A stretch of DNA of 34,050 nt from a virus. Below, one piece after another: positions 1 through 34,050 of this stretch. Under the pieces are notes generated by a model. It made no database searches. It worked only from the letters and a program-made list of their open reading frames with translations, and was not told the origin of the DNA. Position numbers and translations under genes: made by a program. Positions within the stretch are counted from its first letter, which is position 1. Every line of letters starts with the position of its first letter. The DNA lies in the IMG/VR virus record IMGVR_UViG_3300033149_005718, positions 1 through 34,050 of that record, one strand, 5' to 3'.

Positions 1-1
1 G

Positions 2-256
2 CGGGCTATTAAGACTATGCTCTATTCCGGGAGAACCAAAGAGGATATTATCAGGTTTATGAGATTTTGCCACGATGTTTGTGAGAGAATTAAAGATGGC
101 GACGAAGAGGTTGAAAGGTCTTTAGGGTGGCTTCAGAATTGGACTATCCTGACTATTAAAAGAAAACTTCCAGAATTTCTTGCGGGACATATTCAACTTC
201 CCGAAGAGGATCTAAAGGTCCCAGATTATTATAAAGATTTCAAATATGCCCAATAA
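2..256 (+). CDS. Unknown small protein, 5' end outside window
   Basis: The reading frame is open to the left edge of the window, so the ATG at 17 may be internal and the protein may be truncated here. The visible part is about 85 residues, soluble and charged, with a Trp-containing segment (LGWLQNW) and a C-terminal acidic stretch. Its end overlaps the next gene by 11 nt (start ATG at 246), which indicates a rightward operon entering from outside the window. I recognise no family. Confidence 0.6.
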   Translation, partial: RAIKTMLYSGRTKEDIIRFMRFCHDVCERIKDGDEEVERSLGWLQNWTILTIKRKLPEFLAGHIQLPEEDLKVPDYYKDFKYAQ

Positions 257-506
257 TACAGAACCCTTTTTATGGGTCAAAAAATTAGTTACTCCAAAGG
301 ATTGGAACAAGTATTATAGCCTTGATAGTTCTTATTGTTATCTTGGTTTAGAAAACAGAGAAGGGAAGAAATTTGTGAAGATTGGTTTCGTGGTTGCTGA
401 AAGGTTTGGTATTCCGAAGGGTTGTGAACTTTTAACAGATGAAGAATGTAGAGAGGTTGACCTTTATAGACGAAACAAGAATATTTTTCCAACTCCTTTG
501 AGTTAA
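246..506 (+). CDS. Unknown 86-residue protein
   Basis: Start ATG lies inside the end of the previous gene, a typical translational-coupling arrangement. The protein has a mixed alpha/beta composition with a central segment FVKIGFVVAERFGIPKG and a Cys-containing acidic motif LLTDEECREVDLY. There is no signal peptide or membrane segment. It is the last rightward gene before a convergent junction with the leftward block. Function unknown. Confidence 0.6.
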   Translation: MPNNTEPFLWVKKLVTPKDWNKYYSLDSSYCYLGLENREGKKFVKIGFVVAERFGIPKGCELLTDEECREVDLYRRNKNIFPTPLS

Positions 507-778
507 AGTTTAGCATAACTTAATGAAACCCAACGCAACTATAATGGAACTCAGAACGGAAACGGATCTTATCTTATCAACCTGTTGTATGATAGGTTTC
601 TGTCTTAAATTGGATTGTTGCGTAACATAGCCAACGAAAAGTAACTTGGCATTACTAAACTAAGCATAGTCTTCAAACCTTAACCAATCAGAACTAAATT
701 TAATTTAACCTATGTATATCACAACTAAATATAATCTTCAAGGTTTAATTCATCCAATCTAAATTCAACCAATATTGG
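507..778. other. Gene-free convergent junction with degenerate repeats
   Basis: No plausible gene is seen. The stretch separates the end of a rightward operon from the end of the leftward block. It is rich in short words such as AACTAAAT and AACCAAT, and two roughly 38-nt segments near 667 and 732 look like degenerate copies of each other (both contain a TCTTCAA core followed by TTAA and CTAAATT). The arms GATC-TTATC and GATAGGTTTC near 570-600 could form a weak hairpin. Role unknown. Confidence 0.35.
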
Positions 779-1093
779 TTACTTAAAATGTCCTTTCCTC
801 TTTAATTCCTTGATTTTCTTGATCTTTACATCAATGTTCTTATCCAATTTTATCTGTTGCATCTTTGTTCCAAAGGCTTTTATCAAGGCGTTCAGGTGTC
901 CAAGAACCAACTTTCCTTTCTGAATATCTTCTTTGGTCATTTCTTCTTTTTTCTTTTCAAGGATTTTGGAATTTACAATAACCGCTTTCAATAGAGCATC
1001 AGCAATCTCAACAAGGTTGTATTTAGCAATATCATCAAGTTTTAATTCTGTTCCTTTTTGATTAAGTAATTTGGATATATCCTTTTTCTTCAT
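779..1093 (-). CDS. Unknown Lys-rich helical protein
   Basis: 104 residues, strongly basic and predicted all-helical (KKKDISKLL; long Lys/Glu/Leu/Ile heptad-like runs), ending in a Lys-rich tail. Its ATG overlaps the stop of the preceding gene in an ATGA arrangement (1090-1093), so it is translationally coupled to the 188-residue protein and probably works with it. It is the last gene of the leftward block. A DNA/RNA-binding or partner role is possible, but no family is recognised. Confidence 0.6.
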   Translation of the reverse strand: MKKKDISKLLNQKGTELKLDDIAKYNLVEIADALLKAVIVNSKILEKKKEEMTKEDIQKGKLVLGHLNALIKAFGTKMQQIKLDKNIDVKIKKIKELKRKGHFK

Positions 1094-1656
1094 ATTTTTT
1101 TGAATTCTTTAACCATAAATTTACCAAACCCTCTGGCGTGCATTTCTCCACAACCATATCTTAATCCTGCCCCATTCAAGATTTCTCTCAGAGTCTCCTC
1201 TGGTATTCGGCTATCTAAAACAATCAATTTAAACTCTAAACTCCACTTATCAAATCTTGGTCTGGCGGTTGGTTTGGGAACTTTGGCTACACCTGTCCGC
1301 ACCCATTCTGGTCTTATATCAACTCTCCACTTTGCCTTAAAAGGAATTTCTTCTGGTTCAATAAAGACACTCGCTCTAATCAAGTCCTTATAGGTCTTCT
1401 TTCCCTCCCACTTGAAATCGGTAGCGGATTTAACAAGAGGAGACTTTATATGTCTCTCAGGAACGAATACACCTTTTTTATTCTTGTAAAGAGCCTTTTC
1501 AGCCTTCTTCTTTGGGTCAAAGTTCTTCACTCTGGTCTCCTGGGTTTTGTTGTGGACTTCATTGATGTCCAACTTGTTCTGGAAGTAGGGGGTTAAACCG
1601 ACTATCTTAACTTTGAAGGTTCGCACATCTTCAAAGTCTTTGGTGTTTAGTTTCAT
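1090..1656 (-). CDS. Conserved-looking phage protein with glycine-rich C-terminal loop
   Basis: 188 residues. The distinctive parts are RPEWVRTGVAKVPKPTARP followed by RFDKWSLEF, and a C-terminal glycine-rich segment (LRYGCGEMHARGFGKF, about residues 164-180) ending in a short beta-strand. The glycine-rich loop plus strand is reminiscent of RAMP/Cas7-type ferredoxin folds, but this is a visual resemblance only. Two AAAGGTC leader words lie upstream, the nearer one 25 nt before the ATG, and a TATAAT box (minus strand of 1712-1717) lies about 60 nt before the start. Translationally coupled to the next gene. Confidence 0.6.
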   Translation of the reverse strand: MKLNTKDFEDVRTFKVKIVGLTPYFQNKLDINEVHNKTQETRVKNFDPKKKAEKALYKNKKGVFVPERHIKSPLVKSATDFKWEGKKTYKDLIRASVFIEPEEIPFKAKWRVDIRPEWVRTGVAKVPKPTARPRFDKWSLEFKLIVLDSRIPEETLREILNGAGLRYGCGEMHARGFGKFMVKEFKKI

Positions 1657-1711
1657 AGGAATTTCTTTTAGTTAACTTGACGACCTTTTAAAATTTCCGA
1701 CCTTTAAAGGA

Positions 1712-1717
1712 TTATAT
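1712..1717 (-). promoter_or_regulatory. Possible -10 box for the 1656 gene
   Basis: The minus strand reads TATAAT here, followed 3 nt later by TTTAAAGGTC. A -35 candidate TTGAAA lies 19 nt upstream, longer than the optimal 16-18. The box overlaps the stop codon of the methyltransferase remnant, so the promoter could have been created or exposed by its decay. Confidence 0.35.
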
Positions 1718-1863
1718 CAAAGTTTCACATTGAGTTTTCAATCTTTGACGGGCTATTTCACAATATTCTTTTGATATTTCAATAGCAATGAAATTACGCT
1801 TAAGATCTTCAAAGCATCTCCTTGAATTATTTTATTTTTTATTTCTTCTATCTTTTGAACCAT
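1712..1863 (-). pseudogene. Remnant of a DNA methyltransferase (N6-adenine/N4-cytosine type)
   Basis: The minus strand from ATG 1863 reads MVQKIEEIKNKIIQGDALK, the usual start of N6_N4_Mtase enzymes (NKIIxGDxLxxL). Directly after it, in another frame, comes RNFIAIEISKEYCEIARQRL and a stop at 1712, the usual C-terminal end of the same family (G-RxFIGIEi--EYC-iA--RL). Everything between is missing: no SAM-binding FxGxG and no catalytic PPY motif. Only about 20 N-terminal and 30 C-terminal codons remain, joined out of frame. This is an internal deletion, and no enzyme can be made. The start codon lies in the centre of the TTTTGAACCATGGTTCAAAA palindrome. Confidence 0.8.
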
Positions 1864-1872
1864 GGTTCAAAA
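1853..1872. repeat. Perfect 20-bp palindrome containing TGAACCATGGTTCA
   Basis: TTTTGAACCATGGTTCAAAA is a perfect dyad. Its core recurs just upstream of the rightward promoter at 11120-11133, and its two halves form the arm ends of the hairpin at 5545-5602. It spans the stop of the gene at 1867-2493 and the start of the methyltransferase remnant. A dimeric regulator site is a reasonable guess. Confidence 0.5.
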
Positions 1873-2493
1873 ATCTAATAATAACAAGGCATCTTTTTTA
1901 ATGTCTTCCTCGCTAATCAACTTTGAATCAGTAATCAACTTTGGATTAAAGGGCTGGGTGATTAGATGAATGCCATGTTTCGTTGGATATTCAAGATAAG
2001 TTATGATATTAAGTTCTCTCAACTTATCCTTAATTAAATCTTTCTTTTCCTTTTCATCGATGTCTATTAAAAACTTGGTTTCTGCTCTTGAACTTGGATT
2101 CATCAAACAACTTATCCAGCGATTCCAAATATCAATATAGAAACTTTCTCTATCTTTCCCGGCATAGTAATCAGCCTCTAATTGTCGTTCTTTAAACTTT
2201 CTGATTGCCTTATTTAAATCCCGCTTATTTACACTGGAATAAATCCGCAAAGGAAAGTCTTTTAAAATCTTCTTTTGTATCAAGAATTCTTTGAGTATAT
2301 CAAGGAACTCCTCTTTATTTCTTGAAATCCTTTTGATGGCAACTCTATCTGGTTTATCAGATTTACCACCTTCTTTCCCTCTGAGGGTAAGCATTATGAA
2401 CCGAGTTCCATCCATAAAATCAGAAAAGGTTTTCTCTATTCGCTTTAACCTTTTGGTTACATCAGTTTCAAATAAAGGGATTTTGAAAAACAT
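1867..2493 (-). CDS. Possible primase-fold (AEP-like) phage protein
   Basis: 208 residues. Two motifs suggest the archaeo-eukaryotic primase superfamily: an acidic strand TKFLIDIDEKE (about residues 139-149), like the DxD metal site, and YPTKHGIHLITQPFN (about residues 171-185), like the following xxH motif. The segment NRWISCLMNPSSRAETKF precedes the acidic site. At 208 residues it would be a minimal catalytic core only. A sliding-clamp-like protein in the same block fits a replication role. The assignment rests on motif reading and is uncertain. There is no AAAGGTC leader; an SD-like GGAGGAGG sits in a hairpin upstream. Confidence 0.5.
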   Translation of the reverse strand: MFFKIPLFETDVTKRLKRIEKTFSDFMDGTRFIMLTLRGKEGGKSDKPDRVAIKRISRNKEEFLDILKEFLIQKKILKDFPLRIYSSVNKRDLNKAIRKFKERQLEADYYAGKDRESFYIDIWNRWISCLMNPSSRAETKFLIDIDEKEKKDLIKDKLRELNIITYLEYPTKHGIHLITQPFNPKLITDSKLISEEDIKKDALLLLDF

Positions 2494-2503
2494 TTAATTG
2501 GGT

Positions 2504-2535
2504 GGGGAGGAGACAAAAAGTTTTACCTCCTCCCC
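2504..2535 (-). terminator. Hairpin between the TM2 gene and the primase-like gene
   Basis: GGGGAGGAG pairs perfectly with CTCCTCCCC (9 bp, 14-nt loop). In the leftward transcript it follows the TM2 stop codon and precedes the next ATG by about 10 nt. It could terminate or attenuate transcription, or mask the purine-rich ribosome-binding-like sequence it contains. There is no clean U-run after it. Confidence 0.4.
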
Positions 2536-2540
2536 GCTGA

Positions 2541-2771
2541 TTAAACCTGTGGTCTGACAACCTTTCCTTCTTTATCTTTCATATAACCGCAGGCTACTAC
2601 AATAATATCTACCAGCCACCAGATTCCTAATCCTCCCCAAGTAATGAGTTTTAAGACTCCTGTTCCAATCTTGCCAAGATAAAACCTATCTATACCGAGA
2701 CTACCTAAAAAGATAGATAGCAACAGGAGTGCAAGCCAATTCTTCTCAGATGTTTCTATTTTCTTTCTCAT
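2541..2771 (-). CDS. TM2-domain membrane protein
   Basis: 76 residues with the classic TM2 layout: a hydrophobic helix, the turn GSLGIDRFYLGKIGTG, a second helix (ITWGGLGIWWLVDIIVV) and a charged tail. The DRFYLG motif between two transmembrane helices is diagnostic of the TM2 family (PF05154). The protein should sit in the host inner membrane; TM2 functions in bacteria and phages are not settled. The AAAGGTC word lies 23 nt before the ATG and overlaps the end of the upstream ATPase gene. Confidence 0.85.
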   Translation of the reverse strand: MRKKIETSEKNWLALLLLSIFLGSLGIDRFYLGKIGTGVLKLITWGGLGIWWLVDIIVVACGYMKDKEGKVVRPQV

Positions 2772-2799
2772 AATTGCTTTTTACTTATTTAAATGACCT

Positions 2800-3504
2800 T
2801 TATGGTTTCAACAACTTCAAAAGAAGTTGTTGCCAATGGTTTGGACTTAATTGATATAACCTGTAAGCCTGTGAAAGAATCCTCAAACTCAATCTTTCAG
2901 AAGTTTGACCAACCTTTTCCAAAAATTGAACAATCTTTTGTCTTTGTTTAGAGGTTAAACCATCAAAAGGTTCTTTGCTCTTTTTCTTTATGAGTTCAAT
3001 TATCTCCAAGTTTGTGAGTTCAAATTCGTAATAGAAACCTCTGTCTGCGACAGCATTTATGAGCGGGTTTGTTCTGTTTAACCTATTTAATAGCAGGATA
3101 ATTCTTCCTTGAAAGTAGAAAGATTTGTTTTCAATCTTTGAAGAAGTTGAAAACCAAGAAACCTTGCGTAGTCCGTTAGGCAACTGCCATAAAGCCCCTC
3201 GTAGAAGGGAGAGCATTTTGACATTGTTGAAAATATCCTCACAATCGTCCATTACCAAGATTTTGGGTTCGGACAACTCATTGACTTGTTCCAATTGCTT
3301 ATAGAACTCCAGAGGTGTTATGTATGAATTGATATAAAGATACTCTCTGCCTTCTCGTAAGCCCTCTTGTTCCAAAGCCTTGATGGTTGTTTCGGTTTTG
3401 CCGTGCCCGGCAGGACTAACCACTACTAATGAGTGGGAATATCCTTTCACCACTCCCTTTATGAGTTTCTTTAGGACTTCAAGTTTTTTGAGTTCCTTGC
3501 TCAT
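2800..3504 (-). CDS. AAA-type P-loop ATPase
   Basis: 234 residues. The Walker A motif is SPAGHGKTET (about residues 30-39) and Walker B is ILVMDDCED (about residues 82-90). A sensor-like strand RIILLLNRLNRTNP and a conserved arginine in NAVADRGF follow, then a C-terminal helical lid. The arrangement resembles small phage ATPases of the DnaC/IstB/AAA kind that load helicases or act with DNA, but the partner is not visible. No AAAGGTC leader precedes it; it starts 12 nt after the stop of the upstream gene, so it is co-transcribed with it. Confidence 0.7.
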   Translation of the reverse strand: MSKELKKLEVLKKLIKGVVKGYSHSLVVVSPAGHGKTETTIKALEQEGLREGREYLYINSYITPLEFYKQLEQVNELSEPKILVMDDCEDIFNNVKMLSLLRGALWQLPNGLRKVSWFSTSSKIENKSFYFQGRIILLLNRLNRTNPLINAVADRGFYYEFELTNLEIIELIKKKSKEPFDGLTSKQRQKIVQFLEKVGQTSERLSLRILSQAYRLYQLSPNHWQQLLLKLLKP

Positions 3505-3516
3505 ATTTGATAAAGG

Positions 3517-3738
3517 TTAGTGCCAACCCAACATCTTTTCAATCTTTTCGCAAACCTCAATCGGTAGTTCTTTTCCACACTCTGGGCAAAGCCAGTCAAG
3601 GTGTTCGCCATCTTTTGTATCAACCGCCTCACTATCGCCTGTCTTTAGGTCAAATTCATAATAAGAAAGGGTGTCTTGGACTTGGATGGCTTTATTTTGC
3701 TCTTTTTTACAGAATGGACAAATAAATACTTTCTTCAT
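3517..3738 (-). CDS. Small zinc-ribbon protein
   Basis: 73 residues with two CxxC knuckles, CPFC near the N-terminus (residues 7-10) and CPEC (about residues 51-54), spaced to bind one zinc ion. The loop between them is acidic and ends in GEHLDWLCPEC. This suits a nucleic-acid or protein-binding adaptor. A variant leader word (GACTTT on the plus strand, 27 nt before the ATG) overlaps the end of the upstream gene. The specific function is unknown. Confidence 0.65.
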   Translation of the reverse strand: MKKVFICPFCKKEQNKAIQVQDTLSYYEFDLKTGDSEAVDTKDGEHLDWLCPECGKELPIEVCEKIEKMLGWH

Positions 3739-3769
3739 AACTTGATTGTTAGTTAAGATTCATCCGACT

Positions 3770-3958
3770 TTAAAGAATGTAGTCTTCAAGGTATTCTCCA
3801 CAATCCTCACAAAAGACAACTGATTCATCAGCATTCTCTACTCGGTATTCTTCCAAATCAACATTTTCTTGTTCCATCAACTTGTCCCAACCTTGTTTTA
3901 TGAAATACCTTGTTTTGGTGGTGATAATAATGTTTTGGTGTTTGCATTTTTTGGACAT
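3770..3958 (-). CDS. Small CKH/CEDCG zinc-binding-like protein, paralogue of 6240-6425
   Basis: 62 residues. It begins MSKKCKHQNI and ends near FCEDCGEYL, so a Cys/His pair at the N-terminus and a CxxC at the C-terminus could form one zinc site. The protein at 6240-6425 has the same plan (MKCKHKNISIT ... FCEDCGKWL) and nearly the same length, so the two are paralogues. Short spacing (3 nt) to the upstream gene indicates one operon. Function unknown. Confidence 0.65.
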   Translation of the reverse strand: MSKKCKHQNIIITTKTRYFIKQGWDKLMEQENVDLEEYRVENADESVVFCEDCGEYLEDYIL

Positions 3959-3961
3959 AGT

Positions 3962-4183
3962 TTATTTGGATTTAACTTGTTTTTCTTTTAGAAGTTCAAC
4001 AGCATAAGCAAGGCTGTTCCAAAAATCAAAACCTTCCATCATTTTTTCGGCTAAATAGTTCATATCTTCATCAGATAATTTCAAAACTTCTTCTTCCGAC
4101 ATCAGACCCTCATCAATTATATCTCTTCTACAAACAGAGGTGATAGGAAATGGTTTGAATAGTTTTTTAAATTTATCTTCCAT
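3962..4183 (-). CDS. Unknown acidic helical protein
   Basis: 73 residues, predicted helical, with the segment LMSEEEVLKLSDEDMNYLAEKMMEG read as two amphipathic helices. No cysteine cluster and no membrane helix. The AAAGGTC word lies 21 nt before the ATG. Likely a small host-takeover or regulatory protein by context, but no family is recognised. Confidence 0.6.
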   Translation of the reverse strand: MEDKFKKLFKPFPITSVCRRDIIDEGLMSEEEVLKLSDEDMNYLAEKMMEGFDFWNSLAYAVELLKEKQVKSK

Positions 4184-4232
4184 ATTTGATTGAATTAAGT
4201 TGACGACCTTTTTAAATGTTTTCGTTTTAAGG

Positions 4233-4376
4233 TTATCTTTCTTCTACCTTAAATTCCCAATCAGCAATGCTATCACATATAAATTCTGCCAACCTTTCTT
4301 TTGCTTCATCTTCGTTTTCTGCTTCAATCTCCATACCTTCCTTTATTTCTACTTCTACATAGTATTTTTTAGCCAT
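4233..4376 (-). CDS. 47-residue MAKKYY-family protein
   Basis: A short gene: ATG at 4376, stop TAA at 4233. It begins MAKKYYVEVEI and continues with an acidic helix (EAENEDEAKERLAEF) and a final strand ending KVEER. The beta-alpha-beta look and the MAKKYY start are shared with the equal-length gene immediately upstream (4418-4561). The leader carries AAGGGTC, a one-base variant of the common word, 26 nt before the start. Function unknown. Confidence 0.6.
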   Translation of the reverse strand: MAKKYYVEVEIKEGMEIEAENEDEAKERLAEFICDSIADWEFKVEER

Positions 4377-4417
4377 AGGTTTTATTTAATTAAATTTATT
4401 TTGACCCTTAAAGAGTT

Positions 4418-4561
4418 TTATTCTTCTTCGGTTTCTTCAACTACTTGATAATTGTTTTCAGGATACATTACCTCAAAGTTGTCTCTCGTGGCTTCTGCTT
4501 CTTCTTTGTTATCAAATTCCGCTATTGTTTTAGTTTCTAAAAGGTAGTATTTTTTAGCCAT
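4418..4561 (-). CDS. 47-residue MAKKYY-family protein
   Basis: ATG at 4561, stop TAA at 4418. The protein starts MAKKYYLLETKTIAEF, then a helix with KEEAEATRDNF, and ends in a run of glutamates. It has the same length and start as the neighbour at 4233-4376, so the pair arose by tandem duplication. AAAGGTC sits 24 nt before the ATG. A looser relative may be the 51-residue protein at 8566-8721 (TYYLVY ... KEEAIEAE). Confidence 0.6.
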   Translation of the reverse strand: MAKKYYLLETKTIAEFDNKEEAEATRDNFEVMYPENNYQVVEETEEE

Positions 4562-4565
4562 AAGT

Positions 4566-4763
4566 TCATTTGGCTGAATTTATTTGACCTTTATCAAAGA
4601 TGCTGGTTTGTTTCAAATCAATGTTTTTCCTGATTGAAAATTCTCTTTTTAGTCTTGGGCAAATTACAACCTTAAATCCAAGATAATGTAGTTGCTTTCC
4701 TGAACATTTGAAGGGACATTTCAGACACTTCCGAGTTTGGACTAAGGCTTTATTTGTTGCCAT
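4566..4763 (-). CDS. Small Cys-cluster protein
   Basis: 65 residues. The N-terminal half carries CLKCPFKC (residues 13-20) and a further Cys in VVICPRLKREF (residue 35), a four-cysteine arrangement that could bind zinc or an iron-sulfur cluster. The C-terminal half is basic and ends in a linker-like tail. The start overlaps the end of the upstream gene by 14 nt, so the two are translated together. Function unknown. Confidence 0.6.
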   Translation of the reverse strand: MATNKALVQTRKCLKCPFKCSGKQLHYLGFKVVICPRLKREFSIRKNIDLKQTSIFDKGQINSAK

Positions 4764-4950
4764 AAAGATTATTTAACAGGTTTAACAATTCTGTTGCAAT
4801 TGCTTCCGTTTCATCGCCGTCTAAGGGATCATACTTCTTGCGATTTATCTCTTTCACGATAGCCTCTAAACCCTTTAGAGCCAAATGGCTTGTAAAAAGA
4901 GTTTGGGCTGGATGTATCTTTTTAGGGAATTCACGAATAAAGGTCTTCAT
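4750..4950 (-). CDS. Unknown 66-residue helical protein
   Basis: 66 residues with predicted helices (HLALKGLEAIVKEI; DGDETEAIATELLNLLNNL). No motif that I can name. It starts one base after the stop of the upstream 59-residue gene and overlaps the downstream Cys-cluster gene, forming a tight three-gene set behind the AAAGGTC leader at 5156-5162. Confidence 0.6.
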   Translation of the reverse strand: MKTFIREFPKKIHPAQTLFTSHLALKGLEAIVKEINRKKYDPLDGDETEAIATELLNLLNNLYGNK

Positions 4951-4951
4951 A

Positions 4952-5131
4952 TTATTTATTCTTTTTATAGTTTTTCAAAAACTCTTCTCGCCATATCCTT
5001 TCTGCCAACTCTTTTGCCTCATAAGGAGTATTGGGATTGCACCTTGAGGCGAACTCAAGTTCTTCTTTGCTTGCTTTTGACAAATCTCCGTTGTATTTTT
5101 CCAAAAGGCGGTAGAAAGTAAACCAACCCAT
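4952..5131 (-). CDS. Unknown 59-residue protein
   Basis: ATG at 5131, stop TAA at 4952. The protein reads MGWFTFYRLLEKYNGDLSKA and continues with a helix containing EAKELAERIWREEFLKNY. The start is supported by AAAGGTC 24 nt upstream and by the one-base gap to the next gene. An overlapping longer frame on the same strand lacks these signals and was not chosen. Function unknown. Confidence 0.6.
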   Translation of the reverse strand: MGWFTFYRLLEKYNGDLSKASKEELEFASRCNPNTPYEAKELAERIWREEFLKNYKKNK

Positions 5132-5176
5132 AGTTTAAATTTCGTTTGAGGTATTGACCTTTTATGGCTTTTCAAA

Positions 5177-5505
5177 GACAATAGCATAGGGCAAGAGACC
5201 ACCAAAGAGAATCCCAGTATGCTATTGTCAAGGCACTCCCCCTTTTAGGTCTGGAGCGAGACCATCAGCGTTTACCCAGCTGACACGGGTTGCTCGTCTT
5301 TCCGAGCCGTTCATGGGTTTCCTTCTGATTGCTTTTAAAAGCGGTCAAAGAGGTGTCAGATAGGCTTGGCTGTCATTCAGGTTGAAAAGCAATTAAGGGC
5401 GGGTGGTCTCTTGAATTCAGGAATTATGCAATCATATTTAGACATTATTCAACCAATCGGTAAACACCCTATTGCTTTTCAAAATTCGTTCGGGTTAAGC
5501 CTATC
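5177..5505 (-). ncRNA. Large pseudoknotted structured element, candidate noncoding RNA
   Basis: No gene fits here, but perfect complementary segments abound: 5177-5188 with 5218-5229 (12 bp), 5192-5203 with 5402-5413 (12 bp, the first segment lying in the loop of the previous helix), 5382-5393 with 5471-5482 (12 bp), and 5359-5367 with 5497-5505 (9 bp). Local hairpins sit at 5248-5263 and 5292-5307. Several helices cross, so the fold is a pseudoknot chain. The region is more GC-rich than its neighbours and lies between the clamp-like gene and the 59-residue gene in the leftward transcript. The strand is inferred from context; no known RNA family is recognised. Confidence 0.5.
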
Positions 5506-5544
5506 AGCCCTCATTTAATAAGACCTAAGCAATCATTCAGTCCC

Positions 5545-5602
5545 CCATCTTGGTATTGAACCATCTTTTCTTTTTTGAAACATGGTTCAATACCAAAGAT
5601 GG
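5545..5602 (-). terminator. Long hairpin after the clamp-like gene
   Basis: Arms 5545-5564 and 5582-5602 are complementary over 20 bp with a single-base bulge; the 17-nt loop is A-rich on the minus strand. It begins 9 nt after the clamp-like gene's stop. The loop-proximal halves read TTGAACCAT and ATGGTTCAA, the two halves of the palindrome found at 1853 and 11120, here split by the loop. It could be a terminator, an RNA-processing site or a diverged regulator site. Confidence 0.5.
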
Positions 5603-5611
5603 AAGACCAAA

Positions 5612-6211
5612 TTATACTTCTTTCAAGGGCATCAAAAGGGCTTCTGCTTTTTGACCTGTCTCATTTCTCTCTCCAATAAACCTGATTGGGTTTTCTGGTT
5701 CTACTGGAATTTCAAGAATAACCTCATTTACTTTGCTATCTACAAAATCATTGAAAAAATCAACTATCCGCTTTAAGAATTTTTTATCTACGCTTATCCT
5801 TATATGCCTTCCTTTTCTCGTTAAGATTTCCCCATAACCGGGATATTCACCCTCAATTGTTCTTGATTTCATTCTGAGAAAGACATCTAAATCAGTAATA
5901 CCAAACTCAACCGAGCCTTGATTTTGGTTAAGAACCACGAAGTTTTCAAGTATAGGAAGGCTTGCTTTGGAAGGAAGGTTTTTCAGTATTTTTTCAGCCT
6001 CTTCTTTTGGCAGAATAAAGGGGTTAAAATTCTTCATTGCTTTCCCATCTTGAACTGGGAATTCACTCTCGGAAGGTGTTTGAACTCTTATCAAGGAGAA
6101 ACCATCGGTGGCAACACTTTCTTTGTTTGTCATATAAATACCAGCAATTTCTGGTCTTGAAGATTTATTGGTAGTAAAATTCTTTATTTTAAGATTAAAT
6201 TTGTTAAACAT
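5612..6211 (-). CDS. Sliding-clamp-like (DnaN-related) protein, short form
   Basis: 199 residues against about 370 for bacterial DnaN, so roughly two of the three clamp domains. Recognisable features are the N-terminal strand-turn GIYMTNKESVATDGFSL, the inter-domain motif IEGEYPGYGEIL (typical iEGxYPdy) and a C-terminal NPIRFIG ... ALLMPL like the PL--xx--MP ending of clamps. It would tether the replicative polymerase to DNA; a shortened clamp would need a different oligomer number to close a ring. AAAGGTC lies 23 nt before the ATG. No polymerase gene is visible in the window. Confidence 0.65.
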   Translation of the reverse strand: MFNKFNLKIKNFTTNKSSRPEIAGIYMTNKESVATDGFSLIRVQTPSESEFPVQDGKAMKNFNPFILPKEEAEKILKNLPSKASLPILENFVVLNQNQGSVEFGITDLDVFLRMKSRTIEGEYPGYGEILTRKGRHIRISVDKKFLKRIVDFFNDFVDSKVNEVILEIPVEPENPIRFIGERNETGQKAEALLMPLKEV

Positions 6212-6239
6212 ACTCCATTTAAGATTAAAATCCCGACCT

Positions 6240-6425
6240 TTAGTTTAAATCATTTTCGTCTTTTAGCCATTTGCCACAATCTTCACAAAATATATCAACC
6301 ATTCTTTCTTCAACAAAATGTTTGCCTAAATCAAGATTTGGATTGTTCCATGCTTTTTCAAAACCTTCAGGAAGGTGGTAATAGGACTTATAGGTAATTG
6401 AAATGTTTTTATGCTTGCACTTCAT
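6240..6425 (-). CDS. Small CKH/CEDCG zinc-binding-like protein, paralogue of 3770-3958
   Basis: 61 residues beginning MKCKHKNISITYKSYYHL and ending FCEDCGKWLKDENDLN. The Cys-Lys-His start and the CxxC end match the paralogue at 3770-3958. It sits 3 nt after the stop of the 165-residue gene upstream, so the two are one transcription unit. Its own stop is followed almost at once by the AAAGGTC leader of the clamp-like gene. Function unknown. Confidence 0.65.
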   Translation of the reverse strand: MKCKHKNISITYKSYYHLPEGFEKAWNNPNLDLGKHFVEERMVDIFCEDCGKWLKDENDLN

Positions 6426-6428
6426 AAT

Positions 6429-6926
6429 TTAATAATGAATATCAGCAGGCACTACATACACATTCAGACCTTTATACTTATCAGAATCCCATTTGTTTAA
6501 GACGCCTTTAAGATGATGAGGATCTCCTATGCCTTCGCCATCATTATCATAAAGAAAGATTGCACTTCCTTTGGTTTGACCTACCAGATAACATCTGAAC
6601 CTAAATAAATCAGAGGAGAAATAAGGAGTATTCCAAATCTGATAATTCGTCTTCTTTTTCAAAACCTTTCTTATCTCGTTAAGATTGTAATACAACTCTT
6701 TCTTTGTGAATTTTAAACCATCTTCTATCAGTTTTTTCCCAATTTTAGAGTCTGCTCTTGCTATCACTGGTAATTTTCCCCATCTTTTTGTTGCAAAATC
6801 TTCATCAAAAAGGCTATAATAATCAAATCTATGGATTTCACAAAAATCATCAAGAATTCCTACTGCCTTCTCTAAAGCCTCTTCTTTGTTTTTTCCATAA
6901 ACTATAATTCTAATTAGCTGATGCAT
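6429..6926 (-). CDS. Unknown 165-residue protein
   Basis: The N-terminus is a beta-alpha unit (LIRIIVYGKNKEEALEKAV), followed by an aromatic-rich segment (HRFDYYSLFDED) and a conserved-looking C-terminal part (IWNTPYFSSDLFRF ... GSAIFLYDNDGEGIGDPHH). The DNDGEG segment could bind a metal. No named family is recognised. AAAGGTC lies 27 nt before the ATG and overlaps the last codons of the upstream gene. Confidence 0.6.
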   Translation of the reverse strand: MHQLIRIIVYGKNKEEALEKAVGILDDFCEIHRFDYYSLFDEDFATKRWGKLPVIARADSKIGKKLIEDGLKFTKKELYYNLNEIRKVLKKKTNYQIWNTPYFSSDLFRFRCYLVGQTKGSAIFLYDNDGEGIGDPHHLKGVLNKWDSDKYKGLNVYVVPADIHY

Positions 6927-6947
6927 AGATTTAAGAAGAAGTTAAAG

Positions 6948-7160
6948 TTAAATGACCTTTGTAGGAGGAATTCTCCCTCTTTTGAGATACCATTCATCCT
7001 CATAGGGTTCTTGTTCATCCCTTGCTGTTGCGATCTTCTCTCTCAATTTGCGAGCCTTATTTTGTCTGGTTTTCTTTTCACTACTCCAAATGTAACACCC
7101 GAGAGCATTTATCAACATTTGGACTTCATTTTTAGAGAAGGTAATTGTGATTTGTTTCAT
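6948..7160 (-). CDS. Unknown basic 70-residue protein
   Basis: The start ATG at 7160 is preferred over an upstream TTG because AAAGGTC lies 24 nt before it. The protein begins MKQITITFSKNEVQMLINAL, then a very basic helix (EKKTRQNKARKLREKIA) and an acidic-aromatic turn (YEDEWYLKRGRIPP). The basic helix suggests nucleic-acid contact. Its last codons (ACA AAG GTC ATT) contain the AAAGGTC word that serves the next gene. Confidence 0.6.
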   Translation of the reverse strand: MKQITITFSKNEVQMLINALGCYIWSSEKKTRQNKARKLREKIATARDEQEPYEDEWYLKRGRIPPTKVI

Positions 7161-7212
7161 ATTTGGAGTTATCTGAGATAGCAAGACCTTTAAAGAATCT
7201 AAATAGTATATC

Positions 7213-7356
7213 TTAAGATTGAACTTCTACAACCACACTTTCAGGAATTCTCCAGAAAATATGTTTATACCCGTTATTCTCCTTAGTAGCCACAATTACT
7301 TCTCCTTTCTTAAATGAACCATAATTGGTAATAAATTTGATAAGGACACTTTTCAT
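7213..7356 (-). CDS. Unknown 47-residue protein
   Basis: ATG at 7356, stop TAA at 7213. The protein reads MKSVLIKFITNYGSFKKGEV and continues as short beta-strands ending in VVVEVQS, suggesting a small beta-barrel. The AAAGGTC word is further away than usual (43 nt, at 7400-7406); a variant (GAACCTT on the plus strand) lies 7 nt from the start. Same length as the two MAKKYY proteins but not clearly related. Confidence 0.55.
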   Translation of the reverse strand: MKSVLIKFITNYGSFKKGEVIVATKENNGYKHIFWRIPESVVVEVQS

Positions 7357-7472
7357 AGATTTTGAACCTTATTTTCAATTGAACCAATTGTTAAAAATTG
7401 ACCTTTTGGAGAAAAATTTATTTGGCTTTTCTTATTGAAAAAATAATTAAATATGTTATTATTTTTTATACC

Positions 7473-7505
7473 ACCAGTTTCTCAATTGACCCCCGAGAAA
7501 CTGGT
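7473..7505. terminator. Perfect 11-bp hairpin
   Basis: ACCAGTTTCTC at 7473-7483 pairs without mismatch with GAGAAACTGGT at 7495-7505; the loop is 11 nt and contains a run of five C (five G on the minus strand). It lies between the large stem structure at 7524-7737 and the gene at 7213. No U-run follows on either strand, so its role in termination is uncertain. Confidence 0.4.
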
Positions 7506-7523
7506 AAAGAGAGCATAACTCTT

Positions 7524-7737
7524 GGTTAATTCTCTTTTTGTTGGGAGTTTCACCACAACTTTGCCTCACAATCAGTTAACCCCGAATGGAGAAGGTTTGG
7601 GCTGAGCAAGATAAGAGATAGAGCCACCATCATTTATTTTTTAAAAGAGCATTCTTTGGGCTTCTCTTATCTTGCTTTTAAATAGCCACTGGCTTCTCCA
7701 CCGTTAAACTGATTGTTGGCTAAAAAGAGAATTAACC
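7524..7737 (-). ncRNA. Rod-like structured RNA candidate (6S-like shape)
   Basis: Five nested complementary pairs fold the 214-nt stretch into one long interrupted stem: 7524-7539 with 7722-7737 (16 bp, perfect), 7569-7580 with 7703-7715 (one bulge), 7587-7594 with 7693-7700 (8 bp), 7605-7618 with 7663-7676 (14 bp, perfect), and a small inner pair AGCC/GGGCT. No coding frame explains it. The overall shape, a long stem with internal bubbles, resembles 6S RNA or a large imperfect inverted repeat. Strand assumed from the surrounding genes. Confidence 0.5.
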
Positions 7738-7757
7738 TTGCCTTCACTTATTCAATT

Positions 7758-7868
7758 TTAAATGTCCTTTAATAATTCAATCATTGCAACCAATTCGTGG
7801 GCTATATAAATCATTACTACAACTGCCAAACTTAGAAGAAATAAAGATATTTTCATTATTGTTGTCAT
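7758..7868 (-). CDS. Small single-pass membrane protein
   Basis: ATG at 7868 (alternative ATG at 7856), stop TAA at 7758; 36 residues. After MTTIMK comes a hydrophobic helix, ISLFLLSLAVVVMIYIA, long enough to cross the membrane, then a short acidic tail (IELLKDI). It could be a small inhibitor or a holin-like protein, but neither is shown. There is no AAAGGTC leader; upstream is a purine/G-rich tract. Confidence 0.5.
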   Translation of the reverse strand: MTTIMKISLFLLSLAVVVMIYIAHELVAMIELLKDI

Positions 7869-7950
7869 ATAGCAATTAAGGGATTAAAGGATTGAGTTGG
7901 TATAAACAGGATAGGTTTGGATTAATTGGTAGGGGATTGGTAGAAAGGTA

Positions 7951-7973
7951 GGGAGGGTAGAAGGGTAGAAGGG
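7951..7973 (+). repeat. G-quadruplex-type tract
   Basis: Four GGG runs separated by 1, 5 and 5 bases on the plus strand, with the unit TAGAAGGG repeated in tandem. This satisfies the usual G3+N1-7 quadruplex pattern. In the leftward transcript it is C-rich and lies between the stop of the gene at 8001 and the small membrane protein. The preceding 60 bases are also G-rich and T/A-broken (GGTAGGGGATTGG). Confidence 0.5.
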
Positions 7974-8000
7974 ATAAAAAGAGAATAAACCCGCTTCCAT

Positions 8001-8357
8001 TCATTTCTCAAAAACCGCCACTTCTTCTTCTAATTTTTTCATTTCATCTTCATAAAACTTTAATAAATCTCTCTCTTCTTCTTCATCAAACCTTTCTAAT
8101 TCCTTTCCAAACATCATTTTTGCTGTTCTTTCAATCTCTTCTTTTGTTGCCTCTCTCAAAATTGACTTTGTTAAGATTGCGTGATAATCGTATGCTCTCT
8201 TATACATAAATCTTTTGAGTTTCTTGTCATAGTAAATTTCATATTCTCCGTGAAATCCTTGACAATGATTATCGCAAACATCATAGATTCTGCCCTTCAG
8301 TCTAAAATTTCTGTTTTCTTTCATCAATTTTTTAATTTGTTCAAGTTTTTTATTCAT
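8001..8357 (-). CDS. Unknown 118-residue protein behind a strong promoter
   Basis: The N-terminus is helical and basic, then RNFRLKGRIYDVCDNHCQGF carries a C-x3-H-C group that could bind a metal, followed by a beta segment and a long acidic coiled tail (EEEERDLLKFYEDEMKKLEEE). AAAGGTC lies 18 nt before the ATG, and a near-perfect sigma-70 promoter starts about 35 nt upstream, so this gene heads its own transcript. Function unknown. Confidence 0.6.
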   Translation of the reverse strand: MNKKLEQIKKLMKENRNFRLKGRIYDVCDNHCQGFHGEYEIYYDKKLKRFMYKRAYDYHAILTKSILREATKEEIERTAKMMFGKELERFDEEEERDLLKFYEDEMKKLEEEVAVFEK

Positions 8358-8375
8358 ATTATTTTGCTTATTGAT

Positions 8376-8382
8376 GACCTTT
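8376..8382 (-). promoter_or_regulatory. AAAGGTC leader word (representative of a repeated set)
   Basis: The minus strand reads AAAGGTC 18 nt before the ATG at 8357. The same word precedes other leftward genes at 1682, 2795, 4205, 4586, 5156, 6235, 6954, 7185, 8771, 9130, 9869, 10365 and 10593 (left edges), plus AAGGGTC at 4403, always 18-27 nt before a start codon. Here it lies about 10-16 nt downstream of the predicted transcription start, so it is a leader element rather than a -10 or -35 box, and it is too far from ATG for a Shine-Dalgarno role. Confidence 0.6.
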
Positions 8383-8398
8383 TTACCCTCTATTATCT

Positions 8399-8426
8399 AT
8401 TATACTCATCTATACCCCTTTGTCAA
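8399..8426 (-). promoter_or_regulatory. Sigma-70 promoter, consensus -35 and -10
   Basis: On the minus strand TTGACA (8426-8421) and TATAAT (8404-8399) are both perfect, separated by 16 bp. Transcription should begin near 8392 and give a leader of about 35 nt before the ATG at 8357. A perfect DnaA-type box lies 10 bp upstream of the -35. Confidence 0.8.
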
Positions 8427-8436
8427 TACCTTTGCC

Positions 8437-8445
8437 TGTGGATAA
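8437..8445 (-). promoter_or_regulatory. Perfect DnaA-type box TTATCCACA
   Basis: The minus strand reads AGTTATCCACAG around this site; the core matches the bacterial DnaA box exactly. The same 12 bases occur once more, on the opposite strand, at 10664-10675. Its place directly upstream of a promoter suggests either host DnaA control of transcription or an origin component. Confidence 0.45.
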
Positions 8446-8502
8446 CTTGAATTATTGATATTTCAAGTAAAATAACTTAATTTTGTTTGAAACTTTGTCA
8501 AT

Positions 8503-8569
8503 TTAACTCTCCTTATCTCTATCCTCAACCCGCCGTCATAGGTTAAGGATAGAGTATAAAAAGAGTTAA
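8503..8569 (-). terminator. Compound hairpin at the end of the 8566-8721 gene
   Basis: Three stacked helices: 8503-8510 with 8562-8569 (8 bp), 8517-8525 with 8546-8554 (9 bp), and AACC/GGTT around a 10-nt loop. It includes the stop codon of the gene at 8566 and precedes the promoter at 8399-8426, so it probably ends one transcript before the next begins. There is no long U-run. Confidence 0.5.
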
Positions 8570-8721
8570 TTCTTAAATTCTAATTTGCCTTCTTTTTCGG
8601 CTTCAATTGCCTCTTCCTTTGTTTTGAACAATTGACTTGTTTGGTCGCCCTTTTGCCAGTAATATCCGTCTTCGTCTGGACTATACACCAAGTAATAAGT
8701 GATTTTTTCAGTAATTATCAT
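8566..8721 (-). CDS. Unknown 51-residue protein
   Basis: ATG at 8721, stop TAA at 8566. The protein reads MIITEKITYYLVYSPDEDGY and then YWQKGDQTSQLFKTKEEAIEA, ending LEFKN: strand-strand-helix, a layout loosely like the 47-residue MAKKYY proteins. The AAAGGTC word sits 49 nt upstream of this start but exactly 24 nt upstream of another ATG at 8746 that opens a 12-codon frame (MKAVGFLKDDNY) ending just inside this gene. A short leader peptide or an inserted hairpin (AAAGCC/GGCTTT) may explain the gap. Confidence 0.55.
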   Translation of the reverse strand: MIITEKITYYLVYSPDEDGYYWQKGDQTSQLFKTKEEAIEAEKEGKLEFKN

Positions 8722-8777
8722 CTTTCAAAAAGCCGACGGCTTTCATGGTTTTTTAGTTTAATTGAAGTTTGACCTTT

Positions 8778-8827
8778 ATGAGGGCTTAAGCCCTCATTAT
8801 TGCCCGCCACCAGTAATGACGGGCAAT
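8778..8827. repeat. Two adjacent hairpins in an early-gene leader
   Basis: A perfect 20-bp palindrome (ATGAGGGCTTAAGCCCTCAT, 8778-8797) abuts a second hairpin with arms ATTGCCCG and CGGGCAAT (8799-8806 and 8820-8827). They lie between the stop of the 82-residue gene and the AAAGGTC leader of the next gene. Hairpins placed between a stop codon and a leader recur at 9423-9502 and 9880-9935, like small inserted palindromic elements. Confidence 0.5.
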
Positions 8828-8860
8828 GTGAAGGTTTAAAACCCGGCTATTTTAAAAAGA

Positions 8861-9109
8861 TTACATCTCAACCATTTCTGTCAAAAGTTTGTTCATTTCA
8901 GGACTATTACCACTCCAAAGGACAATCCACAACTCTCCTTTAAACTCTTTAAATTTTTCTTCTAAAACCTCTTCAATTGCCATTTCTATTTTTTGTTTAG
9001 CCTTGTTCTCCATTACCACTTCGTCGTCATCGTACCAATCACCGTAATTATTTCTGGCTTTCTGTTCTATTTCTTGGGCGTATTCTTTTAAAAATTCTTT
9101 TGGTGTCAT
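8861..9109 (-). CDS. Unknown acidic helical protein
   Basis: 82 residues: an amphipathic helix (PKEFLKEYAQEIEQKA), an acidic-aromatic turn (NYGDWYDDDEVVMENKA), then a helix and a short strand with ELWIVLWSGN. Net acidic, with no Cys cluster. AAAGGTC lies 20 nt before the ATG. A small acidic host-takeover protein is plausible by context only. Confidence 0.6.
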   Translation of the reverse strand: MTPKEFLKEYAQEIEQKARNNYGDWYDDDEVVMENKAKQKIEMAIEEVLEEKFKEFKGELWIVLWSGNSPEMNKLLTEMVEM

Positions 9110-9166
9110 AATTTTTTATTATTATTAACGACCTTTTTCTACTTTTGTAGATATAGCCATTCATCT

Positions 9167-9400
9167 TTAGATTTTTCTTTTGAGAAGTTTTTTCAGTTTT
9201 TCTTCTATATATTCTCTTACTTCTTCTTCTTGTTTCTCTGTTAATAAATTTTCCAATCCGCCATTTTCTCTTTCTTCAGCATACATTCCGTCTAAAATAT
9301 CACAAGACAAATCAAATAAATCAGTGTCTTTATTGAGTGCGTCTTCTATTGCGTGTGTATCAAAGTATTTATCAATTTGTTTTTTTAATTTTTTGTTCAT
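9167..9400 (-). CDS. Unknown 77-residue helical protein
   Basis: The ATG at 9400 is preferred over upstream alternatives because it gives a normal start (MNKKLKKQIDKYFDTHAIED). The protein is helical with an acidic centre (DLFDLSCDILDGMYAEERE) and a Lys-rich C-terminus. Its leader contains a folded palindromic element and AAAGGAC, a variant of the usual leader word, 27 nt upstream. Function unknown. Confidence 0.55.
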   Translation of the reverse strand: MNKKLKKQIDKYFDTHAIEDALNKDTDLFDLSCDILDGMYAEERENGGLENLLTEKQEEEVREYIEEKLKKLLKRKI

Positions 9401-9422
9401 AATTTTTAATAACTCAAACAAT

Positions 9423-9502
9423 TTTAGTCCTTTCAGGACTAAAGCCCCCGCCTTGAGCTACCCCCCCGGCAAGGGATAGCCCAAAAGCCGACGCTTTAGT
9501 CC
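9423..9502. repeat. Folded 80-nt element with mutually exclusive helices
   Basis: GGACTAAA (9436-9443) can pair with TTTAGTCC (9423-9430, 5-nt loop) or, extended to GGACTAAAGC, with GCTTTAGTCC at 9493-9502. Between them lies a GC-rich core with a run of seven C. The element overlaps the stop codon of the upstream gene and fills the leader of the next. It could be a REP/MITE-like insertion or an attenuator switch. Confidence 0.5.
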
Positions 9503-9843
9503 AACCAAGCCGACCCATCACCGCCTAAATACACGGATTCAACCCGTTCTGCCTCTTCCAATGTCAGGGGTAATTCCTGATAAAAGCCCCAATCAGCCCA
9601 ATAATAAAACCCGCCTATCAACTCCTTATCTTTGTTATACTCAAGGATAAACCCATCAGCACCACCGCCCCATGATAACTGGATCGTGATTCTATAATTC
9701 TTTTCAATGCTTAATGGCTGTCTTATCTCCAAATCTTCCAAATCTCGCCCTTTTTGTATTTCTTCCTCTGCTTTTTTTAACCCTTTCAATTCTTCCCTCA
9801 ATTTTTTGATTGCTTTTTCTTTGGAATCTTCTTTTGTTTGCAT
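9496..9843 (-). CDS. Unknown 115-residue protein
   Basis: The N-terminal third is a charged helix (KAIKKLREELKGLKKAEEE), followed by a beta-rich part with aromatics (YRITIQLSWGGGADGFILEY; GGFYYWADWGFYQELPL) and an acidic, Trp-containing end (GGDGSAWLD). The beta-rich C-terminal part looks like a small sheet domain. AAAGGTC lies 25 nt before the ATG. The stop codon lies inside the repeat element at 9423-9502. No family recognised. Confidence 0.6.
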   Translation of the reverse strand: MQTKEDSKEKAIKKLREELKGLKKAEEEIQKGRDLEDLEIRQPLSIEKNYRITIQLSWGGGADGFILEYNKDKELIGGFYYWADWGFYQELPLTLEEAERVESVYLGGDGSAWLD

Positions 9844-9879
9844 GTTTTTAATTATTTAACTAATCTGCGACCTTTGAAG

Positions 9880-9935
9880 GATTAAGCCTCTTTTACTACC
9901 TGCCAAAAATGGCAGGTAGGCAAAGATGCTTAATC
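9880..9935 (-). terminator. Compound hairpin after the 133-residue gene
   Basis: The inner stem CTACCTGCC (9896-9904) pairs perfectly with GGCAGGTAG (9911-9919) across a 6-nt A-rich loop; the outer arms GATTAAGC (9880-9887) and GCTTAATC (9928-9935) pair over 8 bp. It sits just after the stop of the gene at 9936 and before the AAAGGTC leader of the next gene. Confidence 0.5.
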
Positions 9936-10337
9936 TCAAAAATGAATACTTGTTAAAAAATCAATCAAATCAGATAATTCAGAAAAACCCTTTAATTCTT
10001 GGCTGATCCAATATCTGAACCCATAAAAAGGGAAGCGGTTTTCTTGTCCTGCCACTGCCCAGCCCGTTTCATCCTTGACTGCAAGTGTCCAATCACCAGC
10101 ACTGCTTCCTGATTCTATTAACTCAACATCACTAAACCCCAGCAATTGAAAAACCTTTATATAACTACCAGCCCCAGCACCCGGCACTACTATAATTCCG
10201 CCCTCTCTTATTAACTTGCTTGCTTTCTTAATTGTTATCTTTTGCCCCTCATCATTCCAAAACTCCAATCTGCCCGCTTCTCTGATTCCTGTGGCTTCTT
10301 CTGCTACTTGTTTTTTTATTGTTTCATTTAAAGTCAT
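9936..10337 (-). CDS. Unknown 133-residue protein
   Basis: The protein has a helical N-terminus, then ASKLIREGGIIVVPGAGAGS, a strand followed by a Gly/Ala-rich turn. An aromatic-rich part follows (ENRFPFYGFRYWISQEL), then a C-terminal helix. The Gly-rich turn is not a standard P-loop. AAAGGTC lies 27 nt before the ATG. No family recognised. Confidence 0.6.
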   Translation of the reverse strand: MTLNETIKKQVAEEATGIREAGRLEFWNDEGQKITIKKASKLIREGGIIVVPGAGAGSYIKVFQLLGFSDVELIESGSSAGDWTLAVKDETGWAVAGQENRFPFYGFRYWISQELKGFSELSDLIDFLTSIHF

Positions 10338-10373
10338 TCTTTTTTTTGATTTTAACTTTTGAAAGACCTTTTT

Positions 10374-10571
10374 TTATTTTTTTATTTCAAACCCATATCG
10401 CCTGCACTGTTCAACCTGCCAACCTGTAAAGTAATACCCCGGATATTGCTTGCTATCCTGTATCCAGCGTTCACATTCCGCCCGTTCCTGCCTTTCTATT
10501 CCTTCCAGTGCAACCCAACCAACCAAGACAAGAAACAAGAGAAAAAGTAGAACCTGAAAAATGTTTTTCAT
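10374..10571 (-). CDS. Small membrane-anchored protein, first gene of the leftward block
   Basis: 65 residues: a short basic start (MKNIFQ), one hydrophobic helix (VLLFLLFLVLVGWVALEGI) and a polar, Cys/Tyr-containing C-terminal part (CERWIQDSKQYPGYYF ... CRRYGFEIKK). The topology suits an N-terminal anchor or uncleaved signal with the tail outside, and the two cysteines could form a disulfide. AAAGGTC lies 21 nt before the ATG and a possible promoter lies further upstream. Possible roles include superinfection exclusion or lysis, but nothing in the sequence decides. Confidence 0.6.
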   Translation of the reverse strand: MKNIFQVLLFLLFLVLVGWVALEGIERQERAECERWIQDSKQYPGYYFTGWQVEQCRRYGFEIKK

Positions 10572-10620
10572 ATTTTTTATTTGTTTGTTAAAGACCTTTT
10601 ATTTATCCCCTGCTACCTTT

Positions 10621-10650
10621 ATGATACCACGAACCAAATGTTCAAATCAA
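10621..10650 (-). promoter_or_regulatory. Possible leftward promoter of the early block
   Basis: On the minus strand TTGATT (10650-10645) and TATCAT (10626-10621) are separated by 18 bp. Transcription would start near 10614 and AAAGGTC would fall about 15 nt into the leader, as at the stronger 8399-8426 promoter. The match is weaker than consensus. Confidence 0.4.
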
Positions 10651-10665
10651 GCCTTTTTACAAAAG

Positions 10666-10674
10666 TTATCCACA
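10666..10674 (+). promoter_or_regulatory. Perfect DnaA-type box TTATCCACA
   Basis: The plus strand carries AGTTATCCACAG, the same 12 bases found on the minus strand near 8437-8445. It lies between the possible leftward promoter and the T-free tract, in the divergent control region. A replication origin or DnaA-dependent promoter control are the two natural readings. Confidence 0.45.
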
Positions 10675-10685
10675 GCCCCAAAAAT

Positions 10686-10941
10686 ACCAAAAAACCAGCA
10701 AAACAAGCCACAAGAAAAAGAACAAAAAGAAAACCAAACCAAAAACAAAACCCAAAGGAGAAAAACAAAAAGAAGAAAAAGAGAAACAAAAGAGAACAAG
10801 AAAACAAGAAACAAGAAACAAGAAAAAGAAACAAGCAAGAAACAAAAGCAAAAGAGAAACCAAAAGAAAAACAAGAAAACAAAAGAAAACAAAAGAAGAA
10901 AGAAAGAACCAGAGAAAAAAGAGGAGAGCAAGAAGAGAAAC
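10686..10941. other. 256-base T-free, A/purine-rich tract
   Basis: From 10686 to 10941 the plus strand contains no T at all; extending to 10998 adds only one (10942). The first half is A with C and G, the second half nearly pure purine. The tract fills the gap between the divergent early and late transcription units. Because TAA, TAG and TGA cannot occur without T, several frames are open by default; no coding is inferred. It would give an essentially unstructured RNA and an easily melted or triplex-prone DNA. Confidence 0.8.
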
Positions 10942-11119
10942 TGCCGGGGAAGAGAGGGGAAGAGAAAGGAGAAAAAAAAGAAAGAAAGAAGGAAGGAATC
11001 TCTTCTCCCTCTCCCACCCGAAATCAAATTCCAAAATCCGCTAGTGAACCCAAAAGTAAAGTTTCTTTATCTACTCTTTTAGATGTTTAATTTACTGATA
11101 GAAAAGAAATGGTTCCCAT

Positions 11120-11133
11120 TGAACCATGGTTCA
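11120..11133. promoter_or_regulatory. Palindromic operator TGAACCATGGTTCA
   Basis: A perfect 14-bp palindrome ending one base before the -35 hexamer of the rightward promoter. Its centre is near -42 relative to the predicted start, a classic activator position, although a repressor could also act there. The identical core is at 1856-1869. Confidence 0.55.
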
Positions 11134-11134
11134 C

Positions 11135-11162
11135 TTGACACTTTTTCTCTGTTCTATATAAT
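11135..11162 (+). promoter_or_regulatory. Sigma-70 promoter of the head operon
   Basis: TTGACA at 11135-11140 and TATAAT at 11157-11162 are both perfect, with a 16-bp spacer. Transcription should start at about 11169-11170, one or two bases before the ATG at 11171, so the first message is effectively leaderless. Confidence 0.8.
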
Positions 11163-11170
11163 TGAGTAGT

Positions 11171-11395
11171 ATGATATGTCCATATTGCAAAAAAGAAGTC
11201 GGTAGAATGTTTGTGCAAAAGGAGAATTGCGAGGAGGAAATCAGATGTCCTTACTGCGGAGAGTTGTTGCAAACGACAGAAATAGAAAGAAAAAAGGATC
11301 AACCTACTCTTAAGTGTCCAAGATGTGGAAACTATTCAAGAAATGATTATTGTTCACACTGCGGATACGAATTTAAAGAGGGCATAGACTATTGA
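11171..11395 (+). CDS. Double zinc-ribbon protein, first gene of the rightward operon
   Basis: 74 residues with four CxxC knuckles in order: CPYC at the very N-terminus (residues 3-6), CPYC near 29, CPRC near 51 and CSHC near 62. These form two zinc ribbons. The ATG at 11171 is chosen because an upstream TTG frame start at 11162 overlaps the -10 box. The placement directly behind the strong promoter suggests an abundant regulator or adaptor; a second small zinc ribbon follows the portal gene. Confidence 0.7.
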   Translation: MICPYCKKEVGRMFVQKENCEEEIRCPYCGELLQTTEIERKKDQPTLKCPRCGNYSRNDYCSHCGYEFKEGIDY

Positions 11396-11404
11396 TCTTT
11401 TTCC

Positions 11405-11938
11405 TGTAATCCATAGGCACGAACCTTGGTTAACCTTATGGAGAAGAAGATAATTAAAGAGGCTTTCGGCGAAGCCCAAAAACAAGCCGAAAAAGAGAAA
11501 AGAGAGAAGATTAAAAAGGTAATATTGGAAACATTGAGAAAACTCGAAGATTTGAAAGAAGAAAGAGACCTTATTAACAAGAAAATAAAAATCCTTAAAA
11601 AGGATTTAGAAGATTTCAAAAATGGTCGTCTAGACCTAATCGAGGAAAGGCTAAGAACTGATAAACTGGCTAAGGAGACTTCAGTTGTTAAACTAAAGAA
11701 GGTATCAGAAGGATCTAAACCTTGGTATGAAACCTACAAGATAGAACTTGCTAACCCGGTTTACTATTACGATACAGATACTTGGAGTATTGGAGGAGGA
11801 ACTGGGTTTACAACCCAAACTTCTGGTAACATTCTTTGCTCTGGTACCGACTTCCATATTCACTTTTCTGGATCTTACGATATTGGTGGAGAAGTAATTA
11901 ACCTCTAATCAGCCAAGGATAAGTGCCTATGGATTACA
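11405..11938. repeat. Inverted-repeat-bounded cassette around the 156-residue gene
   Basis: TGTAATCCATAGGCAC at 11405-11420 is repeated, inverted and without mismatch, at 11923-11938. Just inside, CCTTGG (11424-11429) pairs with CCAAGG (11913-11918). The arms tightly enclose one complete gene (11438-11908). The layout fits an invertible segment, a small mobile cassette, or an RNA stem that closes the whole gene. Confidence 0.6.
11438..11908 (+). CDS. Coiled-coil protein with beta-rich tail, inside inverted repeats
   Basis: The ATG at 11438 is taken as start (an in-frame TTG lies 12 nt upstream); 156 residues. Residues 1-75 form a long charged coiled coil (KEKREKIKKVILETLRKLED). Residues 90-156 are beta-rich, with SKPWYETYKIELANPVYYYD and a Gly/Thr/Ser-rich end (GGGTGFTTQTSGN). 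Coiled stalk plus beta-tail is a common plan for fibre-like or capsid-associated proteins, but no family is recognised. The gene is exactly enclosed by a 16-bp inverted repeat. Confidence 0.6.
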   Translation: MEKKIIKEAFGEAQKQAEKEKREKIKKVILETLRKLEDLKEERDLINKKIKILKKDLEDFKNGRLDLIEERLRTDKLAKETSVVKLKKVSEGSKPWYETYKIELANPVYYYDTDTWSIGGGTGFTTQTSGNILCSGTDFHIHFSGSYDIGGEVINL

Positions 11939-12007
11939 AGAAAGAGATCAACCGCTTGACCTTAGAAAATTTTGATTTTAAACTTAATTAAACCTGAGTG
12001 CAATTCT

Positions 12008-13456
12008 GTGCCATTCTTTGATTTCTTAAAAAAAGACTTTTTCAAAAGATCTAAGCCCTCAGAAGAAGAGAGAAAAGAGAAGAGGGTTTTGACAATTGAT
12101 GAGTTGGTTAAAGAACTCGGGGTTGCAAGGGAGGGTGTTATAACTTCTTATGAGGCCGAGGAGAATCCAGATGATTTGGGTCCAGAAACCTATATTGAAA
12201 TGCAGAAAAACGATGGAGAGGTTCAGGCTATAGTTAGACTATTCACTCTTCCAATTATCTCAACCCCAGTTCATATTATCCCTGATAAGAACGATAAAGG
12301 AGAAAGGGATTTTATTGAAACCGTTTTTACTGCACCTCCAAGATTGGGCGGAATGACAACTCCGCTTCCTTTTATTATTGCTGACATGACGAGGGCTATT
12401 TTTGAGGGCTTCAGACTCTATGAAAAGGTAGCCCGAATCATAGAAGAAGGGAAATATAAAGGATTTGTAGGTTGGAAAAAATTAGCTCCAAGAGATTCAA
12501 GAACCATCAAACTAAAAGCGGATGAGCATGGTGGTTTTGCTGGTGCTAGACAAGAAGCAAGTTTTGGTGGAAAGTTATTCGAGGTCGATATTCCCCCAGA
12601 AAAATGTATGCTTTTCACCTTTCAAAAGGAAAAGCATTGGCTTTATGGAGAATCTATTTTAAAGACAGCCTTTTATCATTATGATAAGAAACACAAACTT
12701 TATTATATTGCTCACAAGAAAGCAGAAATCGAGTCGACTGGACTAAAGATCTTGAGAATAAATAATACAATGACCCCCGACCAAAAAAGAAAGGCGGAAG
12801 AGGGCGTTGATCAAATTGGTGTAAACTCGAGGATTACTCTTCCGCCAGGAGTTGACCTTGAAATTGAACGAGGTGGTGGTGGCTATGATCCACTTCCATT
12901 GATAGAGCATCACAATTTAATGATGGCTCGATCAGCATTATGTCAGGCAATAGATCAGGTGAAGTATGCTTACCCTTATGGAAAAGGAACAACATCTTCT
13001 CAGTTTTTGATCATGGCAATAGAGTCAATCATGAGACAGATGGAAGCAACGCTTAACACTTATGCTGTTGCTCCTCTTATTGATTTTAATTTCGGTACTT
13101 CTGCTTATCCTAAAATCAAATTTGAAAAAATTTCCGATGTTTCCAAACAATTCTTGATGGATGTCTTTGACCAAGTAATGAAAGCGAAAGTTCAACTTCC
13201 CAAGGGCTTCATTGATCAAGTTATTGATGAAACAGCAAAAACTCTGAATTTGAAGTGGGCTTTTAAAGATGAAGAGGAAAACAAGGAAGCGCTTAAAGAA
13301 TTTGAGAGAGGGAAACTGGAAGAGTCAAATAAACTTAAAATAAAGGCTCCTCCCACACCAAAGACACTAAAAACCAAACTACTAAAGGTCAAAAAGACAA
13401 AAGAAAACTTAGAAAAATGTTACCAATTAGGAAGGGAATTTGCTCGTACAGTTTAG
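12008..13456 (+). CDS. Phage portal protein, Mu gp29/DUF935-like
   Basis: 482 residues from a GTG start (MPFFDFLKK); a TTG at 11972 would add 12 residues and neither has an SD. Recognisable portal features are an early GEVQAIVRLFTLPIISTPV segment, the central HWLYGESILKTAFYHYDKK followed by HKKAEIESTG, and a long C-terminal helical region (QFLIMAIESIMRQMEATLN; ISDVSKQFLMDVFDQVMKA). Portals form the 12-subunit DNA entry ring at one head vertex. The length is normal for the family. Its stop overlaps the next start (TAGTG). Confidence 0.8.
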   Translation: MPFFDFLKKDFFKRSKPSEEERKEKRVLTIDELVKELGVAREGVITSYEAEENPDDLGPETYIEMQKNDGEVQAIVRLFTLPIISTPVHIIPDKNDKGERDFIETVFTAPPRLGGMTTPLPFIIADMTRAIFEGFRLYEKVARIIEEGKYKGFVGWKKLAPRDSRTIKLKADEHGGFAGARQEASFGGKLFEVDIPPEKCMLFTFQKEKHWLYGESILKTAFYHYDKKHKLYYIAHKKAEIESTGLKILRINNTMTPDQKRKAEEGVDQIGVNSRITLPPGVDLEIERGGGGYDPLPLIEHHNLMMARSALCQAIDQVKYAYPYGKGTTSSQFLIMAIESIMRQMEATLNTYAVAPLIDFNFGTSAYPKIKFEKISDVSKQFLMDVFDQVMKAKVQLPKGFIDQVIDETAKTLNLKWAFKDEEENKEALKEFERGKLEESNKLKIKAPPTPKTLKTKLLKVKKTKENLEKCYQLGREFARTV

Positions 13457-13572
13457 TGATCTTTTATGGCTACAAGATTTGTCCACGATGTGGCCAAAAG
13501 AATGATGATTCAAGAGCCTACTGCTGGTATTGTGGTTGGCCACTCGATGTAGTTTTGCGTCCAGATGACTAA
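13456..13572 (+). CDS. 38-residue zinc ribbon between portal and the giant enzyme gene
   Basis: A GTG start overlapping the portal stop by one base, and a TAA stop at 13570-13572 that overlaps the next ATG by 8 nt. The protein contains YKICPRCGQKNDD followed by YCWYCGWPLD, two CxxC knuckles 10 residues apart, a complete minimal zinc ribbon. The two-sided overlaps and intact motif argue that it is real despite its size and GTG start. It may be an adaptor for the neighbouring proteins. Confidence 0.65.
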   Translation: MIFYGYKICPRCGQKNDDSRAYCWYCGWPLDVVLRPDD

Positions 13573-16500
13573 TATGTTAGTGCCTTCTGATATACAAGAG
13601 TTATTAAAGCCAGGAAGGGTTGTACCCCTGCCAGCAAGGATTTTAGTTCCTCCACATGGACGCCTTATTTGGGAAGGAAAAAAGAAGGCGATTTTGAGTT
13701 CTCGTCTAACTGAAAAATATATTGGAATTCCAGTATATTTTGTTGAGGGAGATAAGGCCTTGGGAATCATTGAGATTAAAGAACCCAAAAAGATTAGTCT
13801 GGAAGAAGCAAAGAAATTGCGAAACAAACACATGGTTAGCGATGAAGAAATAAAAAGATGGTGGAAGGGAAAGAAGATTCTATATTATTACCCAATTGAG
13901 TTAATTTCAAAATTTGATCCGCCCAAAGAAATCATTCGTCCTCAGGGAGCACAAGTTTGGCTACAGACAGTTACATTTAAAAGTTTGGAAATACCGAGTC
14001 CATCAAAGATGACAGATGAGGAGTTGTTAGAGACTCATAAAAGATTGCATGAATTGTGGCATGAAGCTGACGATTCAAAAGAAGACATTATAAACTATCA
14101 TATTCTTGTCAAAGAAGAACTTAGAAAAAGAAAGCTTGGGCATAAAGATATTGATGAATTGGATGAAAAGTCAAGACTATTTCAAGAAAAGTTCAGTAAA
14201 TCGGGTTATAAAATAACGTTCTTTGGCACAAAAGGATTGGTTGAAGAAGAGGGACCAGGTCATCGTTTTCATACAGCAGTTTTATATGAGTTTAAAGGAA
14301 AGAGATTGTTGATTGATTATGGAGAAAAAAATCCAGGGAATTTAAAAGAAATCAAGCCAGACTATATACTTCTTTCACATAGTCACCCCGACCATATCGG
14401 AGGTTTAATGGACATGCCTGTTATTGTTTCTAAAGACACAGCGAAAGAAATTCCTGAACTCTATAAAGATTTCAACATAGATATTAGAAGTCAATTCGAA
14501 TCATATAAACCATTCAGGCTTGGTCCATTTAAGATAACTCCTATTCCAGTTTTACATAGCATTAGATCAAAAATGCATGTGTTTTTGATTGAAATGGGAG
14601 ATAAGAAGGTATTACAAGCAACTGATATTCTTGGATGGCACAAAGGAGATCGAGAGAAATTTGTGAAAGATCTTGATTTAGCCATTATTGATGGATCTTC
14701 TCTAGAAAGAACACTGGCAAGAAAAAAGGGAAAGGCTGGAGAGCCTTATGGTCATGCATCAATATTTCAGCAGTTGAAGAACTGGTATTTACCAGAGAAC
14801 ACAAAGAGAGTGATAATTACTCATCTTGGAAAAGAACCATTGGCTCTTGGAGACGAAGAACTCCTTAGAAGAGTGAAAGAAATAACCAAATTACCCGTTT
14901 ATATAGCACAAGACAGTGCTGTTATTAACCTTTCAGAGGATTTAGCCCCAATTTATACATCTGGGAAAGTAGAAGGAAGGAGAATCTATCTTAAAGAAGT
15001 TTTGCCATATTTTAAAAATTTCATTATCCAAAGGCCCTTGGCTTACCTTACTGGAGGTTTGGTGAACCAAGGTTCAACAAGAGGTGATATTGATATTTTA
15101 TTACCAGATTGGTTGAGTTTTGACATGCGAAGAATTATAGAATTTAGAATTGCAAGAAGTTTGCCTTGGTATCTCAGAAGGCGACTACACTTTGTATATG
15201 ATAGATTCTCAACTCCATTCACAAACGCTGTTCCACTCTTTAACCTTGTAATGGTAAGAAGCAAAGACGAAATTTTAAGACTTTCTGATATTGAAAAACA
15301 ACTAAGAGAAAAACCAAGAATTGCTGAAGCAGTGAAAGACGCAGAAGCTTCTGCTAGAGAAGACAAAATAAAATTGTTTAGATATTTTCTTCCACTTAAA
15401 CCGACCAGAGGATATTATCCAGGAAAAAGACAGACAATAGATTTGTTTATCGAAGTAATGGAGGCAAGTGGAACCTACCCATTCTACTCAACAAAGAAGT
15501 ACGACGGATTTAATTGTATTCTGATGAAAAAAGGAGATAAAATCAAAGCCTATTCCGAAGATGGGGAAGTTATAACTGATAGACTCCCAACTTTAGTCGA
15601 GGAAATAAAGAGATTAACTAAAGAAGATTGTGTGTTAATGGCTGAATTAGAATGGTGGGAAGATAACGATCATAAACCAAGAGAAGTAATTGCTGGTTAT
15701 ATTCATCGAAAAGAGACACCAGATGATTCTCATGTTGTTGCTAATGTTTATGATATGCCCTATTTCAAGGTTGATATTCATAATGAGCCTTTTGAAAAAA
15801 GATTGAAATTACTCGAATCCTTACCCTTCAAACAAAGAACATGGAAAATTCCAAATATCAAGATAAAATTGAATTTTGCTCCATATTTGCTTTCTAAAAA
15901 TAGAGAAGAATTAAGGAAGCATACCGAATTTTTAAGAAAGCTTCCCGGTTCCGAAGGCAATGTGGCTAAGACCAGAGATTTCAAGTACAACCTCAAAGGA
16001 ATTCGTTCTGGAATGGTAAAGTTTCATAACTCAACGGTTGTCTATGGCAAAGTCCTGAAAATAAAAGAAACAAAAGTAAAAGGAGTTTACAACTATTATT
16101 TCGGGATCGAACCTGGAAAATATAAAGGGAAAGTAGAAGAGCTTGAGAATGTTTTCTATCATAGAATCGGTAGAACATTCTCTACAAGTTTGAAGGCAAA
16201 AGTTGGAGATGTTTTGGAAATTGAGGGAGAAACACTCAATGTAGAACATAACCTTAAAGACGATACTTGGAATCTAAGTTTATGGGCTCCGAGGGTAATG
16301 AGAAAAGTAGATAGAAAAGCAGATACAATTAAGGAGGCTATCGAAAGAGCCAGAAAGAATTATTGTCTTCAAGAAAAAGAGATTACCGAAGATGGAGAAA
16401 TTATTTATCTCTCGGATATTGAAAAACTTAATTTGAAGCAATTTAGAGCGACTGGTATGGATGAGGATTTGAAGCATCCTAAAGAAAGAAAGAAGGAGTT

Positions 16501-19222
16501 AATTGCTGACCTTCGTTATCTTGGAAATTCTGCTTTTCCTCGCTTAAAACAAGGACTAAAATGGGGAGATTGGAAAATGATAGATGTCCTTAAGTATTTT
16601 GGTATTGGAGTAGATATCAAACCGAAGAAGAAATCTGGATCTTGGTATGAATGTTGGAAACGAGCCGAGAAATATATGAAAACAAGAGTCGAAAAACAAG
16701 CAGATCCCTATTTAGAATATCCAAAACCAGAAGAACCAAAAGAGTATGTTGTGCAACATCACTATAGAGGGAGATCTGTCCACTCTGATTTAAGAATAAA
16801 AATTGACGATTACCTCATAGGATGGACCATAATGGACATGATAAAGGGAAAAATTAATGAGCCTGTAATGAATCTTAAACAGGCAAAAAAGTATGATGCT
16901 CAAAATATATTTAAGATAGATTGGGAAAAAGGAGTTCCAAAACTAAGACCCGGAATAAAGCCTGGTTTTAAAGAAAAATACGCTGAACTAGCTGCTGCAA
17001 GAAAAGCACCAGAACCAGTTGAATGGCTTAATGTTGAAGGAATAACTCCTCCTGGTGAAGTTGGAGGAACGAAACGTTATCCTGGGGTCTTTCATATTAT
17101 CGATAAGGGATATTGTGAATTCGGAGCTCAAAAATGTATGAACGGAAAAACAGAGCTGATAGTAAAAGACGAGGATGGATATATAAAAAAGGCTGAACTT
17201 CGTTCTATAGTTGAACAAAGACGGAATGTTGAAGTTCTCACTCCACTTGGTTTCCAAAAGATAAGACGATATTTTAGAATTCCGCTTAATCCAAAGCAAT
17301 ATTTAAAAATTGTTTTGGAGAATGGATCATCTTTGAAATGTGATTTTCAACATCCGAGTTTTCGTTTCAATGAAGGAAAGATTGAGAAAGTACCTGCTCG
17401 ACAGTTGAAGGTTGGAGATCTAATTCCAATATTCTCTAATGGATATGAAGGAAGTTCAGGAAATTATGAATTAGGCAGATTTCTTGGTTTATACCTCGCT
17501 GAGGGTAGCAAAGCATTCAAGACTAATCAAGAACTCTCTTTTGCGTTTAATGAAACCGAAGAAGATTTAATTGAATTTGTTTCTAATTTCGGAAAGAAAT
17601 TCGGTGCCAAAGTTACAATTACAAAAAACGGAAGAAAAACAGGTAGGGGAATTAGCGTTAACCTATGTCAGGCGGGAGCTCTTAATGGACTTGTCAGACA
17701 ATTTGTTAAGACAAATAAACAAGGTTTAAGATCTGAGGTTTTCGGTTTAAGCTTAGAAGCAAGACGGGGACTCATAGATGGATTTCATCAAGGTGATAAT
17801 GATGATTGCGAAAAATATAAATATAAAGCAATTGGTCAAGGGAAAAAACACATTCAATTACTCAAGGATATTCATAAGTTGTTATTCAGTGTTGGGGAAA
17901 TCGCTTCTTTGAATATTTGGAAAGGGAGAGGTGGTAGAGTTACATTTTCTTTAAACAATTACAAAAAGGGATTTTGGCATCAATATTGGATTAATAATCA
18001 GTGTTTTATAAGGATTAAAGAGATAGAAATTCCCAAATTAAATGGAGAACGTTTTCTTTATGATATTGAATTAGAAGATGATCACCGAATAGTCTTAGCA
18101 AATGGAATTATAACTTCAAATTCTTACTTTCACGAATACTTCTTTTCTAAAGGCAAACTTAAAGGCAGGTGGTTTTTTAGACAACTTAAACCTTCTGAAT
18201 TTAGAGGAAAACAAGTGGAAAAACAAGAGGTCATTCCTCCATCTAGAGAAACTCAATTTAGACAAGAGGCTCCTTGGTTTCTTATCAAACCAATAGATGA
18301 GACTCCGTATGTTATTTCGGATGCTGCTGTTGAGAAGAAATGGATTCCTCCTTACGGAGTTTCTGCTTTACCAGAAAAAATAAAAAAGAAAATTCCGAAG
18401 GAATTTCAATACTGGAAAGAAAAAGATGAAACTGAAAGAATAAGGGTAAGAGATGAACTTGTTAAGAAACTTGGGAAAGTATTAATTGAAAAATCATTAA
18501 GTCCAGGTGCAAGGTGGGCTAAAGCTGCTTACCGTTATGTGTTGGCTCAGCAACAACTCACACTGTGGATTAGAAGTTCTCTTGAGGTTAAAAAGCAAAG
18601 AGTCAAGAAGGCACTCGAAGAATTTGAAAAACTAAGACCATTTAAGAAGGAATGGCTGAAAGATGCTATAAAATGGTTAGAATTACGACCAAATGAAATC
18701 AAGGGACTTATTATTGAGGAACTAGAAGTGAGGAAATCGAGGGAAGTTGATTTCGTGTTACAATGGCATTTCTTTAGAGGTCAAAAGGTGATTAGGGCTG
18801 GAGTGAGCCAACAACACTGGGATTTGAGACTTGATTTTCCAGAAAGATCAGGATTAATGCATTTTGTATTAGAACAAAATCCGTTGAAAAACAATGAAGT
18901 AACAGCCATTTGGAAACCTTGTAAATATAAAGAATGGATGAATGTTTCTCAATATCTTCCACCAGCCAACGAAAGAGCAAAGATGTCGAAAGAGGAGTTG
19001 GCTAAATTGCCACCCGGAATTGAGGAGGCTAATCCCACAAAGGAAACTGCTGCTTATATTAAAATTTTGGATAAAGGAAAAGCTATAGTTTTTGAAGACT
19101 CGGATTCATTCAAGAAGTTTGAGTTTAAAGGGAAAAAACTTAAAGGATTGTGGATTTTCATAAGAGAGAATACTAGTGATTTTTGGATAATGAAACGGTC
19201 GGAATTACCAGAGGCTAAGTAA
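13565..19222 (+). CDS. Giant end-processing fusion: MBL + nucleotidyltransferase + ligase + two LigD-type PE domains
   Basis: 1,885 residues, about 1,556 after intein removal. Domains in order: an N-terminal region of unknown fold; metallo-beta-lactamase fold with H272-S-H274-P-D276-H277, then H331, D354 and H420; pol-beta-type nucleotidyltransferase with GSTRGDIDI (D508, D510); ATP-dependent ligase adenylation domain with KYDGFN (K645 as lysyl-AMP site) and an OB-fold near 825-915; LigD 3'-phosphoesterase-like domain (H1065/H1066, H1073-S-D1075-L-R1077); intein 1191-1519 inside that domain; a linker; a second PE-like domain (H1735, H1751-W-D1753-L-R1755). Ligase motif I ends in N instead of R and motif IV looks weak, so sealing activity is not certain. 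Location between portal and protease suggests a role in genome ends, packaging or virion-delivered repair. Confidence 0.75.
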   Translation: MTNMLVPSDIQELLKPGRVVPLPARILVPPHGRLIWEGKKKAILSSRLTEKYIGIPVYFVEGDKALGIIEIKEPKKISLEEAKKLRNKHMVSDEEIKRWWKGKKILYYYPIELISKFDPPKEIIRPQGAQVWLQTVTFKSLEIPSPSKMTDEELLETHKRLHELWHEADDSKEDIINYHILVKEELRKRKLGHKDIDELDEKSRLFQEKFSKSGYKITFFGTKGLVEEEGPGHRFHTAVLYEFKGKRLLIDYGEKNPGNLKEIKPDYILLSHSHPDHIGGLMDMPVIVSKDTAKEIPELYKDFNIDIRSQFESYKPFRLGPFKITPIPVLHSIRSKMHVFLIEMGDKKVLQATDILGWHKGDREKFVKDLDLAIIDGSSLERTLARKKGKAGEPYGHASIFQQLKNWYLPENTKRVIITHLGKEPLALGDEELLRRVKEITKLPVYIAQDSAVINLSEDLAPIYTSGKVEGRRIYLKEVLPYFKNFIIQRPLAYLTGGLVNQGSTRGDIDILLPDWLSFDMRRIIEFRIARSLPWYLRRRLHFVYDRFSTPFTNAVPLFNLVMVRSKDEILRLSDIEKQLREKPRIAEAVKDAEASAREDKIKLFRYFLPLKPTRGYYPGKRQTIDLFIEVMEASGTYPFYSTKKYDGFNCILMKKGDKIKAYSEDGEVITDRLPTLVEEIKRLTKEDCVLMAELEWWEDNDHKPREVIAGYIHRKETPDDSHVVANVYDMPYFKVDIHNEPFEKRLKLLESLPFKQRTWKIPNIKIKLNFAPYLLSKNREELRKHTEFLRKLPGSEGNVAKTRDFKYNLKGIRSGMVKFHNSTVVYGKVLKIKETKVKGVYNYYFGIEPGKYKGKVEELENVFYHRIGRTFSTSLKAKVGDVLEIEGETLNVEHNLKDDTWNLSLWAPRVMRKVDRKADTIKEAIERARKNYCLQEKEITEDGEIIYLSDIEKLNLKQFRATGMDEDLKHPKERKKELIADLRYLGNSAFPRLKQGLKWGDWKMIDVLKYFGIGVDIKPKKKSGSWYECWKRAEKYMKTRVEKQADPYLEYPKPEEPKEYVVQHHYRGRSVHSDLRIKIDDYLIGWTIMDMIKGKINEPVMNLKQAKKYDAQNIFKIDWEKGVPKLRPGIKPGFKEKYAELAAARKAPEPVEWLNVEGITPPGEVGGTKRYPGVFHIIDKGYCEFGAQKCMNGKTELIVKDEDGYIKKAELRSIVEQRRNVEVLTPLGFQKIRRYFRIPLNPKQYLKIVLENGSSLKCDFQHPSFRFNEGKIEKVPARQLKVGDLIPIFSNGYEGSSGNYELGRFLGLYLAEGSKAFKTNQELSFAFNETEEDLIEFVSNFGKKFGAKVTITKNGRKTGRGISVNLCQAGALNGLVRQFVKTNKQGLRSEVFGLSLEARRGLIDGFHQGDNDDCEKYKYKAIGQGKKHIQLLKDIHKLLFSVGEIASLNIWKGRGGRVTFSLNNYKKGFWHQYWINNQCFIRIKEIEIPKLNGERFLYDIELEDDHRIVLANGIITSNSYFHEYFFSKGKLKGRWFFRQLKPSEFRGKQVEKQEVIPPSRETQFRQEAPWFLIKPIDETPYVISDAAVEKKWIPPYGVSALPEKIKKKIPKEFQYWKEKDETERIRVRDELVKKLGKVLIEKSLSPGARWAKAAYRYVLAQQQLTLWIRSSLEVKKQRVKKALEEFEKLRPFKKEWLKDAIKWLELRPNEIKGLIIEELEVRKSREVDFVLQWHFFRGQKVIRAGVSQQHWDLRLDFPERSGLMHFVLEQNPLKNNEVTAIWKPCKYKEWMNVSQYLPPANERAKMSKEELAKLPPGIEEANPTKETAAYIKILDKGKAIVFEDSDSFKKFEFKGKKLKGLWIFIRENTSDFWIMKRSELPEAK
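17135..18121 (+). mobile_element. Intein with LAGLIDADG homing endonuclease
   Basis: Residues C1191 to N1519 of the host protein (329 residues), followed by S1520 as the downstream splice nucleophile. The N-terminal block CMNGKTELIV matches the CxxGxT start; block B is CDFQHPSF with its His; the C-terminal block is DHRIVLANGIITSN. The penultimate residue is Ser instead of the usual His, a known but less common state. Two LAGLIDADG motifs, LGRFLGLYLAEG (1303-1314) and GLIDGFHQGD (1402-1411), carry the acidic residues E1313 and D1411. The insertion is in the C-terminal strand region of the first phosphoesterase-like domain. Confidence 0.85.
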
Positions 19223-19234
19223 TACTTGACCCTT

Positions 19235-21766
19235 ATGAGCACGCCATATAAAATAGATTTTGAATTTCCGTTATATTTGAGTGAAAAGAAAGATGGTGAA
19301 CGTTTTATCTTAGAAGGCTACGCTGCTGCTAATGATTTTGATTTTCAGAACGATATAATTTCAGATAATGCTCTTAAAAGAGCAGCGAAAAAATTCGCAA
19401 AAGATGGAAAGCTTTGTTTGAATCATACGAAGGAGATAGTTGGGAAAATATTGGATTGTCGTTTTAAGAATGGAAGAATTTGGATAAAAGCTGAAGTTAC
19501 TAAGCCAAGGGTCATTGAAAAAATTAAGTCGGGAGAGTTAAACTGCCTCTCCGTAAAAGGAGTGGTAGATTCAAGAAAGATTGAACGAATTTTCTCTCCC
19601 GAGTTAAGCTTAACTGTAAAGGTCGTTACAGATTTGGACCTTGAGGAAGTGTCTTTAGTTCCTCAGGGTGCGAATCCAGAAGCTAAAACGATTCGGTGGT
19701 ATATTTCAAGAGCCACCGAATCAGCAGAAAAAACTATGGAAAAAAATTTGGCTGAAGATTTTGAGAATTTAAGTGAGATTGAAGAAGGAGAGCCAGAAGA
19801 TGTTGAGCAAGTTGATGAAACCCAAGGAACAGAAGAGGTCAAAGAGGAACCAACAGAAGAGACAGACAACAAGGAAACCAATGAGGAAAAAAGCAAAGAA
19901 GAAACTAATGAAACTGAGGGTGGTGAGAAGGGGAACGAAACAGAAGAAACTAAAGAATCAGAAGATGGAACTAAAGAAAATGAGACTGAGGAAGCGGAAA
20001 CCAAGCAAGATAGCGAAGAGAACAGTACAGAACTTTCAGAAACTTATATTGAAAAGAGCGCATATACAAGATGTATGAGTCAGGAACTCAAAAAGGGAAC
20101 TCCATTTAAAGAAGCAGCCAAAATCTGTAGTCAAAAACTTAGTAAGGTTGGAAAATCATTGAAAATAGAAAAATCTGCTTATACAGATTGTATGAAGAGA
20201 GAATTAAAGGCTGGTAAAACAATGGCAGAGGCAGCTAAAATTTGTAAAGAAGAGACTACAGAGAAAGCTAAAAAGAAGGAGAGTTATCCTTATGGTTATC
20301 CTTATCCGAAAGAAAGAAAAAAGCGTCCCTATCCTTATTTCTACCCTTATGGCTACCCTTATGGTTACCCCTACGGTTATCCGTATGGATACCCTTATGG
20401 ATATCCTTATAGATATCCAAAACTGAAAAAGTCAGAAGAGGGTGGTTTGGTTGGAGCTATCAAAGGGGCATTGGATAGTCTTATCAAGACTGTGAAGGAT
20501 GAGAAAGTAAAGGAAGAACTAAAAAAGATCAGAGATATGGTCAACAATTTGAGAAGAGCTTACCCTTCGGCTTATCCGTCTCCCAAAAACCTATCAGAAA
20601 AAGAAGATGAGAAGGTAGTATTTCAGATAATGAATCCAGGTAATATAGAACTTGGAGAAAAATCAAGATTTAGAAAGGAGCTCCTGAGGGTTGGTACATG
20701 GTTCCATGGTGCTGCGAAAGATGGGATTCTTGAAGTTACAAAGGATACCTTAAAGAAAATCGTTGAAAACTTTAAGAAAGGAATTATCGATAATGTATTT
20801 GTACCACTCGGACATCCAGTTGGAGATGATCCATCAAAGAACGTTGGAGAAGTTGTTAATTTGGAGGCAACAGATGACGGAAAATTGATTGCTGAAATTG
20901 AAGTTAAAGACGAAACAGTTGCTGAAAAGATTAAAAAGGGTTTAATCAAGGGGATTTCTGCTAGTATTGCTGAGAATTACATTAAGAAAGATACAGGTGA
21001 AGAAGTTGGACCCGTTTTATTCCACGCTGCTTTAGTTAGTGAGCCTTATATCAAAGGAATGGGACCATTTGTCCCATTGTCTGAGATAACCGAAGATAGT
21101 TTGATTGTTCCTATTGTGAATAGTGAAGCTCCCTTGACCCTTGAAGAAATCGGACTTAAACTAAAAAGAATAGAAGAAAGGTTGAATCTGAGTGAAGAAA
21201 GCACAGAAGAAAATAAAGAAATGGAAGAAAATAAAGAAGAGAATAAAGAAGAAACCAAAGAGGAGGAAACCTCAGCAGAGGGGACCTCGGAATCGGGAAC
21301 CGAGTCCTCTGGAGGTGGTGAAACCACGGAAGAGGAGAAGGAAACCGAAACTGAGGAAACCAAAACTGAGGAAACCGAATCCGAGGCGGTTGAGGCTAAG
21401 AAAGGGGTTGACTTAGCCGAAGCCGAAAAAATGTATAAGGAACTCTTGCAGGAAGGAAAAGTTACTCCTGCAGAAAAAGAGCTCCTTATACCATTGCTCA
21501 CTTCAGATACTGAAATTGAGCTATCCGAAGGCAAAAAACTTGCCTCTGGAAAAGCTCTTTATAAATATCTGAAGGAGCAACCTCCCAAGTTTTCATTGAG
21601 TGAAAGTGGAACCTCTGAAAAACCAGATGCTATAGAAAAGAAAGAAGAAATTCCAAAGGAGGTAGATGAGATACTTGAAAAGATGGATTTCAGCGATCCT
21701 GAGGATAAGACAGCGATTTGGGAAGAGTTTAAAAAACAAAAGGGAGGAGAATCAACCCCATTCTAA
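19235..21766 (+). CDS. Dual-protease and scaffold fusion (XkdF-like plus Mu I-like)
   Basis: 843 residues from ATG 19235. Residues 1-160 resemble the XkdF/S78 prohead protease: LCLNHTKEIVG (H64) and IKSGELNCLSVKG (S106) are the His and Ser sites. An acidic Glu/Thr-rich linker follows (about 175-270), then two copies of a SAYTxCMxxELKxG...EAAKIC motif near 273 and 313, and a YPYG repeat tract (about 350-393). Residues 470-620 form a second protease-like domain with LGHPVGDDP (H527) and KGISAS (S575/S577), like Mu protease I. The Glu-rich C-terminus (AEKMYKELLQEGKVTPAEKE) resembles the Mu scaffold part. It would direct head assembly and then mature the head. Confidence 0.7.
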   Translation: MSTPYKIDFEFPLYLSEKKDGERFILEGYAAANDFDFQNDIISDNALKRAAKKFAKDGKLCLNHTKEIVGKILDCRFKNGRIWIKAEVTKPRVIEKIKSGELNCLSVKGVVDSRKIERIFSPELSLTVKVVTDLDLEEVSLVPQGANPEAKTIRWYISRATESAEKTMEKNLAEDFENLSEIEEGEPEDVEQVDETQGTEEVKEEPTEETDNKETNEEKSKEETNETEGGEKGNETEETKESEDGTKENETEEAETKQDSEENSTELSETYIEKSAYTRCMSQELKKGTPFKEAAKICSQKLSKVGKSLKIEKSAYTDCMKRELKAGKTMAEAAKICKEETTEKAKKKESYPYGYPYPKERKKRPYPYFYPYGYPYGYPYGYPYGYPYGYPYRYPKLKKSEEGGLVGAIKGALDSLIKTVKDEKVKEELKKIRDMVNNLRRAYPSAYPSPKNLSEKEDEKVVFQIMNPGNIELGEKSRFRKELLRVGTWFHGAAKDGILEVTKDTLKKIVENFKKGIIDNVFVPLGHPVGDDPSKNVGEVVNLEATDDGKLIAEIEVKDETVAEKIKKGLIKGISASIAENYIKKDTGEEVGPVLFHAALVSEPYIKGMGPFVPLSEITEDSLIVPIVNSEAPLTLEEIGLKLKRIEERLNLSEESTEENKEMEENKEENKEETKEEETSAEGTSESGTESSGGGETTEEEKETETEETKTEETESEAVEAKKGVDLAEAEKMYKELLQEGKVTPAEKELLIPLLTSDTEIELSEGKKLASGKALYKYLKEQPPKFSLSESGTSEKPDAIEKKEEIPKEVDEILEKMDFSDPEDKTAIWEEFKKQKGGESTPF

Positions 21767-21796
21767 AGGTTCGTTTAAAATTACAAAAGTCAAAAA

Positions 21797-22228
21797 ATGT
21801 CAGCATTAACTGATAACTACGAAGCTAAACGTCAGGACGGTCAAATTATTGAGTTTCCAGTGGCTGGTTCGACTACCATCTATAAGGGTGCTATTGTTGC
21901 TGTTAATACCAGTACTGGTTATGTTGTTCCAGCAAGCGATGCAGCCAACAGAATTGTAGTTGGAGTTGCGGTTGAAAAGGCCGATAACTCCAGCGGAAGC
22001 AATGGTGATAAAACTGTTAGAGTTTATAGAACAGGTGTCTTCCAATTTGCTTGCTCATCAGCTGATCAAACTTGGGTCGGTAAAAAGGTCTATGCTGTTG
22101 ATGATAACACAGTAGCTCTCGCAGCAACTACAACCAATGATGTTCTCGTGGGAACAGTTGTTTCTTACGAGAGCTCAACATTGGTAAAAGTTGCTATCGA
22201 TGTAGCTGCTGGTACTGGAACTGATTAA
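21797..22228 (+). CDS. DUF2190-type capsid decoration/stabilising protein
   Basis: 143 residues, all-beta, low in charge. The pattern TTIYKGAIVAVNTSTGYVVP, followed by RIVVGVAVEKADN and KTVRVYRTGVFQFA, matches the DUF2190 family of small head-associated proteins that often precede the major capsid gene. The C-terminus is Ala/Val/Gly-rich. It is encoded 2 nt before the capsid gene, the usual place. The leader carries AAAGGTT, a relative of the early-gene leader word, but this may be chance. Confidence 0.75.
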   Translation: MSALTDNYEAKRQDGQIIEFPVAGSTTIYKGAIVAVNTSTGYVVPASDAANRIVVGVAVEKADNSSGSNGDKTVRVYRTGVFQFACSSADQTWVGKKVYAVDDNTVALAATTTNDVLVGTVVSYESSTLVKVAIDVAAGTGTD

Positions 22229-22230
22229 TT

Positions 22231-23169
22231 ATGTTAGTAAAAACTGATATTCCCAAACTATTAGAAGCTGGAATTCGAAGAGAGTTCATGAAAGAGTTTG
22301 CTAAGAAGGAGGCTGATTGGCAGAAAATTGCTTTGAGAGTCAATTCTACAAAAGATTCAGAATCTTATGCTTGGCTTGGCTCTGTTGGTGATCTTCATGA
22401 GTGGAAGGATGAAAGAATTCCAGAAGCATTATACGAACACTCTTACTCAATCAAAAACCTAGATTGGGAGGCATCTATTGCTGTCAGTAGGAACGCCATA
22501 GAGGATGAACAATACGGCCAGATCAAATTGAAAGTAAAACAACTGGCTAACAGAGCAAGAAGGTTCTGGGGCAAACAAGTATTCAAGATTTTGTCTCAGG
22601 GATACCTCTCAACTGGTGACACTGGAATTTACAATGGAAAGGATTTGACTTGTTATGATGGTCAACCCTTCTTTTCATCTTCTCATTCAGAAGGTGATTC
22701 TGGTACCCAAAGCAATAAAGGAACTGTCCAGTTAACATACGCAAATCTTCAGACAGCAATCCAGACAATGATGGGTATTAAGGATGACAAAGGAGAGGAG
22801 TTGGATATTCGTCCAGATTTGCTTGTTGTCAATCAGACCAATATGTTCAAGGCTAGAGAAATTCTGAATAGCACTTATTATCCAGAGGAAGGTTCAACTA
22901 CAGCCAAACTTGCAACCAACGTTTTGAAAGGATTGCTAGATTTGTATGTAACTCCCTATGTTGATGCTAATGACTGGTTTGTTTTTGACACCTCAGGTGT
23001 GATTAAACCAGTTATTCTTCAGGTTAGAAAAGACATTGAATTCTCTAGCCTGTTAACCGGCCCAGAAGCCTTCTTGAGGAAGAAACTTTACTTCGGTGTT
23101 GATTGGAGAGGAATGATTGGATGGGGTCTCTGGCAATATGCTTACGGTTCAAGTCCTGACTGGGCATAG
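22231..23169 (+). CDS. Major capsid protein, Mu gpT-like
   Basis: 312 residues, the normal size for Mu gpT (PF10124, about 305). Diagnostic parts are the N-terminal LLEAGIRREFMKEFAKKEAD, YAWLGSVGDLHEWKDERIP, the segment YDGQPFFSSSH, and RPDLLVVNQTNMFKAREILN, followed by YVDANDWFVFDT. These are well conserved in gpT-type capsid proteins, which build the icosahedral head. No N-terminal scaffold domain is present, in keeping with the separate protease-scaffold gene. It is the last head gene before a structured intergenic element. Confidence 0.88.
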   Translation: MLVKTDIPKLLEAGIRREFMKEFAKKEADWQKIALRVNSTKDSESYAWLGSVGDLHEWKDERIPEALYEHSYSIKNLDWEASIAVSRNAIEDEQYGQIKLKVKQLANRARRFWGKQVFKILSQGYLSTGDTGIYNGKDLTCYDGQPFFSSSHSEGDSGTQSNKGTVQLTYANLQTAIQTMMGIKDDKGEELDIRPDLLVVNQTNMFKAREILNSTYYPEEGSTTAKLATNVLKGLLDLYVTPYVDANDWFVFDTSGVIKPVILQVRKDIEFSSLLTGPEAFLRKKLYFGVDWRGMIGWGLWQYAYGSSPDWA

Positions 23170-23185
23170 CTTCAATAGTTAATCA

Positions 23186-23314
23186 AAGAATCCTTTAAGT
23201 CCCCTACCAAAGGGAGAATCTAACCTTGCTAGATTCGTTGAACTTTGGTAGGGTGGAGAGGCAAGGATTCTTGGTGGTTGGGGATTTGAGCCTCTCCCAG
23301 AATTCCCAACTACC
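23186..23314 (+). other. Compact interlocked pseudoknot after the capsid gene
   Basis: Four long helices share one short stretch: 23186-23195 with 23263-23272 (10 bp), 23202-23212 with 23243-23253 (11 bp, with an inner 7-bp hairpin), 23255-23262 with 23290-23297 (8 bp), and 23273-23282 with 23305-23314 (10 bp, one G-T). The third helix crosses the first, and the fourth crosses the third. The helix strands lie end to end with almost no spacer. It could terminate, process or protect the capsid message. Confidence 0.55.
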
Positions 23315-23327
23315 ACTCAATAAATAT

Positions 23328-24314
23328 ATGAGAAAAGAGATTCCATTCAAATATAACAAAGAATATTTCAAAAAGATTTCAGATGCTTATGAGAAAACGG
23401 CAAAGAAACTGAGTAAAATCCGTTGGGATTTCGTTAAGGAGATAAAACCAAAAATTGTTCTAGACTACGGAGCTGGAGCGAATTTTTTGACCAAATTTGC
23501 ACCGAATGGAATTACAGTGGATTCTTTTGATGTTGGAGATTATCCAGTAAAATATACAGGAATCAGGCATAAGCATTATGACCTGATTTTTTTGTGCGAC
23601 GTTTTAGAGCATATTCCAGATTTCAGGTCTATCGATAAATTGTTTAAGTTAACTGATTATTTTTATATTTCGCTGCCAATTATTCCAGAGGGGAAACGAT
23701 TGAGAAAATGGAAACATTTCAAATTTGAAACTAGGGAACATCTTCATTTTTTCACTGAACGAAGTTTGGATCTATTTTTTGAAGCCAGAGGGTTCAAAAG
23801 AATAAAGAGTGGTTATCCAGAATCTGAGTTTGGTCCTAGAAGTGATATTTACAGTGCAGTATTCAAACGAGAGAAGATTGTCTTTACAAATGGAATTTTC
23901 GATTTATTTCACCCAGGCCATCTATACCTCTTAAGAGAAGCCAAGAAACTTGGTGACTATCTTGTAATTGGGATAAATTCAGATAAATCGGCTGAAAGGA
24001 TAAAGCGGAAGCCAATAGTGAGTGAATCAGATAGAAAACAAATACTTGAAAGTCTGGAATTTGTTGATAAGGTTGAGATCTTTGATGAAAGCACCCCTTT
24101 GCGTTTAATAAAACAAATCAAACCAGATATATTGGTTAAAGGGGGTGATTATACAAAAGATACAGTTGTTGGAAAAGATTTTGTTGAAAGTTATGGAGGA
24201 AAAGTTGTAATTATTCCTCGTTATAAAGATTACTCAACAACAAATACAATAAGGTTTATTAAAGGCCATTCTTTGAAAAAAGAAGGCAATGAAAGTAGCA
24301 ATTGTAGGAGATAG
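23328..24314 (+). CDS. Fusion: SAM methyltransferase + HldC/RfaE2-type heptose-1-phosphate adenylyltransferase
   Basis: The ATG at 23328 (MRKEIPFKYNKEYF) is preferred over an upstream frame start at 23226, which would lie inside the structured element; 328 residues. Residues 1-180 are a class I SAM-methyltransferase fold (motif VLDYGAGANFL; DLIFLCDVLEHIPDF). Residues 185-320 are a cytidylyltransferase-fold enzyme: FTNGIFDLFHPGH (H195xxH198), SDKSAERIKRKPIVSESDR and DILVKGGDYTKDTVVG closely match HldC/RfaE2, which adds AMP to D-glycero-beta-D-manno-heptose 1-phosphate. The fusion with a methyltransferase is unusual. Overlaps the kinase gene by 26 nt. Confidence 0.8.
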   Translation: MRKEIPFKYNKEYFKKISDAYEKTAKKLSKIRWDFVKEIKPKIVLDYGAGANFLTKFAPNGITVDSFDVGDYPVKYTGIRHKHYDLIFLCDVLEHIPDFRSIDKLFKLTDYFYISLPIIPEGKRLRKWKHFKFETREHLHFFTERSLDLFFEARGFKRIKSGYPESEFGPRSDIYSAVFKREKIVFTNGIFDLFHPGHLYLLREAKKLGDYLVIGINSDKSAERIKRKPIVSESDRKQILESLEFVDKVEIFDESTPLRLIKQIKPDILVKGGDYTKDTVVGKDFVESYGGKVVIIPRYKDYSTTNTIRFIKGHSLKKEGNESSNCRR

Positions 24315-25071
24315 TTTCATAGATGAATATGTGTTAGGAGAGGTTGAAAGAATATCTCCTGAAGCCCCCGTCCCTGTCTTAGATGTAAAGAAGAAAGAAG
24401 AACGTGGTGGGGGTGCAATCAATGTAGCAAATAATCTATATGCTTTGGGTGTTGACCTAACTTTATTTACAATTACAGACATGACTAAACTGCCCTACCG
24501 AGTAGTTAGTCCTAAAGGTGTGACCTCCTTAAGGAAAACAAGATTTATCGGAAATGGTTTTCAGTTATTGAGAGTAGACGAGCCAAAGAAATACTTAAAA
24601 AATGATTTAAAACGAATGATTTATCCACGGAATGAAGACTTTGATATAATTGCTTTTGTTGATTATGATAAGGGAATAATTTCTGGTGGGAGGGCAACAA
24701 TAGTTGATTCGAAAAAGAAAGATCTTTCAGTTTTTAAAGGAACAAAATATCTGAAAGTGAACGAAAAGGAATATGCAGATGCTCAACATAAAGAAATTTT
24801 TGAAAAAGCATTTGTTACAAAAGGAAAACACGGAATTGATTTTTATGAATACGGAGAATTCAGATTCAACGAACCAACTAAAGCAAGAGACGTTGTGGAT
24901 GTCACAGGAGCTGGCGATACAGTCTTGGCAGCAATGATTTATTGCCTAGTTAATGGATGGAACGATCCAAGAACAATGATGAGAGTTGCAAACAAGGCTG
25001 CGGGGATAGTTATTAGTAAATTTGGGACATCAATCGTTTCAGAAACAGAATTATGTCTAAAAAAACTTTGA
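24289..25071 (+). CDS. hldA: HldA-like heptose 7-phosphate kinase (PfkB family)
   Basis: 260 residues, shorter than the usual 310-330 of this family. The N-terminus MKVAIVGDSFIDEYVLGEV leads into RISPEAPVPVLDV, a hallmark of RfaE1/HldA; GGGAINVANNLYALGV is the substrate-binding loop; DVTGAGDTVLAAM carries the catalytic aspartate D210. It would phosphorylate D-glycero-D-manno-heptose 7-phosphate at C1. The gene follows the adenylyltransferase fusion; in many bacteria the two activities are fused in HldE, here they are separate and in reverse order. Overlaps the next gene by 19 nt. Confidence 0.8.
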   Translation: MKVAIVGDSFIDEYVLGEVERISPEAPVPVLDVKKKEERGGGAINVANNLYALGVDLTLFTITDMTKLPYRVVSPKGVTSLRKTRFIGNGFQLLRVDEPKKYLKNDLKRMIYPRNEDFDIIAFVDYDKGIISGGRATIVDSKKKDLSVFKGTKYLKVNEKEYADAQHKEIFEKAFVTKGKHGIDFYEYGEFRFNEPTKARDVVDVTGAGDTVLAAMIYCLVNGWNDPRTMMRVANKAAGIVISKFGTSIVSETELCLKKL

Positions 25072-25691
25072 AAAAAGTGAAAAAGGTTTGGGGATCAGAG
25101 TTATGGATTGTTAATAAGGAATATTGTGGGAAATTGTTAAAGTTAAAAAGAGGATTTCAGTGTAGTCTGCACTATCATAAAAAGAAAGATGAAACCTTTT
25201 ATGTGGTCAGGGGGAAAGTTCTTATGGAAATAGGTGAAGAAAGAGTAATAATGAAACCAGGAGATTCTTGTCATATCCCACCTGGAAAACTCCATAGATT
25301 TACTGGTTTAACAGATGCTCAAATTATTGAATTCTCAACTCATCATAGGGATTCCGATAGTTATCGAAAGGAAAAATCGAAAAAGGCCTGTCTTCGAACT
25401 GCCTATGATTATGATGGAGTTGTTTCGAAGGGGATCAAAGCAGAAAGAGGAGCCCCAATTATTACAGGAAGAAGTTTTGAGGAATTAAATAGAATTTCGG
25501 AAAAGATTAGAAAACGCCATCCTATCTACTTCAATCCTGTTACTATTAATGAAAAGGAGTTAAAAAATGAGATTTCTTGGAAGGCTCGAATGATCAAGGA
25601 ATTGAAAATAGAACGGTATTATGAAGACAACCCAGAAATAATAGTAAAACTCCAAAAACTTTGTCCAAATTGTGATATAGTTAAAGTTTAA
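25053..25691 (+). CDS. Cupin-HAD phosphatase fusion
   Basis: 212 residues. Residues 10-100 form a cupin like the ManC/type II phosphomannose isomerase C-terminal domain: HYHKKKDETF (H40, H42, E47) and PPGKLHRF (H81) are the metal ligands. Residues 108-212 form a small HAD domain: YDYDGVV (D119, D121), IITGRS (T138), K177 and YYEDNPE (D192). The HAD half could supply the GmhB step (removal of the C7 phosphate) of ADP-heptose synthesis and the cupin half a sugar isomerase step, but neither is proven. Its place between kinase and epimerase supports the pathway reading. Confidence 0.7.
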   Translation: MSKKTLKKVKKVWGSELWIVNKEYCGKLLKLKRGFQCSLHYHKKKDETFYVVRGKVLMEIGEERVIMKPGDSCHIPPGKLHRFTGLTDAQIIEFSTHHRDSDSYRKEKSKKACLRTAYDYDGVVSKGIKAERGAPIITGRSFEELNRISEKIRKRHPIYFNPVTINEKELKNEISWKARMIKELKIERYYEDNPEIIVKLQKLCPNCDIVKV

Positions 25692-25693
25692 CT

Positions 25694-26494
25694 ATGAAAA
25701 GAATATTTATAACAGGAGGTTTTGGTTTCATTGGTTCAAATTTAGTAAAGGCTCTCCAAGATAAATATGAGTTAGTTGTTTGGGATAAAGAGTTATCGAA
25801 GGGAATAGATATTAAGAATGATTTCGATTATATTTATCATTTAGCAGCTAACTCTAATTCGAGATTCCCCGATGATGTAGAAATGTATGAAAACAATATC
25901 GTTGCATTTCTAGAGGTCTTGAAATTTGCTGTTAAGGGGAAAGCTAAACTAATCTATACTTCTAGTGCAGCCGTTTATGGTTCAAGAAGAGAGAAGATTA
26001 TTAATGCTTATGCTCACTCAAAGATTCTTATTGATGAAATTGTCAAGCAATTTATTAAGACGCATCCCCGATTGAAAATAGTTGGTCTTAGACCATTTAA
26101 TTGTTATGGTCCAGGTGAGTTGATGAAAGGTAGAAACGCAAGTGTGATTACTCAATGGAGAGAGCAAATTCTGAAAGGCGAGAGACCGAAGATTTTTAAG
26201 GGGAAATACAAAAGAGACTTTATTTACATAAAGGATGTAGTTAAGGGTCTCAAACAAGCGATGAGACTGAAAAATGGAATTTATGATTTAGGGACGGGAG
26301 TAGCAACAGATTTTAGAGATGTTTTAAGAATCGTTATAAAAGTCTTAGGTGTAAAAGTTAAACCTAAATTCATAAAAAACCCATACAGTGAAACTTATCA
26401 AGAGTATACAAAGGCCGATTTAAATTGGGGATTCAAACCAGATTTCACTCTTGAACAGGGAATAAGAGATTACTTTGAAAATGAAACTAATTGA
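25694..26494 (+). CDS. hldD: HldD-like ADP-glycero-manno-heptose 6-epimerase / NAD-dependent epimerase
   Basis: 266 residues (HldD is about 310). The Rossmann start RIFITGGFGFIGSNLV binds the dinucleotide; YAHSK holds Y106 and K110; LRPFNCYGPGELMKGRNASV matches HldD's FNVxGPrExHKGxMASV segment; KRDFIYIKDVV and YDLGTGVATDFRDV, then YQEYTKADL, also follow HldD. It would convert the D-glycero to the L-glycero form of ADP-heptose, or act on a related nucleotide sugar. Together with the three genes before it, this gives most of the pathway; no GmhA isomerase was seen. Confidence 0.78.
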   Translation: MKRIFITGGFGFIGSNLVKALQDKYELVVWDKELSKGIDIKNDFDYIYHLAANSNSRFPDDVEMYENNIVAFLEVLKFAVKGKAKLIYTSSAAVYGSRREKIINAYAHSKILIDEIVKQFIKTHPRLKIVGLRPFNCYGPGELMKGRNASVITQWREQILKGERPKIFKGKYKRDFIYIKDVVKGLKQAMRLKNGIYDLGTGVATDFRDVLRIVIKVLGVKVKPKFIKNPYSETYQEYTKADLNWGFKPDFTLEQGIRDYFENETN

Positions 26495-26801
26495 ACTATC
26501 TTTATTGCTTTTTGCTCACTTTTTTGGAGACTTTGCTCTACAACCAAGTTGGATGAGCAAACTTAAGGCCAAAGATCCCTGGGTTTTATTTGGTCACTGC
26601 GTTATTTGGACTGGTGTGATTTCTTTCATACTTTCCTATCTCGGAATTCTAACTTTATGGAAGGTCTTATTTTTGTTTTTTGGTCATCTGTTTTGTGATC
26701 TTTCGAAACATCGCTTGTATCATAAACTTCCATTCCATATTAAGAATTCAATTGATCAAGGCTTTCACCTTTTTCAGTTATTAATTGTATGTTTCCTCTA
26801 A
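26481..26801 (+). CDS. DUF3307-like membrane protein
   Basis: 106 residues. ATG at 26481 overlaps the epimerase stop by 14 nt. The protein has three to four hydrophobic helices; the N-terminal LFAHFFGDFALQPSWMSKLK and the repeated HxxxDxxxH-like pattern (GHLFCDLSKHRLYH) match the DUF3307 family, whose members are small membrane proteins carried by phages and bacteria. The conserved His/Asp residues within helices could form a metal or active site. Its function in a glycosylation operon is unknown; a lipid-carrier or lysis role could be imagined but is not shown. Confidence 0.65.
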   Translation: MKLIELSLLLFAHFFGDFALQPSWMSKLKAKDPWVLFGHCVIWTGVISFILSYLGILTLWKVLFLFFGHLFCDLSKHRLYHKLPFHIKNSIDQGFHLFQLLIVCFL

Positions 26802-27844
26802 ATTATATAGATTGTTCAACAAGTTGGGATGAATGGGCAAAAGCCCATCCAGAGATTGTTTATAAGAAAAGAAAGATTATCCTTAGAAATGGTCAATCTC
26901 CAGGAGATATTTTGACTTGGACCAGGGCAATAGGAGATTTAAAGGAGAGTTATCCAAACTATGAGATCGATGTTAGGTGTCCAGCGATGGAGATTTTTGA
27001 AAATAATCCACGAATAACTAAACTTGATGAGAATGATCCTGAGGTAGAGATTTTCGATATAGGATATGATGAGATAAATCAATCGGGTTGGTCTGGTATT
27101 CATTTTACTGATGCTTGGAGACATGACATGGAAAAGAAATTAGGAGTTCCAATAAAGAAGACGGGAATTCGCCCAGAACTTTGGATTTCAGACATTGAGA
27201 AAACATGGTATAACCAAGTTCACTGTGAATTTGGTTGGGATGGACCATTTTGGGTTTTGAACGCTGGAAGAAAACAAGACAATGAACTAAAGCAGTATCA
27301 TAGATGGCAAGAAGTTGTTGATTTATTCAATAAACGGTTTAGAGGAAGAGTAAAGTTGGTTCAGATAGGACATAAAGATCATATCCATCCAAAACTGGAA
27401 GGAGTTTTGGATTTGGTTGGAAAAACTGATCTTCGTCAGTTGATTCGTCTGATTTATTGGGCTCATGGAACAATTGGTCCGCTTTCTCTTCAATTCGTGA
27501 TTTCTGCAGCTTTCGAACAACCTGCTGTTGTTGTTGCAGCCGGAAAAGAGGGTGTTAAATGGCACCTATATCCGCACATAAGGTATATTTATACTAACGG
27601 TGCCCTTGATTGTTGTAAATGGGATGGTTGTTGGTTGGGAGGTTCGAAAGGACAATGTAAAGATTTAGTAGATTGGAAAGGCCAAAAAGTTCCTCGATGT
27701 TTCACGTTAATTCAACCGTATATGATAGTCAACGCTGTTGAGATGTATTATAAGGGTGGAAGACTTAAACTTCCAACTAAAGAGGAATTTGAAGAATTAG
27801 AAAAAAAGTTTCAAGAATTTCAAGAAAAGAAGAAACATGCTTGA
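26789..27844 (+). CDS. GT9-family heptosyltransferase-like enzyme with Cys-rich insert
   Basis: 351 residues. The N-terminal GDILTWTRAIGDLKESYP is the GT9 motif (GDxxxxxpaixxLkxxyP), and the C-terminal half carries RLIYWAHGTIGPLSLQF then AAFEQPAVVVAAGKEG, the nucleotide-sugar site of the family. GT9 enzymes transfer heptose from ADP-heptose. Near residues 275-304 is a cysteine cluster (C275, C276, C281, C290, C304), comparable in idea to the iron finger of TibC-type protein heptosyltransferases. That supports, but does not prove, a protein acceptor. Overlaps the next gene by 8 nt. Confidence 0.75.
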   Translation: MFPLNYIDCSTSWDEWAKAHPEIVYKKRKIILRNGQSPGDILTWTRAIGDLKESYPNYEIDVRCPAMEIFENNPRITKLDENDPEVEIFDIGYDEINQSGWSGIHFTDAWRHDMEKKLGVPIKKTGIRPELWISDIEKTWYNQVHCEFGWDGPFWVLNAGRKQDNELKQYHRWQEVVDLFNKRFRGRVKLVQIGHKDHIHPKLEGVLDLVGKTDLRQLIRLIYWAHGTIGPLSLQFVISAAFEQPAVVVAAGKEGVKWHLYPHIRYIYTNGALDCCKWDGCWLGGSKGQCKDLVDWKGQKVPRCFTLIQPYMIVNAVEMYYKGGRLKLPTKEEFEELEKKFQEFQEKKKHA

Positions 27845-28964
27845 TTATTTTAAAGACGACAAATTATTATCTGGATTCAATAATCATTTTCTGAATGAGG
27901 TTAATGCTACGTTACCGTATTACGGACCGTTGATGTATGTCTTTTCGAGAGTTCTTAACTCAAAAAATATTCTAGAAGTGGGAATTGAGCAGGGTTATAC
28001 GTCTTACTATTTGGCTTATGCTGCAAAGATGAATGGCGGAATGTATTATGGAATCGATATAGATAAGACTTGGTGTGACAAGATTGAAAGAGAACTTACC
28101 AAAGCAAAGTTACCACACAAAATTATTAATATTGATACAAAACAGATAAAGGACTTAAGAGATTTTGGAATAGAAAAGATTGATTTCGCTTTTCTAGATG
28201 GGGAGCATACAACAGAAGCAGTAAGCCATGAAATAGATTTGATTTATCCATTGCTAGCAGATGAAGGTTGGGGATACATTTTTATTCACGATATAATTGA
28301 TATGGGAAATGCTGGAGTTTGGTTTAAACTGAAGAATGATAAACGATTTGAAACTCTTGGATTGAATCCAAATTATGGATTAGGAATCGCAAGAAAGGTC
28401 AAAGGATTGGATTATGAGGCGATAGCAAAGAAATATGAAGTAAAGAGTCTTTACATGCCAAGATATAGGTTTCTTGCTGATATGATTAACAGAAATGGCT
28501 ACAAAGTAGTTGCTGAAGTTGGAGTTGATAGAGGAGAAACCACAAAATATCTACTTGAACATTGCAATCTAGAAACTTATGTTCTTGTAGATAGTAAATT
28601 TAATGAGGAGTTAAAACAGTGGTTAAAAGAACAAAATTTGATTAAGAAATTACCTAGTCTAGAAGGTCCAATCATAATCAAGGAAATAGATTCATTAGAA
28701 GCAGCTAAATTGTATGATGATGGGTTTTTTGATTTAGTTTTTATTGATGCAGCTCATGACTACAAATCAGTCCTTAATGATATTATTGCTTGGAAACCAA
28801 AGGTAAGAGAAGGTGGGATTCTTTGTGGTCATGACTTTTTCAAGTCTGGTGACAGACCTTATTCACAAGTTCATTCAGCGGTAAAAGCCGTCTTTGATTG
28901 GGTTAATCTTGTTTCAGATGAATCACCAGGCTCAGATCGCTGTGTCTGGTGGAGGTATATGTAA
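27837..28964 (+). CDS. Tandem SAM-methyltransferase-fold protein
   Basis: 375 residues, two class I methyltransferase folds in a row. Domain 1 (about 1-195): ILEVGIEQGYTSYYLAYAA, IDFAFLDGEHTTEAVSHEI and YIFIHDI. Domain 2 (about 200-375): VVAEVGVDRGETTKYLLEH, FDLVFIDAAHDYKSVLNDI and GGILCGHDF. Both resemble the Methyltransf_24 class often found beside glycosyltransferases, where they methylate sugars or act on glycan intermediates. Two similar single-domain proteins follow at 29890 and 30431. Confidence 0.7.
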   Translation: MLDYFKDDKLLSGFNNHFLNEVNATLPYYGPLMYVFSRVLNSKNILEVGIEQGYTSYYLAYAAKMNGGMYYGIDIDKTWCDKIERELTKAKLPHKIINIDTKQIKDLRDFGIEKIDFAFLDGEHTTEAVSHEIDLIYPLLADEGWGYIFIHDIIDMGNAGVWFKLKNDKRFETLGLNPNYGLGIARKVKGLDYEAIAKKYEVKSLYMPRYRFLADMINRNGYKVVAEVGVDRGETTKYLLEHCNLETYVLVDSKFNEELKQWLKEQNLIKKLPSLEGPIIIKEIDSLEAAKLYDDGFFDLVFIDAAHDYKSVLNDIIAWKPKVREGGILCGHDFFKSGDRPYSQVHSAVKAVFDWVNLVSDESPGSDRCVWWRYM

Positions 28965-28966
28965 GT

Positions 28967-29887
28967 ATGTGGGATAACGGTAAACCAAAAAGTAAATATG
29001 CCATAGTATTGGTTGGTTCAACTCCGTATCTTCCAGGAGTAAATGGAATTGTGAACGCTTTAGATTATTATGGAAATAATATAGACTTGCATTTAATTTA
29101 TGATAATGACTTGCCAAAAGATTATGAGGAGAAACTAAAGAATTCCGATCTTAATTATCGTTTGGTACTTCAGCCATTTTCTACTTTAGTTGAGCAAATG
29201 ATTAAGGAATGGCCGAAATTCTCTCCGAGAAATAAATACCACGAACACACTTATATTCGATATTGGTATTTGATGAAGATTAAGGATGAATATAAGGTTA
29301 CTTCTTGTCCAGATGCAGATTCGATTATAGTGAATAACATAACACCTTGGTTTGAGTTTGTTGAAGGAACAAGATATCTTTTGACAGCCCAACATCTATT
29401 TATGTGGTCTGAACTCGAGGAATATACGAAAGATAAACTTTTAGCATTACTTCCAATTTTCAACCATCCTTTGATTTGTGACCCAAAAATTTGGTTTGAT
29501 GTTTTTAAAGCAATGTTTGAAAGAGAGGCTGAGTTTCATGAAAGTGATATGCGATGTTTAAATAGAGTCTTATTGTTAAAAGATAGACTGAAAGATGTTA
29601 TTCCGTTACTTGATTGCCAATGGGCTGGAAAGTATGTTTGGGAGGGAAGGCTTATAGAGAGACAATTGAAGGGAAAATTCTATTTACTTGGTTTTCCAAA
29701 TATATTCAGAGTGAATATCATTCATGGTAAATGGTGGGGCAAAGGTTTTAGGGAAGCGCAATTAAGAGGTGCGGCTCCCGAAAATAGAGAAAAAATGAGG
29801 CAAAACTTACAACTTATTTTGAAGATGTATAAAAGGTTGAATGAAGAGTGGAAAGTTCGATATCCACTCAATAAAGAATTTGAATAA
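28967..29887 (+). CDS. GT-A-like glycosyltransferase
   Basis: 306 residues from ATG 28967, 2 nt after the previous stop; a GTG at 28949 would overlap that gene. The N-terminal strand YAIVLVGSTPYLPGVNGIVN, the acidic SCPDADSIIVN segment in the place of the DxD motif, and the C-terminal HGKWWGKGF follow the same plan as the protein at 32867-33793 (VVFDADSLVVRD; HGQFGSPVWRKW), so the two are distant paralogues. Likely transfers a sugar from a nucleotide donor; donor and acceptor unknown. Confidence 0.6.
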   Translation: MWDNGKPKSKYAIVLVGSTPYLPGVNGIVNALDYYGNNIDLHLIYDNDLPKDYEEKLKNSDLNYRLVLQPFSTLVEQMIKEWPKFSPRNKYHEHTYIRYWYLMKIKDEYKVTSCPDADSIIVNNITPWFEFVEGTRYLLTAQHLFMWSELEEYTKDKLLALLPIFNHPLICDPKIWFDVFKAMFEREAEFHESDMRCLNRVLLLKDRLKDVIPLLDCQWAGKYVWEGRLIERQLKGKFYLLGFPNIFRVNIIHGKWWGKGFREAQLRGAAPENREKMRQNLQLILKMYKRLNEEWKVRYPLNKEFE

Positions 29888-29889
29888 GT

Positions 29890-30441
29890 ATGGGAGGACA
29901 AATTCTTCCAGAATCAAATATGAAGAATGCGAATTTGTACTTACCCGAAGATATTCTTATACCATTTTTTGGAAAGAACGCTAAAATTATAGGTGTTGAG
30001 ATAGGCGTTTTGGGTGGAAGTGGGAGTTCAGCAATGCTTGAAAGAATGCCGAATTTGAGACTTTATTGTATAGATCCCTGGAAACATTTTGAAGGTCGAG
30101 GCTATGAGGCTGAAAAAGATCAGGCATTCCATGACAACAATTTCGAAGAAACCAAAAAGAGACTAAAGCAGTTTGGAGAGAGAGCAATTATTCTTAGAAT
30201 GACAAGTGACGAGGCAGATTTGGTTGTTAAAGAAAAATTGGATTTTGTTTACATAGATGGAGATCATTCTGAAGATCAGGTTAGAAGAGATATTATCAAT
30301 TGGAAGAAAAAATTAAAAAGTCGATCAATTCTTGCTGGTCATGATTGGCAACTTGATCACATCAAAAAGGCTGTACTAGAACTCTTAGGAGAACCCAAAT
30401 TAGGAGATGATTTCATTTGGTATTTTGAGTATGAAGGGTGA
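29890..30441 (+). CDS. SAM-methyltransferase-fold protein
   Basis: 183 residues, one class I fold: IIGVEIGVLGGSGSSAMLER (SAM-binding strand and glycine loop), LRLYCIDPW, DFVYIDGDHSEDQVRRDI and a final strand SILAGHDW. It matches the Methyltransf_24 type and the second domain of the tandem protein at 27837. ATG follows the previous stop by 2 nt. A sugar O-methyltransferase is the simplest reading. Confidence 0.65.
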   Translation: MGGQILPESNMKNANLYLPEDILIPFFGKNAKIIGVEIGVLGGSGSSAMLERMPNLRLYCIDPWKHFEGRGYEAEKDQAFHDNNFEETKKRLKQFGERAIILRMTSDEADLVVKEKLDFVYIDGDHSEDQVRRDIINWKKKLKSRSILAGHDWQLDHIKKAVLELLGEPKLGDDFIWYFEYEG

Positions 30442-31186
30442 ATTTTCAATCGAACTGAAGAAGGTCTTAACCGGTGTAATTTTTCATAATTTGAGAATTC
30501 TACACGCCGTAACTCCCGAAGATACGTATATCGATAATTATAAATGGCATTGGGATAAATGGGGAGATGAGTTTTTTGATCTTTATCACTTGTGTTTCTG
30601 GTATGGCCTGAATTATCATCCAAAGAGGATAATCGAAATTGGAGCAAGAACTGGTTTATCTTTGGCTCAACTTTTATCCGCTTATTTAGACTTTGATGGA
30701 ATGCGGGTCGTTATCTTTGACAGATTTGATGATGGATTGAGTTCACCTGAGTTGGTGAAAAAGCACCTGAACCACTTAGGAATTCCTACTAATTTTCTTG
30801 AGTTTCATGTTGGAGATTCAAATGTAACTGTTCCTGAGTTTAAGGAGTCAAATAAGGATAAGTTCGATTGGATTTTGGTTGATGGCTCTCATCAAGAACC
30901 TTATGTTTCAAATGATTTAGAGAATGTAAAAGATTTGGTTGTTGAGGGTGGATTGATTGTTGTGGATGATATTAATTCAAGACCAGAAGATAAGATTCAG
31001 GTCAAAGAAGCCTGGAAAAAATTCAAGAAAAAATATAAAGAATATTTTGAATTCCACGAAGAACTGCATGGAAAAGGAGTTGGTTGGGCTATTAAGAACG
31101 GAAAACCATTCAAGACCTTAAAAGTCCAAGAGCAACACCAGCCCCAACAGCATTTAATTTCATCTTTCTTTCATTTTTACAAATAA
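30431..31186 (+). CDS. SAM-methyltransferase-fold protein
   Basis: About 251 residues from ATG 30431 (MKGEFS); another ATG at 30407 would add 8 residues. An N-terminal extension of about 55 residues precedes the fold: IIEIGARTGLSLAQLLSAY, MRVVIFDRFDDGLSSPELV, FDWILVDGSHQEPYVSNDL and GLIVVDDINSRPEDKIQ. The C-terminus is Gln/His-rich. It is the third protein of this class in the operon. Substrate unknown. Confidence 0.65.
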   Translation: MKGEFSIELKKVLTGVIFHNLRILHAVTPEDTYIDNYKWHWDKWGDEFFDLYHLCFWYGLNYHPKRIIEIGARTGLSLAQLLSAYLDFDGMRVVIFDRFDDGLSSPELVKKHLNHLGIPTNFLEFHVGDSNVTVPEFKESNKDKFDWILVDGSHQEPYVSNDLENVKDLVVEGGLIVVDDINSRPEDKIQVKEAWKKFKKKYKEYFEFHEELHGKGVGWAIKNGKPFKTLKVQEQHQPQQHLISSFFHFYK

Positions 31187-31187
31187 T

Positions 31188-32000
31188 ATGGAATTTATAG
31201 AACCATTAAAACAAGAGAAAAAGTTGAAAGACTACCTTGATACAGGTAGGTATAAGCGGGTTGCCTTGTTTTGGGGTCATGGAATCGGAGATTCTTTGAT
31301 GTTCCAGGTTATTCTTGATAAATTGAGAGAGATGTATCCCGATATAGAATTTAGGATGGCTTTGCCAAAAGGACTTGATGAAGAGGTTATCTATCCAGAT
31401 GCTGTTTTTGTTAATAGCAGAGAAGAGGCTCAAAATCTGAAGGATTTTGATTTGGTTGCTCAAATAAATTTTCCTCTTGAGACCGATCCGAACCTGACTA
31501 AGTCTGAATTGTGTTGTAAAACCGAAATTGGTATAGAGCCTGTTGCTGGGCATAAAAAATTGCCAGAATTTCCAAGTCCGCTGGTTGCTGTTCATTTTAA
31601 CCTGACGTCTTTACCAGAATTGGCGAATCCTTCTGAAGAAGTTGCCAAGATGATTTGGGAAGAAATAAAATCTAGGGGTGCAATCCCAATCGAAACACAT
31701 TTTGAACATTGCTTTCACAATCCTGTAAATAAACGTTTTGAATTTGTTAATCGCCATGTGAGAGATTGTAAACCAAGAATTAAGAGTTTGATTGGTCTAA
31801 TTCAACATTGTCAGGCGTTTATTGGCTGTGTCTCTGGTAATTTTCATGTTGCACTATCAACATTACCTCCCGATAGAATTTGCTATCTTGAGAAAAAAAT
31901 TCCCGTGAAACGTTTTACTCATTTACCAATAAAGACAATCAAAGTCGAAGAATATAAGGATGGTTCGGTGGCTGAGTGGCTAAAGAGCATTGGAATATAA
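31188..32000 (+). CDS. Second GT9-like (heptosyltransferase-like) protein
   Basis: 270 residues, shorter than the GT9 protein at 26789. The start RVALFWGHGIGDSLMFQVI followed by LDKLREMYPDIEF matches the GT9 N-terminal motif; the C-terminal SLIGLIQHCQAFIGCVSGNF and the following HVALSTLPPDRICYL match the nucleotide-sugar site. The middle domain is short. It may add a further heptose, or be a divergent or inactive family member. It lies 1 nt after the previous stop. Confidence 0.6.
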   Translation: MEFIEPLKQEKKLKDYLDTGRYKRVALFWGHGIGDSLMFQVILDKLREMYPDIEFRMALPKGLDEEVIYPDAVFVNSREEAQNLKDFDLVAQINFPLETDPNLTKSELCCKTEIGIEPVAGHKKLPEFPSPLVAVHFNLTSLPELANPSEEVAKMIWEEIKSRGAIPIETHFEHCFHNPVNKRFEFVNRHVRDCKPRIKSLIGLIQHCQAFIGCVSGNFHVALSTLPPDRICYLEKKIPVKRFTHLPIKTIKVEEYKDGSVAEWLKSIGI

Positions 32001-32006
32001 CTAAAT

Positions 32007-32870
32007 ATGAGAAATCGAATCAAAGTAAAATGTGCAAATTGTGGAAAGGAGATTGAGAAACCTTTTTGGGAAATAAAGGCAGGGTTTGAATATTTCTTTT
32101 GCAATAAAGAATGTCAAGGAGAATTTCAATCGAAATATCGAAGAGGAAAGAATGCTTCTGCTTATAGAGGAAGATTACTTAAGATTCGCTGTCAGCAATG
32201 TGGTAAAGTCTTTTATGCTTGGAAAAGTCAGAAAAGGAAATATTGTTCTTATAAATGCTACTGGAGCTCCAAGAAGGGAAGACGACTTTCACCAGAACAA
32301 ATTGAAAAAATAAGAAGGAAATTGTTGAAAAACAATCCATTTAAAGGAAAACATCATACACTGATTTCAAAAATAAAGATGAGAGATAAGAAGCTCGGAA
32401 TTTCTAGAGAGGATAACAGAATAAGATTGCTTAATTTGTGGAAAGATCCTAATTCTAGAAACGAAAGAATAGAAGCAATCAAGCGGGGAAAGGAGAAAGA
32501 ATTCAAAGATAGAACCGTAAAATTGATAATGAAAGCGAATAAATTAAGACCAAATAGGTTAGAAAAATTATTGATGAAACTTTTGGACCGAATCTTGCCT
32601 TGTGAATATAAATATGTCGGAGATGGTCAGTTTATTCTTGGTGGAAAGTGTCCTGATTTTCTTAATATAAATGGCAAGAAAAAGTTGATTGAACTCTTTG
32701 GAGACTATTGGCACAGTAAAGAAAAAACTGGGATTGAACCAAAAGAACATGAGAAGAAACGGATAGAGCATTTTAAACGATTTGGATTTGATACGTTAGT
32801 AATTTGGGAACATGAACTAAAAGATTTGAATAAGGTAAAAAATCGTATACTTCAATTTAATAATTTATGA
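32007..32870 (+). CDS. Free-standing homing endonuclease, Vsr/PD-(D/E)xK type
   Basis: 287 residues. Two N-terminal zinc fingers (CANCGKEIEK ... FFCNKEC; CQQCGKVFYA ... YCSYKC), then NUMOD3-like segments (GRRLSPEQIEKIRRKL; NPFKGKHHTLISKIKM), a basic linker, and a C-terminal Vsr-like nuclease: KCPDFLNINGKKKLIELFGD, YWHSKEKTG and FGFDTLVIWEHEL. This is the plan of I-Bth0305I-type homing enzymes. It interrupts a run of glycan genes and overlaps the next gene by 4 nt, so it is a mobile insertion rather than part of the pathway. Confidence 0.75.
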   Translation: MRNRIKVKCANCGKEIEKPFWEIKAGFEYFFCNKECQGEFQSKYRRGKNASAYRGRLLKIRCQQCGKVFYAWKSQKRKYCSYKCYWSSKKGRRLSPEQIEKIRRKLLKNNPFKGKHHTLISKIKMRDKKLGISREDNRIRLLNLWKDPNSRNERIEAIKRGKEKEFKDRTVKLIMKANKLRPNRLEKLLMKLLDRILPCEYKYVGDGQFILGGKCPDFLNINGKKKLIELFGDYWHSKEKTGIEPKEHEKKRIEHFKRFGFDTLVIWEHELKDLNKVKNRILQFNNL

Positions 32871-33793
32871 CTAAATATTCTTACGTTGTAGCCTCAAACA
32901 AAAGATATCTTCCTTTATTAAATGCTTTTTTAAATTCCCTTGAATATGTTGGCAACAAACAAGATGTTCATTTGATTTCTTGGAATCTACCAGCTTCTTA
33001 TCTTAAACAACTTTCTCAATTAGGTTATTCAGTTATAGTTCACGAGGTTTCAACTGAACCAAGGTTCACAGAATTAGGAGAGGGGGATGTTCTTATGAGA
33101 TACCGTTATGAACTAGCATCTCAACTGAAGGATTATGAAAGCGTTGTGGTATTTGATGCCGATAGTTTAGTAGTTAGAGATTTGACAGTTTGGTTTGAAG
33201 TCGCTGAAAAAGCCGAAGTAATAATTGGAGTAGCTCTTGAACAAAAAAGATGGTATGGTGATGGGGAAGAAAATCACAAAGTTGATGGAAAGTATCCGAT
33301 AAAAAGAACCTGGAATGATAAAGATATTGCCTGTTCTCCGATATTTTTCAACCCGAAAAGATTTGGGGATGTATTTTCTTATTCTTGGCATATTTTCGCT
33401 GATTATCCACCAGAAAGAAGATTCAAGGCGCCAGATATGGATGCCTTAAATTTGGCAATCCTAAAATTTGGATACAAAGATAGGATAATAGATTTAAATG
33501 AGATAACTTGGTCTGGATTACATGAAACACTTCTTAAGCCCTTTACTAATATCTGTGAAATTCATGGTAAACTATTTTCAATGAATGGAGAACCTATTTA
33601 TGTAATTCATGGTCAATTTGGCTCTCCTGTCTGGAGAAAGTGGCAGATAGATAATCAACTAAGATGTATAGACAGGGAATTGGATGGAAGTTTAAATTGC
33701 AAAAGAATTGCTCAACAAAGTTTTGAGTTTCTTGTCTCTTACTGGGAAGAAATGAGTCGGTATAAGATAAGAATTGACCCAGGTCAAAAATAA
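32867..33793 (+). CDS. GT-A-like glycosyltransferase with DxD motif
   Basis: 308 residues. The start YSYVVASNKRYLPLLNAFLN, the donor/metal motif SVVVFDADSLVVRDL (DxD) and the later DKDIACSPIFFNPKRFG, followed by KAPDMDALNLAIL, are typical of GT-A enzymes of the GT8 kind. A His motif (YVIHGQFGSP) near the C-terminus corresponds to the metal-binding His of such enzymes. Probably the last glycan gene of the operon. Overlaps the endonuclease stop by 4 nt. Confidence 0.7.
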   Translation: MTKYSYVVASNKRYLPLLNAFLNSLEYVGNKQDVHLISWNLPASYLKQLSQLGYSVIVHEVSTEPRFTELGEGDVLMRYRYELASQLKDYESVVVFDADSLVVRDLTVWFEVAEKAEVIIGVALEQKRWYGDGEENHKVDGKYPIKRTWNDKDIACSPIFFNPKRFGDVFSYSWHIFADYPPERRFKAPDMDALNLAILKFGYKDRIIDLNEITWSGLHETLLKPFTNICEIHGKLFSMNGEPIYVIHGQFGSPVWRKWQIDNQLRCIDRELDGSLNCKRIAQQSFEFLVSYWEEMSRYKIRIDPGQK

Positions 33794-33811
33794 AATAGAA
33801 TTAAGACAATA

Positions 33812-33902
33812 AAAGAGATTCCCTGCCTCAGAGTTCATTCTGGGGCGAGGAACACTTGCTCCTCGGGAGTGGGGTTCTGGGAATCTCTTTCCTCGCTCCC
33901 GA
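33812..33902 (+). other. Second interlocked pseudoknot, before the terminator
   Basis: AAAGAGATTCCC (33812-33823) pairs perfectly with GGGAATCTCTTT (33879-33890). Inside are a 7-bp hairpin (33826-33832 with 33839-33845) and a 5-bp hairpin (33847-33851 with 33860-33864). The segment after the outer stem can pair back into it: CCTCGC (33891-33896) with GCGAGG (33845-33850), or CTCCCGA (33896-33902) with TCGGGAG (33863-33869), both crossing the outer stem. Same style as the element after the capsid gene. Confidence 0.5.
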
Positions 33903-33929
33903 ATGGACCCTGAGACAGGGTCCATTTTT
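33903..33929 (+). terminator. Rho-independent terminator
   Basis: ATGGACCCTG pairs perfectly with CAGGGTCCAT across a 3-nt loop and is followed by TTTT. This is a textbook intrinsic terminator, ending the capsid-glycosylation transcript. The next gene begins 13 nt later, so it needs read-through or its own start. Confidence 0.85.
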
Positions 33930-33941
33930 ATTCTCGAACTC

Positions 33942-34050
33942 ATGGCATCAGGCAAAACAAAAGAAATCTTATATGGTGCAGCCTCGAGTTCCTCCAGTAG
34001 TTCTTCTAGTTCAAGCTCTTCAAGTAGCTCGTCTTTTTCTAGTTCTTCAA
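33942..34050 (+). CDS. Poly-serine protein, N-terminal part only
   Basis: ATG at 33942; the frame is open to the window's end. After a short head (MASGKTKEILYGAA) the next 22 residues are serine except for one phenylalanine, encoded by all kinds of Ser codons, so the run is selected at protein level and not a DNA microrepeat. Such runs are flexible linkers in secreted enzymes and fibre proteins and are good O-glycosylation targets. Placed after a heptose/glycan operon, it may be the acceptor. The rest of the protein is not visible. Confidence 0.6.
   Translation, partial: MASGKTKEILYGAASSSSSSSSSSSSSSSSSFSSSS

Follow-up and report, generated by a model that had tools for sequence, protein, structure and literature searches.

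The gene-free stretch that follows a beta-sliding-clamp-like gene in a 34,050-base IMG/VR virus record, analysed here over its full length and called the window below, appears to encode a real and previously unlisted RNA, whose shape is kept in five other phages and whose sequence hardly is. The position of the element, its architecture and the conservation of its pseudoknot by compensatory change are all observed across the six phages, and they argue, at the level of sequence comparison, for a knotted RNA fold that is conserved and linked to the clamp gene. The window carries a Mu-like portal and major head protein. Its clamp-like gene matches PHROG 947, 'DNA polymerase processivity factor' (E 2.5e-9), and the weak profile matches of this gene to solved structures are all to beta clamps.

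The initial annotation of this DNA had read positions 5177-5505 as a multi-helix pseudoknotted RNA, with three perfect 12-bp helices and one 9-bp helix, several of which cross, and local hairpins. The sequence contains all four helices where the annotation implied them (Table 1). The helix 5192-5203/5402-5413 crosses each of the other three because both of its strands sit inside loops of other helices: the first within the loop of hairpin P1, the second within that of the helices 5382-5393/5471-5482 and 5359-5367/5497-5505. The proposed extent lies inside the element but is too short, as the element spans about 450 bases (~5158-5606) and includes the additional hairpin H1. The G+C content of the region is 0.41-0.49, against ~0.32 in its surroundings. 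The stretch had also been called gene-free, and rightly so: no ORF of at least 60 aa fills 5206-5581, and no ORF of at least 25 aa is common to the homologous gaps, for which reason we rejected a protein-coding gap.

Table 1. Features of the clamp-linked RNA region in the window, and pseudoknot strands in six phages
Feature	Position	Strand	Description
Beta-sliding-clamp-like gene	5612..6211	-	directly upstream of the RNA
Whole structured RNA region	5134..5611	-	clamp stop codon to start codon of the next gene; gene-free; same gap in five other phages
H1, long hairpin	5541..5606	-	core arms 5550-5568/5578-5596; directly after the clamp stop codon
Long arm	5326..5535	-	helices 5326-5334/5527-5535, 5359-5367/5497-5505 (9 bp) and 5382-5393/5471-5482 (12 bp, 100% complementary); internal-loop motifs, minus strand: GCTGA (5504-5508), CTGACA (5354-5359)
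PKa, pseudoknot strand	5402..5413	-	CAAGAGACCACC; lies in the arm's apical region; pairs with 5192-5203 over 12 bp (100% complementary)
Middle hairpin	5292..5307	-	GCTCG-GAAAGA-CGAGC; conserved word GGAAAGAC in the loop (5296-5303); ATGA(A)C lies ahead of the hairpin
P1, 3' hairpin	5177..5229	-	stem 5177-5188/5218-5229 (12 bp, 100% complementary); loop motif TTTGGTGGTCT (5196-5206), single occurrence in the window
PKb, pseudoknot strand	5192..5203	-	GGTGGTCTCTTG; loop of P1
Next gene	4952..5133	-	small protein without assigned function, starting 44 nt after P1; from sequence reading and upstream listing
PKa/PKb, window			CAAGAGACCACC/GGTGGTCTCTTG
PKa/PKb, L009			GAAGACCGCCCA/TGGGCGGTCTTC
PKa/PKb, L033			AGAAACTAC/GTAGTTTCT
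PKa/PKb, L041			AGAAACTACC/GGTAGTTTCT
PKa/PKb, L043			AAAACTACC/GGTAGTTTT
PKa/PKb, L045			AAGCCACC/GGTGGCTT

Homologous loci were collected stepwise: one phage (L003/L009) through the major head protein, L033 through a neighbouring ATPase gene, and the distinct records L041 (= L042), L043 and L045 with an alignment of three clamp proteins. The clamps of the five other distinct IMG/VR phages are 40-48% identical to that of the window, and a gap of 355-490 nt follows the clamp gene in 6/6 phages. No gap is present behind four distant clamp genes (~25% identity, G+C 0.52-0.54), where the next gene begins immediately, and L011-L013, found via a neighbouring gene, have neither a detectable clamp gene nor an obvious RNA. 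Scans of a genome collection with two neighbouring proteins gave no matches, and blastn of the window and L009 gaps against isolate phages gave nothing useful. A core DNA pattern of these two gaps was discarded after it returned, in viral contigs, 15 chance matches resembling coding sequence, plus the relative already known.

The architecture is the same in all six gaps. The RNA adjoins the clamp stop codon, and its parts succeed each other on the clamp-sense strand as H1, long arm, middle hairpin and P1. The long arm, with counterparts in L009, L033, L041, L043 and L045, has an internal loop whose two sides bear GCUGR and CUGAY (ACUGA in L045), and carries PKa in its apical region. The middle hairpin comes after AUGAC and has its loop word in the window, L043 and L045. 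The P1 loop bears PKb, with the consensus UUUGGURGUYUYU, which forms a pseudoknot of 8-12 bp with the apical region of the arm. An early version of the L033 pseudoknot (hairpin AGCTCGTCTGTTTCAAGCT) was dropped, the true 3' hairpin being L033 5173-5225. The L043 gap (5586-5985) holds two copies of the PKa sequence AAAACTACC, one in the H1 loop and one in the long arm; each is complementary to PKb, so that alternative pairing is possible.

AT-rich intergenic DNA yields some long inverted repeats by chance. We scored the topology as min(n,m), for a perfect stem of n bp with m bp of perfect pairing between its loop and upstream sequence, against 2000 dinucleotide shuffles of each gap. The window reaches 12, compared with at most 9 in its 2000 shuffles and at most 9 elsewhere in the window; the number of shuffles attaining the observed score is 0 for the window, 1 for L009, 16 for L033, 16 for L041, 14 for L043 and 51 for L045. 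When the six sequences are aligned by MAFFT without structural guidance and passed to RNAalifold, the pseudoknot emerges as a consensus helix of nine pairs, all of them paired in 6/6 phages and five showing compensatory changes, and H1 as a consensus helix with partial covariation. Taken as a whole, the consensus scores above each of 500 shuffles in both pairing and covariation, and also above all slid controls. With the pseudoknot and P1 registered by hand, 15/19 pairs change on both sides, 98% of the cells pair, and compensatory change affects 9/9 counted stem pairs of P1, in a count that is biased toward structure (a bulge was removed from the L033 P1 stem) and whose cells are not independent events, L033, L041, L043 and L045 being close sequence kin. 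A covariance model was left out because it cannot hold a pseudoknot and because loop lengths vary between members. The helices are thus conserved among homologues by compensatory change, as expected of a conserved structured RNA. The initial annotation had named the lack of such change in homologues as a possible refutation; the check on six phages found the changes, in a central pseudoknot that pairs in 6/6 at the same location, and its reading as a multi-helix pseudoknotted RNA is upheld. Chance inverted repeats keep practically no probability: shuffling never reproduced the topology of the window, and conservation at the same place in 6/6 phages already refutes them.

Sequence alone does not settle the membership of the window in this family. 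Leave-one-out sequence profiles recover the gap in 5/6 phages (E 3e-4 to 7e-13), and the gap that the profile of the other five misses is that of the window; its pairwise local scores are marginal, even with L009, its best partner (6/500 shuffles as good). Both facts count against the explanation that we favour below. The P1-loop word TTTGGTRGYYT and the word GGAAAGAC after ATGA, both known from the other phages, each have a single occurrence in the 34-kb window with the two strands counted together; both occurrences fall in the gap, correctly oriented and ordered. Both motifs were picked with the window in view and offer support, not a blind test. In our judgement, the window's RNA is safe as a family member because motifs, synteny and pseudoknot topology concur.

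No strand was given in the initial annotation; comparison with the homologues assigns the RNA to the minus strand. Folding energies of the gaps alone clearly favour the clamp-sense strand in L009, L033, L041 and L043; the two strands are about equal in L045, and the clamp-sense strand is slightly worse in the window. One pseudoknot pair of L033 is G-U on the sense strand and would be C-A on the opposite one. The energies in these four relatives and the L033 pair make the window's minus strand the most likely source of the RNA. The indecision in the window and L045 weighs against our favoured explanation and fits an element that acts as double- or single-stranded DNA, for example as a replication origin or a set of protein-binding palindromes. 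Replication genes do adjoin the region, and some words of the window, ATTGCTTTTCAAA among them, are repeated in both orientations. However, these repeated words are not conserved in the other phages, where the pairing is kept, four relatives have a clear strand preference, and binding-site palindromes are not expected to show long-range pseudoknot pairing. We regard a DNA-level element as quite improbable.

No Rfam family accounts for the element, in agreement with the initial annotation, which had not recognised it. Rfam at the gathering threshold gives no match in the window or in the five homologous loci. A permissive search of four gaps returns matches far below gathering scores, mostly microRNA hairpins, with ROOL, GOLLD and OLE, families characterised by RNA-only homo-oligomers, absent, and the Rfam covariance models of RNase P RNA, self-splicing introns, HEARO and other families are unmatched. 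ARAGORN finds no tRNA or tmRNA in the window, and tmRNA, whose hallmarks are a tRNA-like domain and a tag reading frame, was rejected on this result and the lack of an Rfam match. ROOL (Rumen-Originating, Ornate, Large) is a large pseudoknotted RNA of phages and prophages, and GOLLD a large structured phage RNA with pseudoknots, both of unknown function (PMC12286853). The suggested resemblance to them is apt insofar as the window RNA is also large, structured, pseudoknotted and phage-borne, but it does not extend to membership in either family or in any other Rfam family. The clamp-linked RNA is shorter than the solved ROOL example (355-490 nt vs 659 nt) and roughly half as long as many GOLLD RNAs; the tie to a clamp gene sets it apart from ROOL; and the location near tRNA islands, frequent but not obligatory for ROOL and GOLLD, does not apply to a window devoid of tRNA. 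The guide RNAs of TnpB and IscB (omega RNA, HEARO) are also structured RNAs of mobile elements, and a TnpB-like gene lies ~460 nt away in L009. Yet, other genes intervene there, the ORF lists of the window and of the surroundings of the RNA in the other four phages contain no such gene, and Rfam gives no match, so that a TnpB guide RNA was rejected. By reading, a TnpB-like gene (4239-5363, minus strand) and an HNH-type gene (2585-3379, minus strand) are both insertions in the early region of L009. A literature search of partial coverage found no description of a clamp-linked RNA, and the element is best filed as a new family among large structured phage RNAs.

The upstream clamp is constant among the six phages, whereas the immediate downstream gene is not: it encodes a zinc ribbon in L043, a small membrane protein in L033, L041 and L045, and two different unassigned proteins in the window and L009. 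H1 follows the clamp stop codon too closely to leave room for a promoter, and the minus strand carries no terminator-like site within the RNA or after it; the clamp transcript thus probably includes the RNA, and a promoter inside the clamp gene could also be its source. A word AAAGGTC(A/G) stands ~20-28 nt before the start codon of many minus-strand genes in window 1656-10571, and likewise in L009, L033, L041 and L045; it precedes the clamp gene in several phages, and the gene after the RNA in the window only. It may be a promoter or start signal.

A rival explanation is that the RNA is a cis-acting regulatory element of the clamp operon. P1 and the pseudoknot could control whether the downstream cistron is translated, or the RNA could stabilise or feedback-control the clamp mRNA, e.g., by binding the clamp protein. 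Its operon position is fixed against the clamp stop codon. In 5/6 phages, 7-18 nt separate the end of P1 from the following ATG, a proximity that also fits a cis role and counts against our favoured explanation. Pseudoknotted leaders and riboswitches likewise stand shortly before a start codon. But a leader of 355-490 nt would be large, the Rfam searches matched no riboswitch or leader family, and in the window 44 nt and a AAAAGGTCA element separate P1 from the next gene. A riboswitch or gene-specific 5' leader is disfavoured by the lack of a constant downstream gene, the window, L009, L043 and the L033/L041/L045 group all differing. We keep a cis role as a possible, if less than probable, reading because P1 lies so near the next start codon.

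On balance, we favour, with a slight lean, a noncoding structured RNA of the clamp operon, transcribed from the minus strand and acting in trans as a folded body. A body-like RNA is preferred to a leader because the downstream gene differs between phages and the upstream clamp does not. Such an RNA would begin with H1 at the clamp stop codon, continue with the long arm and its GCUGR/CUGAY internal loop and then with the middle hairpin domain, and the P1 loop would dock onto the apical region of the arm by 8-12 base pairs to give a compact knotted fold. We infer that it is cotranscribed with the clamp gene, probably released by processing, and that it may work in trans during infection as a scaffold or protein-binding RNA, not as a switch for the next gene. 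A more specific version, which we hold to be unlikely, is a new class of large phage RNA whose loop-to-arm pseudoknot, at most 12 bp long, closes the fold, and which would serve phage DNA replication in trans alongside the upstream-encoded sliding clamp, whether as a scaffold, a primer precursor or a ribonucleoprotein partner.

Few large structured phage RNAs are known. The constant clamp-gene neighbour, a size fit for probing and cryo-EM, and the natural compensatory variants of the pseudoknot make the role of such RNAs in infection directly testable. An RNA family can escape notice in IMG/VR, as this one did because its sequence changes quickly and its fold does not.

The window holds a second gene-free, strongly structured element at 7524-7737, bounded by a 16-bp perfect inverted repeat (7524-7539/7722-7737) with nested perfect helices of 10 and 14 bp. 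One arm is repeated at 7976-7991 (15/16), the folding z is ~-5.3 on either strand, and similar inverted repeats were not seen at the matching place in L009. It may be a MITE-like element or another RNA. Elsewhere, by reading of the translation, a 1885-aa ORF (13565-19222, plus strand) seems to combine a metallo-beta-lactamase-fold domain with a DNA-ligase-like part and an intein-like interruption. The major head protein of the window (22231-23169) is 94% identical to that of L003/G001, whereas the two phages' clamps share only 48% identity, a contrast that reflects mosaicism.

Follow-up and report, generated by a model that had tools for sequence, protein, structure and literature searches.

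Strand-asymmetric tracts at replication origins, such as that of phage lambda, are commonly regarded as AT-rich zones of melting. The origin of lambda (lambda ori) holds a tract of about 40 bp within gene O and four iterons. As computed from J02459, this tract covers 41 nt (26 A, 4 G, 5 C and 6 T) and contains T-free runs of 25 and 20 nt. It has been termed 'highly strand asymmetric' in a review, and lambda ori requires transcription, the direction of which may even be away from ori (PMC5043065). Here we describe a long T-free tract in an uncultured phage. The analysed DNA, called the window, is an IMG/VR contig in its full length (34,050 bp). Like lambda ori, the window tract is A-rich, purine-asymmetric and located beside an initiator-type site. 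Unlike lambda ori, it is 313 nt long, non-coding, positioned between divergent promoters and accompanied by one DnaA-type box without iterons. The R-loop origin of ColE1 RNA II is comparable in its purine-rich transcript able to hold a persistent hybrid and in a possible short opposing RNA. However, an RNA II/RNA I relationship was not found, and the window is without a strong rightward promoter. With bacterial oriC the tract shares one perfect adjoining DnaA box, but a box cluster, DnaA-trios and a low-melting duplex are missing. The A-rich, U-poor 5' leaders of early genes in G006 (65.7 kb) and G007 (24.2 kb) resemble the tract in that a T-poor strand follows the same box-promoter. In contrast to these leaders, the window tract has no clear promoter ahead, is longer and is fully T-free. 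Tests for iterons, box clusters, DnaA-trios and a low-melting element were all negative, which places the window tract outside the lambda and oriC origin families. A literature search on phage R-loop purine tracts or DnaA-box early promoters revealed nothing direct.

The T-free tract and its surroundings

A sequence-only reading had described 256 consecutive bases without T at 10686-10941, too many to arise by chance and almost purely purine on the right side. All of this was borne out. The longest-run scan returned exactly 10686-10941 on the plus strand (256 nt; A 178, G 41, C 37; 85.5% purine, both strands unstructured). A lone T follows at 10942, then a second T-free run of 56 nt (10943-10998). 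This extension (10942-10998, plus strand) includes an A8 run at 10972-10979 and is all purine over the 53 nt of 10946-10998. The stretch 10686-10998 therefore holds one T in 313 nt, in a window with 30.8% T where T-free runs elsewhere reach 44 nt at most. Under an iid model the probability of a 256-nt T-free run is about 10^-41. In order-3 Markov simulations (n = 300, 34 kb each) the longest T-free run averaged 33 nt and reached 59 nt at most, which excludes a chance origin of the tract. Repeats inside the tract are weak, and a repeat scan revealed no iteron array there. It is unlikely that such tracts are in general explained by assembly artefacts, because L005 and L006, contigs of two different metagenomes, carry an identical 198-nt T-free tract in the same place.

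The tract is open in all six frames, which would fit a protein-coding low-complexity region rich in Lys, Asn, Gln and Arg. We regard this reading as highly improbable. Stops (TAA, TAG, TGA) need T on their own strand, and reading of the opposite strand also needs T here, so that the absence of T alone explains the openness. Moreover, the tracts of L002 and L003 hold T and stop triplets, the tract sequences are not alignable and the tract is placed between divergent promoters. A translated protein had been named as the finding that would speak against a non-coding tract. Comparison of the relatives' tracts revealed no conserved reading frame, and this, together with the position between promoters, upholds the non-coding nature.

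The divergent early and late promoters proposed around the tract were recovered as promoter-like sites. P_L, a leftward early promoter-like site (10650-10621, minus strand), reads TTGATT-18-TATCAT, matches at 9/12 positions and has a TG ahead of the -10. P_R, the rightward late promoter (11135-11162, plus strand), reads TTGACA-16-TATAAT and matches at 12/12. The ATG of the first late gene (11171) is located 9 nt past the P_R -10 (11157-11173). Because of this short distance the mRNA of this gene is probably leaderless; L002 is arranged similarly. A palindrome, GAACCATGGTTC, lies at 11121-11134 just before the -35 of the late promoter, and similar dyads are present in L002 and L012. The palindrome is likely an operator of the late promoter.

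To the right of the tract a conserved 75-nt element including an A8-9 run was found in the window and seven relatives. On the minus strand it comprises AGCGRNTTTNGGNTTTT, then a G-rich purine hairpin, then T8-9. Its core (11010-11042, minus strand), AGCG(A/G)NTTTNGG..TTTT.., is the most conserved sequence of the region. In a pattern scan, the exact form of the element beside a T-poor tract occurred only in this window's phage family. A purine/pyrimidine hairpin followed by a T8 run (10972-11015, minus strand) is terminator-like. The T8-9 run is invariant in eight loci; support for the hairpin is weak. In the folded relatives the hairpins abut the T8-9 run or stand near it, with z-scores near 0 in most. 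Covariation at this right-edge hairpin is minimal (one compensatory pair), and the energies are mostly no better than those of shuffles. The element may be the terminator of a short leftward RNA. A consistent leftward promoter for it was not found, and an Rfam search yielded no RNA family at gathering score, only sub-threshold microRNA noise.

Among the products of the rightward genes are a Mu-type portal (11972-13456), a head maturation protease, a decoration protein and a major head protein; those of the leftward genes include a sliding-clamp-like and an AAA-like protein. DNA searches revealed no cultured relatives of the region. Among the phage and plasmid records listed, portal relatives were distant only (at most about 31% identical), and no portal relative was found in GTDB genomes. 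Searches with the clamp and with gene 11426 returned no relatives. An AlphaFold model of 1867-2493 with no alignment supplied had a pLDDT of 36 and was uninformative. Between the portal and the head protease, an ORF of 1885 aa (13565-19222, plus strand) matches an MBL-fold hydrolase, an ATP-dependent DNA ligase, a LigD phosphoesterase domain and an intein C-terminal splicing region. Large ORFs are found beside the portal in relatives as well. Tandem repeats encoding YPYG are located at 20284-20418 within the head protease/scaffold ORF.

Tract composition among related phages

Relatives were collected through the portal, with 19 loci from a protein search and 35 from the portal alignment. Eight distinct phages have the divergent region: the window, L002, L003, L005 (= L006), L007, L009, L010 (= L011) and L012 (= L013, L014). 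From left to right, the order is leftward promoter-like site, box, variable tract, A8-9 run, conserved element and rightward promoter. The leftward site is present left of the tract in 8/8 loci and the rightward promoter right of the conserved element in 7/8. A DnaA-like box lies left of the tract in most of the eight loci, as TTATCCACA, TTATCCCCA, TTATTCACA or reversed TTTTCCACA, in either orientation.

A search for T-free tracts at the same locus in relatives had been proposed, and its outcome was largely positive. Five of the eight loci, the window included, are nearly T-free (0-7% T): the window and L005 with 1% each (198 nt T-free in L005), L002 with 4%, L003 with 6% and L010 with 7%. The L007 tract is short and purine-rich, that of L012 weakly T-poor and that of L009 not T-poor. 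Tract length ranges from 83 to 323 nt. At 4-fold sites of the portal gene, which themselves are 50% T, the window differs from L002, L003, L005, L007 and L010 at 58-63% of positions; saturation would be 64%. Alignment of the window tract with those of L002, L003 and L005 was no better than with shuffles. Slight similarity is left in three pairs (L003-L005, L002-L003 and window-L010). With synonymous sites near saturation and tracts unalignable beyond shuffles, these comparisons indicate that tract composition is kept while the sequence turns over. An unconstrained tract should have regained T by now. Judged from these sequences, the T-poverty of the tract would be maintained by selection or else by a local mutation bias that persists.

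The DnaA-type box and early promoters

The perfect DnaA-type box next to the tract, TTATCCACA (extended AAAAGTTATCCACAG), lies at 10666-10674 on the plus strand, and box-like sites occur left of the tract in relatives. The only other perfect box in the window is at 8437-8445, and there is no box cluster. Directly downstream of this second box is an early promoter, TTGACA-16-TATAAT (12/12), and the box is therefore also a promoter element (8399-8445, minus strand). The extended box AAAGTTATCCACAG directly precedes early promoters at window 8437, at G001 8299 and at several sites in G006 and G007. By locus, the box lies just upstream of early promoters at L092 8299, L099 4250-9708, and L097 3867 and 5721. 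A promoter matching at 9/12 or better was found just downstream of 59% of boxes vs 15% of random positions. The AAAGTTATCCACAG box-promoter set apparently forms a DnaA or phage-activator regulon. Because the extended box serves as promoter element in the phage family, a box by itself is no mark of an origin. The DnaA-box argument of the sequence-only reading is thereby weakened: the perfect box at 10666 does adjoin the tract, but it is not specific and precedes other early promoters.

The association with tracts was also counted. Of 19 extended boxes, 7 (six loci) adjoin a tract in which T or A does not exceed 3 per 100, vs about 1% of random positions. Most of these loci share descent, so the 7/19 co-occurrences amount to about two independent cases. 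One box-tract pair, in G006/G007, sits away from the divergent region as an early-gene leader. A scan of all IMG/VR contigs for a box plus a 60-nt T-free pattern returned two unrelated GC-rich matches, L022 and L023, so precisely this combination is not widespread. In L023, an unrelated phage, an extended DnaA box is followed by a T-free repeat in an apparent coding region (3444-3560, reverse strand; EQEQ linker), and this arrangement superficially resembles lambda ori. At L097 5600-6100 and L099 3900-4380 a TGCACATTGGTGCACA dyad comes after a T-poor leader. Motifs similar to it, GGTGCACA, are repeatedly present ahead of other early promoters, and the TGCACATTGGTGCACA/GGTGCACA motifs are likely a repressor operator.

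The region could also be a DnaA-regulated promoter region only. Box and P_L would then be an early promoter controlled by DnaA or a phage activator, and the tract would be upstream DNA. The recurrence of box-promoter pairs in the window and relatives is in line with this idea. It leaves a 313-nt tract with one T unexplained, however, and most other box promoters are without such a tract. We consider it improbable.

Physical properties and proposed function of the tract

Folding of the window tract gave -0.03 and -0.04 kcal/mol per nt for the two strands, vs -0.19 for random genomic windows. Among the eight loci, the tract of L010 is not unstructured. Duplex stability of the tract equals the genome mean, and 12% of 60-bp windows are weaker than its weakest 60 bp. 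The stability scan revealed no low-melting unwinding element (DUE) in the tract; with this average stability, it is not a classical melting element. The longest run of DnaA-trios in the tract was 2 triplets, no more than in shuffles, and a 10-11 bp signal of phased A-tracts (curved DNA) was absent. Hybrid energies were computed from nearest-neighbour values (the Sugimoto hybrid and SantaLucia duplex sets). With these values, the tract favours a rightward RNA:DNA hybrid over the duplex, ranking in the top 0.2% for the window and within the top 0.2-4% for 7/8 loci. The leftward transcript hybrid is strongly disfavoured in the window tract. The earlier suggestion of an R-loop former is thus matched by a high computed propensity for rightward RNA.

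A rightward transcript running from the box through the tract was considered, either as an unstructured purine leader or as an R-loop RNA, RNase-sensitive or hybrid-forming, and the hybrid energies speak for it. Such an RNA might prime in a ColE1- or T7-like manner or control the late operon, and the leftward element at the right edge might give a short antisense RNA. Clear promoters pointing into the tract lie between box and tract in L005 (TTGACA-17-CATAAT) and L003 (TTGACA-17-TGTAAT), and in G006 and G007 a box-promoter precedes a T-poor early-gene leader. In the window, however, the promoter into the tract is just a 9/12 match (TTTACA-18-AAAAAT); none was found in L007, L009 and L012, and none adjoins the tract in L002. 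The downstream genes also differ between the divergent-region site and the G006/G007 site. The earlier proposal of an unstructured leader RNA therefore agrees with L003, L005 and the second site of G006/G007, but is unclear for the window itself. On balance, we see in the transcript a possible explanation, if not a likely one. Still a little less likely is a passive spacer, in which a low-complexity A-rich insert arose between the divergent promoters by slippage or local mutation bias and was perhaps kept promoter-free with no replication role. Weak internal repeats, variable length and lack of sequence conservation are compatible with such a spacer, and a T-free strand cannot hold a -10 hexamer (no TATAAT), which would avoid spurious initiation. 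Against it, the tracts of four relatives are still T-poor although synonymous sites are nearly saturated, and association with the box at a second locus would be unexpected.

Our tentative preference, held with less than even confidence, is that the early/late control region of the phage has, in this tract, a non-coding cis element defined by its composition. The tract would act as the zone of a transcription-activated replication origin in which the strands are opened and loading takes place. This reading is favoured because the lambda tract is similarly asymmetric, lambda ori needs transcription and the tract lies between divergent promoters. Divergent promoters leave negative supercoils between them (twin-domain effect). 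In the proposed mechanism, divergent transcription from P_L and P_R would concentrate negative supercoiling on the tract, beside the DnaA-type box. As one strand is kept purine-rich and T-free, the opened strands could not self-fold, and a rightward RNA would form a stable hybrid with its template. Strand opening and loading at the tract would then resemble those at the purine-asymmetric A+T tract of lambda ori. Supercoil-driven opening, any protein binding and origin function are what we infer. The position and the same layout in eight phages, the composition conserved without sequence, the box association, the unstructured strands and the hybrid bias are observed here and speak for an origin. 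A single perfect box, missing iterons and DnaA-trios, the box at other early promoters and the average stability speak against it, as do the L009 tract (not T-poor), the mildly T-poor L012 tract and the L010 tract, which is not unstructured. No O-like initiator gene adjoining the tract was identified; the left neighbour (9936-10337) had no family match in three libraries. GC skew had been suggested as an origin check, and the cumulative minimum does fall near the tract. At 4-fold sites, though, the skew tracks gene strand and not the side of the tract (G004, G002). The minimum reflects gene orientation instead of replication arms, and it was rejected as origin evidence.

A further reading is that base composition alone defines the cis element, with a T-free purine strand under selection while its sequence turns over. 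The uncultured phage family would then use an iteron-free replication origin driven by transcription supercoils (R-loop or strand-capture) between divergent promoters. We rate this as rather unlikely. The family separates two properties: the tract is no easier to melt than the genome, yet its T-free purine asymmetry is kept near synonymous saturation. It also provides a natural series, from 313 nt with one T (window) and 198 nt without T (L005) to a weaker tract in L012 and none in L009, which makes the idea directly testable. If the tract is indeed an origin, strand asymmetry itself, through unstructured single strands or hybrid stability, would be the selected property.

Follow-up and report, generated by a model that had tools for sequence, protein, structure and literature searches.

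Organisation of the locus

The locus described here lies in the IMG/VR viral record IMGVR_UViG_3300033149_005718, in a stretch of 34,050 nucleotides (the window) which was analysed as a whole. It contains a large multidomain gene placed between the genes of the portal and the head maturation protease (Table 1), a position already proposed in the initial annotation and supported by Pfam and PHROG matches on both sides. The micro-ORF separating portal and large gene has a counterpart at the equivalent place in four related loci (L003, L004, L006 and L007), and a cement protein is also encoded downstream, among the head genes. Neither Rfam nor a tRNA scan gave matches in the window. A misassembly or frame artefact could be ruled out, the open reading frame being intact in several independent contigs. 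A sliding clamp had been suspected at window positions 5612-6211, which would have suggested a bacterial host, and was not supported on checking.

Table 1. Coordinates in the window of the large gene, its neighbours and the parts of its product (aa, residues of the chain)
Feature	Position	Strand	Evidence or remarks
Portal protein, directly 5' of large gene	11972..13456	+	Pfam Portal_Mu (PF06074) E 1.9e-31; PHROG portal E 2e-37
Zinc-ribbon micro-ORF, 38 codons, GTG start	13456..13572	+	CxxC...CxxC; between portal and large gene
Large multidomain gene	13565..19222	+	1885 codons with intein; 1556 aa after splicing
ASCH-like domain, aa 20-141	13622..13987	+	Profile of 9 members against 2dp9/1wk2 (TTHA0113), E 0.0019
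Helical segment, aa 148-213	14006..14203	+	LHxLW...ELDE; present too in L016, L050, L051
MBL-fold hydrolase, aa 215-457	14207..14935	+	Pfam Lactamase_B_2 E 3e-10; ligands H272, H274, D276, H277, H331, D354, H420
Pol-beta-type nucleotidyltransferase, aa 475-613	14987..15403	+	G497, G498, D508, D510
ATP-ligase adenylation domain, aa 625-820	15437..16024	+	K645, D647, G648, E694, E797, K802, K819
OB-fold of ligase, aa 821-915	16025..16309	+	Model aligns with ligase structures through residue 930
Helical linker, aa 970-1040	16472..16684	+	By eye, like recurring helical module in L004, L012, L013, L050-L054
PE1 N-terminal part, aa 1050-1190	16712..17134	+	Q1064, H1066, H1073, D1075, R1077
Intein inside PE1, aa 1191-1519	17135..18121	+	Cys start, Asn end, Ser +1
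PE1 C-terminal part, aa 1520-1550	18122..18214	+	Sequence alignment
PE2, LigD-type, aa 1727-1881	18743..19207	+	Q..H and HxDxR kept
Head maturation protease (XkdF-type), directly 3' of large gene	19226..21766	+	Pfam Peptidase_S78_2 E 6e-6; PHROG head maturation protease E 2e-19
Major head protein, Mu gpT-like	22231..23169	+	Pfam E 1e-59

Domain architecture of the chain

From the N to the C terminus, the chain consists of an ASCH-like domain, an MBL-fold hydrolase, a pol-beta-type nucleotidyltransferase (NTase), an ATP-ligase with its OB-fold and two LigD-type phosphoesterase domains (PE1 and PE2). The initial annotation had recognized all of these except the ASCH-like domain, which it missed. 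The ligase-OB part and PE2 were confirmed by predicted structure and the MBL part by Pfam, while the ASCH-like domain and PE1 are supported by profiles and the NTase by an invariant motif. The AF2 model is poor at the NTase and in much of the MBL part (block pLDDT about 30-85), and the fold searches mainly concern ligase-OB and PE2. PHROGs matched the chain in the MBL part only.

The ligase and MBL regions match the families expected for them, and not unrelated folds. The adenylation domain, including its lysine, was recovered by Pfam (DNA_ligase_A_M, E 2e-14) and in a profile comparison with 4eq5 (E 4.5e-15), and the predicted structure of residues 1-930 aligns with DNA ligases over about 520-930, thus covering the OB-fold as well, with a Z of 22.5 over 294 residues for human LIG1. 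The nearest ligases in both profile and structure are of the LigI type, and the match is far better to DNA ligases than to RNA ligases. In the case of PE2, the fold was examined on the model of the intein-free L003 (residues 475-629): the LigD 3'-phosphoesterase 3p43 was matched with a Z of 16.0 (1.9 A over 119 residues), and the top 7 Foldseek matches were all LigD phosphoesterases. The identity of PE1 comes from sequence, LigD phosphoesterases being the sole PDB matches of its family profile (best E 0.0027).

The complete HxHxDH reported for the MBL part holds, all seven metal ligands being invariant in 7 sequences. Its profile is nearest to 1zkp (E 1.2e-6) and RNase Z (7e-6), lies also near PhnP and, more weakly, matches the anti-Pycsar enzyme Apyc1. 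The ASCH-like profile covers positions 6-119 of its match to TTHA0113, the structure of which we take to be an ASCH domain, and Pfam ASCH itself reached just E 0.11, in one member (L004). ASCH domains have a link to RNA. As regards the NTase, the DxD noted before is invariant and follows a GG/GS motif in 13/13 sequences (GS in L054), but assignment to a curated family did not follow: NTP_transf_2/Polbeta matches were weak, found in some members and below the curated cut-offs (best E 0.02), and a match to TdT reached E about 1. At the position of the third carboxylate the window group has Pro, and archaeal-type members and L014 have Asp/Glu, in a region where the alignment is uncertain and model confidence low.

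The intein spans C1191 to N1519 and includes a LAGLIDADG_3 match (Pfam E 0.007). Exactly this stretch is missing in L003 and L005 (1563 aa) and L004 (1557 aa), where the junction reads GAQK^SYFHEYF, which confirms the 1,556 residues given earlier for the spliced chain. The intein is missing also in L006; its absence from relatives rules it out as a part of the enzyme. L006, L007 and L051 have different inteins, located at catalytic motifs, and such placement, like that of the window intein inside PE1, fits a protein that needs to work after splicing.

Active sites of the ligase and phosphoesterase domains

The ligase keeps the canonical KxDG nucleophile (K645, with D647 and G648), the glutamates of motifs III (E694) and IV (E797) and the first Lys of motif V (K819). 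Several other positions are replaced in the window chain: the motif I Arg (KxDGxR) is Asn, the motif Ia Arg is Glu (E665) and the second motif V Lys is His. Motif Ia is acidic in 17/18 readable family members, while L060 and 14 archaeal cellular ligases have Arg at both motif I and motif Ia. In terms of LigD residues, the window ligase has lost the equivalents of Arg486, Arg501 and Lys637; in LigD itself, R501A lowers nick sealing and K637A abolishes it (PMC8656161).

In the phosphoesterases, the metal site is kept (equivalents of LigD His42, His48, Asp50 and Arg52), and the equivalents of His84 and Tyr88, both of them essential in Pseudomonas aeruginosa LigD, are Glu and Trp in PE1. Some members have Gln or Lys for the Glu; of 16 PE1 sequences, nearly all have the Trp. 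ANMV-1-type members have lost the PE2 motif.

Far from having lost all catalytic residues, the homologues keep the nucleophile Lys and the main acidic residues almost without exception, which suggests sites put to a new use and not inactive ones. The most conserved columns among 14 divergent sequences (31% mean identity) include D508, D510, K645, D647, E694, E797, K802 and K819 (rank-sum p 1e-7). As the replacements are themselves conserved, the alignments suggest that function in the altered ligase and PE sites has changed and not been lost.

Relatives and their place in head operons

In relatives, including those of the ANMV-1 virus and of archaeal (pro)viruses, the domains of the chain recur in shuffled order, divided or fused, and their usual place is between the portal and the head protease. 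On the upstream side, a portal gene adjoins the chain or is close to it in the window, L003-L011, L013, L014, L016, L051, L052, L054 and ANMV-1, its assignment in L003-L008 and L010 being by similarity and position, not Pfam. The portals concerned are of different types (Portal_Mu, Phage_portal and Phage_portal_3). The protease follows closely downstream in the window, in L003-L006 (by similarity to that of the window), L009, L012, L014 and L051. In L050 it lies about 6 kb downstream, with no portal identified, and in ANMV-1 the portal adjoins the chain and the protease is far off in the record. The link to the head operon that had been suggested is physical in L052, where ligase, OB-fold and PE are fused to a DUF2213-type head protease (DUF2213 E 2e-10). 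The MAG that is the source of L007, and of L007 only, is labelled 'bacterium'.

A further recurrent part is a D12 adenine methyltransferase, joined to the chain in L006, L013 and L051 and adjoining it in L014; in L006 it is inserted beside the point of the helical linker. Its presence fits a role in DNA protection.

In the ligase tree, the head-operon ligases cluster together (support 100/99), to the exclusion of nine archaeal cellular ligases and of a second, ordinary-looking ligase of the virus of L016; the head copy of that virus is therefore additional to the latter. Among the records examined, no other virus of the set had a second ligase of the same Pfam family. When the proteins of the window, L016 and L013 were searched by tblastn in 50,697 phage records, the ligase part was matched by ANMV-1 alone, and the remaining L013 matches listed were to its methyltransferase. 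Degenerate-pattern scans of viral contigs recovered relatives with A3, none with ANMV-1 alone or A2 as seed, and nothing beyond themselves with L013 and L016.

Comparison with known systems

The closest described protein is the 'ATP-dependent DNA ligase' of ANMV-1 (AJP62006, in KP703175), which shares 27-39% identity with the window chain over aligned segments and also has NTase, ligase, OB-fold, PE1 and PE2 in one chain straight after the portal. In contrast to the window chain, it has neither MBL nor ASCH domain, its PE2 motif is lost and the PE1 Arg52 equivalent is Met. It is annotated as a ligase only, and the text of the 2015 paper has no mention of a ligase.

Bacterial LigD also joins a ligase and a 3'-phosphoesterase in one chain, with the same PE fold and metal-site residues. 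However, the window chain has a LigI-type ligase core and the replacements at His84/Tyr88 and Arg486/Arg501 described above, and, in agreement with the initial annotation, no AEP/LigD-type polymerase domain was matched by Pfam in it or its close relatives. Ku was found in 0/10 virus records (the window virus and nine related), these being viral records only, possibly incomplete and such as would not show a Ku supplied by the host; the Bacillus subtilis control gave the expected match. A simple LigD homologue was rejected on these grounds. The phosphoesterase of archaeal NHEJ (Methanocella paludicola, 5dmp) is homologous to the PE domains of the window but, unlike them, is not fused in a long chain encoded at a viral head location with no Ku found. 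Similarity to MBL phosphodiesterases of the Apyc1/YhfI/RNase Z type, in HxHxDH and profile, concerns one domain of the chain only; Apyc1 has been described as an anti-Pycsar enzyme (PMC9117128).

The packaging of polyvalent proteins in virions is an established concept (Iyer et al. 2017, PMC5512222). Like them, the window family has long multi-enzyme chains encoded in the portal/head operon, with shuffled domains and recurring helical modules. Ligases appear in that work only as ATP-grasp RNA ligases, with no account of a DNA ligase combined with a PE, and a literature search found no description of a head-operon ligase-PE chain.

Proposed function and alternative explanations

The reading that we favour, at a probability of about one half, is that of a polyvalent head protein which is packed in the virion and tends the ends or nicks of viral DNA with altered chemistry. 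Produced alongside the portal and the shell protease, the chain would be taken up by the procapsid, and viral DNA ends or nicks would be its target, either within the head or at host entry. Packaging is supported by the recurring portal/protease location and, indirectly, by the protease fusion of L052, while the distant protease of ANMV-1 and the arrangement in L050 count against this reading. Lysyl-nucleotide formation and the sealing or adenylation of 5' ends would fall to the ligase-OB part, and the binding or trimming of 3' ends to the PE domains; the MBL domain would hydrolyse a phosphodiester of nucleic acids or cyclic nucleotides, and the NTase, with the adenine methyltransferase in some relatives, would modify ends or DNA. 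Given its altered active sites, the chain probably does not catalyse the same reactions as LigD and LIG1. Of the toolset for trimming, extending, de-blocking and sealing proposed at the outset, the domain identities stand but its standard character does not, key residues of the ligase and PE1, and probably of the NTase, being replaced.

An alternative is a part in counter-defence or RNA repair. The ASCH-like domain, the RNase Z-like MBL, the NTase and the ligase core might then rescue or rework RNA, for example cleaved tRNA, or destroy cyclic-nucleotide signals of the host. The MBL profile and the RNA link of ASCH domains would agree with this, as would the L050 ligase, which matches mRNA_cap_enzyme (4.5e-6) and RNA_ligase (0.003), both under the curated Pfam cut-offs. 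Sequence conservation alone gives no discrimination between DNA and RNA. Nevertheless, the ligase is far nearer to DNA ligases in profile and structure, ligase-OB and PE folds belong to DNA-acting families, the PE domains being of the LigD DNA-repair type, and the recurrent extra part is a DNA methyltransferase, all of which makes an RNA-directed role unlikely.

The replacements themselves can be read in another way, as marks of domains that bind DNA ends or nucleotides and serve as internal head proteins, parts that hold DNA or sponges for host signals, with little or no enzyme activity. Residues on which the model enzymes depend are gone from the ligase and PE1, and probably from the NTase, as is the PE2 motif from ANMV-1-type members. 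This would suit such binding shells, but we consider them distinctly improbable, as nucleophile, acidic and metal residues persist almost throughout very divergent members and the substitutions (acid at motif Ia, Trp for Tyr88) are conserved too. An ordinary replication or repair ligase, merely co-transcribed with the head genes, is very hard to sustain: the scarcity of second ligases in the set would favour it, yet the separate clade, the motif Ia change against Arg in 14/14 archaeal cellular ligases, the ordinary ligase kept besides by the virus of L016, and the recurring head-operon place with its protease fusion argue against it.

A wider extension of the polyvalent head protein reading is put forward tentatively, and we regard it as rather doubtful: a virion-carried, Ku-independent machine for repair and protection of DNA ends, present in tailed viruses of archaea and probably bacteria, in which a ligase site reshaped by the acidic motif Ia and a LigD-type PE site reshaped by Glu/Trp would permit nucleotidyl transfer beyond that of known ligases. 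If packaged, the chain would add a member built on a DNA ligase to the polyvalent virion proteins and would stand as a Ku-free viral counterpart of LigD. In any case, these two features define a ligase/PE subgroup with directly testable chemistry. That ASCH, MBL, NTase, ligase, PE and D12 methyltransferase modules are shuffled beside portals suggests that the viruses share a requirement for DNA processing or protection during packaging or entry. Moreover, MuF is encoded nearby in some members, as is also the case with polyvalent virion proteins.

Domain composition and gene neighbourhood

In this virus contig of 34,050 bases, the large multidomain gene lies, as the initial annotation had placed it, in a head operon: family searches identified a Mu-type portal upstream of it, while the head protease follows downstream, along with a cement protein and a major head protein of the Mu gpT type. 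In the encoded chain, Pfam recognised an ATP-ligase adenylation domain (residues 630-820, E 2e-14) and an MBL domain (264-420, E 3e-10), together with weak LigD phosphoesterase (PE) and LAGLIDADG matches. The ligase and OB-fold identity was corroborated by a profile match to a Thermococcus ligase (E 4.5e-15) and by an AF2 model of residues 1-930 (mean pLDDT 68; about 90 in the ligase part), which matches archaeal ligases as well as human LIG1 (Z 22.5 over 294 residues). The MBL assignment also stands, every metal-binding position being invariant in seven sequences; the nearest solved structures by profile search are 1zkp, RNase Z, ELAC1 and PhnP, with Apyc1 matched weakly. Likewise, two LigD-type domains (PE1 and PE2) had been correctly recognised: LigD PEs are the sole PDB matches of the PE family profile and the top seven Foldseek matches (E 2.4e-6) of a model of residues 931-1563 of the related contig L003, where VIA aligns them to PE2 (Z 16.0, 1.9 A, 119 residues).

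The proposed pol-beta nucleotidyltransferase (NTase) carries a GG/GS motif followed by a DxD invariant in 13 sequences; its family HMM matches are weak. The third carboxylate position aligns with Asp or Glu in archaeal-type members and contig L014, and with Pro in the window chain and its close relatives. The N-terminus is ASCH-like, a nine-member profile matching, over its full extent, the ASCH domain structure TTHA0113 (E 0.0019).

Inteins

Four IMG/VR relatives share 72-77% identity with the chain. Residues 1191-1519 are precisely missing from L003/L005 and L004 (junction GAQK^SYFHEYF), so the spliced length of 1,556 residues first suggested is confirmed. L006 also lacks this intein, has a different one in the HxDxR loop of PE1 and carries an inserted D12 adenine methyltransferase. 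In L007, an apparent intein immediately follows ligase motif I and the contig stops within it, while the archaeal-genome member L051 has two, at ligase motif V and in PE1. This placing at catalytic motifs suggests that the spliced product may be under selection.

Family members and module shuffling

A related fusion occurs next to a portal elsewhere, a check that the initial annotation had proposed: the ANMV-1 virus, the only match to the chain among 50,697 phage records, encodes NTase-ligase-OB-PE1-PE2 immediately downstream of its portal. Further members come from Methanophagales and Methanosarcinales contigs (L008-L010), IMG/VR contigs (L011-L016) and archaeal genomes (L050-L055); three portal families occur in the family loci, and modules are shuffled between members. 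The first ORF of L051 reads helical-ASCH-D12 methyltransferase-MBL-helical-NTase-ligase-OB, followed by an ORF with three PEs and an S78 protease (E 3.5e-13), and L050 has MBL-ASCH-NTase-ligase-OB with three PEs after it. In L014, NTase and ligase are separate ORFs; next come an ORF that combines methyltransferase and PE, and a probable protease. L052 joins ligase-OB-PE-DUF2213 protease-helical-NTase in a chain that is single apart from one in-frame TAG.

The head-operon ligases form one group separate from cellular-type ligases (support 100/99), and the virus of L016 has a second, ordinary-looking ligase 40 kb from its head copy. No Ku was found in the window virus and nine related virus records, in agreement with the first reading.

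Active-site departures

The NTase and ligase catalytic positions are among the most conserved of 547 alignment columns (rank-sum p 1e-7), and the ligase and PE active sites depart from the standard systematically across members. The motif Ia Arg is replaced by Glu or Asp in 17 of 18 readable members and by Met in L053, L007 being left out since its intein interrupts the site. Most members have Asn, His or another residue in place of the motif I Arg, and the window group and L013 have His for the second Lys of motif V. The 14 archaeal cellular ligases read all keep Arg at motifs I and Ia, as does the second ligase of the L016 virus. PE1 retains its metal residues, with the His84 equivalent mostly Glu and the Tyr88 equivalent nearly always Trp.

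In P. aeruginosa LigD, His42, His48, Asp50, His84 and Tyr88 mutants are inactive; in LigD, K637A abolishes nick sealing and R501A reduces it (PMC8656161). Because the ligase and PE1 residues depart from the standard and such LigD mutants are impaired, the complete end-processing toolset originally claimed is not established; the chain may work by a changed chemistry or serve in binding.

Proposed role

A polyvalent protein (PMC5512222) that would enter the procapsid accords with the fusion to a head protease and with the repeated location beside portal and protease genes; a role inside the head, packaging, delivery and every reaction of the chain are proposals. The ligase fold, the PE domains and the recurrent D12 methyltransferase make DNA ends or nicks the likeliest substrate, although the ASCH and MBL parts make RNA or cyclic nucleotides possible. 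Multi-enzyme chains like LigD and polyvalent proteins of virions are already known kinds; what is new is that the two are combined, how broad the family is, that a member is fused to a head protease, and that non-standard ligase and PE sites are conserved.

Coordinates of the multidomain gene and of features in the window and related records
Record	Position	Strand	Feature
Window	13565-19222	+	Large multidomain ORF, 1885 residues
Window	13456-13572		38-codon zinc-ribbon ORF (CxxC...CxxC...DD) between portal and large gene, running into the latter's start; similar counterparts in L003, L004, L006, L007
L004	17967-18812		LAGLIDADG-like ORF inside head-gene region; possibly another intein or homing gene
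L001 (ANMV-1, KP703175)	1913-3193		Annotated as "MutT-like phage hydrolase"; a portal protein (PF06381, E 3e-22)
L013	3953-5431		Mu F-like protein (E 1e-10) flanked by the portal and the ligase chain; weak sub-threshold metallopeptidase-type match
L050; L051	4578-8234; 2132-7078		Chains ending in a cysteine-rich segment after the OB fold, possibly a metal-binding module
L052 (archaeal contig)	7491-7493		In-frame TAG that splits the ligase portion of the fused ligase-PE-protease chain; may be a genuine break or a recoded (pyrrolysine-type) codon
Window	23226-33793		Late region running on into sugar-nucleotide/glycan-type genes (methyltransferase-cytidylyltransferase, PfkB-type kinase, cupin, epimerase-like, glycosyltransferase- and methyltransferase-like ORFs), suggesting that the virus may modify virion or host glycans
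Window	32007-32870		Zinc-ribbon/NUMOD3/DUF559-like ORF within the glycan region, possibly a homing or Vsr-type nuclease
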